In this document: one piece after another, positions 1 to 64,000 of the stretch
Numbering within the stretch: position 1 is the stretch's first letter
Layout: each line of letters opens with the position of its first letter
Assembly (NCBI GenBank): GCA_947561395.2
Contig: OX387184.1
Location: forward strand, 15,604,205 to 15,668,204
From: Buxus sempervirens
Taxonomy: Eukaryota > Streptophyta > Magnoliopsida > Buxales > Buxaceae
Direction of reading: 5' to 3'
Length of the DNA stretch: 64,000 nt
Made by a program: the position numbers and the translations under genes
The notes under the pieces: generated by a model
What the model was told of the DNA's origin: nothing
Seen by the model: the letters and a program-made list of their open reading frames with translations, nothing else
Database searches by the model: none

Positions 1-536
1 GGTCACAAACGGTCCCACTTAAAACCAAGTTTCCTTAGGCAATTATCTCGTCCTTTGTGACAGAACTTTCCTATAGATGCATTTAGTTGCACAGTAGTCA
101 CCCACTATACTAGGCTTTAAAATAATAAGAAAGGTAGAAGGAGAGACTTACTTAAATATATAATATTTATACTAATTTTAAAATCAGAAAATTAAATAGA
201 AGAATACCTCTTTAGAATGAAGCTTGAACTTTGCAGTTGAAGCCTTCAACCTCCAGAGTTCAACTTCCCACCTTTGATGCTTGAGCAATTTAAAAAAAAT
301 TAAATATTACTTGATAGCTATAGAGATGAAGAGAGTAAGGGAGATTGTAGAAAACAGTAAGAGAGATTATAGAAGAGGTGTGGTTTGGAGTGGAAAGGGT
401 TAGGCCTATTTATAAAAAAAACCAAAAGTGGTTTTTTACCACCTTTACCCTCAAATATGGCTGTTATTTGGCAGTTGGAAGGGTGGAAATAGTCATTTAC
501 AGTCAATTACAAGCATACCCCCCTAATATGGCTATT

Positions 537-558
537 GGGGGGGGGGGGGGGGGGGGGG
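537..558. repeat. Poly(G) tract
   Basis: About 22 consecutive G on the + strand. Two similar tracts occur at 46026-46052 and 60187-60211. Such tracts can form G-quadruplexes, slip in replication and are error-prone in sequencing, so the exact length is uncertain. Confidence 0.9.
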
Positions 559-599
559 CGCTAAAACATTAAAAAATAGTGGTAAAAACCACTTTATTG

Positions 600-812
600 G
601 GGTGAAAAACGGCTAGTTGTTTCGTGCCTTGCGGGCAGGCCCATTGGTCCCCGCTAGACGCGGGCTATGCCGCTAGCGTGCTGGACGTGCCACGGCTCGC
701 TGGGCCAATGTGCCTCGCGGGCCGCGTGCCCAATAATCTGGGCACGGCACGGCTAGGGGAGTGGGCCGTGCCGTGTCGGCCCACTCACGTGCCCGATTAG
801 CAACCCTAATCT
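600..812. repeat. GC-rich dispersed repeat (hAT-like end)
   Basis: A strongly GC-rich block rich in GGCACG/CGTGCC words, ending in GATTAGCAACCCTAAT. The same word pattern and a similar GCAACCCTAATC end occur at about 46840-47025, and related GGCACGGC words occur at 24510-24600 and 25095-25225. This suggests a dispersed non-autonomous element family. I could not define both ends or a target duplication, so the class is inferred. Confidence 0.45.
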
Positions 813-885
813 GCCTTATAGATCTAGTGGACGATGCTTTGCTTTGGGACTAAGATTGCCAAGTTGGTGAAAAGGGAGGTTGAAA

Positions 886-1072
886 TCGTCTGTCACAGGA
901 TTTGCGGCAGACCCTGCAGCATCGTAGGATGTTGCCATGAGTAGCATCCCATGGATGCTGCATTTTTCATATTAAAAAATATATGAAATGTCACTTACAT
1001 TGACATTTCACATTTTTTAATATGAGTTTAACAGCATCGTGGATGCTACACATTGCAGGGTAACGATTTCGG
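886..1072. mobile_element. MITE-like hairpin element
   Basis: The ends carry an inverted GAAATCGT motif (GAAATCGTCTG on the left, AACGATTTC on the right). The centre is a hairpin in which CATATTAAAAAATATATGAA is mirrored by TTTTTTAATATG. Internal words GCGGCAGACCCTGCAG and GTAGCATCC recur at 23474-23690, and the central hairpin type recurs at 37985-38110, which supports a dispersed family. No target duplication was confirmed. Confidence 0.55.
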
Positions 1073-1407
1073 CTTAAGACAAACCGCAAACTTGGACATG
1101 AATGGGTTTACTCTCCGGGTAGGTCCAAAGGGCTATGCAAAAAACTAACACATTTTATAAATGGGACCCAAGCCTAAAGCGAAAATCATACCTGCATCCA
1201 ACCTAAAAAGCCCATATTTTGAGTCCAAAGTATAGTTGGTTAATCTTAATCTGAATATATGTCCATGCGTAAAATTTTAAACGGATTGACAACAGCTCGC
1301 AACCTGCATATATTTAACTTAGGGAAAATTATTAGAAAGGGTTAACTGGAGAAGGCCCCTTGGGATTCGTGCCTAAAACAATTTACAACTTTCCCAAAAT
1401 GCCCATT

Positions 1408-2493
1408 CAGGGGCGGCTCAAACTTTTTGGAGGCCTTAGGCAATGTCATAAAAATGAGGCCTTTTAATTAAAATTTTTTTAATATTAAACTATAAATTTA
1501 TGTCTTGCCTTTTTGATACAAAATTTCTAATTAAACTTTTGTATTCAAGTTTAGCCAATAAATAATTTTCGATAGATAAAATTGCTAAACCGTTAAAGCA
1601 GTCAGTGCCCCCTATGGGTACTTTGCTTCAATGCATGGGTAACAACACCTTCGCTTCCAACATTCAATGGTCAGAGACCTCTTCTGGTAAATCATTAACG
1701 TGCACTCGAATATCAGTCTAAAGGCAAACTTAATAGCAATGTCCTTCTTCGATTTCATAAGCAAATAAGAAGCGAAGATAGGTGTGAGAAGATGGGTCTT
1801 TCGTTTTTCACAAAAGATAGAAACCCTAAGCCCCCTTTTCCCTTTATTAAAAAAGATTTAGAGAGAAAATAATCGGTTTTTATAAAAAATGAGAGAAAGA
1901 AAGCAATGGGGGGCTTTACTCCTTAGGCGGTAGCCTTAGTGAGGGGTGGGGTCCACCAAAAAAAATGGGAAAATTATGAAAAGGGTTACTTTTTAAAATA
2001 TTTATAAAAAAGTCCACTAAGATGCCGAATTGCAGAAAAGGGCCACTTTTAAAAAATAATTACCTGAAGGGTCACTTTTAAAAATAATTAAAAATAACGC
2101 ATTTTATAATAGCCAAAACGTGCTTGTGTCCAGGTATGATGCGCTTGTATCTCACGTAAAATGCGCTTGTATTCCATGTAAAATGAACTTGTGTCCCATG
2201 TAAGAAGTTTGTGTCCCATCTCATGTACAATGTGCTTGTGTCCTAAGTAAAGTGATCCTCAAATTTAATTATTTTTGAAAAGTGATCTTGTAATTTAATT
2301 TCGATGGATTTTTTTTATTATCAATGAAAAGGGGCCCTTTTCTGCAATTCGGCATCTTAGTGGACTTTTTTTTATAAATATTTTTAAAAGTGACCCTTTT
2401 TCATAATTTCCTGAAAAAAATTTGGGAAAAATTTGCCTTAGTGGGGGGCCTTAGGCGGTGGCCTTAATGGCCTACCCCTTTGAGCCGCCCCTG
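1408..2493. mobile_element. Non-autonomous hAT element, 1086 bp
   Basis: The terminal inverted repeats are perfect over 15 bp (CAGGGGCGGCTCAAA and its complement). They are flanked by an identical 8-bp target duplication TGCCCATT at 1400-1407 and 2494-2501. Eight-bp duplications with such ends are typical of hAT elements. No transposase ORF is present, so it depends on a relative elsewhere. It carries a second, nested foldback element at 1968-2411. Confidence 0.9.
1968..2411. mobile_element. Nested foldback MITE with internal minisatellite
   Basis: Long imperfect inverted repeats of roughly 75 bp start GGAAAATTATGAAAAGGGT on the left and are mirrored by ACCCTTTTTCATAATTTCC on the right. Between the arms, about 2100-2250 holds five or six degenerate copies of a 20-25 bp unit around GCTTGTGTCC...ATGTAAAATG. 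The arms and spacer resemble Mutator-type foldback MITEs; a clear target duplication was not found because the flanks are A-rich. Confidence 0.7.
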
Positions 2494-2501
2494 TGCCCAT
2501 T

Positions 2502-4870
2502 CCTTGCGTAGTTTGGGTTTCAATAATACAAGGCTATATCCGTCTCAACTCACCATTTTCGTTAAAAAACAAGTCAATTTGTAACTGCCCCCACTTCTCC
2601 TCTCTCCATTCCCTCTCTTCACGTGCAATCTTGCATGTGCACCCCTACTAGTTATGATTAAAAAAAAAGAAAAAACTATTGAATAGTCTTTTTTTAAGAT
2701 TAAAGAAAGCTTTTTTTTTAATTTTAAATAACATAGATAAATGTAAAATAAACCTTTAACTTTCAAAATTATTCTTACCTATGTTTGCGATGATTAAAGT
2801 TATATCCCTGTTCCTCCCAAATTGATCTTGGCGTGACACGTGGCCGTGGGGATGATGTGTCTTCGTGCAAGTGTGCCAGTATTTTTCGATACGATGATTT
2901 GGGTTGGATCCTAACTCCGGGCACCTATTTCGGATCTAAATCGGCGTTGGTCTAGCCGTACTGCAAGTCACCTGTAATAAAATGGATCAGACGATAAAAT
3001 GAAGACAAGGGGTTTGGTCTTCGTTTGGGTTCTTGTTTGTGTTTGAAAGCAACAGTAAACGATAAAGAAGTATTTTTATTTAGGTATCGGTCACTCGAAA
3101 TGCAACCGTTGATTACAACAAATCCTCAAGCAATTCAAAAGGAAATAAGACAAAAGAAAACCAACTAGGTCAGCAGGATCGGCCTCCCCTGACCTTATAG
3201 CCGTAATCGGAGTATAAGGAAAAGAGGTAGGGGCGGCTGCTAACGAATTCAATTCGGGGGTTCACTAAGGAATACTACTTAGCCATTGTTTCAGCAATCA
3301 CCTCGTCTTGACTAAAGATAGTTTCGGGACCGGCTACTCGTAACCCTATAGTCGTAATCGGAGTATAAGATTAGAAGTTAGGGGCGGTCGCAACCTTCTT
3401 GCTAGTGGCGGGGTCTTTACCTTAATTGGAGTAACTAGTAGCCTGAAGTGTCACTGCGACAGGAAGCAGTGAGAGAAATCCTAAATTATCCTTTTTTGCT
3501 ACAGTTTGGGTGTAGGAGATTGGATAGTGATCACGGATGATCGAGTTATAATCATAATAACCGGTTGCGGTTGAGTGGAGGTTGTCCTTGAGCCCTTCGA
3601 GACTGTCTTTTATAGCCGGATTCTGACGGTTGCTACCGGCCCATGTTTGCACGAACTCTGCTTCTGTTCTGGTAGTTATTCATCGGTTTTTTCTTATCCA
3701 TGTGAGACAACTTCTTTGCCATGTTCATAAACTAATAACTTCCTCGTCCGCCGTTGTCCATCTGCATCGTCTGTCAATTCTGTGTTGATGGTGACATCAT
3801 CCCTTAAACGTGGGAGCACGGTTGTCTTATGTGCTTACGTGGCTTTGGCTAAATGTCTGGCTCATGTGGATGCTGATGTGGCCTACCTGGTTGAATTAGG
3901 TTATGTAGATGCCACGTGGTCTCTCCTTATTTGCTGGTTTATGGAGGGTGTAAACAATCCTGTTATATTAAAAACTGGCGTGTACCTTCTCATGACTAAA
4001 CTTATACATTATAATGATAAAAGCTGTAGACTACAGTAACTAAAGTTATGGTATATGATAATTAAGGTTATTATAGGCTATAATTTTGATCTTCCTCAGT
4101 TACAAGTCTAATCATCATAAGTTATAAGTTTTGTTATTCGAGTGCAACTTAGTCACCGTAAGTAATGAAAAACTTCAATGATGAGTATAACCTCAGTCAT
4201 GCGTAATTCTAATAATTATAGGATACAACATTAATCATCACAAGTGACGACAGTTTTTGAAGGTAAAATATAACTTTTAATAGGTACAAATTTTATCATC
4301 GTAATGTAATCAATACATACAACGTATAACTTTAATCATTGCATTGGACAATCTTGAAAGATGAATGTTTGCTTTGCTTTTATTTCAACCAGGGATAGTA
4401 TAATTAGAAACAAAGAAGCTGCGGGCAATTAGTTATACACGCGGCGCCAACAAAGAGTAAAATTGAAAAGAATTGGAGGCCTTCTTGGGAAGTTAATGTC
4501 AGCCAGAAAAAGCACGGTTGGCTTTATAACAGTGATAGATTAGTTTTAAGAAAGTTTCTTTGAATTGTAGAAAACATTATTTAATATTATATTTTATAAT
4601 TATATAAACTCAGTGCCATAGGCCTATTATTTTGAACACCAAAAAACATGTATTATTTAATGGTCTCTTTTATAATTTGCCCTACTATGATACCATCGAC
4701 CATTTTGGTGGGTGCCTCTTCTCCCAAGTTCCGAGCCTCTTCCCGCCAAATTTCCAACGGTCAATTCGAATTGCCAGGTTTAATGACAAAATAAGGAATA
4801 AAGCAGCGGATTACAACTCTCAACGCTAGTTGCTCCATCGCTCTTCATCGGCAGCGTAGATAGCGAAGCT
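2502..4870. other. Intergenic sequence with a repeated block
   Basis: No gene is supported. A segment near 3188-3275 (containing GCCGTAATCGGAGTATAAG and AGGGGCGGC) recurs imperfectly near 3341-3400 (GTCGTAATCGGAGTATAAGA, AGGGGCGGTCGC), so part of this region is a diverged direct repeat. ORFs at 3422-3652 (-) and 3782-4039 (+) show no family features. The last few hundred bases probably include the promoter of the kinase gene. Confidence 0.5.
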
Positions 4871-4880
4871 TGGGAAAAAA

Positions 4881-5036
4881 ATGGGTGAGCATAGTTCCAA
4901 AAGCACGGCCGGCCGAGGACGGCGAAATCCGAATGTTCTTCTCGAATCCCTTTTCAGTCCAAAGGAAGGCATCAACCCCATGTTCTTCTTCTTCTCCTCT
5001 TCTGTGCTGGCCTCCACACTTTGGCACAACAAGTAA
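4881..5036 (+). CDS. Possible upstream ORF of the kinase gene
   Basis: An ATG at 4881 opens a 51-codon frame that begins MGEHSSKSTAGRGRRNP and ends in HNK-stop at 5036, about 110 bp upstream of the kinase start at 5145. It contains a phenylalanine/serine-rich stretch and no recognised domain. If it lies on the kinase transcript it could act as a translation-repressing uORF. The 5' end of that transcript is unknown, so this may be only a chance ORF. Confidence 0.25.
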   Translation: MGEHSSKSTAGRGRRNPNVLLESLFSPKEGINPMFFFFSSSVLASTLWHNK

Positions 5037-5144
5037 TGGCTTCTTGATTGTTCATCAGACTAAGTTAACGGACTTGGTGCCGAGATATCAACGAGGCTTG
5101 TGTGAGACTCCTACTGCTATTACTTCTACTATTACGACCACGGA

Positions 5145-8100
5145 ATGGGCTGTGTTCAGGCCAGGTCCTCATCATACTCGCCCTCTTATGGATTGGAGAA
5201 ACTGAAGACGGAAAATGGGTATGTTGGTAGAGGGGGAGCTGGTGGTAGAGGAAGATCCCTGAGTCAAAATCAGTCGGGCAAGGAGCCTGAAAAGGTGGCT
5301 CGGCAAGATTTAAAAGACACAAGTGCGGGTGTTGCCCTTGGTGGTGGTGGGGGAGAAGGGAGGTTGTTAACTAGAGATGGGGAGAAGGCGACTGGTGTTT
5401 CGATGAGAATTTCGGTGTCGAGGCGGGTCGGAGATGATGAGCTTGTTGGTGGTTGGCCGAAATGGCTGGTTGATAACATACCCAGAGAAGCTTTAATTGG
5501 ATTGGTTCCCAAAAGTGCAGATTCTTATTACAAGCTTGATAAGGTCAGTGATTACATTATGTTCCCTTTTGTTGTTGCTGTTGTTTTTAATTCTTCAATT
5601 TGATGAAAAGTTCGTGCAGGGTCCATGAATAAGCAAATACATAATGAAAGGATCAATTTAAAAAATGTTCCTCTTCTGCAGTTTGATATGGATTGCATTA
5701 GTTAGTATAATTTTTCCTTTTTTAGATTTAAGCCCCCTTTTTTTGGGGTATGGAGTTGATCAATGGGGTTTTAGACATTTGAATTCTATACCCATGAAGC
5801 AAGTTGGAAATGCAACTGTCTGTCTGAATCGGGTTTGATTGTTTGATGTTGCAGATAGGCCATGGAACCTACAGCAATGTGTACAAAGCTCGCGATCTAG
5901 ACACTGGAAAGATTGTAGCCCTGAAAAAGGTTCGTTTTGACACATCGGAGTCAGAGAGTGTGAAGTTTATGGCCAGGGAGATTATCATATTACAGAAGCT
6001 CAATCATCCCAACATCATCAAACTTGAAGGCTTGGCGACATCGAGAATGCATTATAGCCTCTATTTGGTATTTGATTTTATGCAGACAGATTTGGCAAGG
6101 GTCATCTCTCGCCCTGATTTGACGCTTACCGAACCACAGGTTTGGGTTTTCTGTTTTATATCCTTGGATGTCAAAAGTGTTTTGAGGTAATAGGTTCACA
6201 AATTTATCACCAGCTGATAAGCCTTTTTCATGGATACAGATCAAGAGTTATACAGAGCAGCTGCTTTCTGGTCTGCAGCATTGCCATGAGAGGGGGATTT
6301 TACACAGAGATATTAAGGGGTCCAACTTGTTGATTGACAAAAACGGGATGCTGAAGATTGCAGATTTCGGGCTTGCAAATGATTTCCTTCCTAACCAAAA
6401 GCACCCTCTCACAAGTCGAGTGGTGACACTCTGGTATAGAGCTCCTGAACTACTCTTAGGTGCTACAGATTATGGAGTTGGGATTGATCTTTGGAGTGTA
6501 GGATGTCTTGTGGCAGAGATGTTTGCAGGGAGGCCACTTATGCCTGGGAGGACAGAGGTAAATAGGATCTTTACTTCTTTTCACTACTTGTGAGTGATGA
6601 AATCAATGTACTTAGTTCCCACTCATCAAGTTCTCTGTGCATTCAGGTTGAGCAACTTCATAGAATTTTCAAGCTGGTTGGGTCACCCCCTGAGGATTAT
6701 TGGAAAAGATTGAAGCTGAGTACAAGCTTTCGACCACCACAGCCTTATAAACCTAGTATTTTAGAAACTTTCAAGGATCTTCCAAGCTCTTCTTTGTGTC
6801 TCTTATCCACACTTCTTGCCCTTGACCCTGATCACCGCGGTACTGCTTATTCTGCTCTCCAGAGTGAAGTAAGTAATAAATTGAAATATACTTAAACAAA
6901 ATTAATTATTTGTAGCTTGGCATGAGTAAAACTTGCTATCACATATCTTGTTTATGTTATAATTTTCATAATTTTTTTGCTGGTTGCTCACTAGGTGTTG
7001 ATTGTAGTAACTCTTCTTCAGCATCACCAGTTCTTGCAGCATCATACACTGTTGGTAATTGTATACTAGGTTTTCAGACTATGAATTGAATAGAAAATAA
7101 ATAGGGGCCACATAATTTATTTGTAATTTTGGATCATAAATCGTAAAATTTGTATCTCCCTTACGAGGAAGGTTTTGTTACTATCGTTGCAAGTAAAACT
7201 GCTGAAGCGCTTATTCACTTAAATATGCATGTCTGTCTCCGATTAATAAGTAAATACATTTAATAAAATTTGATTTGATATCTTTGGTGAGAAATGCATG
7301 ATAGCATATATGATTGTGTAAATGAAATACTCAACTAAAACGGTTTTCGGGTATAAGCAAATTTATGTTCAAAATGAGGAACCAACATTTTACGCTAAGA
7401 AGCACTCTAATCTTACAGTTTTTCAGTACAAGTCCATTAGCGTGTGATCTCTCCGGTCTGCCTGTAATATACAAAGAGGAGGATGAGTCAACTCAAACTG
7501 AAGGACGTAGAAGGTAAATTTATTTCTCATGATTATGAAGAACTCTCAGTAATTAACATCTTACACCATGTTGGCTATGCCCTTTTTTTCCCTGTTCAAT
7601 ATTCATGAATTACTTTTGTAACTAGTTGGTGTTATAGTATCTTATCTAACTTTTCACAAGTAATATGCATGTACAATGATCAATAGGAGTTGTAACTTGG
7701 AATGATGATAAAAGCCTTGTGCTGCCTGTGTGAGATTGCAGGCTCAACAGTGACAGGAGCCACTTAGCACAAAAATACCAAAAGTTAACTCTATATATGC
7801 TTGATTATGGCCCTAAGACGACTAGTGACAATCATATTCTTTGTTGGAGTGTATGTTTGGAGGAATTGATGCAAGAAATTAACTGACTGAAACTTTTAAC
7901 GGGGAGATCATCTTTTTATTGAATTGGTCCCATATTAGCCGCTAAACATGGATCTTTTGGTTTTCCTTTAACATAATGATGACCAATTAAACCGATAAGA
8001 ATGCCTAAATATTTGAAACATGTTGGGTGAGGAACTTATAATATTTGAAACATGCTAACAAATAGCAGGTCCTGATCTTTATCTTCATCCTTTTTACTCT

Positions 8101-9405
8101 TATCTCGGTGATTTGGATTGCATGCATAAGTCCTAATTCACTATCCCACTCTGTTTAGAACCATATTTTCTGTTTGTTAGCATGAACATTCATGGCAAAA
8201 CTTACAAATTTACTGGAATTTTTTGTGGTATAAAAGAATTTTTGTGAAAATTTGTCCACATTATGGGGCATGTGATGTGTGAAAAATAACCAAAGAAATG
8301 AAGAAAAGAAACAACTGAAGCCACGCAACCACTTTGATCACACTTTGGCCACTCAATGAGGGCATCTTTAAACTTCCCAAAGGCAATATGAAAATCCTGA
8401 GAATCTGAGTTAAATGCCAAGAGCAAACCCTTCTACCAATGCAACATACATCCCATAGGCTCTTTCAACAATGAGGACAGCTTTCTACAAGAGAAAAATC
8501 TTAAATTTTCTGATGTGGGAACTTTCTTCAAAGGGAAAATCTCTCTTTCAAAGCCATAGGCCTTGAATGACTAGTCATATGTAAGCAAAGCAACTTCAAT
8601 CTTCAATACAAGAGGATCCTAAATAGCAATATGTCTATTCTCACTTTCTTATAGAAACGGGACTAGGTGTTACTTCATATTGTTCAGACTAATTGTGGAA
8701 TCTTACTTATTTTTCTCCATCTTATAGAGGCAGGAATACAAAAACAAAACGTCGGCCTCGAAACGTACAGAGTCGCGAGAGAAAGAGTTCAGACACCGAA
8801 CAATCCGAACGGAATTGTACTTCTTCCAAAGAGGTACAATCTCTACCTTGCAAAATTTTTTTAAGGTTTCTGCCTTTGCCATAGTAACTGCAAAGCTGAG
8901 GCAAAATACATCTCCACAGTATATAGACATCATTTGTGTTCTATATTTGTTTTCATTCAAGATGGCTCTAATCACCAAGAGAAAAATGTTATGTTAGGAT
9001 CATGTGAAGTATTCAGAGCCAAACTTTACCACCAGCCAAGAGCTTGGAAGCAGTACTGGTAGTACCTCATCTAGTGTAAAACCAGGCAGGCATGAAGAGA
9101 GCACATCTCCGTCGGACAGCAACTCCTCGATCATAAAACCAAGCATGTGTAAAAAGGGTATGCTTCCCTCGCTGTCGCCGGATATACGTTATCGTCTGAA
9201 GAGATCTTCCAGAACTGAGTGTCATCCAAATGCCTTAAAGAATGTCAAGAACCTGCCTTCTTTGCCCACATCCAAAAGCTCTGCCGACTCTCAGGACAGC
9301 GATAACATATACAGATATCTAGATCTCAGGTGTGCATCTGCAGTGGATTATCGAAACTTTGATCGACCAAAGATATTGACTAAACGTTATGCATATGATG
9401 ACTAG
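5145..9405 (+). CDS. CDK-like Ser/Thr protein kinase (At1g54610/IBS1-like)
   Basis: Seven exons join in frame: 5145-5543, 5855-6139, 6240-6557, 6647-6868, 7419-7513, 8728-8833 and 8998-9405, giving 610 residues. All introns are GT-AG and the phases agree. The protein starts MGC, a motif for Gly2 myristoylation and Cys3 palmitoylation, so membrane anchoring is likely; this also supports the start. The pre-domain motif GGWPKWL precedes the kinase domain. That domain has the Gly-rich loop GHGTYSNVY (about 135-143), the ATP lysine in VALKK (157), HRDIKGSN with catalytic Asp252, DFG (270-272) and YRAPELLLG. The C-terminal half is basic and Ser-rich. This architecture is that of the plant CRK/CDKC-related family; the substrate is unknown and the typical length (about 570-740) fits. 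The helix-C motif is not PSTAIRE, so cyclin binding is doubtful. A poly(A) signal AATAAA lies at 9507-9512. Confidence 0.93.
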
Positions 9406-9674
9406 GCCATTGGAGTGGAACAAAAAGATGGGATCTTGGGTGATTTAAGTAACTTTCAGTTATGTGTTCTTGTTCTGAATTCTTCTGCTTCTGGGATTGA
9501 ATTATAAATAAAAGGCATTCGTACATAGGTTTACATTCGTGTATCCATTAATAATCCTCCATGTCATGTTGTTGTTGCTTTAAGATCTACAAGTCTGATG
9601 GAAATAATTCACTTTTCTGCCTTTCCATGGAAAAAAAAGGTTATTTTTTTTTGGGGCTGCCAAGGTAAAAAAGA

Positions 9675-9747
9675 TGGAGATGCGGGGTATCGATCCCCGT
9701 ACCTCTCGCATGCTAAGCGAGCGCTCTACCATCTGAGCTACATCCCC
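9675..9747 (-). tRNA. trnA-AGC: tRNA-Ala (anticodon AGC)
   Basis: The complement folds as a 73-nt tRNA. The acceptor stem GGGGATG pairs with CATCTCC (one G-U pair) and A is the discriminator. The D arm contains TAGCTCAGATGGTAGAGC (A box), the anticodon loop is CTTAGCA with anticodon AGC, and the T arm contains GGGGATCGATACCCC (B box). There is no intron. A run of six T on the minus strand (9667-9672 as A on +) follows directly and would stop RNA polymerase III. It is a nuclear-type gene that looks functional. Confidence 0.96.
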
Positions 9748-10293
9748 TTTATTCTTCAGTGCAACAAGTATTTTTAATTAATACAAAATATAACAAGTAT
9801 TTTAACTTAATACAAAATATAAGAAATAAATCAGTTGCTTCAAGATAAATTTTTTTGCAGTAGATCAACGTTTAAGATCCATAGATTTTTAATCGAGATT
9901 TGAAGAGTAAAGTCGAATCCAGATCAATGAATTCAAATGAAATAAACCCCATAAGAAAATAGGCATCGGAATTAAGTAAATCTCTCAAACTCCTTGATAT
10001 TCGTTGGATTCACATATTACAGCCAGTGACTTTACTATCCCCTGTATGTTGCATAAGATTCATCTTCCTATACAACCCTACTACTTAAACCACTTCAATA
10101 CCTTTTCACACACTTTTGTCTGTTCGATCAATGAAGAAGAAGAAGAAGAAACCTTTAAATTACCAAACAAAAACCACGACACAACAAAACAACCTGCTAA
10201 CTGTTGCGGCACAAATAGAACGCGTTTGAAGAGAAAAGGAGCTAAAAAGAAACTCATGGGGTCATAACTAACACACTGCATATTATAAATAGA
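9748..10293. other. Intergenic between tRNA and DUF3511 gene
   Basis: No gene is seen. The part next to 10294 must include the 3' UTR of the minus-strand DUF3511 gene. A short purine-rich run of AGA/GAA triplets lies near 10131-10150. The ORFs here (10004-10267 +, 10081-10281 -) have no family features. Confidence 0.5.
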
Positions 10294-10563
10294 TCATACA
10301 TCGCAGCCGACGTCGGTGAACTTGCTCTTGATCCACTTGAAGCTTTTCCTTACAGAAGATTTGAGCTTGCCTTCCATGGAGTACACGTTATAAGACGCCA
10401 CCCTCTTCTTCCGCTTAAGCTCTGGGTCAGTCGACGTCGTGAAGGCCTGATCCTTGCTGCTCGGACCGTTGAAGCTGTACGAATTGGGTCGGTTCTCTAA
10501 CCCGAATGGTCCTCTCGAGTAAGAGGAGTAGGAGTACTCTGGAAACGATCTGCTCTTCTCCAT
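10294..10563 (-). CDS. DUF3511 domain protein, 89 residues
   Basis: A single exon encodes 89 residues beginning MEKSRSFPEYSYSSYSRG. The C-terminal half carries the DUF3511 signature: a basic ELKRKKRVASYNVYSMEGK stretch, then SVRKSFKWIKSKFTDV (about residues 49-85). Plant DUF3511 proteins are short, single-domain, basic and of unknown function, usually with a Ser/Tyr-rich N-terminus as here. Length and domain position fit the family, so the gene looks intact. A foldback MITE begins only about 64 bp upstream of the ATG, so the present promoter or 5' UTR includes transposon DNA. The role is not known and no reaction can be proposed. Confidence 0.92.
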   Translation of the reverse strand: MEKSRSFPEYSYSSYSRGPFGLENRPNSYSFNGPSSKDQAFTTSTDPELKRKKRVASYNVYSMEGKLKSSVRKSFKWIKSKFTDVGCDV

Positions 10564-10626
10564 GATCAGACATTAATTTTCAGGGAGGAACCAATTCATG
10601 ACTCTTCCATCCCATATAAGAGAAGA

Positions 10627-10985
10627 GGGAAAATTGGTTTTTAGTGATACTTTTCAAAGTAATTTAGATTCAGTCGTCCAATTCTAGTTAATTAAGAATT
10701 AGTGATACTTTTTAAAAATAATTTAAAATCAGTGTCATTTCAATATTCATGAAGAATTTTTTCCAAAAACACCCTCAAAAGACTTGAAAACTTTACCTGT
10801 AACAAAATGAATAAAAAGGATTTCAAAGTTTCTTGAGGGTATTTTCAGAAGAAATTTTTCATGAACAGTTCAGTGACACTGTTTCTCAATTATTTTAAAA
10901 AAGTACTACTAATTCTCAATTACCTAGAATTGGGCAATTGAATCTGAATTGTTTTGAAAAATATCACTAAAAACCAATTTCTCCC
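10627..10985. mobile_element. Foldback MITE with long inverted repeats
   Basis: About 359 bp consisting mainly of two imperfect inverted arms of roughly 150-170 bp. The left arm contains AAAATTGGTTTTTAGTGATA and the right arm TATCACTAAAAACCAATTT; the inner ends ACACCCTCAA and TTGAGGGT mirror each other. A related single-arm sequence sits at about 45494-45625 (AAAATTGGTATTAAGTGAT...), which supports a family. A target duplication could not be settled. Confidence 0.75.
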
Positions 10986-11890
10986 GTAGAAAATGGCTGA
11001 GGATTCCATGCCTAACACCATGCATCTTTATTTGGTATACAAGCACGTCTACGTGGTTTGATTAATCTTAAGATGAGAAATGGACGATGGCGATCTATTC
11101 AATAGTTGCACAGTGGACTACACTGGTGTTCGCATGTATGGTAAGCCGGCCGTGAACAAATCCATAACTTGTGATTTTCAAACATGAATCATGAGGGCTA
11201 GTGATGGTCATGATGGTGTAACGTAGCAAGTTATGATGCCATCAGTGACGGACGGCTCACATGGTGGAGGAAGCCCACAAGTCTATGTCATTCGGCTAGT
11301 GTGAACTCCAGCCAATGCCATTCCTCCTTCCGCTAAAATGCCATTCCTCCTTCCGCTAGTCATGTTGTGAGGACTCTGACGCGGCCACCTTTTGCTTTAT
11401 TCTCCATTCTGTGGGATGTGGGGTTCGTTTGTTCCGGGTGGGAATTTTTTTTTGTCGTGTAGGAGGATTTTAGGAGCTATCATTTCATTTGTAGCGTAAA
11501 GCGACTGGGTTATTCGTTAGTTTAGGGATTTTTCCTGGACGTTAGGAGCCAGTAGTGATCAGAGCCCGTCCAATGTTGGTTTTGATTGATGAACAATGGG
11601 ACCACTCGCTTTCTCCCTCAAATGTTCATGGAAAAAAGGGGCCTTACAAGGACGCAAAAGGCAAATTCTCATGTCTCCTGTGATAAGGAAAATTGGTGAA
11701 CTTACCACGTGGAAACAGTAGATTTTCGGTCAAGAATATAGCCACTTCAGCGAAAAAAGACTTTTGACATGACTCGAAAACATGTGTTATGTACAAAATC
11801 AAGTTCAAGATGAACTTTTGAACTTGGTGCGAACGACCTCCATCTCCGTCCATCCCATAATGATCATGAAATTTACAGACAAACACAACT
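10986..11890. other. Intergenic; probable 3' UTR of the EME1 gene
   Basis: No separate gene is seen. The part adjoining 11891 should contain the 3' UTR of the minus-strand EME1-like gene. A 26-bp block beginning ATGCCATTCCTCCTTCCGCTA is tandemly duplicated at about 11310-11360. Confidence 0.5.
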
Positions 11891-14800
11891 TCAAGATGAT
11901 TGGTGCCTGAAGAAGTCGGCACCATCTTCGACATCATCAGTTTTGATGCTGCCACTTTGAGCCATAAGAATTCTGTATACTCTCTTCGAACAGACCTCAC
12001 CTAGTCTCCTGTCTTCGTTACCCAATGACCCTTCGGTCATCAAGTCTTTCAGCAGGAATTCTTTCTCATGCACCTGTTATTGTAATTAGAATCAGCAAGC
12101 CAACGCCTTTGTTCCCACAAGGAGCAAAACTACAGGAACTTTTTTTATTTTTATTTTTAGTGTTTTTTTTTTCCTTCCTTCCTCTTCTGATAAGGGTTGT
12201 GTGGGTTGGAAAAAAAATAAAAATAAAGGCCATGTGTGATACTTACAGATTTCCTAGGATCCATGTAAGCACTTAAAAGGGATTTCATTGTTGGATATTT
12301 CTTCCATATGGCAATGGCGAATCTTGGTTGTACCTTTGGAATAGCTACCAATGCTTTCAACCTGTTAAAAAAGTAAAAGTATGAAATGGAAAAGGACAAA
12401 GAACAAAATTATGAATGTCAAAAGATATGTCCACATGCTGTATCTGTGTAAAAGATGCAGGAGAAAAAAACAGGAAAAAGATAACAAGAAGAAAGCAGCA
12501 AGAAAGGCATTTGCCGCATTCCATTAAAAAGTTGTGTTCAACAAGGCATGCAAATAAACACACAAACCCGGTCCATCAATGGCATGGCAAAGCTTAGTAT
12601 AATGATTATATTGCTGGAAAAAGATTCACAACTTTGGACTGATTAGATTCTATAACTTTACTAGAAATTCATAAAACTATATAGAATCAGAAGTTGAAAC
12701 AATTGATCTGTACAGTATTGACAACCCCATCCCTGTTAAATCACAGATTTGAACAAACTAAAACTTTCCAGCTATCTTTATGGATGGCAACAAGCAATTA
12801 AATAACCACGAGAAAATTGTAAATTGTTCTAAATGAGATTCATGATCTTGTCTAACCCCTAAGAAGTTTTGGTTTGTTGAAGATGTAAGACAGTTCAAGC
12901 ATCCTGGGCTACCCCATTGGTGATCAATCCATGTCAGTGAAGTATAATTCCTCCCATTTTACAGTTTTCGAACTGATTTATCCTTCTCTTATTATGATCA
13001 CTGTAATATACGAAATGTCACAAAATGACTAATCTACTTACCGACAAGACAAATCCAGTTATTCTGTCAGCAGTCAACAAGATAAAATTTCTTCTCCTCT
13101 CAATTACTTGAAAATCTTAACTTCAGCATCAATTGAATTCCACAATAGTTTTCGAAAATTGCAGGAACTACACTACTATCAATGAAGTATATCACTTTTG
13201 TCTTATCCATAAGCACAAGCTTTCATCCCTCCAAAAAAGTGTAAATAGGAAAAAAATATACAGCTTGACTGCAGAAGCAACTGAAATATAATAACTTGAA
13301 TATCTTACAGAATGTTGTCAAGAATAAAATTATGAAAAACTGTGCTAAAAATGTTGCATGTGCAAAGGCAAACTTCCAAATCACATTTCTTTAATTATCA
13401 GTTCTAAGAGGTGGCAAATATGACCAAAAAGATCCTTTTTTTTTTTTTTGGTGGGATATATGACCAAAAGATCAACACTAAAGAAATTGAAGCTAGGAAG
13501 TCAATGAATATATAAAACCAGAACTCTGATAAGTCAACATTGAGTATTCATTCTGAAGATAATTTGATGATTGAAATGAACCAGACTACTTACCAGACAT
13601 TCTTTTTTATCACATTGGAATCAATGAAATCTTTTCGAGCTATAGTTCCATCAGCATTAACAGATAATCGGGTCAACTTCTTCCTGGGACAAAAGAATAT
13701 CACAAACAACCTTTTCAGCAGCAATAAACAAGGAAGTTAACACAAAAGTTAAAATTGTGAGCATCTACATAATTCATCTGATGAGTAACAAAAAGTTGAA
13801 TGATTTTGCTGGCATAAAACTGATGTGCATGGAAATATGTACAACAAAAGGAATTGAGTAGTAAAACCAATTATATTTTTTTCCTTTTATTATTCTTCAA
13901 TAACAATAAAAAAAATGCAAAATGCCTCAATTAGTTGTATAGACAATATACTTCCTGCATTAAAATCCGTACCTTCAGTCAGATTAAGAATATCAAAATC
14001 CTTCGAATGATTCCATCCATGTCCTTTTTGGATTTATTTGGGCTAGACACTATCTAATTCAGAAATGATAAGAAAAAAGGCAGTTAACAACAACCAACAG
14101 AACACTAGTTCCCCTTTCCCCTTCGAAATTCCTTGAGGCTGTATTTGTTTTGGCCGGAAAAAAAAATGGAAAATTTTATTTTCCAGCATCTAAGACTTTC
14201 CTAGTGCTTTTTGAGAGAAATTGTGGAAAACAAGAAAATTATTTCACAAATGACAGAAATCAGGAAAACTGCTTCCCACTTTTTGTTGTAGAATTTGCTT
14301 GCTCACAGGAACAGAAAATGATTGACCCATATTTATCAAATTGATCCAATCTCTGTCATGAGTTTGATCTCTCTCTCTCTCTCCCCCTCTCCATTGCTGA
14401 ACATATGCCCAATACCCCCCTCTAGCAACACACCATTAATATCTGTCTGGATTTATTCGTCACATAACATGCCATTAACCATCTCCGTCTCTTATCTTTT
14501 CTGATGCCTGCAATTAGTGTCTAAGTCTGAATCTCCCCTTTTCAATTAATTTTGCTTCAGAGCTCTCCCCCTCTTTCTTTATGCACTATTTTATATTGAA
14601 CCGGTGGACAACTTGTTTCTTGCTCATTGCAACTACCACTGGAGACAACTCACGGAGACCTTTCTGACCCAAACAACAGAACAAATGCTTCAAAAAAAAA
14701 CAAAAAAACAAGGGGGCTAGCCCAGTGCACAAGGCTCCCACCACTGAACAGAATCAATATTAATAAGGAAAATATTCTTCAGAATTTTATTTTCTTTATT

Positions 14801-17800
14801 TCAAGATTTCCCTTTAGAAACAAATAGAGCCCGAGAGAACAGGACTGTGAATTCATTTCATCATCTTTAACAACATATGGATCATTCTGAAAGAAGGTAA
14901 AGATCCAAGTGTCACAAATTTACATGGTCTCTGGCAGATGAAATATGCATTTCTTTCAAATATTGTGTAAACAAAACCATTATTGATCTGGGGTGATGAT
15001 TCTCTATTATGAGGTATGCATGAAAAGTGACTACGCTCCATGTGATTTGGGATAAATATACAATATCTAAAATCATTTTCTGCAGTACCTTCCTGCTTCT
15101 ATTGTAAATATAAGATATCTAATGTCTACAAGAAATTATCATAATAGGCTCAAGAAAACATACACAAAAACAAGTATATACACATATTATATATAAATTT
15201 GCACATTTATGTTTATCAATTCATTCTCTTCTGTTATTAACCATACTAGACCATGTTTAATGGATGAACCATTCTAATTTTATATCAATATATATGGAAA
15301 GGCTCACCTTTAGAAGCCTGCCAAAACCTGGTTTTTGCCCAAACAGCCTTATAATATTCAAGCAAATGTTATTTTCTTGGTAATTCTAGTCCTTATGAGC
15401 GCCTTTTTTTTGTGTGGCTAAAATGCAAAAACAATCATTCTTCAAAATTCACAAGATAATACCTAGAAAAATAACAAATTCCTCTGCCCATTGAATAAAA
15501 TGTCTCCCTCCTTTAGAAGTCTTTTTAAAAAATTTATTCTTACTACCACCATGCAAATGATAGAAACCTGGTTTAATCAAAAAGTGAGAAAATACGATGG
15601 ACATAAGCCTATGAGTGATAATTGACTTAACAACAAGGGAAAGCTGTCACTAAAATTGATAAATATGAAGATAAATAATCATCAACCTGAAATGAAATTA
15701 GTACTTCACAAAATAGGTACATGTATAGTGAGGTATAGAGTTTTGTATATGAACACTAGAAAAGATCCATTGCTAGAATTTTAACTTTCAAAACTTACTT
15801 TATGAAGTTAAAGTGCACCATACACTGAGACTAGGAAGGACCCAAAAAAAAAAAAGCACATAACTGTCATCTTTGGGAAGCAAACAAAAAATGATGATGT
15901 ATCTCTAAAGTCACTGTTAAAGATGGCACTTTTACCTAAATTGGCAAGAGGCTAGGCTGCAAGTCAAACCAATAACATGCTCAGCCACTTCAGCTTCGTC
16001 TATGCATTGCCTTGAATGCACCCTGGTAAAATGAGTGGTTATTTTTGACAAGACCTGTAAGATTCACGTGTTTTAGATACTATTAATATTAAAAGCTGGA
16101 AAGCCCTGTGAAGTGGGAAAGGGTTTTTTGTAAGATCCAACCTCCTCTACAGGTGGACGTCTCCAACAATTATTATTTGTTGGGTTCTTGTATTGTCCTT
16201 GTTCCCTAAGACAATAACAAAACAATGTTTCAAAAGATTGGACCATTATATCATCATTATCCAATTCAATAAACAAAATACAGTGTACATTATCTGGATA
16301 TAGTAGTAAGAGGCTACATAAGTAGACAGAATTTTTTGCCCTAAACGAATTATATTTTCACAGTAACATTTCATATTAATAAGTTAGGAACTCAAATTGA
16401 ACATCAGATCAGCAAGAACAGGTATAGAAAAAGAATAAGTTCCTATAAAGCCCAATTCTGATGGAACCAGGAACAAATTTCTACCTGCATATCAGTTGTT
16501 AATACATACTATTATAGGCATCCTACAAAAATACTGAATCTGTTCCCTTTGACAATCGTATTTGCTTAAACGAGGACTCAATATTTCAGTATAGCTATAA
16601 TATAGTGTCAATGTAAACTGTGGTCCAGGAGTCCTGTGACAATTTGCACATTAAACATAAATTTGTAGTCATATTTAATTTGGGTCCACGTGTTTTATGT
16701 GCCCTTCACCAGTCTTCGTCTAGATTGCATGGTTTGATGAATTGATACCGGCCAGTCAGGGGCAGGCACAACAAATAGACATATAATATATATAAATTAA
16801 ATTCAAAATATAGAACAAGTACTAGGAAAAGATTCTAGCTATGAAGTAATCATATTATTAATCCAAAAAACTATCAATTAAGAGTAACCCGAAACATAAC
16901 TCCTGATCTTTTACAGTATTTCCATGTGTCCCTTGGTTGTAACATAAAGCCGTATTATAAAAAAAACATATCAGACAATTGCTTCATGATAGTTTCAGAA
17001 ATAGTGATTGAACCTCCATTTTCTCCAGTAAGTTGTGGTTCCTGATTTTATTACTGATCTCATATCAAATTGCTATTAAATTGTCACAGAAAAAACAATA
17101 TGCCCATTATTCTTCTCTAAATAATTGAAAAAAAGGCCCAATGTCCATCAGTTATATGCCACCTGATGCAAGAATATTTTCCAGGAAAAGAAAAAGGAAA
17201 ATCAAACGCCAGGGGGAAGCCTTTTCTTTTTTGAATAAAGTAAGACCATTTTAAAAGGTATTTATACGGCTAACCCTATGCATATGGATAGTACAATGAG
17301 ATTGGGATTAAAAACCAAACAAATAAGTCAGTAACTGCTTCCACTCCCATAATCAAGAAACGCCAAAAGAGGGTATAACTGTATACTTTGGAAGAATAAG
17401 CCCATGAGAAGGTTGAATGATCCACATATTTCATGAAACTCTACATTGTCCTTGTCCAAAAAAATTCTTGAATTTCTTTCCTCTCAAATAGACCAACTAA
17501 ACACAAGTGATCACATAAATTGAAAAGCTCCCTCCTAAAGTCACTAGAGTACAAAATAAGAGCATGAATGAGAAGGAGAGTAAGAGCACAAGAGCATCGA
17601 ATTTGAAAGTACAATAAGGTTCAGAGCACCTTGAGAGTGACCGTATAATATGCAGTATTTTAGAAGGCTTTGAGAATAATACTATCTTCCAACAAGATAA
17701 GTATATTATCAAGTAATCATTAATTATATTTGAAATTAATCATTTAATATAAATTAAATTATATATAACGTAAGATTAATTAAATTGACCAATGATATAA

Positions 17801-20800
17801 AGGAATGTAAAGGATACAGAGTCGTCATATGTGTTGTGCATCAATATTAATCCTAAAGCTACTTAAATGCACAGTTAAGTTGCTTATTAGTGATTACTAA
17901 TCCAATTGATCTTACACTGAATTATTTTTATTATTAATATAGCTACTTAACTACACAGCCACAATAGCTAATTATACACATAATCCTCATTAAAATAATA
18001 TTTTTCCCTACAAACAATTAATAAAACTATATTAATAACTTGTATATTAATAATATAATTATATTTTCGTTGCCCAAGCAAGGGCATACACTGAGGCAAA
18101 AAATATGTCCAATTCCTAAACTTAACCAGACATCTTGACAAGTATGTCTTAACAAGAAATATTTTTGGCTGTTGGGCCTGTTATCTTTCTGGCCCAAAAG
18201 CAGATCAGTCCAAACTTTGCCAAATTCCAAGAATTTTCAGCCTTATTCTAAACCACATAATTACTGTCTTCTCAAAAAACAAAGTTTTCTCTCCAGCTTA
18301 TAACATCAATTGTTTACTTCCCCTGTAAACCGTAGCCTTAGTAGGATTAACTTATCTTTCATTTACTACAATAGATTACAAAATGCAATCAAAAAGAAAC
18401 CTAAGACCTTTGCAACAATCAATAGCACTACGGCAGCCATATGGGTATTATCGTATCTGGATCCAAATGACACCAAGAGTATGTCAAAGCAACTTCAAAT
18501 GTACCAACAAAAAAAAAAAGTTGAAAGTGAATCATAGGGTAAACAGGCCAACTTCCAGGTATGCAAAGTTATAATTCATGATCTTAAGGCATAGATGCAG
18601 CAAATCAAATCACATTAAGTAATACTATGCCATTAAGTAAAGCAAGATCAATCATGACAACAGATAAAGGCAAGATAAATAAATAAACAACGTAATTCTC
18701 TTACCTTTTATTAATATAGGCCATTAACTTGTTCGTGAGATAACAAATTGTGTAAGATGGATAATGGCTTTGAACTTTACAAACATGATCAAGAATAGAT
18801 TCCTTGATAACAAGAGAGCAGAACTCATCAGCTTCATATACAAGTAATACATATGGAACTTCAGATCCCTTGGATGAAAGCTGAAATAATTCACAAATAT
18901 GGTCAATATTTGTCACAAAAACAGCACAAGGAGATATAACTCGAGTTTGAGATGCATTCATAAACTATATTAATATCAAGAATTACAACAATTAATATAT
19001 CAAAAGAACTCAAAATAGGCCCGAGAATCCTTTCAATAAAAAGCATGTAATTAGAAACAAAGGTTAGTTAAGGAACTATTTCACTTGGCCTATTAAACAC
19101 AAGGTTTAAAAACTTGGTATCGGGTTTGGTATCGGTCTAGCCCGACACCGAGTTGTATCAGCCGATACGTCCAATACCAAACCCGATACTGATCGATACC
19201 GACCGATACTGGCCGATACTTATCGGTACCGGCCGATACTTAAAACCTAGATTAAACATCACTAATAATTATTTAATACACACATGCACATATATGTTTA
19301 TTGTACTACAACTAATGGACAATAATAGGAATTCTAGTCAACAACCTAATTCTTTCTCAAGAGAACTAATTCATCTCCAGAGAAAGACATATCTCTCTGG
19401 CTTTAATCAGATGTAAAATAACTTGACTGCCTGGTGAATAAAACTAACTTTAATAATTACGATTAAGAGCACATATGGTGGAAGCAAACAGAAATGGTGA
19501 ATGGCCTCAAATTGAGTGTAACTATTATGTTAATGACACTTTCAACATTTAAAACATACATTTAAAACTGTAACTGATAGTCTTTTAATACAAACAGTCC
19601 ATGGATTCTATCTTAGCTCCTATGTCACCACCATAAAAGAATTTATTCCAAATATTTGAAGTTGATTATCTACCACCTCTATATAGATAAAAAATGTCGA
19701 GACTGATTACGTAGCTATCAAGATTACTAAAGAAACTACATGCACCATGCACGACGACCAAAAACAATGTGATGATTATAGAGAAAACTAAAAATTTTAG
19801 GCCTCAACTTTCAATCAAATAAAAAAATAGTCATATATACATGCAGGCATATGTAATGCTTATACTTATCAGCATGAACATTATGACCTTCTCTTCTCTA
19901 TTAGGTCTCTAAGCAACTTGTTCAGTTTTTCTTTTTTTGTTTTTGTTTTTGTTTGTTTGTTTTTCTTTTCTGTTTTGGTAAAGTAATTGTATATTAGAAC
20001 TCTTAGAAACAGACTTTACATAATTTTGACCTAAATATTCATCATTCAACAGAATTTTCAAGAAACAAGGGGGTTTTGATACCCAAAAACATGAGAAGAA
20101 ATCTTGGCAAAATTTGCAAGACCATCAGCCACCATATTTGCTTCTCTGTAAATATTTCTAATGACGGTGCTTGTTCAGTTTAAAACTACTCAATTCAAAG
20201 ATATTAAAGTGCACAGGTGCCATCTGCAGGTAACAGTGGAATAAAATCCAAAATCATAATCTTCAAAAGGTAAAAACCGTAAAATGCAAGATATCAATGG
20301 TATAATTCAAAGGTATGAGAGCCCTATAGAAATCTTCCTGTAAGCTCTTGGAATTATGTTACCTGAGAAATTTCTTCTGGAACAGTCATTGTCCATAAAA
20401 TTGATCTTTCTATAGGGTTAGATGTTATACGAAAAGTAAGGCCCTTTTCAGCAAACCTGGTAAGTAGGTGGCCTGAATTAAGAAAGAAAATGCTTTTTAA
20501 GCACATTTGTAGATAAAAAACAGAGCACAAATACATGCATATAAACATTCAAGTTCTTAGAAAGAAGCTCAAGGAACATTAGATTAGGCATACCTCCAAT
20601 TGACCCTAGTTCAACTACTTTTGAATCAACTTGGGCTACTATAGATTTTAATGCAAACTTTCCTTTCTCCCACTTTTGCTTTTCTTTCTCCAATTTTTTC
20701 ATTGCAGCTGCTTCAGCCTTCAGAGCTGCTTTTTGCATCTTCTCTTCCTGTATTGTGGATTGTCAATACATCAGATAAACCTCAAATTAGAAATTCAATT

Positions 20801-23311
20801 AAAGAACAGTATGAAGCTTAAAAGGGGAACCTCCTTCTTTAGTTTCCTTTCTTCGTTTAAGCGTATCCGTTCTTCTTTCATCTGCTTCTTTTTAGCATTT
20901 GCTTCAGCCTTGAGATTTTCTTTCTCCTTAATTCTACCTTTCTGTTGATTGATATTGTTTGACTGCTTTAATATCACATTTCCTTTGTCATGATCAGTTT
21001 CCATCTGTGGAAGTAAATCTATAATGTGAAAATTTTCAAAATATTGATATCTGCAGCAGAAATACACAATGCAGACATAGTCTGAATACCAGTTGGTTTA
21101 TATTTTTGCTTCCAAAAAGATCCTCTGAGTAAACTATAACCAGAATCCAGCTACAAGACAACACTAAAGTTGATATGTAAACCTTGAATCTGGTAAATTT
21201 GTATGTATTTCTTTCTGTAATGTAGAATGTGATTCACATTTCAAAAAACAAATTCTCACAAAAAGGAATGGCTCAAACCTAAAAAGCAATATTTTAGCTC
21301 ATATTACAAATTATGATAATAACCAATTGTGAAAAGTGAAAACAAAGTCAATTGCAATGGAAATAATGAACCTCAGCTGCAAGTTAATATTAGGCATGAT
21401 GGTGAGCCTATGAACAGAAGTATAAATAAGAGTGATTGATTAATCTAAAAACTTAATTGGAAATTGACAAAGAAAAAGAACTCTCAAATGAAAAATATCT
21501 GACCACAATGCCAATGATTTATAAATATCAGACAATGATACAAAACTTGGAAGCGAGAAGAAGATGCATTCCCGAAGATAAAAGGAATCAGGAATCATAA
21601 TGAACACCCATAATATGTTCAAAATTTATTCGTATCATGATGATAAACCATTGCCAGTTATTTAGCTATTTCAATAAGAGCATAATAATTACAGATTATC
21701 AATTAAAAGATTTTTATTTGCAGCATTCAGACACACATAATGTTCTTATAACCATAAAAAATTCTGAACAATGTCAAGACCCTCAAGTTTTGTATCTTTT
21801 ATGCGCTGCCGGTCCCAAGCCCCTATAAAGGAGGGGGGTTGCATCAGGTCAGCAGCTGGTGTAAAACTTTTGCTAAATCTAAAAATTTCACAATAATTGA
21901 TAAGTCCAGTGATGCCTCTTAAAATGCTTACAAGAGCGACTTAAATAATTTTTCCTCAATGAAAGGCATGCGCCTGTTAACAGAGAAAGAGATTAAGATG
22001 ATTACCAGAAGTACTATTTACCACAAGCTGATGCATGTATCAGAACAACCAATTTCTAGTAATCTTATTCCTAACAGAAAAACGATTCTGAAAAAGGTTA
22101 ATGGATATAGGATTAGCAGATGATGACAAGGAATATAGACATGTATTTATAATCTCAAATAATGTTACACTATCAAAGCCCTGACTTCATCTCCAATCAA
22201 TAAAAGAAAGAAAGAAAAGGGAAAAAAAGAAAGAAAAAGATATCTTGACACATCTGGAGGAATTACCTGATGAACATCTTCATACAAGATTTCATCATGA
22301 ACACAACTGTCACTACCAATTTGTACCAGACTAGCAGCACCTGATAAACATTTTTTTATCCTGTTACTTCCACATGAATAATACACACACTGTACATTTA
22401 CACATTACATTTATAAAGAATACGTAAAACATATGTATATAGACAACCTTTTTGTGGATGCTAAAGTTTCCAAAATAATTATAAAGGTAGTTCAGAAATA
22501 TCAATGCCACATACATAATATTATCCAGATTTAGAATTTCAAAACTTTTATATCACTGGAAGAACCAACACTCAGGCTCTTAAAAATTCATGGCAGCAAA
22601 TAGTCAACAGCTCCTAAAAATCATTACACAGAAAGAAGCAAGAAGGAAATGATCAAATATAGCCACTTCAGAAACTTACAAATGGAAGACGTAGATTCAG
22701 CAAATCTGGAGCTCAATCCCGCAAAGCCAAAATCAACAGTAGTGGTTTCAATCTCCTTTGAACATTCTCTCTCAAGGCCACTTTCAGACTCAGTATCAGA
22801 CTCCAAGAATATCAGTCCACTAATTCCTGTCAAACCCATTCAAACAGTAGAATTCAAGACCTAAATGAACAACTCATGCCTAAAATCGAAACCCTCACTT
22901 CGACCCTAGAGCTCGTTATTTCTCCGAAACAACCCAATCACAGCAAAAACAACGACAATGACCATCTAATTCGATGGATTTCTCAACAAGACAATCGATG
23001 GCCTGGAACTCACCAGATGCTTTTTCCTCCGAATGGGCCGCTAAAGGTCTGGTAGAGGGTTCCGAGAGCCCTGCAGTGCATTTGACGATTGAAACATCAA
23101 ATTTAGAGAGATCAGACCTCGGAGTTTCAAGGACGATCGAGGGCGTCGCTATCGGATTGGGTTTCTGAGGAGTGGGATCATCATCAAGGACTAGAACCGT
23201 TGGGCTTCCTTCATCTTCTGTTCTTCTCTTCTTGGTACGGAATGGAGATGGAGAGATTTCTATGTTCACTTCTTCATCGGAGAGGATCTCTACTGGAATG
23301 GGGCGAGACAT
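11891..23311 (-). CDS. EME1: Crossover junction endonuclease EME1-like
   Basis: Twelve exons on the minus strand join in frame: 23311-23014, 22826-22680, 22340-22267, 21004-20831, 20747-20594, 20472-20363, 18880-18705, 16205-16142, 16054-15936, 13683-13594, 12361-12247 and 12073-11891. That is 1704 nt, 567 residues, with every phase agreeing. The N-terminus MSRPIPVEILSDEE and VLVLDDDPTP are EME1 hallmarks. A Lys/Glu-rich coiled coil (about 190-260) precedes the ERCC4-like nuclease fold with GSIGGHLLTRF, NPIERSILWTM and VLLVYEADEF. The ERKxxxD catalytic motif of MUS81/XPF is absent, as expected for EME1, the non-catalytic partner. The C-terminus (about 435-567) is the tandem helix-hairpin-helix region, with VAIPKVQPRFAIAIWKKYPT. 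With MUS81 it would cleave branched DNA in the nucleus during repair and meiosis. Introns are long and hold transposon debris (LINE relic, hAT MITE) but no exon is broken. Confidence 0.93.
19100..19250. mobile_element. Small hAT-like MITE in EME1 intron 7
   Basis: A 151-bp element with ends CAAGGTTTAAA and TTAAAACCTAG, flanked by the 8-bp direct repeat ATTAAACA at 19092-19099 and 19251-19258. The interior is a run of degenerate CCGATAC / GTATCGG words in both orientations. The 8-bp duplication points to the hAT class. It lies between the EME1 exons at 18880 and 20363. Confidence 0.75.
19926..20185 (-). pseudogene. 5'-truncated LINE 3' end (RNase H relic)
   Basis: On the minus strand at about 20040-20170 the translation reads REANMVADGLANFAK and continues about 20 residues to a stop. 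This matches the last catalytic block of the plant LINE RNase H domain (REAN.VAD.LA), also seen in the long LINE ORF at 30768-32291. Further along the minus strand, 19926-19980 is A-rich with an AAAAAC pattern and is probably the LINE tail. Only the extreme 3' end was inserted. It lies in an intron of the EME1 gene. Confidence 0.6.
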
Positions 23312-23473
23312 GAAAGAGTCTGCAGAGATCTCCGCTGCTCCTGTAAGTAGACTGTGTGGTATAAGATGTCTTCGGTTTGGAATTTGCGCGGGATGAGAGG
23401 AGCTTTGAAGGAAATTTGGTCGGTGGTGACCTGCGACCTGTCACCGGTCTTAACCTGGGCAACGTTGCGGGGG

Positions 23474-23692
23474 ATGAAATCGTCTGTTGCTGCGGCAGAC
23501 CCTGCAGTCACTCTTGATGCTGCCACGTGTAGCATCCAACGGTTACTGTCATTTGAATGTCAAATGTCTGACATTTGACATTAAAAAAATTATGAAAGAA
23601 TAGTCACTATTAGATGCTACAAGTGGCACAGGATGGTTGCAAACTTGAGTGTCCGTCGCAGCAACCTTGCGGTAGATGATATCAAGGACATT
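23474..23692. mobile_element. MITE-like hairpin element
   Basis: It starts GAAATCGTCTGTTGC and shares GCGGCAGACCCTGCAG and TAGCATCC with the element at 886-1072. A central inverted repeat (GTCAAATGTCTGACATTTGAC) resembles that family's hairpin. It lies about 160 bp upstream of the EME1 start codon. Confidence 0.5.
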
Positions 23693-23718
23693 TCTCGATA
23701 TCTTATCCTTCCGGTAAT

Positions 23719-24460
23719 TAGAGCTGTAAGTAGGGCGAGTTGGGTTAGGTTTTAATGAGTTCGGGCTCAATCCAATCTAAAATCAATTGACCCAAACTCA
23801 CCTTGGCCCGCCCTAAACCCAAACTGCTTAAACCGAAACCTAACCCTAAAATTATTTCTCGAGTTCGGGCTGGGTTCGGGTTGGCCCAAATTCATAGGAT
23901 CTATCAAGGATCTAATGAAATATAATATCAAAGACAACAAGTCTATAATGTTTTTAGTATAGGAAAGCAAAAAATTGAGTTTTTAAATTATGACATTTCT
24001 AAGATTTATTGATCAAATTATAAAACAACACATTCAACATTATGAAAAAAATACTTACTGAAAATGTGGTCATTTGTAAATCTCAAGTCATTATCCATAC
24101 AAAGGTCAACATTATCAACTTACCTAAATTTTGAAAAGGTTCTAGGTTTGAAGTTTTATATTTAATTCTATAAAACCTTATCTATTGGGAAATTGATTGG
24201 AAAAATAAAGAGGAAGGGCTTGGAATTTGAAAGAAATTAGGAAGAAGATAGGGTTTGCGGTAAGTCATTTAACCTTAGCTTTATATAGTTTGGGCTTTTT
24301 CAGTTTTTTGGACTATGAGGTGCAAACCCAAGCCCAACCCAAACTCAAGTTCGGGCCTAAAATGAAGCCCAACCCAAACCCAAAATAAACCTTAGATCGA
24401 GCTATTATTTGGGTTAGGTTGGGCGGGCTTAGGGTAGGTTGGGCAAAACTTACAGTTCTA
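23719..24460. mobile_element. hAT-type non-autonomous element, 742 bp
   Basis: The ends TAGAGCTGTAAGT and ACTTACAGTTCTA are inverted repeats (one mismatch). The 8-bp flanks CCGGTAAT (23711-23718) and CCAGTAAA (24461-24468) match at six of eight positions, a decayed hAT target duplication. The interior is rich in CCCAACCC / GGGTTGGG words near both ends, as in the element at 38434-45460. No transposase is present. Confidence 0.7.
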
Positions 24461-24772
24461 CCAGTAAATGACAGGTTAGCAATTCACGAACTATTCAAGT
24501 TGCCAAACAGGCTAGCATGGCCAGGCACAAATGGGGTTAGCATGGGCAAGGCCCATGACAGAGGCTGAACTATGCCGTGCTTGGCCATCTAGCCCACCAA
24601 ATTATTTTATTAATAAAATATAAAAACAATTTATTATGTATATTGTATACACATATTTAAGTTTATATAAAATAAATACAGTTCTATTAGATCTATAATA
24701 TTATAATTGTAAAAATAAAAAATTCTTATATGTTCATATACACATATGTATATGTGTATATATATATTTATA

Positions 24773-24997
24773 TCTATACTATATATAACACAAGGCACCC
24801 GCTTGGAAAGAGTGACAAACTAATTTATTTATTTTTTCTAAAATAACCCTCTAATGCCTTTTGTCTTATATAATTTAAATAGATGATTTTGTCTTTTTCC
24901 TTTTTTCATTTTCCAAAAGAGACCCTTTAACAATTCCTTATCCCTTACATGTCCTACCTAAAAATTTAATCTATATACTTGCATTACACTCTGCTAG
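24773..24997 (+). mobile_element. Short non-autonomous Helitron
   Basis: The 5' end TCTATACTATATATAA follows an A, and the 3' end CTCTGCTAG is followed by T. This gives the A|TC...CTAG|T arrangement of plant Helitrons, with an AAGGCACC motif just inside the 5' end as in the Helitrons at 28544-28922 and 50510-50959. At 225 bp it carries no gene. A clear 3' hairpin was not seen. Confidence 0.6.
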
Positions 24998-25020
24998 TAT
25001 ACATACACATACATATATAC

Positions 25021-25026
<6 letters not shown>

Positions 25027-25081
<55 letters not shown>
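25027..25081. repeat. (AT)n microsatellite
   Basis: About 54 bp of uninterrupted AT dinucleotides. It directly follows TATACATATGTA sequence next to the Helitron 3' end. Confidence 0.9.
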
Positions 25082-25087
<6 letters not shown>

Positions 25088-25891
25088 GAACATTACACAT
25101 GGACCTAGCATGCTAGCCTGTGCCTATGAACCATATTGGCACGACAGTCGGAGGGCCAGTGTGCTATGCCAGGACGCTTGGATGGTTTGTGCCTAGCCGT
25201 ATCAATGGCCCGGTGAACAAGGCACGGCTAGAAAGCCTCTTAAAGTAGCAGTTGAAATTTTGCTTGGCCATCGTAGTTTTGTCTATGGATAAGAATCATA
25301 AGATATGGTCGTCAAGATAAACAGCATATTCACGTGAGTTTTGTTCCTTCATGCCTCTTTCATGTCGAGAACAATAAATAATAAAACGCTCGACTTAGAT
25401 GTCCCCTCAATAACGAAGGACAACGTCATCATAAAACTCTCGACTTAGATGACCTAAATTCAAGCGATATTAACATGAGAATGTAGTAGTTATTATTGGA
25501 TAAAAACGTTAAAGGTTTGTTGAAGTCTACTGTTGATCTGGGTATCATATATGTTTTGGTGGGCTATGTAAGAATATATCTTGGATTCAGATCATCTAAT
25601 GTCAAGCATGTAAGAGTGCTCAACTGTATAACAACTTACCACATCAACAAGCAGCTATCTCTCTTCTTTCTCTCTCTCACTAATGTGGTAAGCAATTGTA
25701 AATTACTAACAAACACCTTTTACAGGCTTGATAGTAGATGATATGATCTGGATCCACATGGATCCATTACTACCATAAAGAGAACAAGGGGTTTTTTTGG
25801 CTGACATTAATTTTGTATTGAAAATGCCTCCCAAGTAATCTAGATATTTACCCCACGTCACCTATCATACCCAACTGCATGAAATCGTATG

Positions 25892-27700
25892 TGTAGACAC
25901 CCCAAATTGCACTACAAAATGAGAAAATAAGGAAAATATTAATTGGGATTTAAAATAGGTCAAAAATGCATGAAATTCCATCATTTAAGCAGTTCCCGTA
26001 TTGTACCTGCGGGCTAGTCGCGCTCGAATTTTGTATACGGGCACGCAACGCCCGTAATACAAATTCGGACACCACTTGCCCGCAATATATTTACGGGCAC
26101 AGGAGATTTATGCGAATTTGATATTTGCTCGATTTTTGAGCCTTATCTTCAGTCCAATATCTCTTTAGATGAGCGAATTATATCTTTTATTCGTTTGGAT
26201 TATCTTTGTTGGCCATGGATGGGCATTATCTGTATTTTTCAATCCAATCTGGAAGATCTTGGTGTATCCCTCTGGACCAGCCATACCCCTGGGTTTGCTT
26301 ATAAATAGAGGTGAGATCCTCAAGCAAAAAGACATGAAATTTTGAAGTCCAAGGAGCTCCAAGAGAAGAGAAGAATCCCTGCTGCTCTGCTTGCTCAATC
26401 CAGGTAAGTCCCTTCTCCCTTTTATTTTCTGTCTTCAATTCTAGAAGTAATAGGATCTTCTCCATTGTTGTAGAATAAGGCCTGGTTTATACTTGTATTC
26501 CCAAACTTGCCTCCAAGTACCTCAAGAATTCTCTTTAGCCGTAAAACGTGAAGAGAGAGCTAGGGGAAAGGGGAACAGGTGGATCCCTAGAATAGAACCC
26601 CATATCTGTTTTTCTCTTTTTTTTTCTAGAATAAGGCCTTTCATTGTGTTTGTATCACCAAACCTATCTCCAAGTACCTCAAGAATCCTCTCTAGCCGTA
26701 AAACGTGAAGAGAGAGCTAGGGGAAAAGAGATCAGGTGGATCCGTAGGGTAGACCCCCATGTGCTATAATCTGTGAGATATGGCTGCTTTGAATATCCTG
26801 CTAATGTTTTAATGATTTTGTGTTGAATCTGAATGAATCCTATGAATCCGTGATGTTTATAGCATGAGATCCCCACTTTTTTCTATAATTTGGATTTTTC
26901 ACCACTTTTGCACTTATAGCACTGTTTTCGTGATTTTTGTGATATTAGGCTAAGATCCTGGATCTATCATGATCAATATGATAGATCTGGATTCAGAAGC
27001 CTGAAAGTAACTTCTAGGGTTTCATGATGTGGTTTTTGAGTCCTTTTTCACTTTTGAGAGAAGACCCTACGGTCTAAGTTCTCCTCTTTTGATGTTCTTT
27101 ATCAACATGGGTATTTTTGGTTTTGATTTCTTGATTTAATGTGAAATTTGGGCTATATCTATGTCCTGGACTGTTCAAGTTCAATTCTGCAATATTTTAT
27201 AAAAATCATATTTTTCTAGATTTCCAGAATTTAACTCGAAGCCAGATTTTGGAAGTTTTCACTTTAGATTAGTTTTATTTGATTTTATCTCAATTTTATT
27301 TTAATCATTAAACCCTAGGAATGGTATGATCATATTTGAAAGTTCTGGATCAATCAGGCTATTCGTATGAAAAAACCATACACTTTTGTCTTTTGGTGAT
27401 ATTTTATGATTTTTGTAGCAAGTCTTTTTTTCCTTTGAAAAACATGAACAATTCCTGGCAACCACCTTGTGTGGATGAATAGGGGTGCCTAACATCTTCC
27501 CCTGTTCATAACCTAATCCCCTTACCTATCTCTGGTTGTTTTTTTAGAAGGGTTATTTTTACCCTAAATTTGCCTTTTTGTGCTTATTTGAGATTTTGGT
27601 GTCCATTCACACCTAAACAGAATGGTGGCGACTTTGTGTTTTTAACCAATCCCGTGTGATGATTAGAAAGTCATTAAATTGATTTTTCCCATGTCTCAAA
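25892..27700 (+). mobile_element. Solo-LTR-like element, copy 1 (1.8 kb)
   Basis: It begins TGTAGACACCCC and ends CATGTCTCAAA, flanked by the 5-bp duplication GTATG (25887-25891 and 27701-27705). Copy B of the segmental duplication lacks it, which defines an empty site. Two related elements in inverse orientation lie at 38880-40687 and from 62121 to the window end. It contains two copies of a roughly 155-bp unit (CCTCAAGAAT...CGTAAAACGTGAAGAGAGAGC) and a TATAAATAG box near 26301. Size, TSD and promoter-like content suggest a solo LTR of a Ty3-gypsy element. No gag or pol was found. Confidence 0.7.
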
Positions 27701-28007
27701 GTATGCGATCTAGACCTAAATTGGCCTTTGCTCCCACGTTAGTGTTCTTTTAAGTGGGCTCCACATAAGAAACACTAAAATTGGGCATCCCACTTAAAAA
27801 GCAGAAGCTCTTCTTAGTTTCTAATTTGCTACACATGCATTTCCTATTATATATCTTATAAAGTGCTGCCTATCATCATTTCATCCAGACGGTAAGTTAT
27901 GCATACATATTGGCTTAGAAGACTATTGACAATTTGTCAATAATTACGGAGAATTTGGCACCAGTAAATGAAATTTTATGCATTAATTACCTAAATTAGG
28001 TAACTTT

Positions 28008-28490
28008 TATTCAGTGGAATTAAGTGCCCATTAATGAGAAAATTGCACAAAATAATGTCAAAAGAAGAGAAAAAGGGGGAGTTTAAGCTCCCATTACTTT
28101 CTCCTATTTAGAGAGCATTAAGATGTGTTAAAAGTCCTCTTAATTAATGCTCTCCTTTTCCCCTATAAATAGAGCCCGCCAACTAGTGAGTCCAATGTGT
28201 GCCTACTGAATCCAGAGAAGTTTGTCTTCTGCTAAAACAGTTTACTTGCTAGAGAGACTCCTGCAATAGTGCTTTCCTACTTTGTGTAAGAAACTCGATT
28301 ATCTAGATCTCGTAGTGTCTGAGATCTTCTGGAATCCATCCATCTATTGGGTTGGACTTATGTTGTGGAAAGAGAGAATTGCACGTCCAATTCTTTGACA
28401 TGGTTATAATCAGTAGATGATTTGCAACTTCCATTGCACGACTTGGACAGATATAACCCACATGTATGCTTTATATTTGCAACAATAACT
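28008..28490. other. Copy-A-specific insertion, possible solo LTR
   Basis: This stretch is absent at the matching place in copy B (near 48775-48785). It contains a good TATA box, CCTATAAATAGAG near 28162, in otherwise unannotated sequence. An LTR is plausible but I could not define its termini or a target duplication. Confidence 0.35.
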
Positions 28491-28543
28491 TATCTTGTTC
28501 TTCCCTTAGAGCACCTTCTTAATCAGTTTTTCTTTAATTTGTA

Positions 28544-28922
28544 CTAGCGGTGGCACGTGAATACTGCACGTACTCACCCTTAACTATAGCATATAAGTAA
28601 GGATTTAAATTTGAATATGAAAAGAGTAATGGATGGTTATGGTTTTGGATTATTTTAATTGGAAAGGAGGCCAGGGGTATATTCCCCTCTTCCCTTTATT
28701 AATACTAGTAGGGCCCACGTGCACTACGGCACGCATGTAAAATAAGAGAGGGAGCGGTTTTAAAACGGATTGTTAGGTTTTAAGAGATTTGGGACACTTT
28801 TGACCAGTGTACCTTTTTATTGATAAGTATTGCCGGTGGATGTGCAAGGGTTGTTGTGGAAAGATGAACATTTTGCTTGACACACTTTCCAAGGGAGTGC
28901 CTCGCTTTATATATAGTAGAGA
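28544..28922 (-). mobile_element. Helitron specific to copy A
   Basis: On the minus strand it starts TCTCTACTATATATAAAG with GAGGCACTCCC close behind, and ends CACGTGCCACCGCTAG, flanked by A/T. A short palindrome-prone segment (CACGTGC / GCACGTG) precedes the 3' end. Copy B has the uninterrupted site near 48843, confirming insertion between A and T without target duplication. A second 3'-like end, GGGCCCTACTAG on the minus strand at about 28705, lies inside; the element may therefore be a composite or have tandem 3' ends. No Rep/helicase gene. Confidence 0.75.
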
Positions 28923-29486
28923 TAGATTAAGAGTACATATATTAGGTGTGAGTTCTGTACACCTTTTTTGTAGACAAGGTGGGCCCACATGGCGGGCTTT
29001 GGGAAAACCTCAATGCTCACCCTCACCCTCCAACTCAGTACGGCATGGATCCCAGCTTGTCTCCTAATATCTGTGATAGAACGCTATGAATTTACGTGGC
29101 TTCTTATGCACCAGCGAGAATCATTTGCTTCAATAACAGGAGATATATCTTCACTCTTGATATTTGATGTGCCACTTTTAATAATTTGTTGAAGTTCACT
29201 GATCTTCTTGGTGTCTGTTTCGCCTAGTTAAAGACTTTGATCATCTCTCTTCATCATAGAGGTTAGTTGAATCCGACGGCATCAGTAATGAGTGGGATTT
29301 AGGTTAAATAGAACTCAATTTGACAAGGTGTCGTAGTCAATAGTTTCTCCCTACAGATATAGCCATGGGGTACGTTGTATGCTACTCACGTAAAATTACT
29401 ATCAGATGAAGACGTTACATCGATCACATGTCTAATCGCTTAGCTATAATTAAGACAGTAAGACCTGCGAAAGCATAGAGCACAAA
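28923..29486. promoter_or_regulatory. Upstream region of RGF gene A
   Basis: This segment is shared with copy B (anchor CTCCAACTCAGTACGGCATGG near 29028 / 49088). A TATA-like TATAATTA lies at 29445-29452, 35 bp upstream of the ATG. Copy B has the stronger TATAAATA in the same position. The small ORFs here are not supported as genes. Confidence 0.5.
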
Positions 29487-29884
29487 ATGGATCATCAGAA
29501 GCGAGGTTCCCTAGCAGACACGATGTCTGTGGTTCCGTTCAAGAAAGCTCTTGTGGCGATTCTCTTGTTGATCTGCTTCTTGATCTCTCTTGCAGTAGGG
29601 GGTAAGTTACTATGTGCATTCTAAAATTTAAGCTTTATTGGCTACCGGAGTTCTGAGAGACTAGCTGTTAATGGAAGTGAAATTGATCTCAAACAAATTC
29701 TTGTTTTGTGGTAGGAGAAGGCAATGGAATGGGAAGCCTGCAGGTAGCCCAAATGCATAATTCACGAGTTGAGAGGACTGATGGAAATCAAGTTACATGG
29801 CAAGAACAAGATGACTCAGATGGAAGAGAATTGGTGGCTTTGGATTATGCCCCAGCTCGAAAGAATCCTCCGATTCACAACTAA
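29487..29884 (+). CDS. RGF: RGF/GOLVEN (CLEL) peptide hormone precursor, copy A
   Basis: Two exons, 29487-29601 and 29715-29884, separated by a 113-bp GT-AG intron in phase 1, encode 94 residues. The N-terminus MDHQKRGSLADTMSVVPFKK is followed by a hydrophobic signal segment (about 20-38) that directs secretion. The middle is variable and acidic. The protein ends exactly with DYAPARKNPPIHN (82-94), the conserved RGF/GLV/CLEL motif: Asp-Tyr for Tyr sulfation, Pro residues for hydroxylation, C-terminal PPIHN. In this family the 13-residue mature peptide is released by subtilases and sensed by RGFR/RGI receptor kinases to control root meristem activity and gravitropism. The paralogue at 49687-50049 is nearly identical. 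Both exons are too short for length-based ORF finding. The frame is open and the gene looks functional. Confidence 0.9.
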
Positions 29885-30211
29885 GGATTAATGTAAAGGC
29901 TTTCACCTCTATCATTTGAACTTAGATAAAAAAAAAAACAATAAAAAGAGTATTTGAGTGTTTCGATTGGCCTTGGCGCCTTGAGTGATAGTTTAATGGG
30001 GGAATTACAGGTAGAATAGCTTTGATGCACAGTCAGTTAAGAGTCTAATGAACAAGGTGAAGGACCTACTAGTCATCCACCATCAGTCTGTAATAGGAAT
30101 TATATAATTTCCAGATGGGTGTTCTTGGATATAATTCTTATTAATGTCCGTGTTTCATTTCAGAAATGCACTGTCAGCCTATATATATTAACTAAACTTA
30201 TATACCGACAC

Positions 30212-30491
30212 AAAATGGCTGAACAGACAGCAGCACAGTCTCCATTCGATACATGAATGAATGATCTTTGGTGGACAATTTTTCTATAATTTGAAGCATG
30301 TTATTCATTTGATTGCTGAGTACAAGTGTCTGCTATATAATAATGATCATAAAATGGCTGGACAGACAGCAGCACAGTCTCCATTCGATTCATGAATGAA
30401 TGATCGATCTTTGATGGACAATGTTTTATAATTTGAAGCATTTTATTCATTTTGTTGCTGAGTACAAGTGTCTGCTATATAATAATGATCA
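30212..30491 (+). repeat. Tandem duplication of about 140 bp
   Basis: Two near-identical units run from 30212-30350 and 30351-30491, each starting AAAATGGCTG(A/G)ACAGACAGCAG and ending with TGCTATATAATAATGATCAT. A few substitutions and a 4-bp difference separate them. Copy B of the segmental duplication has no such tandem, so this arose after the block duplicated. It lies about 330 bp downstream of RGF gene A. Confidence 0.9.
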
Positions 30492-30728
30492 TAAAATGGT
30501 TTTCTTAATCTTTCGGCAGCAATGTGGATGTGGTCATGTAAGAAATTAGAATGTCGAACCCAGAAAATTCGCCACCCCATACGCAATTCCGAGCTCTCCA
30601 CTGGGCTGTTCAACACAGCAGAACCAAGAAACAGATATTATCTTTGGGATTTTAATTAATTACCAGCATATAGTGCAGTTTGAACTTTGATGTTATTGAA
30701 TGCAAATAGAAGCACATACCGTGGTGCA

Positions 30729-32346
30729 ACAAACACCTGAGGTGACCACTTAAAAAGATATTCTCTTATGAACAAAGCCCTTTTGATGAAAGCAGCATGG
30801 CATCTGTATTCAGGTAAGAATTCCTTTTGGGTTAATTTCATGAAGAATCTTTATTTTCCCACCTCGTCTTTCAAGGAAGCAGTGATTAAGCCCCATCAAT
30901 CGTACATATGGAAGCAACTAGTCAAATTAAAACCATTCTTGGAGAAAGGCATTGGCTGGCTTATAACAAATGGTAACAAAGTAAATATATTTTCTGATGT
31001 TTGGTTTCAATCGGGTGAGCAAATACCAGCATTTCAGAATTCTCAAGTAGATATGGATCTTACCAAGGTAAAACATCTTATAGATTCTGATTCAGGTGAA
31101 TGGAACCTTCCTCTCTTACTGTGGCTATGGACCCCAGAGACGGTGGAGAAAATTTTAGCCACTCCCATCTCAGTGGACCTTAATGAAGACACTCTTATCT
31201 GGAGATTAACAGCGAAAGGCCAATTCTCGGTGGCTTCAGCTTATAGAATGTTACTGGGTAATTCTCCTTCTCCTTCCCATAGTAATTGGCTATCATGTTG
31301 GCATTTGAATTGCCCTCAGAAAATAAAATTACATTTATGGAAAAGCTTGCATAGTGCACTTCCTACGACAGGTTTCCTTAATTCCAGAATCAAGATATCT
31401 TCAGGTGAATGCAGTCTCTGTCATCAGTCCAGTGAATCGGTGGAGCATTTATCGCTTAAGTGCCCTTTTTCACGAGCAGTGTTGTTTCAGGCCATTGGTG
31501 GAGCTACCCAGTCTTGTGACCCTCAGGATTCTTTCTTCTCTTGGTTTAGTTTTCTATCCTCCTTAAAACGCCCTTTTGCAGATTTATCAAAAACTGATTT
31601 ACTTACTTCTATTGCTAATTTAGGATGGACGTTATGGTTGCATCGAAATCAGGTGATATTTCACAAACAGCAACCTAGCATATGTAGGGTTGTAGATCAC
31701 TTCCATCGGCTGGAACAGGATTCAAATATTATTAAGAATTGCAAAGACCGTATGGATGTTGTGAAAGAGCCAATTTCAATTAATTGGCAACCACCTCTGG
31801 TCAACTGTTTCAAATTAAATTTCGATGGTGCTTTCAGGAGATCCACCGGTCAAGCCAGCATTGGTGCTATCATCAGGGACTTCCAAGGTAAGTTTATTGG
31901 TGCTGTGGCGTCCATTTGTCATGCTTCTTCGGCTATTCTAGCAGAAGCCATTGCTGTGGTAGAAGGATTCAGATTGGCTCTTCATCTGGGATTGACACAT
32001 ATTGAAGTGGAAGGTGATTCCTTATTGGTGATAAAATTGTTATCAAATCCAAATATGGATTCTCCGTGGCAGATACTCGCATTGATGTTGGAAGCTAGAC
32101 GACTAATGAACTCATTTGCAAGCATCAGATTCTCACATGTATACCGAGAAGCCAATCACGTTGCTGATCTTCTGGCGAATTATGCTCTTGATAAATATTC
32201 TTGTACATGGATTTTCAAACCTCCTGAATTTTTATCTAGTGTATTACATGATGAAGCAAGAGGTCTGCTGTATGTAAGAAAGATACGTTAATAAATTTTT
32301 TTGTTTTCTACCAAAAAAAAAACACAAACACCTTAGGTGACCACTT
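30729..32346 (+). mobile_element. 5'-truncated LINE insertion with target duplication
   Basis: A 23-bp direct repeat flanks the element: 30729-30751 and 32324-32346, sharing ACAAACACCT(G/T)AGGTGACC and differing at one position. The inserted DNA (30752-32323) ends in a poly(A) run (32313-32322) directly before the second copy. Copy B carries the uninterrupted counterpart near 50980-51005. Target duplication, poly(A) and 5' truncation are the signature of LINE retrotransposition. Confidence 0.93.
30768..32291 (+). pseudogene. LINE ORF2 C-terminal part: zf-RVT and RNase H
   Basis: The frame is open for 507 codons. It has the zf-RVT region (about 150-245, with FSVASAYRML and GECSLCHQSSESVEHL...CPFS) and a plant-LINE RNase H domain (about 345-475). 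All RNase H acidic residues are visible: NFDGAF, LAEA, VEGDS and REANHVADLLA. The endonuclease and reverse transcriptase expected upstream are missing because the insertion begins just before the first Met, so it is a dead-on-arrival copy although the remaining frame has no stop. The long uninterrupted frame suggests a fairly young insertion. It would not move by itself; expression as a separate RNase H protein is possible but unsupported. Confidence 0.9.
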
Positions 32347-34889
32347 TTCTGATCAAACGTTAACTAGCTAGTAACATAAAGGGGTTTTAATGACCAGACA
32401 AACGGATATTCGTATGTTTCACGCATCAGACATTATTGACTTTACATACTGCAGTGGCCTATGAGAATATACACGCTATGCGCATAGAAAAACTGGATGT
32501 TGGAATAAATTTTATAAAAATGAAGGGCATTTTAAGTATAAAATGTTTGGAAGAAAACAGGGAGTTGGCTTTATATAATAGTATACGAGTCATATAACAA
32601 GTTGCATTTGTATCCGACTTTATTTTTCTTTGCTACCACTTGGTATGTCTTCTTAAATTCCAAATTCATTTAATTCATTATCATTGCGCATAAGCAAGTG
32701 CACATGTGACTCTAAACCATTTAATAAAGATTAGCAGACACACATATATTCAAAATAAAAAACGAGAAAATAATTTAGACGAAGAGCTCATGTCATTCTC
32801 TTGTCGTCGTTTAATTTTGAAAGCATAATCTAACACCATGGGTTAGTTTCCTTACAAAATAATATCCACAACTTGATTTTTGATTATTTTTATTTGACAG
32901 GGTGCATGTGCAGTAATGCACCTACGTAGAAAGGGAAGGGATGCCGCAAACAGATGGTAAGAGAAGAGGTGGGAGGGAACAACTGAGATCATGTGGGACC
33001 TTTATCTACAACCTTATGTGAAGCTTGCATTGGGATCATGCCATGTGTATTGTGAATGGAATATTTGTAAATTTTTAAGCAATCCTGTGAAAAGCTGCAA
33101 ATAAGGTTGTAGATAAAGGTCATACAGGATGTGAATTGGGGGGAACAATTTGTAACGGTCTATGTTGCAAACGAATAGATCAGGAAGGTATGACTATTTC
33201 TCTATATGAATCTAGCCTTAATAATGGATGCTAAGGCCTTTTTTGGGATGTCAAGCATAATAACTGTCACGCTTGTGAGGGACTCCTCCCGTTATATATA
33301 GATGTTCACAAGACTTTGGATATTGACATCTTTGATTAACTCCACGACTTTGACGAAAAAGGAAAAACAGGTCACGTCTATAATTTCACGACCTTTTCAC
33401 CTTGATATATACTATTAGTTGATCATCCTTCGGTGGGACTTGTAGTGATCAAAGGGGCATAACAAAGCTTGATATTATAAAAGAAAAAAGATGTTGCCCT
33501 CCTTTTTTCTTTGTCAGCTTAAAGATAGATTTTAATTATATATAAGAATGATTTAAACAGCTTTCAGCATTTAAAACAAGCACTCAACTTGAATTATTGT
33601 AGCCAGGATTAGTTTTTACAATTCCAGCCAAATGCCACGTGAATATGGCCTTTGACCGTCTTTGTGCTTTATGTGCCATTTCTTTAGCAATATACTTTTT
33701 TTTTCTTTGTTGAACATTGCGCAATTCCTTATAATGAGAGGCGGCAATTGTCACCCATGACCCCCCAACTCACCCAGTCTAAATGGGTTTGGGTTGACCC
33801 ATTTAATAATTGGGTTAGGTTTGGGTTTAGGTTTTCTCAACCATTGTGATAAAAAACGGGTCAACCCATCAAGTACCCATTCAAATTTAAAATTTCCTTT
33901 TTTTTCCCTCTATTTTTATCTCTTATACCCAATTTATATTCTATCTTATTATTTTACCAAGTACACTTAATTGATTAAGCATTTTAATTTAATATTATGA
34001 GACTTTAATCATTAAATTATTTTTATGGCAAATGTTATTTTATTAATTTTGAGAATTAATAATATTGCTATATATACATGAGTTGTTTATTTATTATACA
34101 ATATATACGTAATATGATTATATAGTTGTATTACATAAACTTTAAAGTTATATTTTTAATACAATGTGAGACTAACTATTATAATTTTATTTAAATTCAT
34201 TTAATTGTTTTTAGATATTTCTAATCTTCTTCTCAAGTAAGTTTCCCTTATTTTTTAAATTTTTTGGAAAAGAAATCATGTTTATTAAGTGTTTCTATGT
34301 TATTTTTTAAGGTTTTACTGTATTAAATGGAGTTTTTATATAGAATAAAAATAAAAATAAATTGCTAAACTAGTGTTTCTGCGACATGGTTTGCTTCACG
34401 GAATATCTTAGAGATATGCACATAAATGAACAGGCCACATAGATGTCTAGCCTCCTCCATAAGATGTTTTATCCTCTATATTGTTTTGTTTAGCAGGCAC
34501 CCACTAGTTTCTTATATATTCATGATTAAAGCGAAAAAAAAAGAAAGGAAAATCCAAAATGTTCTGTTCAATCCGGCCAGTTTTCTGCCAATTCATACAC
34601 CGATCTAAACCTGTTCCTCGTTTTATAATGAAGTCAAATGAGGGTTTGAAGCTTTGAGCCGCACGTTAATGGGTGCCTGTCAGGCCCAATTTTTAGAAAA
34701 CCGCTTGGGACTTTTGTTATTAACCAGAATCACAACACAATTAAAACCCAAAACTGGTTCTTCTTCACAAGGTGACTCGTAACACAGAAAGAGAGAAACG
34801 AGTACACAACACCCTCGTGTCCGTGACCTAATTAAACCATGCAACACTAACGAATTACTCCACACAGTACTCTTCAGGACTCTTTCACC
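32347..34889. other. Intergenic, end of copy A and repeats
   Basis: No gene is supported. To about 33740 it matches copy B. It includes a small hairpin MITE (32997-33125). From about 33744 to 33905 a CCCAACTCACCC / GGGTTTGGGTTGACCC-rich stretch resembles one end of a hAT-like element. Near 34375-34420 (-) a short REANHVAE reading recalls a LINE RNase H end. The rest is AT-rich. The 3' UTR of the peroxidase gene must lie just left of 34890. Confidence 0.5.
32997..33125. mobile_element. Short hairpin MITE
   Basis: Perfect inverted repeats GACCTTTATCTACAACCTTA (left) and its complement (right) bound about 129 bp. The complementarity continues imperfectly inward (GAAGCTTGCATTGGGAT against the complement of ATCCTGTGAAAAGCTGC), so a transcript would form one long hairpin. 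No clear target duplication was seen. Confidence 0.7.
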
Positions 34890-36217
34890 TCAGTACGCTT
34901 CTCCCGCCTCCTCTTCATCGTCCACTACAGACGACAGATACGTCGTTGCAGGGTTCCTCGCAGAGCAGTTCATACGAATCTCTCCTTGCGTTCCCGTCAA
35001 CACATTCAGCTGGCTCATCTTGATCATGGCCAAGGAAAACCTCCTGAAGAACAAGCGCTGGTTCGTCGCGAACCTCGTCACAATGGGTCTAGTCCTCCTG
35101 TCGGTGAACAGGTCCTGGTCCGACTTGAACAGCCCCTGCCGGTTAACGAGATCCACGTAGTACTGGTTGTCAAACAAGTTCGGTGTCCGGATATCCAGCA
35201 CGGTGGTGTTGTTAGAATCGATGGTGGGGCAAACGCGTCTGAGCCTGTTGGCAAAGTTGGGGTTCATGGTGGTGTCCTGGGTCGGGAATAAGCGATCCGT
35301 GAACGAATTGCATTGACTAATTCCGATGGTGTGGCCGCCTGAGAGAGCCACGGCGTCGGTGGCGTCCAGGTTTTTAGCGGCAAACATGTTCAGAATGCGG
35401 GTGGTGTCGGCGGAAGGAGGTGGAAGGTTCGCCAGCGTCGTGTCATCGGATGCGAAGTTGAGCCCGTCACGCCTTCCCAGAGGGACCCTGTAATTCGGAC
35501 CCCCTGACTGCAATAACACACGAGAGAAGAAGAAGAAGAAGAAGATATCAGGTGCGGTCCCAATCCTTCAGGATGGAGGGATAGCCACGTGGCTAAATTT
35601 TTCAGCGAAGGAGAGACTCAAGTTAGCTTAATTACCAGAGCTACGGAGTCACGAGCAGCGAGGGCGGTGATGTCGGAGCAGGAGACGACGCGTCCACAAG
35701 CCCTGTGGACAAGTTGGCGAAGGTCGTTGATGATTTTAAAAGACTGTTTTCTCAGAGTCAAGTTTGGTGGTGAAGACTTCTCTCCCTGACCGGCAACTGG
35801 TGCGTCAAGCAGCACTGAGCCATCACATCCCTACACAATTAATTAAGGAACACAAGAAGCCATTAAGCATCGATCAAGCTAAGATGCACACATTAGCTAG
35901 CATTAATTAGAGGGAACTAAAGGTAACATATATATAATACTCGAAAATCATGAATGGATTTAGTTAACTACCTGAACAAAGCAGTCATGGAAGTGGAGAC
36001 GAAGCAAGCCTGCAGCTTGGCCGATATCTCGCCTGAAGACGTTCCTGAGGTGGTTCCTGACCATTGTTTCCAACCTGGGACAGCTAGATCGGTAGAAGGA
36101 CCATGAGAGCCCCCTCGCTAAAGGAGGGGTGGGTTGGGCGGTTGAGATGGATACATAACAACCCAGGAAGAGAGAGGAGATCAGAACAAGAAGATAGGTG
36201 AAAGAAGAAGAAGCCAT
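34890..36217 (-). CDS. PER12: Class III peroxidase, peroxidase 12-like
   Basis: Three minus-strand exons, 36217-35972, 35830-35636 and 35507-34890, join in phase 0 with GT-AG introns to give 352 residues. A signal peptide (about 1-27, MASSSFTYLLVLISSLFLG...) directs it to the secretory pathway. The distal haem-pocket motif RLHFHDCF, the GCDGSVLLD calcium site, RACGRVVSCSDI and the proximal haem ligand in LSGGHTIG are all present, with the eight conserved Cys. NTTVLDIRTPNLFDNQYYVDL and LNVLTGTQGEIRMNCS match the peroxidase 12 subgroup. It would oxidise phenolics with H2O2 in the cell wall or vacuole; the acidic tail EEEAGEAY may be a vacuolar signal. I chose the Met at 36217 because an upstream Met (36268) lies in the TATA box TATAAAT at 36273-36267. 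The gene looks intact. Confidence 0.95.
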
Positions 36218-36266
36218 GATTGCAGCTCTGTTTTGTGACCCAAGTGGGGTTGTACAGGCGAAGCTC

Positions 36267-36273
36267 ATTTATA
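36267..36273 (-). promoter_or_regulatory. TATA box of the peroxidase gene
   Basis: TATAAAT on the minus strand, 50 bp upstream of the chosen ATG at 36217. This spacing leaves a short 5' UTR and rules out the upstream in-frame Met at 36268. Confidence 0.6.
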
Positions 36274-37506
36274 GGCACCAGGCAATGAGGACTTCAGAAG
36301 AAATTAGTGGGCAGCGGTGGTCACATTTTTTTTGGTAAACAGGGGTGGTCACATGGTGAACACGTTCCTTGAGAGTATTTTAATTTTCTGCTTGGATATC
36401 TGGAGCTTATGCTCTTCCAACCGTACGTACAAGGTAGTCAGAGTATAGCCAAATGCTAGAGTCCAAGTCAGGAGTTGGTGAAGCTGTTTATCATAATTTA
36501 AATATAAGATAAGCAGCTCTAATTCAATTTTGAGCCAAAATTTTAAAAATATTAAAAAAAAAAGGAGGAAATTAAATTTTAATAAGACTTGACAAAGCCA
36601 TTTTTTTTAAGCAATAAATTACAAAAATGTTAACTTTCGCAGACAAGTGTGGCAACAAGTGTCACAATAATTCATCAGGGGACGCATAGAGTTTGATTAT
36701 TTAACAAAGAGAGTCAAGAGACTGACTTGAGAAATATTTAAAAAGAACATATATTAACTCAAGTTGAAGACTTTTTAAATAGGATGACATAATAATTATA
36801 ACGACTTCATATATACACATCTTCGCTTAGACTAATGTCTCCGGTCACTAATTTTAGTTTGCTATTTGAAATCGTTTGTTGCTTGTCCTTTTGTAGCAAA
36901 TTAACCATATGCAATTTCAGTTAATTCGCTATCACCAAGTAATTAACTTAACCAGTAAACTTACAAAACTCAGCTGAATTTTTCAGTGACTCGTACGTCC
37001 ATTCTCCACTTAAGCCTTCACAATAAGAGTATTTTAAAGTCATACATAACCCTGCTAATTAATTAGCCAGGTGGTAACATGGGGCTAATTACAGCTAGAT
37101 TAGTGTCGTCCAAGTTCTTTAAACACGGCAGCATAGAAGGGCTTTACAAAATAAGCTGCCATGTGTGACTAATATGGTAATATGTCATGTGAATTTTTTT
37201 TTCCTTTTCTTTCGTTTTTTTTTTGTCTTTTTTGGTAGGGGCATGTGAAGTTTCTACTTGGGAGCTTTTCACCGACCGACAACATCGTTTCATTGTCCAA
37301 AGTCGATAGTTGTTGTACCAAAAATCAACGCAACTTTTCTCCTAAAGAAATCAATTAATCTACCTTGGCAGAAAAATATAACAGAAAACAATTTAAGACA
37401 ATGGCGCGGAGCCGCTAAAATGGGGGTGACATCGTATGCCACGGGCATGCCGCACAGACGATATAACTATCTTGGGACGTTGTCACGTGCAGTATCCCAT
37501 AGTAGC
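36274..37506. other. Intergenic, no feature recognised
   Basis: AT-rich sequence upstream of the peroxidase gene, presumably including its promoter. I see no coding region, RNA gene or clear repeat. The ORF at 37258-37527 has no family features and runs into the TRIM. Confidence 0.5.
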
Positions 37507-37976
37507 TTTAATGATCTAACTCAGTGAGGTATTGTCCACTTTGGGCCTTAACCGTACAGTTTTGTTCTCAAAAAGCTCTTCGCTTGGTTAAGTGTTCTCC
37601 ATGATTCTTATACCATATCGGGTATTCATCTGTTTCCAATGTGGGATCGAGGTATCACAATCTCCCTCACTTTAGAGCTGTATGTCCCCATGCAGTGACC
37701 ACCTATAAGCCTGCCAGCCCCTCATGGACCCCCCCCTCGTCGGTCCAACCACCTCCTATGGGCAACGCTAGGACCCACATCAGCCACAGACTATTGAACC
37801 CGGATCTAGTTTTGATATCATTTGTAACGACCTAACCCAGCGAGGTATTGTCTGCTTTGGGCCTTAGCCTGTACGGTTTTGTCCTCAAAAGGCGCCTCGC
37901 TTGGTTAAGTATTCTCCCTGACTTTTATACCATACTGGGTATTTATCTGTTTCCAATGTCGGATTGGGATAACACA
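37507..37976 (-). mobile_element. TRIM (terminal-repeat retrotransposon in miniature)
   Basis: Two direct repeats of about 153 bp, 37507-37659 and 37823-37976, share GAGGTATTGTC...CTTTGGGCCTTA, TCGCTTGGTTAAGT and ATCTGTTTCCAATGT. A 5-bp target duplication GTAGC flanks the whole (37502-37506, 37977-37981). Beside the right repeat, TTTTGATATCA is close to the complement of a Met-tRNA primer-binding site, so the element lies on the minus strand. The interior of about 160 bp has no coding capacity. Confidence 0.85.
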
Positions 37977-37984
37977 GTAGCTGT

Positions 37985-38120
37985 GCATTTTATATTTTTC
38001 AATATAAAATGTCACTTTATTGTCATTTCACATTGAAAAATGTGAAATGCACAATGGCCCTAGAATGCTATACGTGGCAGCATCCCAGGATTTCAATCCA
38101 ATAAAATGAGGATTGATATC
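37985..38120. mobile_element. Hairpin MITE-like relic
   Basis: A central inverted repeat (TTTTTCAATATAAAATG / CATTTCACATTGAAAAATG) followed by GTGGCAGCATCCCAGGATTTC resembles the family at 886-1072 and 23474-23692. It lies directly beside the TRIM. Confidence 0.45.
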
Positions 38121-38879
38121 ATCTATAGTTGAGCCCAGCCAATCCTTGCTTGCAATAGTCCTGTCCTTCCTCTCTTGTGTATTGGAAAATGGAAAAATAA
38201 TTTTTCACTTTTTCAGGGACTGTTGCTTGCCTATTTGGCAAGGCCGTAAATTAGCTCAACTGTAGATGATATCAATCCATAAAATGAACCTCTCTATTGC
38301 CGTTCATCACTTGTTCACTTGTCTTGGTTTAATAAGAAACATGATGTTCTCTGATACACACACACATATACATATGCAAGTTAAATTTTGAGTGCTTTTA
38401 TATATGACTAACGAAAACTGATGTTGTACACACTAGAGCTGTGTAAATCTAGCTCGGACCACCCAAAGCCTGCCCAACCCAACCCGAATAAGAGCCCGAA
38501 GTGAGCATTGAGTTTGGGTTGGGTTTAGGACTGGCAATGGGTCAAATACGGTACGGATCTACTAAGATTAGAATCTGAAATAAAAATCCAATATCCAAAT
38601 TCGATCCGAAAAGCTGACGAATCTTTTATACGTAAATTTGAATTCGAAACCGAATTTATATACTGTATCCAAATTCGAAATTCGACCGAATAAATAACCG
38701 AAATCCGAATTTGATCTGATTTCACTACAAAAAATATGGGTTTTAGTGGCGGACTAAGACCGCCGCTAAAACTCAAAAGACTGCCACTAAATCTTCTCGA
38801 CTACGACAGCTGTCCGCCGAGGAATGGACCGTTGCTGAAAGTTTCAGCGGCGGTCTTAATGGCGGTTAGGACCGTCGCT

Positions 38880-40687
38880 GTGAGACATGGGAAAAAATCA
38901 AAATTATGATTTCCTCAATCATCACACGGGATTAAATAAAACAAAGAGTCGCCACCATTCAATTTAGGTGTGAATGGACACCAAAATATTAAATAAGCAA
39001 AAAGGCAAATTTTTAGGGCAAAATATCCCTCCTAAAAAAAACAACCAGAGATGGGTAAGGGGATTAAGTTATGAACAGGGGAAGGTGTTAGGCACCCCTA
39101 TTCATCCACACAAGGTGGTTGCCAAGTATTTGTTCATGTTAAACAAAAAAAGAAGGGCTTGCTATAAAAATCATGAAATCACAAAAAAGGCAAAAATATA
39201 TGGTTTTTTCATATGAATAGTCTGATTGATCCAGAACTTTCAAATATGATCATACCATTCCTAGGGTTTCATGATCAAAATAAAATTGAGATAAAATCCA
39301 ATAAAATCAATTTAAAGTGAAAAATCCAAAAATCTGGCTTCAAGTCAAAATTCTAGAAATCTGGAAAAATATGATTTTTATAAAATATTTCAAAATTGAA
39401 CTTGAACAGTCCAGGACATAGGTAAAGCCCAAATTTCACATTAAATCTGAAAATCAAAACCAAAAATACCCACGTTGATGAAGAACACCAAAAGGGGAGA
39501 ACTGAGACCGTAGGGTCTTCTCTCAATAATCAAAAACAATTTAAAAACCATATCATGAAACCCTAGAGTTTATTTTCAGGCTTCTGGATTCAAATCTACC
39601 ATATTGATCATGATAAATCCAAGATCCTAGCCTAAAACCACAAAAATCACGAAAACAGTGCTGTAGGTGCAAAAGTGGCAAAAATCCAAATTTTGGCAAA
39701 AATAGGGGATCTCATGCTATAAACATCATAGATTCATGTAATTCATTCAGATATATCATAAAAAGCATTAAAACATGATCAGGATATTTAAAACAGTCAC
39801 ATCTCACAAATTAGAGCACATGGGGGTCTACCCTACGGATCCACCTGGTCCTCTTTTCCCCTAGTTCTCTCTTCACGTTTTACGGCTAAAGAGACTCTTG
39901 AGGTACTTAGAGATAGGTTTGGTTACACAAACACAATCACAGGCCTTATTCTATGAAAAAAAGAAAAAACAGATATGGGGTTCTATTCTAGGGATCCACC
40001 TGTTCCCCTTTCCCCTAGTTCTCTCTTCACGTTTTACGGCTAGAGAGACCCTTGAGGTACTTGGAGGCAGGTTTAGAAATACAAAAACAGATATGGCCTT
40101 ATTCTACAGCAATAGAGATGATCCTATTACTTCTAGAATTGAAGACAGAAAATAAAAAGGGATAGGGGACTTACCTGGATTGAGCAGGCAGAGCAGCAGG
40201 GATTCCTTTCCTTCTCTTGGAGCTTTTGATTCTTCAAAATTTCGTGGTCCTTAGCTAGAGGAATGAGCCTCTATTTATAGACATACCCAGGGGCAAGGCT
40301 GGTCCAGAAGGATATATCCTGATTCTCAGGATAGAGTGAAATACAGAGATAATGCCCATCCATAGCCATCCAAGGTGACTTCAGCGAATAAAAGACATAA
40401 TCCGCTCGTTTAAAGATATATTGGACTTCAAATAAAGCTCGGAAATCGAGAGGAGGACAAAACTTTCACGTGTCTTTAATGCCCGTAAATACACTACGGT
40501 CCAATGGGGACCGTATAGTTACTACGGACGCGCCTGTCCGTAGATAATTTGCGGGCGCAATGGGCCCGTGAAGCTAATACGGGCAAAGCCTGTTCATTCT
40601 ATTTTTAGGCCTTTTTGAACTGTTTTAAGCTCTAATTACATGTTTTTATTATTTTCTCATTTGGCAGTGCAATTTGGGGTGTCTACA
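38880..40687 (-). mobile_element. Solo-LTR-like element, copy 2, level 4 of the nest
   Basis: A 1808-bp element in the opposite orientation to copy 1 (25892-27700). It starts GTGAGACATGGG and ends GGGGTGTCTACA, flanked by the direct repeat GTCGCT (38874-38879 and 40688-40693). Its insertion splits a CACTA subterminal repeat. Like copy 1 it has GAGTCGCCACCATT near one end, GGTGTTAGGCACCCC, two copies of the roughly 155-bp unit with CACGTTTTACGGCTA, and a TATA box on the minus strand. The length agrees with copy 1 to within one base. Confidence 0.75.
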
Positions 40688-40826
40688 GTCGCTAAAGATC
40701 ATTTTTCTATTAAAAAAAATAAAACCCAATCCCTACCCGCCCTGCCCCAACCTAGCCCGTGCTCTTGCCCAGTTGCCCGTGCCCCTTCTGCCCCTTTCCC
40801 TTGCCCGTGCAATTACAGAGAACGAA

Positions 40827-41368
40827 TTAAGAAGAAAATTTGCAAAATAGAAACTGAGTCAAATCGGCATCTCGAATTTGCAAACAGGGCAGTATGACTC
40901 GTCTCCAACAAGCGAGTGATGCAACCTCCATGAAAGATGTGGGAGTAGGGAAGCGAGTGATGCAACCTCCATGAAAGATGTGGGAGTAGGGAATCTCCTT
41001 CATTTCCGACCCCACTTGACGTTCATCAAGACAAATGGAACAGTCACCCTTTGTTGAGTCTCCACCTTTCAATTCAATACTTCTCAGTGCTTCAATGGCG
41101 GATTTCAATGCCGGAATTGCACGAAAACCGTGCCTCTTTGTCTTGTGGTGGATTCCCTGATAACCCTTCTGATTGCTGCAACTTCGTCGTAGAAAAGAAC
41201 CTCTAATGCCACTATCTCAACACTCACCATCAACGTCTCTCTTCCTTCACTGAACGCGTTCTCCATGATCAGCTCGCTAAGGTAGGATGATATCTGTTGG
41301 ATCATGGCTATTTGTGATTTGAACACATTTGAAGGATTCATAGGGCAACAAAATAGGATTTGAAACAC
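40827..41368 (-). pseudogene. Captured RING-H2 E3 ligase fragment
   Basis: The minus strand reads SAIEALRSIELKGGDST, then CSICLDERQVGSEM, then SHIFHGGCITR, the first part of a RING-H2 finger. It is broken: a zinc Cys in the usual PCSH is Tyr (IPYSH). A 41-bp tandem duplication (40910-40950 and 40951-40991) interrupts the finger and shifts the frame, and a further shift separates the last CxxC part. Upstream, 41105-41368 reads on in a different frame, with a stop before SAIEAL, and may be the preceding part of the same gene. It lies inside the CACTA element. Confidence 0.6.
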
Positions 41369-42288
41369 TATCTTACCTCTTGTTCAAGCTCCACTCTTCT
41401 TTGTTGTCCACTATGCTTCTGAAACACTATCTTACTTCTTGTTCAAGCTCCTCATATTTTCTGTCCACTAAGTTGCTTCTTACTCTGTAAGTGAACAAAA
41501 GCAAAAGCCAAATATGACCAAAGATCATCAAACTCAGATCTAAAACTGTGAGTACTATATTTGAATAAAGCACTCTTACCTGAGGATTTTCTTCCTCTCT
41601 TTAGAAGGCACTACAAAAGAAAACACATAATATAATTGCTTTATATTTAGATATGGACAGATTCCAAACCTAGAATCCAATATCTGAACTTGAATGTTAG
41701 CATCTCTCGCTGCCCAAATATTAGGTATTACAGTTTGGTAATTCACCTTTCGAACCAGAATTTCATCGAAGGACCTTTTACTCCCTAAAAGACTAAAGCC
41801 TTGTCACAACACTTGCTCAGCCACAACAAAAATTAAACAACAATAGAACAATATAGATTCTAATTCAAGGCATCTAAAGGAGAAGTAAGCCAAGAACTTG
41901 TCATCCATGCTAATTCCCGAAGATACTCTGAGCACTGGTTGTTGATACCACATGGCTAAAATAGGGCTTAAACATCCTTGCCTTAGCAACACACAACTAA
42001 GAGGATACCTGTCCCAATAGAAAATAAATAAGAAGATAGAGATCTGATAAGTGGTTATGGTGCCTTGGATCTTGTCTTTGGCATATTCAAGATTCTCGAT
42101 CAGTTTTGAATGTTATCCATGCGCTCGTTTTGGTCCTATTGGAACAGCATTAGAGTTAAAGAATCAACACTAATAGAAGCATCAAACAGATCTTACGAGA
42201 TCTCATATGGAACAGAGGAAGTAGACATGAATCCTCATCAATAGAGATAGAAACAAACAGATTGAAAGTAAAAACCCTAAACGCGAGG

Positions 42289-42430
42289 AACGGTGATCAT
42301 GAGAAGGAGATTCTCGTGCAGTATCCGAATGTCGCCGGCCTCGGTGATTATTCACCTGATTCTTCCCCCATTTCAAGAAAGACAAGGAGAAATTGTGCAG
42401 AGGTTGGGATTTGATAGGAGCAGTCGCCAT
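42289..42430 (-). pseudogene. Captured fragment resembling a DUF1639 N-terminus
   Basis: About 47 residues begin MATAPIKSQPLHNFSL, followed by FLKWGKNQ and a basic, Ser/His-rich stretch. The KSQPLHNF and LKWG motifs recall N-termini of plant DUF1639 proteins of unknown function. Homology ends near SHDHRSSR and low-complexity sequence follows. A near-repeat of the border (CCCTAAACG.GAGGA) at about 42277 and 42565 suggests a rearranged junction. Inside the CACTA element; the family assignment is from memory of the motif and moderate. Confidence 0.45.
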
Positions 42431-42580
42431 GGACTTCGTATGTAGCGTTCTGGCTTCAGAGATTGCCTGAAACACCATCTATTGATAAAGCATTCGGAGA
42501 TCAATCGAGAGAGATTTCTCTGTAGTGTGATCCGCTTTGAATCTCTTTAAGAGAGAAGAAAAAACCCTAAACGTGAGGAG

Positions 42581-42582
<2 letters not shown>

Positions 42583-42672
<90 letters not shown>
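42583..42672. repeat. (AG)n microsatellite
   Basis: About 90 bp of uninterrupted AG dinucleotides inside the CACTA element. It creates a spurious Leu-Ser-repeat ORF on the minus strand. Confidence 0.95.
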
Positions 42673-42674
<2 letters not shown>

Positions 42675-42719
42675 CTGGAGCTCTCAGAGGACTTCCTCAA
42701 GAAATCCAAACCCTAGAAA

Positions 42720-44340
42720 AAATAGAGACTGAGAGAGAAGTGTTGAAAGGATTTGCCAAAGAGAAAGAGAGACAAAGAGGGGAGAGGGAAGACTAAAAGA
42801 ATTGTAAGTACCGCAAGTAGAATTGAGGGAGCCAAAGAAAGAACAAAGGAGATGTGGCAGAGCCTCATCGCCCGATCCATTGCTATAAGTATAGGAAATA
42901 AATCCCTACTTTGGAGACAAGGAAGCGGCAAAAGGAAGGCATTTCAATGAGCATCCCTGGAAAGAAATATGGGTCTCGCAGAGGCAACAACATATAGTAC
43001 CAGGATCAAGGAGGTAGAAATCTTCTTTGATGCACCAGCATTTAGCCGCGTGAAATTGGCTTCCTTACAGATTGGATTGTGTATATTTTTTGGGTTTACC
43101 ATTTGGATTAAACCACTTGAGGTCATATTCTGGAGATATGCGGAACTCGTCGGGACTAAGGGCACGGACTTCGAGCAATCCTTTGTTAGAAAGGGAGAAC
43201 GGAGGTTTCATTATCAAGAAGCTAATCCGGCTTGTAGTTTGAGGGAGATACCCGGCTGGTGGGGGTCTCTTACTCATAGACTTGACTCTAACAAAGGTGG
43301 AAAGGAGGACTTCTTTGATAATAGCAATTTATGAGACCCTTCTTAGGGAAATGAAAGAGAAAAGTATTAACTTGTTGATCAACCCTCTTTGTTGAAGGTC
43401 CTACCTTAACACTCGATCATGCGACAGTCGATCTGTCCATCCAACTACATTCACTGGGGGGTGAGGTTGTCCAATTTCAATTATGTGCCGCTCGTTGACA
43501 TCTAGTTTCCATTGCCCGCTTATAGGTGTGAGAGATCTTCCTTCGGTTCTAGTCAAGTATGGCAGCTTGAGGTCTCCTATATAACTTTCACCAGCCATTG
43601 GGAACTCTAATCAACTTTCATTTAACGGCAGGCGAGAAAGGATAGCAAGAAAGGTAGAAGGGGGGTTTGCTCCCGTTTCGGGGTTCTCTTGTGGACTGGC
43701 TGTTGACTGGCCTTTGCCTGTCGTTGGAGTTGGCGTCCAAAGGGTGGAAGAGTCGTCGCCAAATGCAGCCTTTTTAGTCGATTTGTTTTGAGATTTGGTC
43801 TGGTTTGATTCTGGGAATTGAATGGCTGAGCCTGTGAAGCCGAGGAAGAACTGGATCTTTGCAACTTATAATTTGAATATAAAGATAAAGGGCAGGCGAA
43901 GAAAGTGCCTAAACCTGTGTTTGTTTCCAGCAGGGCAGCAGGTCATTTCACCCCAGATGCAAGTAGTTTGTTGTTTGAGAGTAGCAGAAGTGGCTGAAGA
44001 GCGAAAGAGGGACAGAACTGAATAGGGGACGCTTCGGTCTTATAATAATGATTTTTGTATCTGACGATTGATCAGACAGTTTGAGGAATTCATTTCACTT
44101 GACTAGCTTCTATGCACTACTCCCTATATTCCACACGAAGGTCATCCCGAAACCACTGAAACTGGGTTTGCCCCGAGAGGGGTGGAGAGACGAGAGAGAG
44201 ATTGAGAGATCAGAGAGATTTGAAGTGGTGAGGCACGAGAGGGGTGGAGAGAGGAGAATTCCTTCTTTCTTGTTTTTTTCTTTTTTCTTTTTAAGACTTT
44301 CAGTGGCGATCACTTGGAAGACCGCTGCTAAGGTATCTTA
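42720..44340. other. CACTA passenger DNA of unknown origin
   Basis: No gene family is recognised. The DNA differs in style from its surroundings: it is less AT-rich, has several mid-size ORFs on both strands (42969-43334 +, 43401-43598 -, 43822-44025 +) without known domains, and has a purine-rich texture reminiscent of plant mitochondrial intergenic DNA. It may be captured host or organellar sequence. This is an impression of composition, not a match. Confidence 0.3.
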
Positions 44341-45493
44341 CCTCCCGCCGGTGAATCATGCTTTTTTTTGTAGTGTTTGAACTTAAAACTCAAAAGTCAA
44401 GTTTAACTATTAAAGCAAATTTTAACTATTAAAACTAATGAGCCATATCAATATTAAAGCAAGACATGAGTAAGGATGGTTCAACCATGGTTTATAGAAA
44501 GTTTACCAATGGTTTAATGAAAAATATATGTTGATTTCGGTTCGGATCCTATTTGGATCGAATATGGATAGATTTTAATTCGGATCTGAATTCGGTCGGA
44601 TCCAAAATCAGATATCCGTATTCACCACAGATCTATATCTCATATCTGAATTTGAGATTTTTGGATCGGATTTGAATATATATCAGACCCATTGCCAGCC
44701 CTAGTTGGGTTTCATTTCTAGCTCGAAGTTAAGTTTGGGTTAGGCTTGGGTTCAAGCTGTACAACCCAAAAAGCCCGAAGTTATTGTTGACTTTATGTAC
44801 ACGCTTTCATATAGATATATGTATAAAATTCCAACAAATATATATATATATAAAACTGAATATTTATTTGTATGTATATATATCATTGTTTTCTTTTCCT
44901 TTTTTTTATTGTCATTGTATTTATGCAATCAACTATTAAACATAAATTTATTAACATATGATAATAAGTTTATGAATTTTTATCAAATAAATAATTTTAT
45001 ACTCACATACATATACATATATGTTACAATGAATGTGATATTAGGGAGCACATACTCTACAAGAAAGATTGTGCAAAATCACAAATATAGTGAGCTAGTA
45101 TTATATTTTAAAATTTTTAAAGAAATAAATTAATGAAGTGTTTTTTTCCAAATTTCAAGGGACAAATCAAGAGGAATTTGTAATGTTTGTATTTATAACA
45201 AACAAACATAAAAACATGTTGATAGACGATTTAATGAATGATATTCCAACATTTTGTAATTATAACAAAAATTGAAAAAAAATTTAAAATCTTACATTTT
45301 GTTTGGGCAACCTGAACTCAAACAATAATGTTTGGTTTGGGTTTGGGTTTAGTGAGTTTGGGTTAGGGCGGGTCAACGACGGGTTTGGGCTAGTAAATCT
45401 TAGATTAGGTTGAGTCTGAACTCTCATAACCCAACCCAACCCGCCCTACTTACATCTCTAGTATGCACTTGTTGATTTGCCCGAATTTGAAGT

Positions 45494-45625
45494 GGGGAAA
45501 ATTGGTATTAAGTGATCTTTCATAAAATAACTCAGATTCAGTCGATAGTACTTTTTTAAAATAATCAAGAATGAGTATAAGTTTACTTTTCGCAAAAATT
45601 TTCTTCAAAAACTGCCGATAAAAGA
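45494..45625. mobile_element. Relic of the foldback MITE family
   Basis: GAAAATTGGTATTAAGTGAT and CTCAGATTCAGTCGATAGTA parallel the left arm of the element at 10627-10985 (AAAATTGGTTTTTAGTGAT, TTAGATTCAGTCG), followed by the same kind of A-rich interior. The second arm is missing. Confidence 0.5.
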
Positions 45626-45836
45626 CTCGCATTTCAGCCAAATAAAACTTGCAGATTCGAGATCCATTACACTGGTATACACATAAAGTGGAATCAAATT
45701 CAAAATCCAAGAAGAAATTACATCATCACACTGGTATACTCAAGTTACTCTCCAGGTTGCAATGCTGCGTAGTGTATTCCTTTTTTTTTTTTTATTTAAA
45801 TCAAGTCAACAAGCCACGCAAGGTACACCTTGCAGG

Positions 45837-46021
45837 CAGTGGCGGAACCAGGAGTCCAAATTAGAGGGGGCAAAAAAAAAAAATTTCAATTAACACTTAT
45901 ACATGAAATATAAAAATTTCAAGGAATTAGAAGGGCAAACCAGAAATTTTAGGGGGGAGCAAAACATAAATTTCAATTAAAAAATATAGAAAAATATGTA
46001 TATTTAATTAAAAAATAAAAA

Positions 46022-46052
<31 letters not shown>

Positions 46053-46089
46053 CAATTGCCCCCCTAGCTAAAGGCTGGTTCCGCCACTG
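45837..46089. mobile_element. hAT MITE with internal poly(G)
   Basis: Perfect 15-bp inverted ends CAGTGGCGGAACCAG / CTGGTTCCGCCACTG lie inside a perfect 8-bp target duplication CTTGCAGG (45829-45836 and 46090-46097). At 253 bp it has no coding capacity. A tract of about 27 G at 46026-46052 lies near its right arm, next to GGGGGAGCAAAAC-type repeats. Confidence 0.92.
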
Positions 46090-46839
46090 CTTGCAGGTAA
46101 AAGCCTGCAAAGTGTCACAGTTTGTCTACTATGACAGTAAAAATATATTTTTTCTCTAATGGAAAAAGTGTGTAGAACGGGCGGTCCCGAGTCAGAACAA
46201 TACCGGCCGGTCTGTTCTGATTCGGGCGGTCCGAACTTGATATGAGCCAAGTTTTTTTATTTGATTAAAAGGCTGGTCCTGGATTGGAATACCGGACAGG
46301 GCCGGTCCGGTAAATCATGAATTGCTCGCTGACCGAAAAGAAGAAGAGCTCAAAAGGGTTTTTAAAAGGCAGTACTATTTTAGGCAGTACTATTTTAGGT
46401 TGGGTTTTGAAGCCACTCCACCTAACTTAAAAGATGTACAAAAGGCTCCATAAATTCCCGCTGCATGCCGGTAATGTACTTTTCTCGCCATAATAATGAA
46501 AAAATCACTTAAATTTTATGGTACATCCCCTCTTTGTTAATCATCCCACCAACGGTGATTTGTGTTATAATACTTTTTTTTTTTTGAAATTGTAAATGAA
46601 AGATAGATGAGTGGGTGCCAACCTAGTTGGGATATGTTCAGACTATAATGATGTAATATTATTTGTGCAAGTGTATTATGTATTATTGTATTTGTAATAA
46701 TTAATTTATTTAAATTTTTTGAACAAATTCTATCCCAGTATATGTAAGACATTTTGTGAATAATAAACTTATTTTTTAGATTTTTAATGGTTTTTTAATA
46801 TTTTCTCTATTTTCTCCTTTTATTTTTGCGAAAAAAGGA

Positions 46840-47025
46840 CGGGCGGCTCACTGGGCCTGGCATTGCCTAACCCTAGCTATGCCACGGGTTGGATCGTGCC
46901 TAGGTTTTTCCTTGACGGGCCAGGCACAGCACGACCCATCAAAGAAGCGGGCCAGCCCGCCAGGCAAGGGTTAATTGTGCCCATGCTGTGCTGGGCTGGC
47001 GGCTCGTTAAGCAACCCTAATCATT
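46840..47025. repeat. GC-rich dispersed repeat
   Basis: GGGCCTGGC, GGGCCAGGCACAGCACGACCC and the end GCTCGTTAAGCAACCCTAATC resemble the block at 600-812. It abuts the copia gag fragment and may be what truncated it. Exact ends were not resolved. Confidence 0.45.
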
Positions 47026-47307
47026 GCACCTTTTCCATAAAGGAAATAAATGATCATCAACAGAAGGCCGTAGCATAGAACCATCTACGAAGACTTCTTG
47101 TTTTTCAACACTTAATGCCATCGTAATGGCCCTAGTCCAAGCTGAATAGTTATTTTCCTTGAGAATGATCGAGGTCGGTTGCATATCGGTACTGTCACCA
47201 TGGTGCAGAAAATACGGACTTGTTGGATCTTTATTTGGACGAAGAAATCCAGCAACATGATTTGCATTCGTGCGTTGAGAAGAATCGGAATCACTAATTG
47301 CAGCCAT
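47026..47307 (-). pseudogene. Ty1-copia gag N-terminal fragment
   Basis: About 90 residues start MAAISDSDSSQRTNANH and contain DPTSPYFLHHGDST, LKENNYSAWTRAITMAL and FVDGSMLRP, the typical beginning of plant copia gag polyproteins (gag-pre domain: SPY.LH.GD....V...L...NY..W.R.M..AL). It stops where the GC-rich repeat at 46840-47025 begins, so the rest of gag and all of pol are absent. Sequence to about 47580 upstream on the minus strand is probably its leader or LTR remnant. Confidence 0.75.
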
Positions 47308-48199
47308 TGCGAACTATTCAAATGCTCCCATATACCATGTGAAATCTTCAACTATGGAAGGATAATGAAGCAATAAACCCTAGAAACTATTTAATATGAA
47401 CCCTAAAGAAAACAAAGAGAGTACTCTGCGATCAATCTTGATCTTCGTTTCATAAACTGCATGCTTTAACTGAATTGGGCCACCGTTTCTCACTCTATGG
47501 GATGCACACCATTGAATGAATTGAATCATCCATTCCAAATTGCATGCACAGATACTCACATGCCCACACACACATACAACACAAGATCATGCATGGCTCT
47601 TACGCCTTATGGCCGGGTACGTGGAATAGTTGAGAGCTTCTGTCGGTAAAACTCTTCTAATTCACCTTCGGCATACACCAAGTTAAATACAAAGCCTCTT
47701 AAAGGAGCAGTTGAAATTTTGATTGGCTATCCCTAGTTTTGTCTACGGATAAGATAAGGTCGTCAAGATAAACAGCATATTCACGTGAGTTTCTTCCTTC
47801 TTGCCTCTTTCATGTCGAGAACAGGAAATAAAACTCTCGATTTAGATGTCCCCTCAATAACGAACGACAACGCCATCATAAAACTCTCGACTTAGATGAC
47901 CTAAATTCAAGCGATTAACATGAGAATGTGGTAGTTTTAAGTATAGTTATTATTGCATATAAACGTTAAAGGTTTAATGAAGTCTACTGTTGGTCTGGGC
48001 ATCATATATGTTTTGGTGGACCATGTAAGAACATATCTTGGATTCGGATCATCTAATGTCGAGCCCGTAAAAGTGGTCAATTGTATAACGACTTACCACA
48101 TCAACAAACATCAATCCCTCTTCTTTCTCTCTCTTTCAAATCTGGAAACTTTTTCTTTCAATTTTTTTTATTGCTCCTACTCACAAATGTGGTAAGCTT

Positions 48200-49635
48200 T
48201 TTACTGTAAGTTACTATCAAGCACCTTTTATAGGCTCGATAGTTGACTAATATGATATGAATCCGCAACCACTACTACGAACAGGGTTTTCAGGCTGAAA
48301 TTTTGTACAAAAAATGCCATCCAAGTAATCTTAATATTACAATTTTGTCACCCCATGTCACCATAATAACCATGGATGAAATCATATGCAATTTGCGCCT
48401 AAATTCGCCCTCGATCATATATTAGTGTTCTTCTAAGTGGGCCTCATAAAAAAAAAAACATTAACATTGAGATGCTCCACGTGAAAGCATCCCACTTAAA
48501 AAACAGAAGCTACAGTTATTTGTTTCTAATTTGCTACGCATGCATTCTCCCAGCTAGTATCTTATAAAGTGCCGACTATCATCGTCTCGTCTAGATGGTA
48601 AGTTATGCATACATATATGTAAACACTTGAAGAAATCTTAATTAACGAGATCAGTTGAACAAAAAAATAGACGATAATTATCGGTCGAAGACAATTGACA
48701 ATTTGTCAATAATTATACAAAGAATTTAGCACCAATTAATCCATGAAAGTTTATGCGTTCATTAACTATAACTTGGTTTGTAACTTATCTTGATCTTTCC
48801 TTAGAGCATCTTCTTTCTCAATTTTCGTCTGGTTTTTAATCTGCATTAAGGAGACATATATTTAGATGGAACCATTTTCTTCTACGGCCATTCGTCTTGC
48901 GAACGGTCTTGCAAACGACCGGTGGGCGACATGCGTCCCACCTCCCTCTCTCCTCTTTCAGCATTGTTTTTAACCGAATTTGTATTTTTGAGCCGCGTTC
49001 GAGCCATTTAGATGTGGGCTGTGTATACCTTTTTGAAAACAAGATGGGCCCACGGGGCTTGCTTTGGGAAAACCTTAATGCTCACCCTCCAACTCAGTAC
49101 GGCATGGATCCCTCCTTTGTCTCCTCGGTCCTCACCTTCGTCGGCTCTTTAACTCCCAAAACTTGGTCATGAACAACAGAACCGGCCTGCACTGCAACGA
49201 AAGCCATTGATCTGATGAGACAGGATTTTGAGATTTTCACATTGTATGTTTGATGAGAAGGGCCCACCTGTCTGAAATATTTGAATTATCTCTTTGGGGT
49301 GCACCCGTAAGGGGTGCTGGCAAGCCTGCATACATATTATCACCCCACTGCGCACCAAGTCCGTAATGAGAATGGTCCAATACCCATTCTCCAAATATCT
49401 GTGATATATTGAAGGCTATAAACATACGTGGCTTCTTATACACCAAGAAGAATCATTTGCTTCAATAACAGAAGAGATATCGTCGCCATAGATATTTGAT
49501 GTGGCACTTTTAATAATTTGTGGACAGTTCCCTTCATCATAGAGGTTGTTAGTTGAATCGGATGCCATGGCGTATGCTAATCACGTAAAATTACTACAAG
49601 ATGACGACGTTGCATCACATGTCTCATCGTTTAGC
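48200..49635. other. Upstream region of RGF gene B
   Basis: No gene is supported. The stretch matches copy A with A's insertions removed. Small ORFs at 48836-49042, 48897-49172 and 49167-49446 lack family features and their counterparts in A are not conserved as frames. Confidence 0.5.
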
Positions 49636-49643
49636 TATAAATA
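49636..49643 (+). promoter_or_regulatory. TATA box of RGF gene B
   Basis: TATAAATA, 44 bp upstream of the ATG at 49687. Copy A has the weaker TATAATTA in the same context, with a small deletion next to it. Confidence 0.6.
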
Positions 49644-49686
49644 TGTAAGACAGTAAGACGAGCGAAATTAAAGCATAGAGCACTAA

Positions 49687-50049
49687 ATGGATCATCAGAA
49701 GCAAGGTTCCCTAGCCGACACTCTGTCTGTGGTTCCGTTCAAGAAAGCTCTTGTGGCGATTCTCTTGTTGATCTGCCTCTTCTCTCTTGCAGTTGGAGGT
49801 AAGTTACTATATGCATTATAGAATTCAAGCTTTATTACCTCCCAGAGTTCTCAAACTGCAAATTCTTGTTTTGTGGTAGGGGAAGGCAATGGAATGGAAA
49901 GCCTGCAGGTAGCCCAAATGCATAATTCACGAGTTGAGAGTACTCATGGTGAACAAGTTACATGGAAAGAACCAGATGACTCAGATGGAAGAGAATTGGT
50001 GGCTTTGGATTACGCCCCAGCTCGAAAGAGCCCTCCGATTCACAACTAA
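49687..50049 (+). CDS. RGF: RGF/GOLVEN (CLEL) peptide hormone precursor, copy B
   Basis: Two exons, 49687-49798 and 49880-50049, with an 81-bp GT-AG intron in phase 1, encode 93 residues. The layout is as in copy A: cytosolic start MDHQKQGSLADTLSVVPFKK, hydrophobic signal segment, variable middle (MHNSRVESTHGEQ) and the terminal hormone motif DYAPARKSPPIHN (81-93), which differs from copy A only by Ser for Asn. One codon is missing in the signal region (ICLFSLAVG against ICFLISLAVG). Secretion, Tyr sulfation and Pro hydroxylation are expected from the family, with RGFR/RGI receptors as likely sensors. The frame is intact and most coding differences are single substitutions. It sits in the second copy of the segmental duplication, about 20 kb from its twin, in the same orientation. 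Confidence 0.9.
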
Positions 50050-50509
50050 GGAATGTTGATATTTCAAGTAAAGGCTTTCATCCCTATCGTTTGAACTTCA
50101 ATCAAGAAACTATTAAAAACATGCGCTGTAATTGAGTGTCTCGGCCTTGGCGCCTTGAATGATGGTTTAATGGGGAATTACTGGTAGAATAGCTTTGATG
50201 CACATGCAGTTAGTTAAGGGTCTCATGAACAAGAGGTTAAGGACCTACTAGTCATACAACACCAGTCTGCTATCAGCAGCAACTCACAGTGCCATATATA
50301 ATTATCAGAAAATAGTTCATTTCTTAATCTTTCAGCAGCAATGTGCATGTAGGAATGTAAGAAATTAGATTGATGTCGAACCCAGAAGCCTCGCCACCCC
50401 ATACACAATCCCGAATTTTCCACTAGGCTGTTCAACACAGTAGAACCAAGAAATAGATATTACCTTTGGGATTTTACCAATAGAGAGTGCAGTTTGAACT
50501 TTGGTGTTA

Positions 50510-50959
50510 TCTATACTATTATATACAAAGGCAGCACAAACTTGGGAAGCATGCCAAAAACCATATCCTTACAAATCATTGTTAAAGTTCAATAATATAG
50601 GGCTATAGCTGTCTTTTTCTCTCCAACCCCAAATGGTTGGCCTGGTGGTCAATGCTTGGAGCCTAGAGGTATGCTCCATTCAAGGTCTCCGGTTCGAACT
50701 CTCTTAGGCTTAACTTGTTGGGGCCACCCCAGAGCCATTGGCTTGTAATTACCCGGTTTGTGTGGGACGGGAGGATTGCACAAGCCTCGGGGATTAGTCG
50801 GTCACGCGAGTTGGTTGGACACCCTGAGTTACAAAAAAAAAAAAGAAAAAGAAAAATCCGAATGGTTATAAAATGGTTCCTACTTCTTCAGTCAGTTGTC
50901 TAACTCTTTTCTCTTTTATCTTCATAGTGTAGTACTGCAGGTGCACCTCGGCCCGCTAG
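50510..50959 (+). mobile_element. Helitron specific to copy B
   Basis: It begins TCTATACTATTATATACAAA with AAGGCAGCAC just inside and ends GGTGCACCTCGGCCCGCTAG, flanked by A and T. Copy A has the uninterrupted site near 30697, so insertion between A and T is directly visible. A short palindrome GGTGCACC lies about 10 bp before the CTAG end, where Helitrons have a hairpin. It is non-autonomous (450 bp) and contains a SINE. Confidence 0.82.
50633..50855 (+). mobile_element. tRNA-derived SINE inside the Helitron
   Basis: The 5' part carries a polymerase III A-box-like TGGCCTGGTGG and, about 50 bp on, a B box GGTTCGAAC, as in tRNA-derived SINEs. The body ends with GAGTTAC and an A-rich tail (50833-50855). 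It resembles plant SINEs in general; I cannot assign a named family, and no certain target duplication was found. Confidence 0.7.
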
Positions 50960-51274
50960 TTAAATGTTAAGAGAAGCGCATATTATGGGCAACAAATGCC
51001 TGAGAGTACCGCTTAATATTTCATTAGCTTTGTGGAAGTACATGTGTCTGCAAAATATTCGGCCCACATGACGTCACATGGACTTATCTTATTCGTCAAG
51101 TTACGACGGGTGTAAACATTATATGTTTATCACTGGTTGAACTTGGAAGCCTAGTTAGCATTACTTACACATGCTTAGCATGCAAGCTGGTTAGACTAAT
51201 TTGGATTGCAGGATTGTTGGTTGACTCAAAAACCACCTAATTGATATCAATTAACCATCCTTTGGTACAACTTG

Positions 51275-51713
51275 CGTTAGGAATTAAATATATAAAAGTT
51301 CACCCTACTATTAGCTGAAGATTTTAGTAGGATTAATGTTCTATTTGGTATCACAATTAAGCTAATGCTTTTTTTTTTGATAAAATTTCACCCCAAAATA
51401 ATTTAGTAGGATTGGTGTTCTATATGATGTTCTATTGGTGTTTGGTGTTCTATCTAGAAGTTCACCCGAACTCTTTTTCAGATAATTTTAGTAAGATTAG
51501 TGTTCTATAGGGTATCAAAGCCTTTGGCTAATGCCAAGGTCCTGGGTTCAAACCTCCATTCCACCCATTAAAAAAATATTTCATGTTTAAGGCCTCCATA
51601 AAAATGAATTTGAGTCCAGCCTACACGTGAGAGGAGTGTTAGGAATATAATTAAATATATAAAAGTTCACCGCTACTATTAACTTAAGCTTTTAGTAGGA
51701 TCGGTATTCTATA
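51275..51713 (+). mobile_element. TRIM-like element specific to copy B
   Basis: Direct terminal repeats of 70-77 bp (51275-51344 and 51637-51713) share TTAGGAAT, TTAAATATATAAAAGTTCACC and TTTTAGTAGGAT. TTGGTATCA directly after the left repeat, and GGGTATCAAAGCC at about 51508 after a third, partial repeat, resemble the Met-tRNA primer-binding site. The 5-bp flanks ACTTG / ACTTA match the uninterrupted ACTTGTAGTGATC in copy A near 33437. There is no coding capacity. Confidence 0.75.
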
Positions 51714-52126
51714 ACTTATAGTGATTAAAGGGGTAAAACAAACCTTGATATTCTAAAAGGAAAAATATGATGTTCTGCTCTTTTCTCTTCAGCTTAAAGA
51801 TGGATTTTAATTATATATAGGTTCGTTTTAAATACCTTTCAACATTTAAAACAAGCGACGACTCATCTTCAATTATTGGAGTCAATATCTTCTGCTATGA
51901 GGATAATGCTAACGGAAAACAAGAGAAATCTCCATTTCCAACTCTGTCAATGTTTCCCGCTCAATGTGACTGAATGACTCTCGCCGGGAAAATCTCTCTG
52001 ATATGGGAAACTATCAGCCCTTCTTGTTCAGTATTACTTTCTTGTTGATCTATTGAGGTTTTCCGAAGATCATTTTTTAGAGAAGAAGGAAGCACAGACA
52101 AAGACTTGCTCAGCAGAAACGATTTT

Positions 52127-55100
52127 TGTAAGGTCCTAGTCAAAGGTTAGTTATTAATGAGTTGAAACTTTGACTAAGACTTCATATTATTTTTTTTATT
52201 ACATTTTGATTGGATGTGATATGGTATTTGTGTGCATGAGCACCCACCATATCACATCTTATATTTCTTTTGATCTAATAAAATCGAAGGCTGAGATTAA
52301 CTCCTTCTTATTGAAGAAATATTAGGGTGAAACAGCCCTAATTCTCATTTTGGTTGGCTACAAAACGTGAGTTGTTGCTAGAGATCTTGGAGAAGAAGAA
52401 ATCGAGGGAAATTTAGTTTAGGTGTTGAGGTAAGTTGGATTAATCCATTCTATATGTTTCTATGCATTGATTTCTTCCTATTATGTATAAAGTATTTTTA
52501 TACGGTGTGCTGGTGTGTTGATTGGAATGTTGATGGCGTTTTCCTAAAATTATATGAAACGCATGAAAGAAGAGATCATGTTTGAGTTTTTGGTGTTGAG
52601 GTGGTTGTTGAAATTAGATATATTTGTAGTTAATTATAAATCAATTCAGGTTGCTGTTAACTTTGAAAGCTTTTTCTATCAACATGAGGATATATAATTC
52701 GTTGGATATTTTATTTAAAATTTATTATGGAATGTCAGGGACGAATTCATTTTAGATCTAATGGGCTATTAAATTAATTTTTTTTGTCAAGATAGTGGAA
52801 CCATAGAATGATTGGTTCGTACTTTTATATATTGAATGTTTTGTGTTTATAAAAGAAATTATATTGTTGTGAATATTTATAAATTGGTGTACCTGCATAA
52901 TTACAATTTAAATTTAGGTATGTTGGGTTGTTGAATTGAAATTGTAAATTTTAAATGTATTTTCTTTTTATGAATGTGACGATTGGGAGTTTTGTTGCTT
53001 CACTGTTAAGCACATGTGTTAGAACTCTTGTGACTGTTTAGATTAATTCTCTTTTATTAATCTAAAGTGTAATTGTAAGGATGATGTTGTGTAACCGTAA
53101 GGATGATGTTGTCTTGGTTTTTGTGTGTGAAAAAATAATTATTGATTGTAGAGCTTTTTAATTGGTTTTATATTATCTTGTACTGAATCTGAAATTGTTA
53201 TTAGCAAGAATTAATTGTTATGCCTATGAATCATGAGGTGTCCTCATTCTTAAATAAATGGAAAAGCTGAATTTGTTAGTGATTTAATATTTGCTTGCAA
53301 GTTGTCGAAGTGGGGTTTCATCTTTCAAGCATACATGTATCAAGGTTGTGATGTTTTTGGTGGTAGAACTTGTGTGATAATCGACTAATATAGTGATGTA
53401 AAAAGAAAAAGTAAATTTGGTTTCATTTTAGATTTATGTCTTCTAGTGGAGGTGTTGATGGAAGTTGCATAATACCTTGTGGAACTTTCATCACATGAAT
53501 CCTATGAATTGTATCATGTTTAGGTTTTTATGGCTTAATAAATCAATTGTGGTGTATATTGATGTGGCCATGTCATAATCTATATTATTTTACGAATGTT
53601 ATATGCATGTGCAAGATTCAAATTTTCTTTATATAAATAAGACTTGCGGATATGCAGATCCGTACTAAACAAATCAGGAATTTTGTTGTAAGTCTTGCAT
53701 GGTGTTTATGGGGTTATATTGAATAAAATTCCATGTTTTCTTATTGATGCATTAGACATTGAATGATGACCTTTAGAAGGGTTTATTATGTTAAAGAATG
53801 GTACTTTGGTTATACCAATGTATATTTATCTCTTTAAAAGAGAATGGACTATTTCTTAAAGCACAAATGTGTACATGAAAAGTGAATGGAATGTTCATTT
53901 TATAACATAACGTTGAACTACTAAACCACAAAGATGGTCTTAATAATAATTGACCTCTAATGGACTGGCATGCTTTAACATGGGTATACCTAACATGATA
54001 TTAATCTGCTGGATGATTACAGACCCATTGGAGGTGGTTAATATTTTACCTAATCCATGGTGTTTTGGAAAAGGGTGAGTTGAGTACTCTACCCTAGACA
54101 ATTAATGTGATCGGTTCCTTACATGGTGTTCACAACTGCTCCGAAGGTTGGAATTCCTGGGGTTTGAGTCCCTTAAATTAAAAGAGTCGGGGATCAAGGA
54201 ACCCTGTGGGTTGTAATACCTTAAACCCCATACGAGTACTCATGGGAATGCAGGAAAGTCTGATCCCTACTGATCGCTAAAGTGGGATCCAAGGGCATTT
54301 GATATCCTAGCCATAGGTTGGATTGCTCTAGCGGCGTGCTTGACTATAAGACCGTCTAGATTTGATAGGGGAATTAGGTCATGTTAATTGATAATAATTG
54401 ATATTAATTTAAAAAGGAATGATTGATGGAAATAAATTACAAAACTCTTTTATATTCTAGTTTACTTGTATGCTATTGCATTTGCTTGCTTGCATGTTCA
54501 TACTCTTGCTTGATTATTTTTTTAATGTTTCAAATTATTGTTACATCTCTTGTATCTGGTTACATTATTGTTAAATTGTTATTTCTGTTTAAATTATTCC
54601 TTTAGTCTTTTCTATTAGAAAAGCATGTTTACATATTAGTAAAAATAAATTAGTATGCTATCGATTATGAACAAAACCATAGGAAAAACATAACATGGTT
54701 ATTTCTATGAATATATATTAGTATTGTGTGTAACTATATTAAGATAAAGAGATGTAGTGCATTTAATCATATAGGGTAAATTAGCCCTACTTACTAGGTT
54801 TGTGAAAACTCACCCCTTTTCATTTTGCAGGAAATAACCAGAATCGGGGAAATGGAAGAAAGTGAGACATGGAAATATTTATGATAGTGTTTTATGAACA
54901 TTGAGAACTATTTATAATTTAATATTAGTTGCTTTAATATGGTTGTGTAAACCGTGACATTGATATTAGATTATGTTATTTCATTTTTTAGAATTTGGTT
55001 TATGTAAACATTAAAAATTTTAATTTCCGCTGTACTCTGGATTTGGACTTTTATATATAAAGGTAGTCTTTATGTTGGAATGTGCGAATTTTGATTTCGC

Positions 55101-55172
55101 TTACGAGCAAAGTCACCTTCGGTCCTACGCGTGTATAGTCATACACAATGTACGGATTTTCGGGGCGTGACA
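52127..55172 (+). mobile_element. LTR-like element, 3.0 kb, no coding region
   Basis: It starts TGTAAGGTCC and ends GGGGCGTGACA, with flanks ATTTT and ATTTC as a near-perfect 5-bp duplication. Its ends match, in reverse, the element at 57483-59917 (TGTAACGCCCC...GGGGTCTTACA). The GAGGTAAGTTGG donor-like site near 52428 and a CATTTTGCAGGAAATAACC acceptor-like site near 54823 recall the untranslated leader of gypsy LTRs. I see no gag or pol, so it is best read as a large solo LTR. Its 54423-54605 ORF is not convincing. Confidence 0.6.
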
Positions 55173-55610
55173 ATTTCAGACCAACGTTAATAAATAGTTC
55201 AACATTGAAATCTTGCTGGACTGTAAGTGGTTTCTAGTCCACCTATTGTGAACAGGAAACCACTTATAGTCAAGGTCATAAAGTACTGTTCTTCGTTGCA
55301 ATCTTTGCAGCTCTAATAAAAATGGAGAGACGAAGAGTTGAGTCTCCTCTATCGAGTGATGATGGGTCTTACAATTGATGGGTCTTGCTGGACGGGTCTC
55401 ACTGGAATCCGTTGGGGAAGATAGAGCCCCAAAATTTTCTCCATTCATAGTTTGCTCGCTCGCTAAGCACGCTGCAAATTTTTTTGCCACATATTATTTT
55501 CGTAGCAGAAGATATCAACTCTATGAACTTTGACCGTTTGTGCTTGAACTATGTGCCATTTCTTTATCAATATCATTTTTTCTTTGTTCAAAATTCCACA
55601 ATTTGGCGTC

Positions 55611-57388
55611 CTTAATAATCCATTTATGAAGTTGGGCCCCAAAATAAACCCCAAAGCAACCCTATCCCCCAATTTTTGCAAGTCATTAGAAAATAAGGGG
55701 TTGAAATCATTTGTCACGTTGCATTGTAGCAGCTACTACTGCTACAATAATTTAATGCCGCGTGTCTCAACCCACCACGTCACGAGAGAGGGGTTAAATG
55801 CCTCCGTTTTAAGCGTTTTAGGCTTCCATTAATAGCGAACGAGCGGGAAAGGAAATTCAAAGCTCTTGTCGAGAGAGAGGCAAGACGAAATCTGTAATTT
55901 GGGTTGAAATCTTTTCCTCAGTGCAGCAACTCTGACGCATTGGAACTGTTCGTCATACTCGTTCCAGAGCTCGATCACGCCTCCCTCTGACTGGATGCTC
56001 TGAGAAGGTTGGCTGGCCCTGATTTGACGAAGACGGCATTGCTTGGCTTCACGCAATCTTGTCTTGGACTCTTGTTGTTGTTGTTGATTTCCAGCCGCAG
56101 CAATATAAACCATCCAACAGAGAAATATGGCTACACAAGTGTCAAGGAATCCATCGTCTTCGTTGGTCAGACTTTCGTGAAGAGAACACCACTAGGACAA
56201 TGCCAATCAAGGTTTGTCTTGTCGATCATCTTGATTATATTTCTTATTCGGTTTGGTTTATTGTTTGAATTGAAATCTCCATCGAGGGTGGGTAATATTT
56301 TGGGGGAAAAATTTTTCATCATTTTGGCTAGGAACGGGTTGGTCATTTTGATTCTCTTCGTGCTGTAATTGAGGGATTTAATTTCATATTTTAGGATTCC
56401 TTTAATTTGGCAAGATTTTTTTAGGATTTCTTTAATTTGGCAAAATACGTCTTAGAGTGGTATGTTTAAACTATTCATGAAATAAAATTTGATTTATTAT
56501 TTTCCTCAAATATGAGTTTGATCATGAAACACTCTCAACTTTCATGCAGATGTGGTGATTTTATTTATTTGTTTATTTTTTAAAGTTCAGAGTTCTTCTT
56601 GAGCATGCTATACAGGTTTAACGTGCCATTTTATTTGCATTCTGTTTAGAGTACAAGGTGCATTCGTATAACAGAATTGCTCTGTGTGCATTGGGCTTTA
56701 TGGATGACCACTATCTTGTGTGAAATGCGTTCTCGCTTCTAAAACGTGGTAAGCGTGAACTTTCGTTTTTGTTTTGTTTTGTTTTTTTTTCTTTTTGATC
56801 CCTATGGGTATTTGATATCCTCTGCTGAGGAAAGACAAGGACGGCTCTTTTAGAAAACTAGTGATGCCTCTCCACATCCTAAATACCAAAGACGGTCCTT
56901 TTGATTGGGCAGCATATTCTTTGGTGAACTAGGTGATTGCATTTTTTTTTCCTTATGGGTTTAAATTTCTTCTCATGTCTGACGATATGAATATTTTATA
57001 ATTATTTGGATTGGGGTTTCTCAGTTTTGTTTCCAGCAAGTGATTGCCGGGAGTGGGAGCTAAATTGAATTGAAACTTTTACATTTATAAAATTATTTGG
57101 ATTGGGGTTAATGAGTTTTTTTTTTGGTCCTCAAATTTTTTTTTTGTTTAGGTGTCCTAATTTTGCTTCCTTTTGTCTAACTTGCGTATTTGGAATAGGA
57201 TTTGTTGAGATTATATTTTTTTTCAAACTCAAATAGGTTCCTCCATTTTCTTTTAAAAAATTTTGAGGATTCAATAGTTTTATTATATCTATTGAAACAT
57301 AATTAGTTGGAACTTATGAGTTCAAAAAGAAAAATTGGGTAATATTTAAATCATGGGTTTATGTTCACATCTCTACTTCATGCACATT
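55611..57388. other. Intergenic with a legumin fragment
   Basis: Besides the legumin fragment (55916-56113) I see no gene. Near 55695 a GTTGAAATCATTTGTCACG motif recalls the MITE family at 886-1072. The 56009-56368 (+) ORF is antisense to the legumin fragment in its first part and otherwise featureless. Confidence 0.5.
55916..56113 (-). pseudogene. Legumin (11S globulin) N-terminal gene fragment
   Basis: Sixty-six residues on the minus strand contain a Gln-rich start (GNQQQQQ), then CRLRQIRASQPSQSIQSEGG, VIELWNEYDEQFQC and VAALR. This is the start of the acidic chain of 11S seed storage globulins: the first conserved Cys, the QPS..IQSEGG motif, ELW.E..EQFQC. The signal peptide is missing in front and similarity ends abruptly after ALR, well before the first cupin is complete. 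It is therefore a fragment and not a working storage-protein gene. No splice sites account for the breaks. Confidence 0.7.
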
Positions 57389-57482
57389 TCTTGTTTTAAA
57401 ATTGTAGAAATAATGATTCAAGTCTCTCTCCTATGCACCCAATACCTTCTAGGCCCAGAAGCATGATGTGCAAGGTGGTCCG

Positions 57483-59917
57483 TGTAACGCCCCAAACCCG
57501 GGTCAGTGCAAAACCGGCACCCAACCTGAATCCGGTTCGCTACTGTAACAACCCGAATCCAGTTCAACAACCGAATCCGAGGTATTTCTGGGCCCATATC
57601 AATATAAACATCAAATATAACTAGACTGAAGAATTAAATAAACAATTTATCATTAACTATCAGAGTACGTAAACATAATGTGTGAAAGTGTAAACCTAAC
57701 ATCATCATAAATATGAAATAAAATAAAACCATCAAATCCAATAATCAAGTCTGGTATCAATAGGTTACTAAATCTCTCAATCTCTCAAATACATCAAAAC
57801 CAAATAACAAAATAACTGTCAAAATCAATAAGTCATCATCACTCCTCAACCTCAGATCAAATCCGGATAATAGTACTCCTCTGGCGAAAAGTCAGTCAAA
57901 TCTGCCTGGAAATCATCACTATGATCCCCCTCTCGCGTATCGGCTGAAAAATAAGATAAGAATGTAGGGTGAGTTATGAATATCTCAGTAGGTAACACAC
58001 GCATGCTATAAACAGTTTATATATATATGAAAATAAACATTCATGCACGATTAAGCAATCACGGATAAACAGGCTCGATTAAACATTCATAACGAACTTA
58101 AAATACAAATTACTAATAAAATCATTTCTAAGTATCAGAGGATAGTAGCATTGATAGTAGAGCAAGATTCAGAATTTAATTGTATAGTCCAAATGATACA
58201 GACCATTCCGGGTCCAAATAAAACCGAGATGTACTAAGCAGTCACATCCAATCATAGTATATCAGATACATGCCTCCAGCATGTGACAAAATAATAATAA
58301 CCAATGTTCATGATTTTAATGTCATTGTAAGACTCACAAATAAAGATAAACCTTTTGAGATGACTCTCGACCAAATGCTATACCACCATGCAGCTTAAGG
58401 GCGATGCTACTAATGATACTCAAACCCGAGGCATCTCCTTAGATAAGAGCCGTAGTCATCGACTTATTCGCACGATTCAACAGAGTTGGTATGAACCACC
58501 AGCATGCAGCACCGAAATCAATAATGGAGATGGCCGCTAATCTATGTGTATAGGTATCACCAGTAAGGCTCGAAATGACCCTACAGACATGGGGCCCTCA
58601 AGTGCAACCAAACTTGCAAAGGAAACACGCTCGCACAAGGGAGTAACTCAACCCAAATAAAATATCCCTTAGCTATCTAGCTTAGTCTATGGATCTATAA
58701 TCAACTATGCCCACTAAACACCAAAGATCCCTAAGGACTCATCTTTATGTAAACAGTAGTGCCTAACGGCGTATAAAAGGGTGAATTTGAAATTTTGTTC
58801 ATTATCGGGTTATCTGGGTTGAAATTCTGATCTGTATCTCCAGTATGTAGAAATCTGGTTAATACTATATAATATAATGTCTCATAATTAATTAACCCAA
58901 TTTATAAAGTTGGTTTGTTATAAAACTTAGAATTTCTTATCATTTATAAATTTCAGCAACTAATATCCTAAAATAACTCCCTATTTAATTTTTCTACAAA
59001 ACGGAGTATTTTGGTAATTTATTTTAACTTAAAACATCTCATTTAGCTATTAAAATTTATTAAAAATTTTTTGGTATTGAATTAGGGATTAAATTCTAAA
59101 AATTCGGATTTTTCTGTAATGGGCGCTTAGGCATCGTAGGTTGGTGCCAGTTCAATTTTTTGACGCTAACCCTTTGTCTCTTTGCGAGGGTGTGCTGTCT
59201 AATCTTTAACACAGGCGCTAACTGACGCTTACGGGCGCTGACCTACCTGAGGTAGGTGCCCAAGCAAAAACGGCAAAACAGCATATAAAAATCCAGTTTT
59301 CCCAGTTCTAATCGATTCTAACATAGATATATGATCAACATCAAACTATATTCATACAAATACATCTATAAAACATGCAAACATGAATCGAATAATCTCA
59401 AACACAAAACGAACTCCAAATGGTGCTACCTACCTCTGTTCGTGCGTTTCACTCTTTCTCTTCTGAACATCGACTAACACAAACACCAAGCAATGCTCAG
59501 GAGATAAAAACTCAAGCTACTCTCTCTCTCCCTTCTTCTTCTTCTTCTTCTTCTCTTCTTCTTCTTTTGGCCGTTCACAGTCGCTCTTTGGTCTTGCGGC
59601 TGTTGAATACCAAATGAATACACAAAAGTATTCCAACCATATATTAGGGCATACACTATACCTATTTATATACATACGATCCCACGCAACACACTTTCAT
59701 AAAACTCAATGCACATTGCCCAATCATAACTCATCAACTTTAAAATATTAATCTTACCGCGATGACTCATGATCGAATGGTTTGATCTGCACCAAACTCC
59801 TGATCTCCACTAATAATAATATCACCTACAATTATAAATTATTTTCATCAATAAAAATCCTCAAGGATATTCATTATTATTTTATTTTATTATTTAGGAA
59901 AAATTTGGGGTCTTACA
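57483..59917 (-). mobile_element. LTR-like element, 2.4 kb, in the kinase relic
   Basis: It begins TGTAACGCCCC and ends GGGGTCTTACA, flanked by an exact 5-bp duplication GTCCG (57478-57482, 59918-59922). On the minus strand it has a TATA box (TATATAAATAGG near 59670) followed by a CT/GA-rich leader and GAGGTAGGTAGC, as expected for an LTR promoter and transcript start. Its ends match the element at 52127-55172 in the opposite orientation. No internal gag or pol was seen. It disrupts the receptor-kinase relic within the codon for the Arg of VVR. Confidence 0.75.
59532..59568. repeat. (CTT)n microsatellite
   Basis: About 35 bp of CTT triplets with one interruption, in the leader part of the LTR-like element. 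Confidence 0.85.
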
Positions 59918-59975
59918 GTCCGACTGCTTGAAGGTGATACTGTACAAAGAGATTAGAAGCTTCTCAATACCTTCT

Positions 59976-62120
59976 AGGCCAACATACATTGAAAGAGTTT
60001 ATTGTATGATAGTAGTATACCAATGCTCAAAATGGTTTCCATGTCAAATTTTTATTGTACATACTCTGATTATCTTCCACGCTTTTTTCTTTCTTTTTAT
60101 TTTTTGGTTGAGTGAATAATTATTGTGAGGATGCCAAATTAGACTGCTGAGTTGATAAGACATGGAATTATTTATTTATTTATTTTGGGGGGGGGGGGGG
60201 GGGGGGGGGGGAGTTAAATTCTCTAGCACAAAAAAATTATAAAAGAGATATTTCAGGAATTGTGGTGATGGAAAGAATGTGGGAATGTGTTGCTTTATAG
60301 CAAATCCTCTTACCAAGTATTGCTGAATAAGAATTCAATTTTTAACAGATATGAGATCTCTGATGTGTATGGGTGTGAATGATTCTCTTCATATGATTCT
60401 TGTGCTAGAGTCTTAATTACAAAAGAGTGGCCTTGAGAGCCTTGCAAGTAGTATTTGATGGCTCTAACATATTGACATCCAAGTCATTACAGACCCTAAG
60501 GTTGTATGTCAACACTTGTATGAAGAGAAAAGGTGTATGGCTGGCCTAAAACAACTCCATTAACAATCTAATAACAATGCCATGGTTGTATTCAACCAAC
60601 CTAGTAAAAAATTTTGTCTGTATTGATAATCCACTTGTTTATGCATTTGGTGCATTAACAGTATCAAATACTCTTCCCAGGGAATTTCAGAAACTACAGT
60701 CTCTAAATGAATGAAAATCTACATTTATATTCAATTTTTCCCTTGCTAATTGATGGGAATACTGCCAAAAGCATAAATTTGGTCAAATAATTTGAGTCTT
60801 GGGACTAATAACGACATCATGGTATCTGCAGAAATTGAAATTATATGAATGAGTTAAGCTGAAAAGAAAGAACTTGTTTGTCAATAGCCCCAGTCACCAA
60901 CCAAACACGCTCATTACAAAACAATTGAAAAGAAAAAAAAAATAAAAAACAATCCCAGTTAGTTGGGGTTGGCAAATGAACCACATAAATTTGGCAAGGT
61001 CCACACAAGTTCCACTAATTTCACAGTTCAGATAATCCAAATAAAAGATATATGGTTGGGGTTTAAGTCATCATTCACAAAGTCACCTCAATGAAACAAG
61101 TATCCTCTAAGCTCGTAACATAGAGGCAAAAATGAATAGTGCCCAAATATATTAATATTGATTAGCATTCAGTCCACCAATCTAGCTACATAATTAGTCC
61201 AACTAAGAGACCTCAAAGGGTCACCAAACTCACTAATCAATACAGTCCATCTTCCCTCAACAAGAAATAAACAGGGTGTGATAGCCATTGTCTTGAGCAC
61301 TAGCAAATTGCCAAGCAAAAACTTGATGAAATTTCAGTTCATGTGGCACTGTACATAGACATGTCTTTTAACATCGTAGTTTTGGAGCTTTTGAGATGTC
61401 TTTTCTCTCCTAAAAGTCCAAATCAAGTGCTTCCATTGCAACTTTTATTTCAAAGGATTCCTATAGAGTAGCCAGTAAAATTCATAACTTGGAGCTAAAC
61501 AGTACTAGTATCACACCCTGCATACCAATATTTAGATATTGTAAAATAACTAACCAAGATCATCAAATGTTGTAAAATTAGGAGACTTCAGAAGCAAGCC
61601 AAGAATTACCAAGACCTTTACTTCTTCAAAACAAACTTGAAACAACTTGAGATTCTTTATCCTCACTGGAATATTCCCTATACTCAAAAACTTAAAAACA
61701 CAACATATAATAACTTGGTTGTAGAGCGCACATACCAAATAACAACAATAAGATTAAGCTACCATTGCAAAGTAGCAATTCCCACCAAGTCTTTCAATAC
61801 AAGGTAATAGACCAAAAACCTTGACAAAATTTCAACTTTTAATTAGCTCAAAGTGCTTCACAATTTAATTAGCTTGAGTGTTTTCGATACAGATATCTCT
61901 GTATTCATCCTCAAGGTACAATTATTTAAGATTTGGCTCATAGATTTCAAGGATAAAACGAGTATGATAATGTTAATCTCTCAAGAAGTGGGCAACCAGA
62001 TTTAAATTAAGAAACTGATACCTGTACTTGAACCAACATGTTATATTAGTTCAAAATTATGTCATAAAAAATTCTACGTGTCCTTTGTATTCATCTCTCC
62101 AAAAATCTTGTAATGTGTTT
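59976..62120. other. Intergenic AT-rich DNA
   Basis: No gene is supported. A tract of about 25 G lies at 60187-60211. On the minus strand near 61550-61738 a short GNIPVRIKNLKLF reading recalls a leucine-rich repeat but stands alone. Otherwise I see no motif. Confidence 0.5.
60187..60211. repeat. Poly(G) tract
   Basis: About 25 consecutive G following TTATTTATTTATTTT, the third such tract in the window. Confidence 0.9.
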
Positions 62121-64000
62121 GTGAGACATGGAAAATCAATTTAATGACTTCCTAATCATTACACGGGATTCATTCGAACATGGAGTCTCCACCATTCTGT
62201 TTAGGTGTGAATGGACACCGAAAATATCAAATCAAATAAAGGAAACATAAATTAGAGTAAAATAAATCTAGTTTAAAATACAAAACAAAAACAACCAGAG
62301 ATGGGTAAAGGGATTAGGTTATGAACAGGGGAAGGTGTTAGGCACCCCTATTCATCCACACAATGTGGTTGCTAGGTACTGTTCATGTTAAAAATAAAGA
62401 AGGCTTGTTTAATGAAAAAAAAATCATAAAAGTAACAAAAGTGTATGGTTCTTCATATAAATATCCCGATTAATTCAAAACTTTCAATATGATCACACCA
62501 TTCCTAGGGTTTCATGACTGAAAGAAAACCAATCTAAAGTGAAACCTGAAAAACCAGCTTTAGGCTAAACCATTAAAAGGTTGAAAAACCAGATTGAAAT
62601 CTCTTGATTAAAACATTGAAGAGTAAAGTTCTTTAGGGTACAGATCTGATCCAAATCTCTCATTAGTGGAGAGATATAACCCCAATCAACCCATGTTGAT
62701 GAATAAAACATCAAAAGGGAGAGTTTAGACCATAGGATCCTTTCTCCAAGATTAAAACAACTTCAAAATCACATCATGAAACCCTATAGGTTACTTTCAG
62801 GCTTTTGGTTTCAGATCTACCATATAGATCATGGTAGATCTAGAATCCTAGCCAAATATAACCAAAATCAATAAAACAGTGATATAGGTGCACTGTGTGT
62901 GAAAAACCAAAACTGTAGGAGGCAGTGGGGATCCCATGCTATAAACAACATGGATCCATAGGATTCCTCCAGATTCAGAATAAAACTTTTAAAACATGAA
63001 CAGAATAGTAAAAGAAATCACATATCACAGATTACAGCATATAGGGGCCTATCCTATGGATCCACCTGTTCTCTTTTCCCCTAGTTCTCTCTTCACGTTT
63101 TATAGCTAGAGAGGAGTCTTGAGGTACTTGGAGATAGGTTTGGGGATACAAACACAATCAAATGGCCTTATTCTACAAAAAAGAGAAAATAACAGACTAT
63201 AGGGTTCTATTCTAAGGATCCACCTGTTCTCTTTTCCCCTAGCTCTCTCTTCATGTTTTAAGGTTAGAGAGGGGTCTTGAGGTACTTGGAGGCAGGTTTG
63301 GAAATACAAACATAGAAAAGCCTTATTCTACAGAGATGGAAAAGAACAGATTATAGGTTTTATTTTAAGGATCCACCTATTCTCTTTTCCCCTAGCTCTC
63401 TCTTCACATTTTACGGCTAGAGACGAGTCTTGAGGTACTTGGAGGCAGGTTTAGGGATACAAAAGAGAAGGCCTTATTCTACAGAAATGGAGAAGAACAG
63501 ACTATCTCTAGAATTAAAAACAGAAAATAAAAGAGAAAAGAGACTTACCTGGATTGAGAAAGCAAAGAGGCAGGGATTCCCTTCTTCACTTGGAGCTTTT
63601 CAAGCTTTAGATTCTCAGCTTTTTGCTTGAGGAGAGGCCCTCTATTTATAGGCAAACCCAGGGGCATAGTTGGTCCTAGGGGTATGCCAAAATAGGGTTT
63701 CAGAATGTTCCAATTGAGTTTCAAAAAAGGAGTTAATGTAAATCCATTAAACCACGGAGAGTAAAAAAGGGGATTCGAATCTCCTAGAGAGAGGTTTAAG
63801 TGTAAATAAGGCTCAGAAATCGAAAAATGACGAATTCACACAAAAAAACCCATGACCGCATATATAATGCGGTCACCACCAGTCCGCATTAAAAATGCGG
63901 GCATGATAGGTTTTACCAATTTTTAACAGTTTTTTGACCTGTTTCTGCACAGGCAATACTTATTTAGATGAAATATCGTTTAAGTAAATGTCCTCGTATT
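62121..64000 (-). mobile_element. Solo-LTR-like element, copy 3, cut by window end
   Basis: It starts GTGAGACATGGAAAATC and has ACACGGGATT, GTGTGAATGGACACC and GGTGTTAGGCACCCC like copies 1 and 2, in the orientation of copy 2. It has three copies of the roughly 155-bp unit (about 63050-63500, marked by CCCCTAG(T/C)TCTCTCTTCA and CTTGAGGTACTTGGAG) where the other copies have two. It is more diverged, and the expected GGGGTGTCTACA end is not reached before the window stops. Confidence 0.7.

Follow-up and report, generated by a model that had tools for sequence, protein, structure and literature searches.

Two predicted RGF/GOLVEN/CLEL precursor genes of Buxus sempervirens appear to have survived intact in a local gene array that is decaying

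Peptide hormones of the RGF/GOLVEN/CLEL family have Asp1, Tyr2, Pro10 and Asn13 as their characteristic residues (PMC8329595), and the available portion of PMC8708909 states that residues other than Asp1, Tyr2 and Pro vary greatly. One subgroup, Group R, is marked by central Arg/Lys residues, and the eighth residue, His, has been described as highly conserved (PMC8329595). Introns are reported in most RGF genes (PMC8708909, in part) and, in the available sections of PMC4016512, in most Arabidopsis CLEL genes as well as in all of the conifer ones predicted there. Tandem RGF duplicates are described for Arabidopsis, poplar, Medicago and soybean (PMC8708909, same portion), and no tandem RGF genes are reported for Brassica (PMC11939866).

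Among the published hormones that we compared with the two genes described here, the nearest are those of peach CTG134 (DYSPARRKPPIHN; PMC5641559) and tomato SlRGF2 (YSPAKRKPPIHN; PMC8708909), and that of Arabidopsis RGF6/GLV1 (DYPQPHRKPPIHN; PMC7162652, PMC11534595) is also close, all three as given in the parts of these sources that were available. Peach CTG134 is expressed in ripening fruit, and GLV1 and GLV2 are described, in partially available sources, as the Arabidopsis members with the strongest predicted leaf expression. The Arabidopsis route from precursor to receptor, as outlined in the available parts of PMC7162652, PMC4983112 and PMC9066070, comprises signal peptide removal, SBT6.1, TPST, proline hydroxylation, Asp-dependent subtilases (SBT3.8 being among those that make the Asp-dependent cut before DY) and perception by RGI/SERK.

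Here we describe genes A and B, located in a 64,000-nucleotide stretch of B. sempervirens contig OX387184.1 (the window; positions count from its first base unless a contig position is given). Family-wise they are ordinary, a further two RGF/GOLVEN genes that would escape detection if only single long open reading frames were sought; what they add beyond family membership is a decaying array and the loss of a basic residue at hormone position 8 in both intact copies.

Gene structure and family identity

29487..29601, + strand: exon 1 of gene A, with the start codon and a putative, hydrophobic signal segment (exon 1 located at A and B only, genome-wide)
29602..29714, + strand: predicted GT-AG intron of gene A, 113 nt, in phase 1 (diverged more than the exons between copies)
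29715..29884, + strand: exon 2 of gene A, encoding prodomain and hormone up to the stop (spliced frame, Pfam match)
29843..29881, + strand: DYAPARKNPPIHN, the hormone of gene A, with Asn at position 8 (spliced frame, motif scan)
49687..49798, + strand: exon 1 of gene B, with the start codon and a putative, hydrophobic signal segment (spliced frame, hydropathy)
49799..49879, + strand: predicted GT-AG intron of gene B, 81 nt, in phase 1 (divergence between copies)
49880..50049, + strand: exon 2 of gene B, encoding prodomain and hormone up to the stop (spliced frame, Pfam match)
50008..50046, + strand: DYAPARKSPPIHN, the hormone of gene B, with Ser at position 8 (spliced frame, motif scan)

The predicted spliced products are 94 aa (A, ending in DYAPARKNPPIHN) and 93 aa (B, ending in DYAPARKSPPIHN), with 10 substitutions and the absence of one Phe between them; the coordinates, exon ends (29601/29715 and 49798/49880), intron phase, product lengths and both terminal 13-mers given in an earlier note on this DNA were all reproduced. 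In both spliced frames, an N-terminal hydrophobic segment is followed by a prodomain that changes fast and by a C-terminal DY...PPIHN motif running up to the stop, with a hydropathy peak (15 residues, from residue 22) of 3.24 in A and 3.22 in B, values from a hydropathy measure rather than a dedicated signal-peptide predictor. While many further GT-AG pairs likewise leave an open frame in A and B and are permitted by sequence alone, the intron listed above is preferred because both copies retain its donor GTAAGT and acceptor GGTAG and because divergence between them is higher in the intron than in the exons. Open reading frames with an ATG, GTG or TTG start cover the exons with 45 and 58 codons in A and with 44 and 58 codons in B, and the open frames over exon 2 measure 65 and 75 codons from stop to stop; the claim that no ORF of 60 codons covers the genes thus holds for started ORFs (maximum 58) but not from stop to stop. 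The genes had been called hidden in short exons; the exons are short, but a split structure is normal for this family and, since introns are usual in it, being hidden is not novel.

Pfam PF21529 (GLV1-2; curated cut-off 28.1 bits) matched the spliced products of both A (E 5.7e-14, 53.2 bits, profile positions 1-69 of 69) and B (E 1.2e-11, 45.8 bits, profile positions 2-69 of 69). Exon 2 of A alone scored 47.1 bits, so that exon 1 contributes about 6 bits in this gene; exon 1 of A extended into its own intron (45 aa) gave no Pfam match. The strict pattern DYx6PPxHN-stop occurred twice in the six frames of the window and in none of 200 first-order Markov windows. Asp1, Tyr2, Pro10 and Asn13 are all present in DYAPARKNPPIHN and DYAPARKSPPIHN, a variable region lies between signal and hormone (6/42 residues differ between A and B), and, of the central basic residues of Group R, Arg6-Lys7 are kept and the basic position 8 is gone. 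Judged from these matches, A and B are RGF/GOLVEN/CLEL members, probably of the RGF6/GLV1-like type (Group R), and the family assignment of the earlier note was correct, with PF21529 above the cut-off for both genes and the C-terminal motif in place. A search of the PDB with the hormone gave one unrelated protein (E 0.0012), which was set aside.

Like Arabidopsis RGF6/GLV1/CLEL6 and RGF9/GLV2/CLEL9, with which they were compared in part from incompletely available sources, A and B have a DY start, a PIHN end, a putative signal segment, a variable prodomain and a C-terminal hormone, and they match PF21529 over nearly its full length. By contrast, GLV1 and GLV2 have Lys at position 8 where A and B have Asn and Ser, respectively, and GLV1 and GLV2 run on with Glu and Arg (per the same partial sources) where A and B end at the final Asn. 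Peach CTG134 and tomato SlRGF2 also have the Lys at position 8 that A and B lack, and position 3 (Ser versus Ala) further separates A and B from these two, in a comparison of hormones rather than precursors. No use of the exact A or B hormone sequences, searched as fragments, was found in the open literature, outside which most subscription papers lie.

The local array and relatives elsewhere in the genome

25229..33605, + strand: duplicated block around A, collinear with the B block and interrupted by insertions (nine collinear matches, 73-87% identical)
47688..51884, + strand: duplicated block around B (same nine collinear matches)
A, B, and contig C4 positions 15697017, 15706777 (C), 15732539, 15741664 (D), 15746725 and 15751617, + strand: array units or remnants
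30768-32291, + strand: ORF with RVT_3 and zf-RVT domains
34890-36268, - strand: peroxidase in two pieces, the second below cut-off
5843-6190, + strand: part of a protein kinase
9675-9747, - strand: tRNA-Ala gene

Comparison of C4:15564205-15793500 (229,296 bases, no gaps) with 14 parts of A, B and their flanks identified at least eight same-strand (+) units or remnants over about 120 kb of contig C4, and the 65 kb preceding the A block gave no match to any part of the A/B units. Six of the at least eight are relics, namely two frameshifted exon-2 relics (C and D) and four pieces of flank only; flank-only pieces might be dispersed elsewhere in the genome too. Exon 2 persists in C, where its first 33 bases are missing, and in D, and the two share a 1-nt deletion inside the hormone that throws the hormone end out of frame, and no exon 1 was found near either in the comparison of the array stretch. 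In the genome, exon 1 was located in two places, A and B, and exon 2 of A in four places among the best candidates scored, all on contig C4. Exon-2 sites changed numbered 10/137 between A and B, 6/136 between C and D, and 16-17/136 between these two groups. On these comparisons, no copy other than A and B has both exons in this local tandem array, which counts at least eight units or remnants, and the two look like intact survivors of its decay; to call them a pair, as had been done, is right as to two genes but incomplete. While multiplication by tandem duplication is common to this array and to the cases in Arabidopsis, poplar, Medicago and soybean, no array with six of at least eight units as relics is described for those duplicates in the available portion of PMC8708909.

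An element of about 1.8 kb, itself containing internal repeats of about 140 bp, recurs at 25892-27701, 38878-40687 (inverted) and 62120-63693; its copy at 25892 precisely separates two stretches that adjoin each other in the B block and therefore looks like an insertion after the duplication.

Elsewhere in the genome, family search and motif reading identified the hormones DYEQPHRKPPIHN (C9), DYTPARKKTPIHN (C21), DYSAAKRKPPINN (C11) and DYSRVRRRRPIHN (C6). The 13 genome-wide Pfam matches comprise four that represent the array, five that read as RGF motifs and four weak ones (E 0.38 to 8.6), two of which had no motif on the one strand scanned. At C21 and C9, a Group H-like motif stands upstream of the hormone on the same strand, and open frames can be constructed from one signal exon to either hormone. 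At C21:10306360-10307577, read-through gives DYCGPRTHKPKHH (102 aa, frame open), and an internal donor with two further exons gives DYTPARKKTPIHN (152 aa, frame open); this locus thus seems able, on its predicted frames, to make two hormones from one signal exon. At C9:43563486-43564881, a signal exon is followed by the DYSLPKTHPPHHN exon and, about 860 nt on, by the DYEQPHRKPPIHN exon, and it joins in frame to either. A GLV1-2 match was obtained for the DYTPARKKTPIHN product and not for the DYCGPRTHKPKHH product, and none for the H-type product of C9, so that the Group H-like products are assigned through the motif alone. A nearby copy at C9:43572721 carries DHEQPHRKPPIHN, with His where the sulfated Tyr of its relatives stands, and is probably a relic. 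A paralogue of the C21 gene at C11:37636867 keeps the R-type hormone DYSAAKRKPPINN, and its H-type read-through stops early (by eye). Alternative hormone exons have been described in conifers, where they were termed unlike known CLEL genes, and conifer CLEL14/16 share the C21 layout (both from the available sections of PMC4016512); H/R pairs were found only in gymnosperms in the searches of PMC8329595, and a limited search of partially available literature found no angiosperm case of alternative hormone exons. The possibility that a further hormone, of Group H type, accompanies A or B was rejected, as a six-frame motif scan of the 229,296 bases gave only A and B.

Hormone position 8, processing and upstream differences

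Position 8 was numbered as the sixth residue from the C-terminus, since members exceeding 13 residues exist, and is Lys, Arg or His in 20/20 published hormones compared. This sample, smaller than the full published set of 149 distinct domain sequences (PMC8708909), comprises 13 from Arabidopsis, 1 from peach, 2 from tomato, 1 from maize, 1 from liverwort and two shared sequences (one common to six eudicot proteins and one to four monocot proteins). It is also basic in all seven other RGF-like motifs read in the plant's own genome, including one relic without Tyr2, and array relics C and D have Lys there; among the sequences compared, non-basic residues thus occur only in A (Asn) and B (Ser), and the published and own-genome hormones together are basic in 27/27. 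The earlier note had pointed to the Asn/Ser difference, which is real, but this framing misses that the basic residue is absent from both genes. The codons are AAT in A, AGC in B and AAG in C and D, and by hand count one shared loss and two separate losses require three base changes each; the hormone residues other than position 8 are identical between A and B (12/12).

A basic position 8, which A and B lack, is conserved and yet not listed as characteristic of all RGF/GOLVEN/CLEL members. In the available part of a review (PMC6749341), the centre of RGF1 is described as fitting a negatively charged region of its own receptor, and it is plausible that the position-8 change affects receptor binding of the A and B hormones. 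Without a basic residue there, these hormones may differ in strength or in receptor preference from the Lys8 members elsewhere in the genome.

By analogy with Arabidopsis, the signal segment would send the A and B precursors into the secretory pathway, where SBT6.1 may pre-process them after signal peptide removal, Tyr2 would be sulfated by TPST and proline hydroxylated, an Asp-dependent subtilase would cleave before DY, and RGI receptor kinases, together with SERK co-receptors, would perceive the 13-mer. The Asp-Tyr pair and the PPIHN end are present in both A and B. Unlike the GLV1/CLEL6 prodomain, which has the canonical SBT6.1 sites RRLR and RRRAL, the A/B prodomain had no di-basic SBT6.1 site in a pattern search, RELV being the sole candidate; the RRLR/RRRAL sites are a processing feature of GLV1 and do not define the family.

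At -67, B has TGTCTC (49620-49625), presumably an auxin-response core, and A has TGTCTA (29429-29434); just upstream, TATAAATA stands in B where A has TATAATTA. Such differences could change how strong the promoter is or how it responds to auxin. In Arabidopsis, GLV1 and GLV2 are auxin-induced, according to partially available sources.

Selection and rival readings

Over the whole coding sequence, A and B differ with dS 0.156 and dN 0.058 (dN/dS 0.37; bootstrap 95% interval 0.15-1.03, with values of 1 or more in 2.8% of 2000 replicates), and synonymous versus nonsynonymous change gave a one-sided Fisher p of 0.028. Changed aligned sites numbered 13/81 in the intron and 7/112 and 12/170 in the exons, or 19/282 in exons versus 53/388 in non-coding sequence (intron and flanks; one-sided p = 0.0027). 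Purifying selection over the whole coding sequence of A and B is thus moderately supported by these comparisons, and the earlier claim that both are under selection holds at that level (dN/dS 0.37, p = 0.028), but not for the 13-mer, where 2 synonymous and 1 nonsynonymous changes are too few for dN/dS or any test of selection on the hormone alone. That the signal core and terminal 13 residues are kept while the middle tolerates change is likewise visible but not significant (residue changes 1/13 in the hormone versus 6/42 in residues 40-81; Fisher p = 0.47).

That the open frames and motif arose by chance in non-coding DNA would fit with the shortness of the ORFs and with the open frames left by many GT-AG pairs, but the family matches (Pfam E 5.7e-14 and 1.2e-11), the motif count of 0/200 in simulated windows and the exon-specific conservation between copies reduce this to a negligible probability, and a chance motif was ruled out by the family match and the simulated windows. 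A more serious rival, which we nevertheless consider distinctly unlikely, holds that A and B are recent duplicates turning into pseudogenes, with frames still open through youth and the position-8 change as the first sign of relaxed constraint. Decay of six of the at least eight array units, 7 nonsynonymous against 1 synonymous change in the prodomain, the bootstrap upper limit of 1.03 and the loss of a residue that is basic in 27/27 others all agree with this rival; it is opposed by the retention of both frames and both splice sites at a dS of about 0.16, by an exon divergence half that of non-coding sequence (p = 0.0027) and by the identity of the other 12 hormone residues. We thus consider it very probable that A and B are both protein-coding genes for RGF/GOLVEN/CLEL precursors, RGF6/GLV1-like and the sole two-exon copies in their local array.

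A further proposal, which we regard as rather unlikely, is that the array gave rise to a new receptor-specificity class, in which selection would maintain RGF peptides with a non-basic position 8 as weak agonists, as competitors or as ligands of one particular RGI receptor, beside the Lys8 hormones encoded elsewhere in the genome. Position 8 nevertheless constitutes a natural experiment, being basic in every relative compared and changed in both intact copies of one array, and this experiment bears on the role of that residue in receptor binding.
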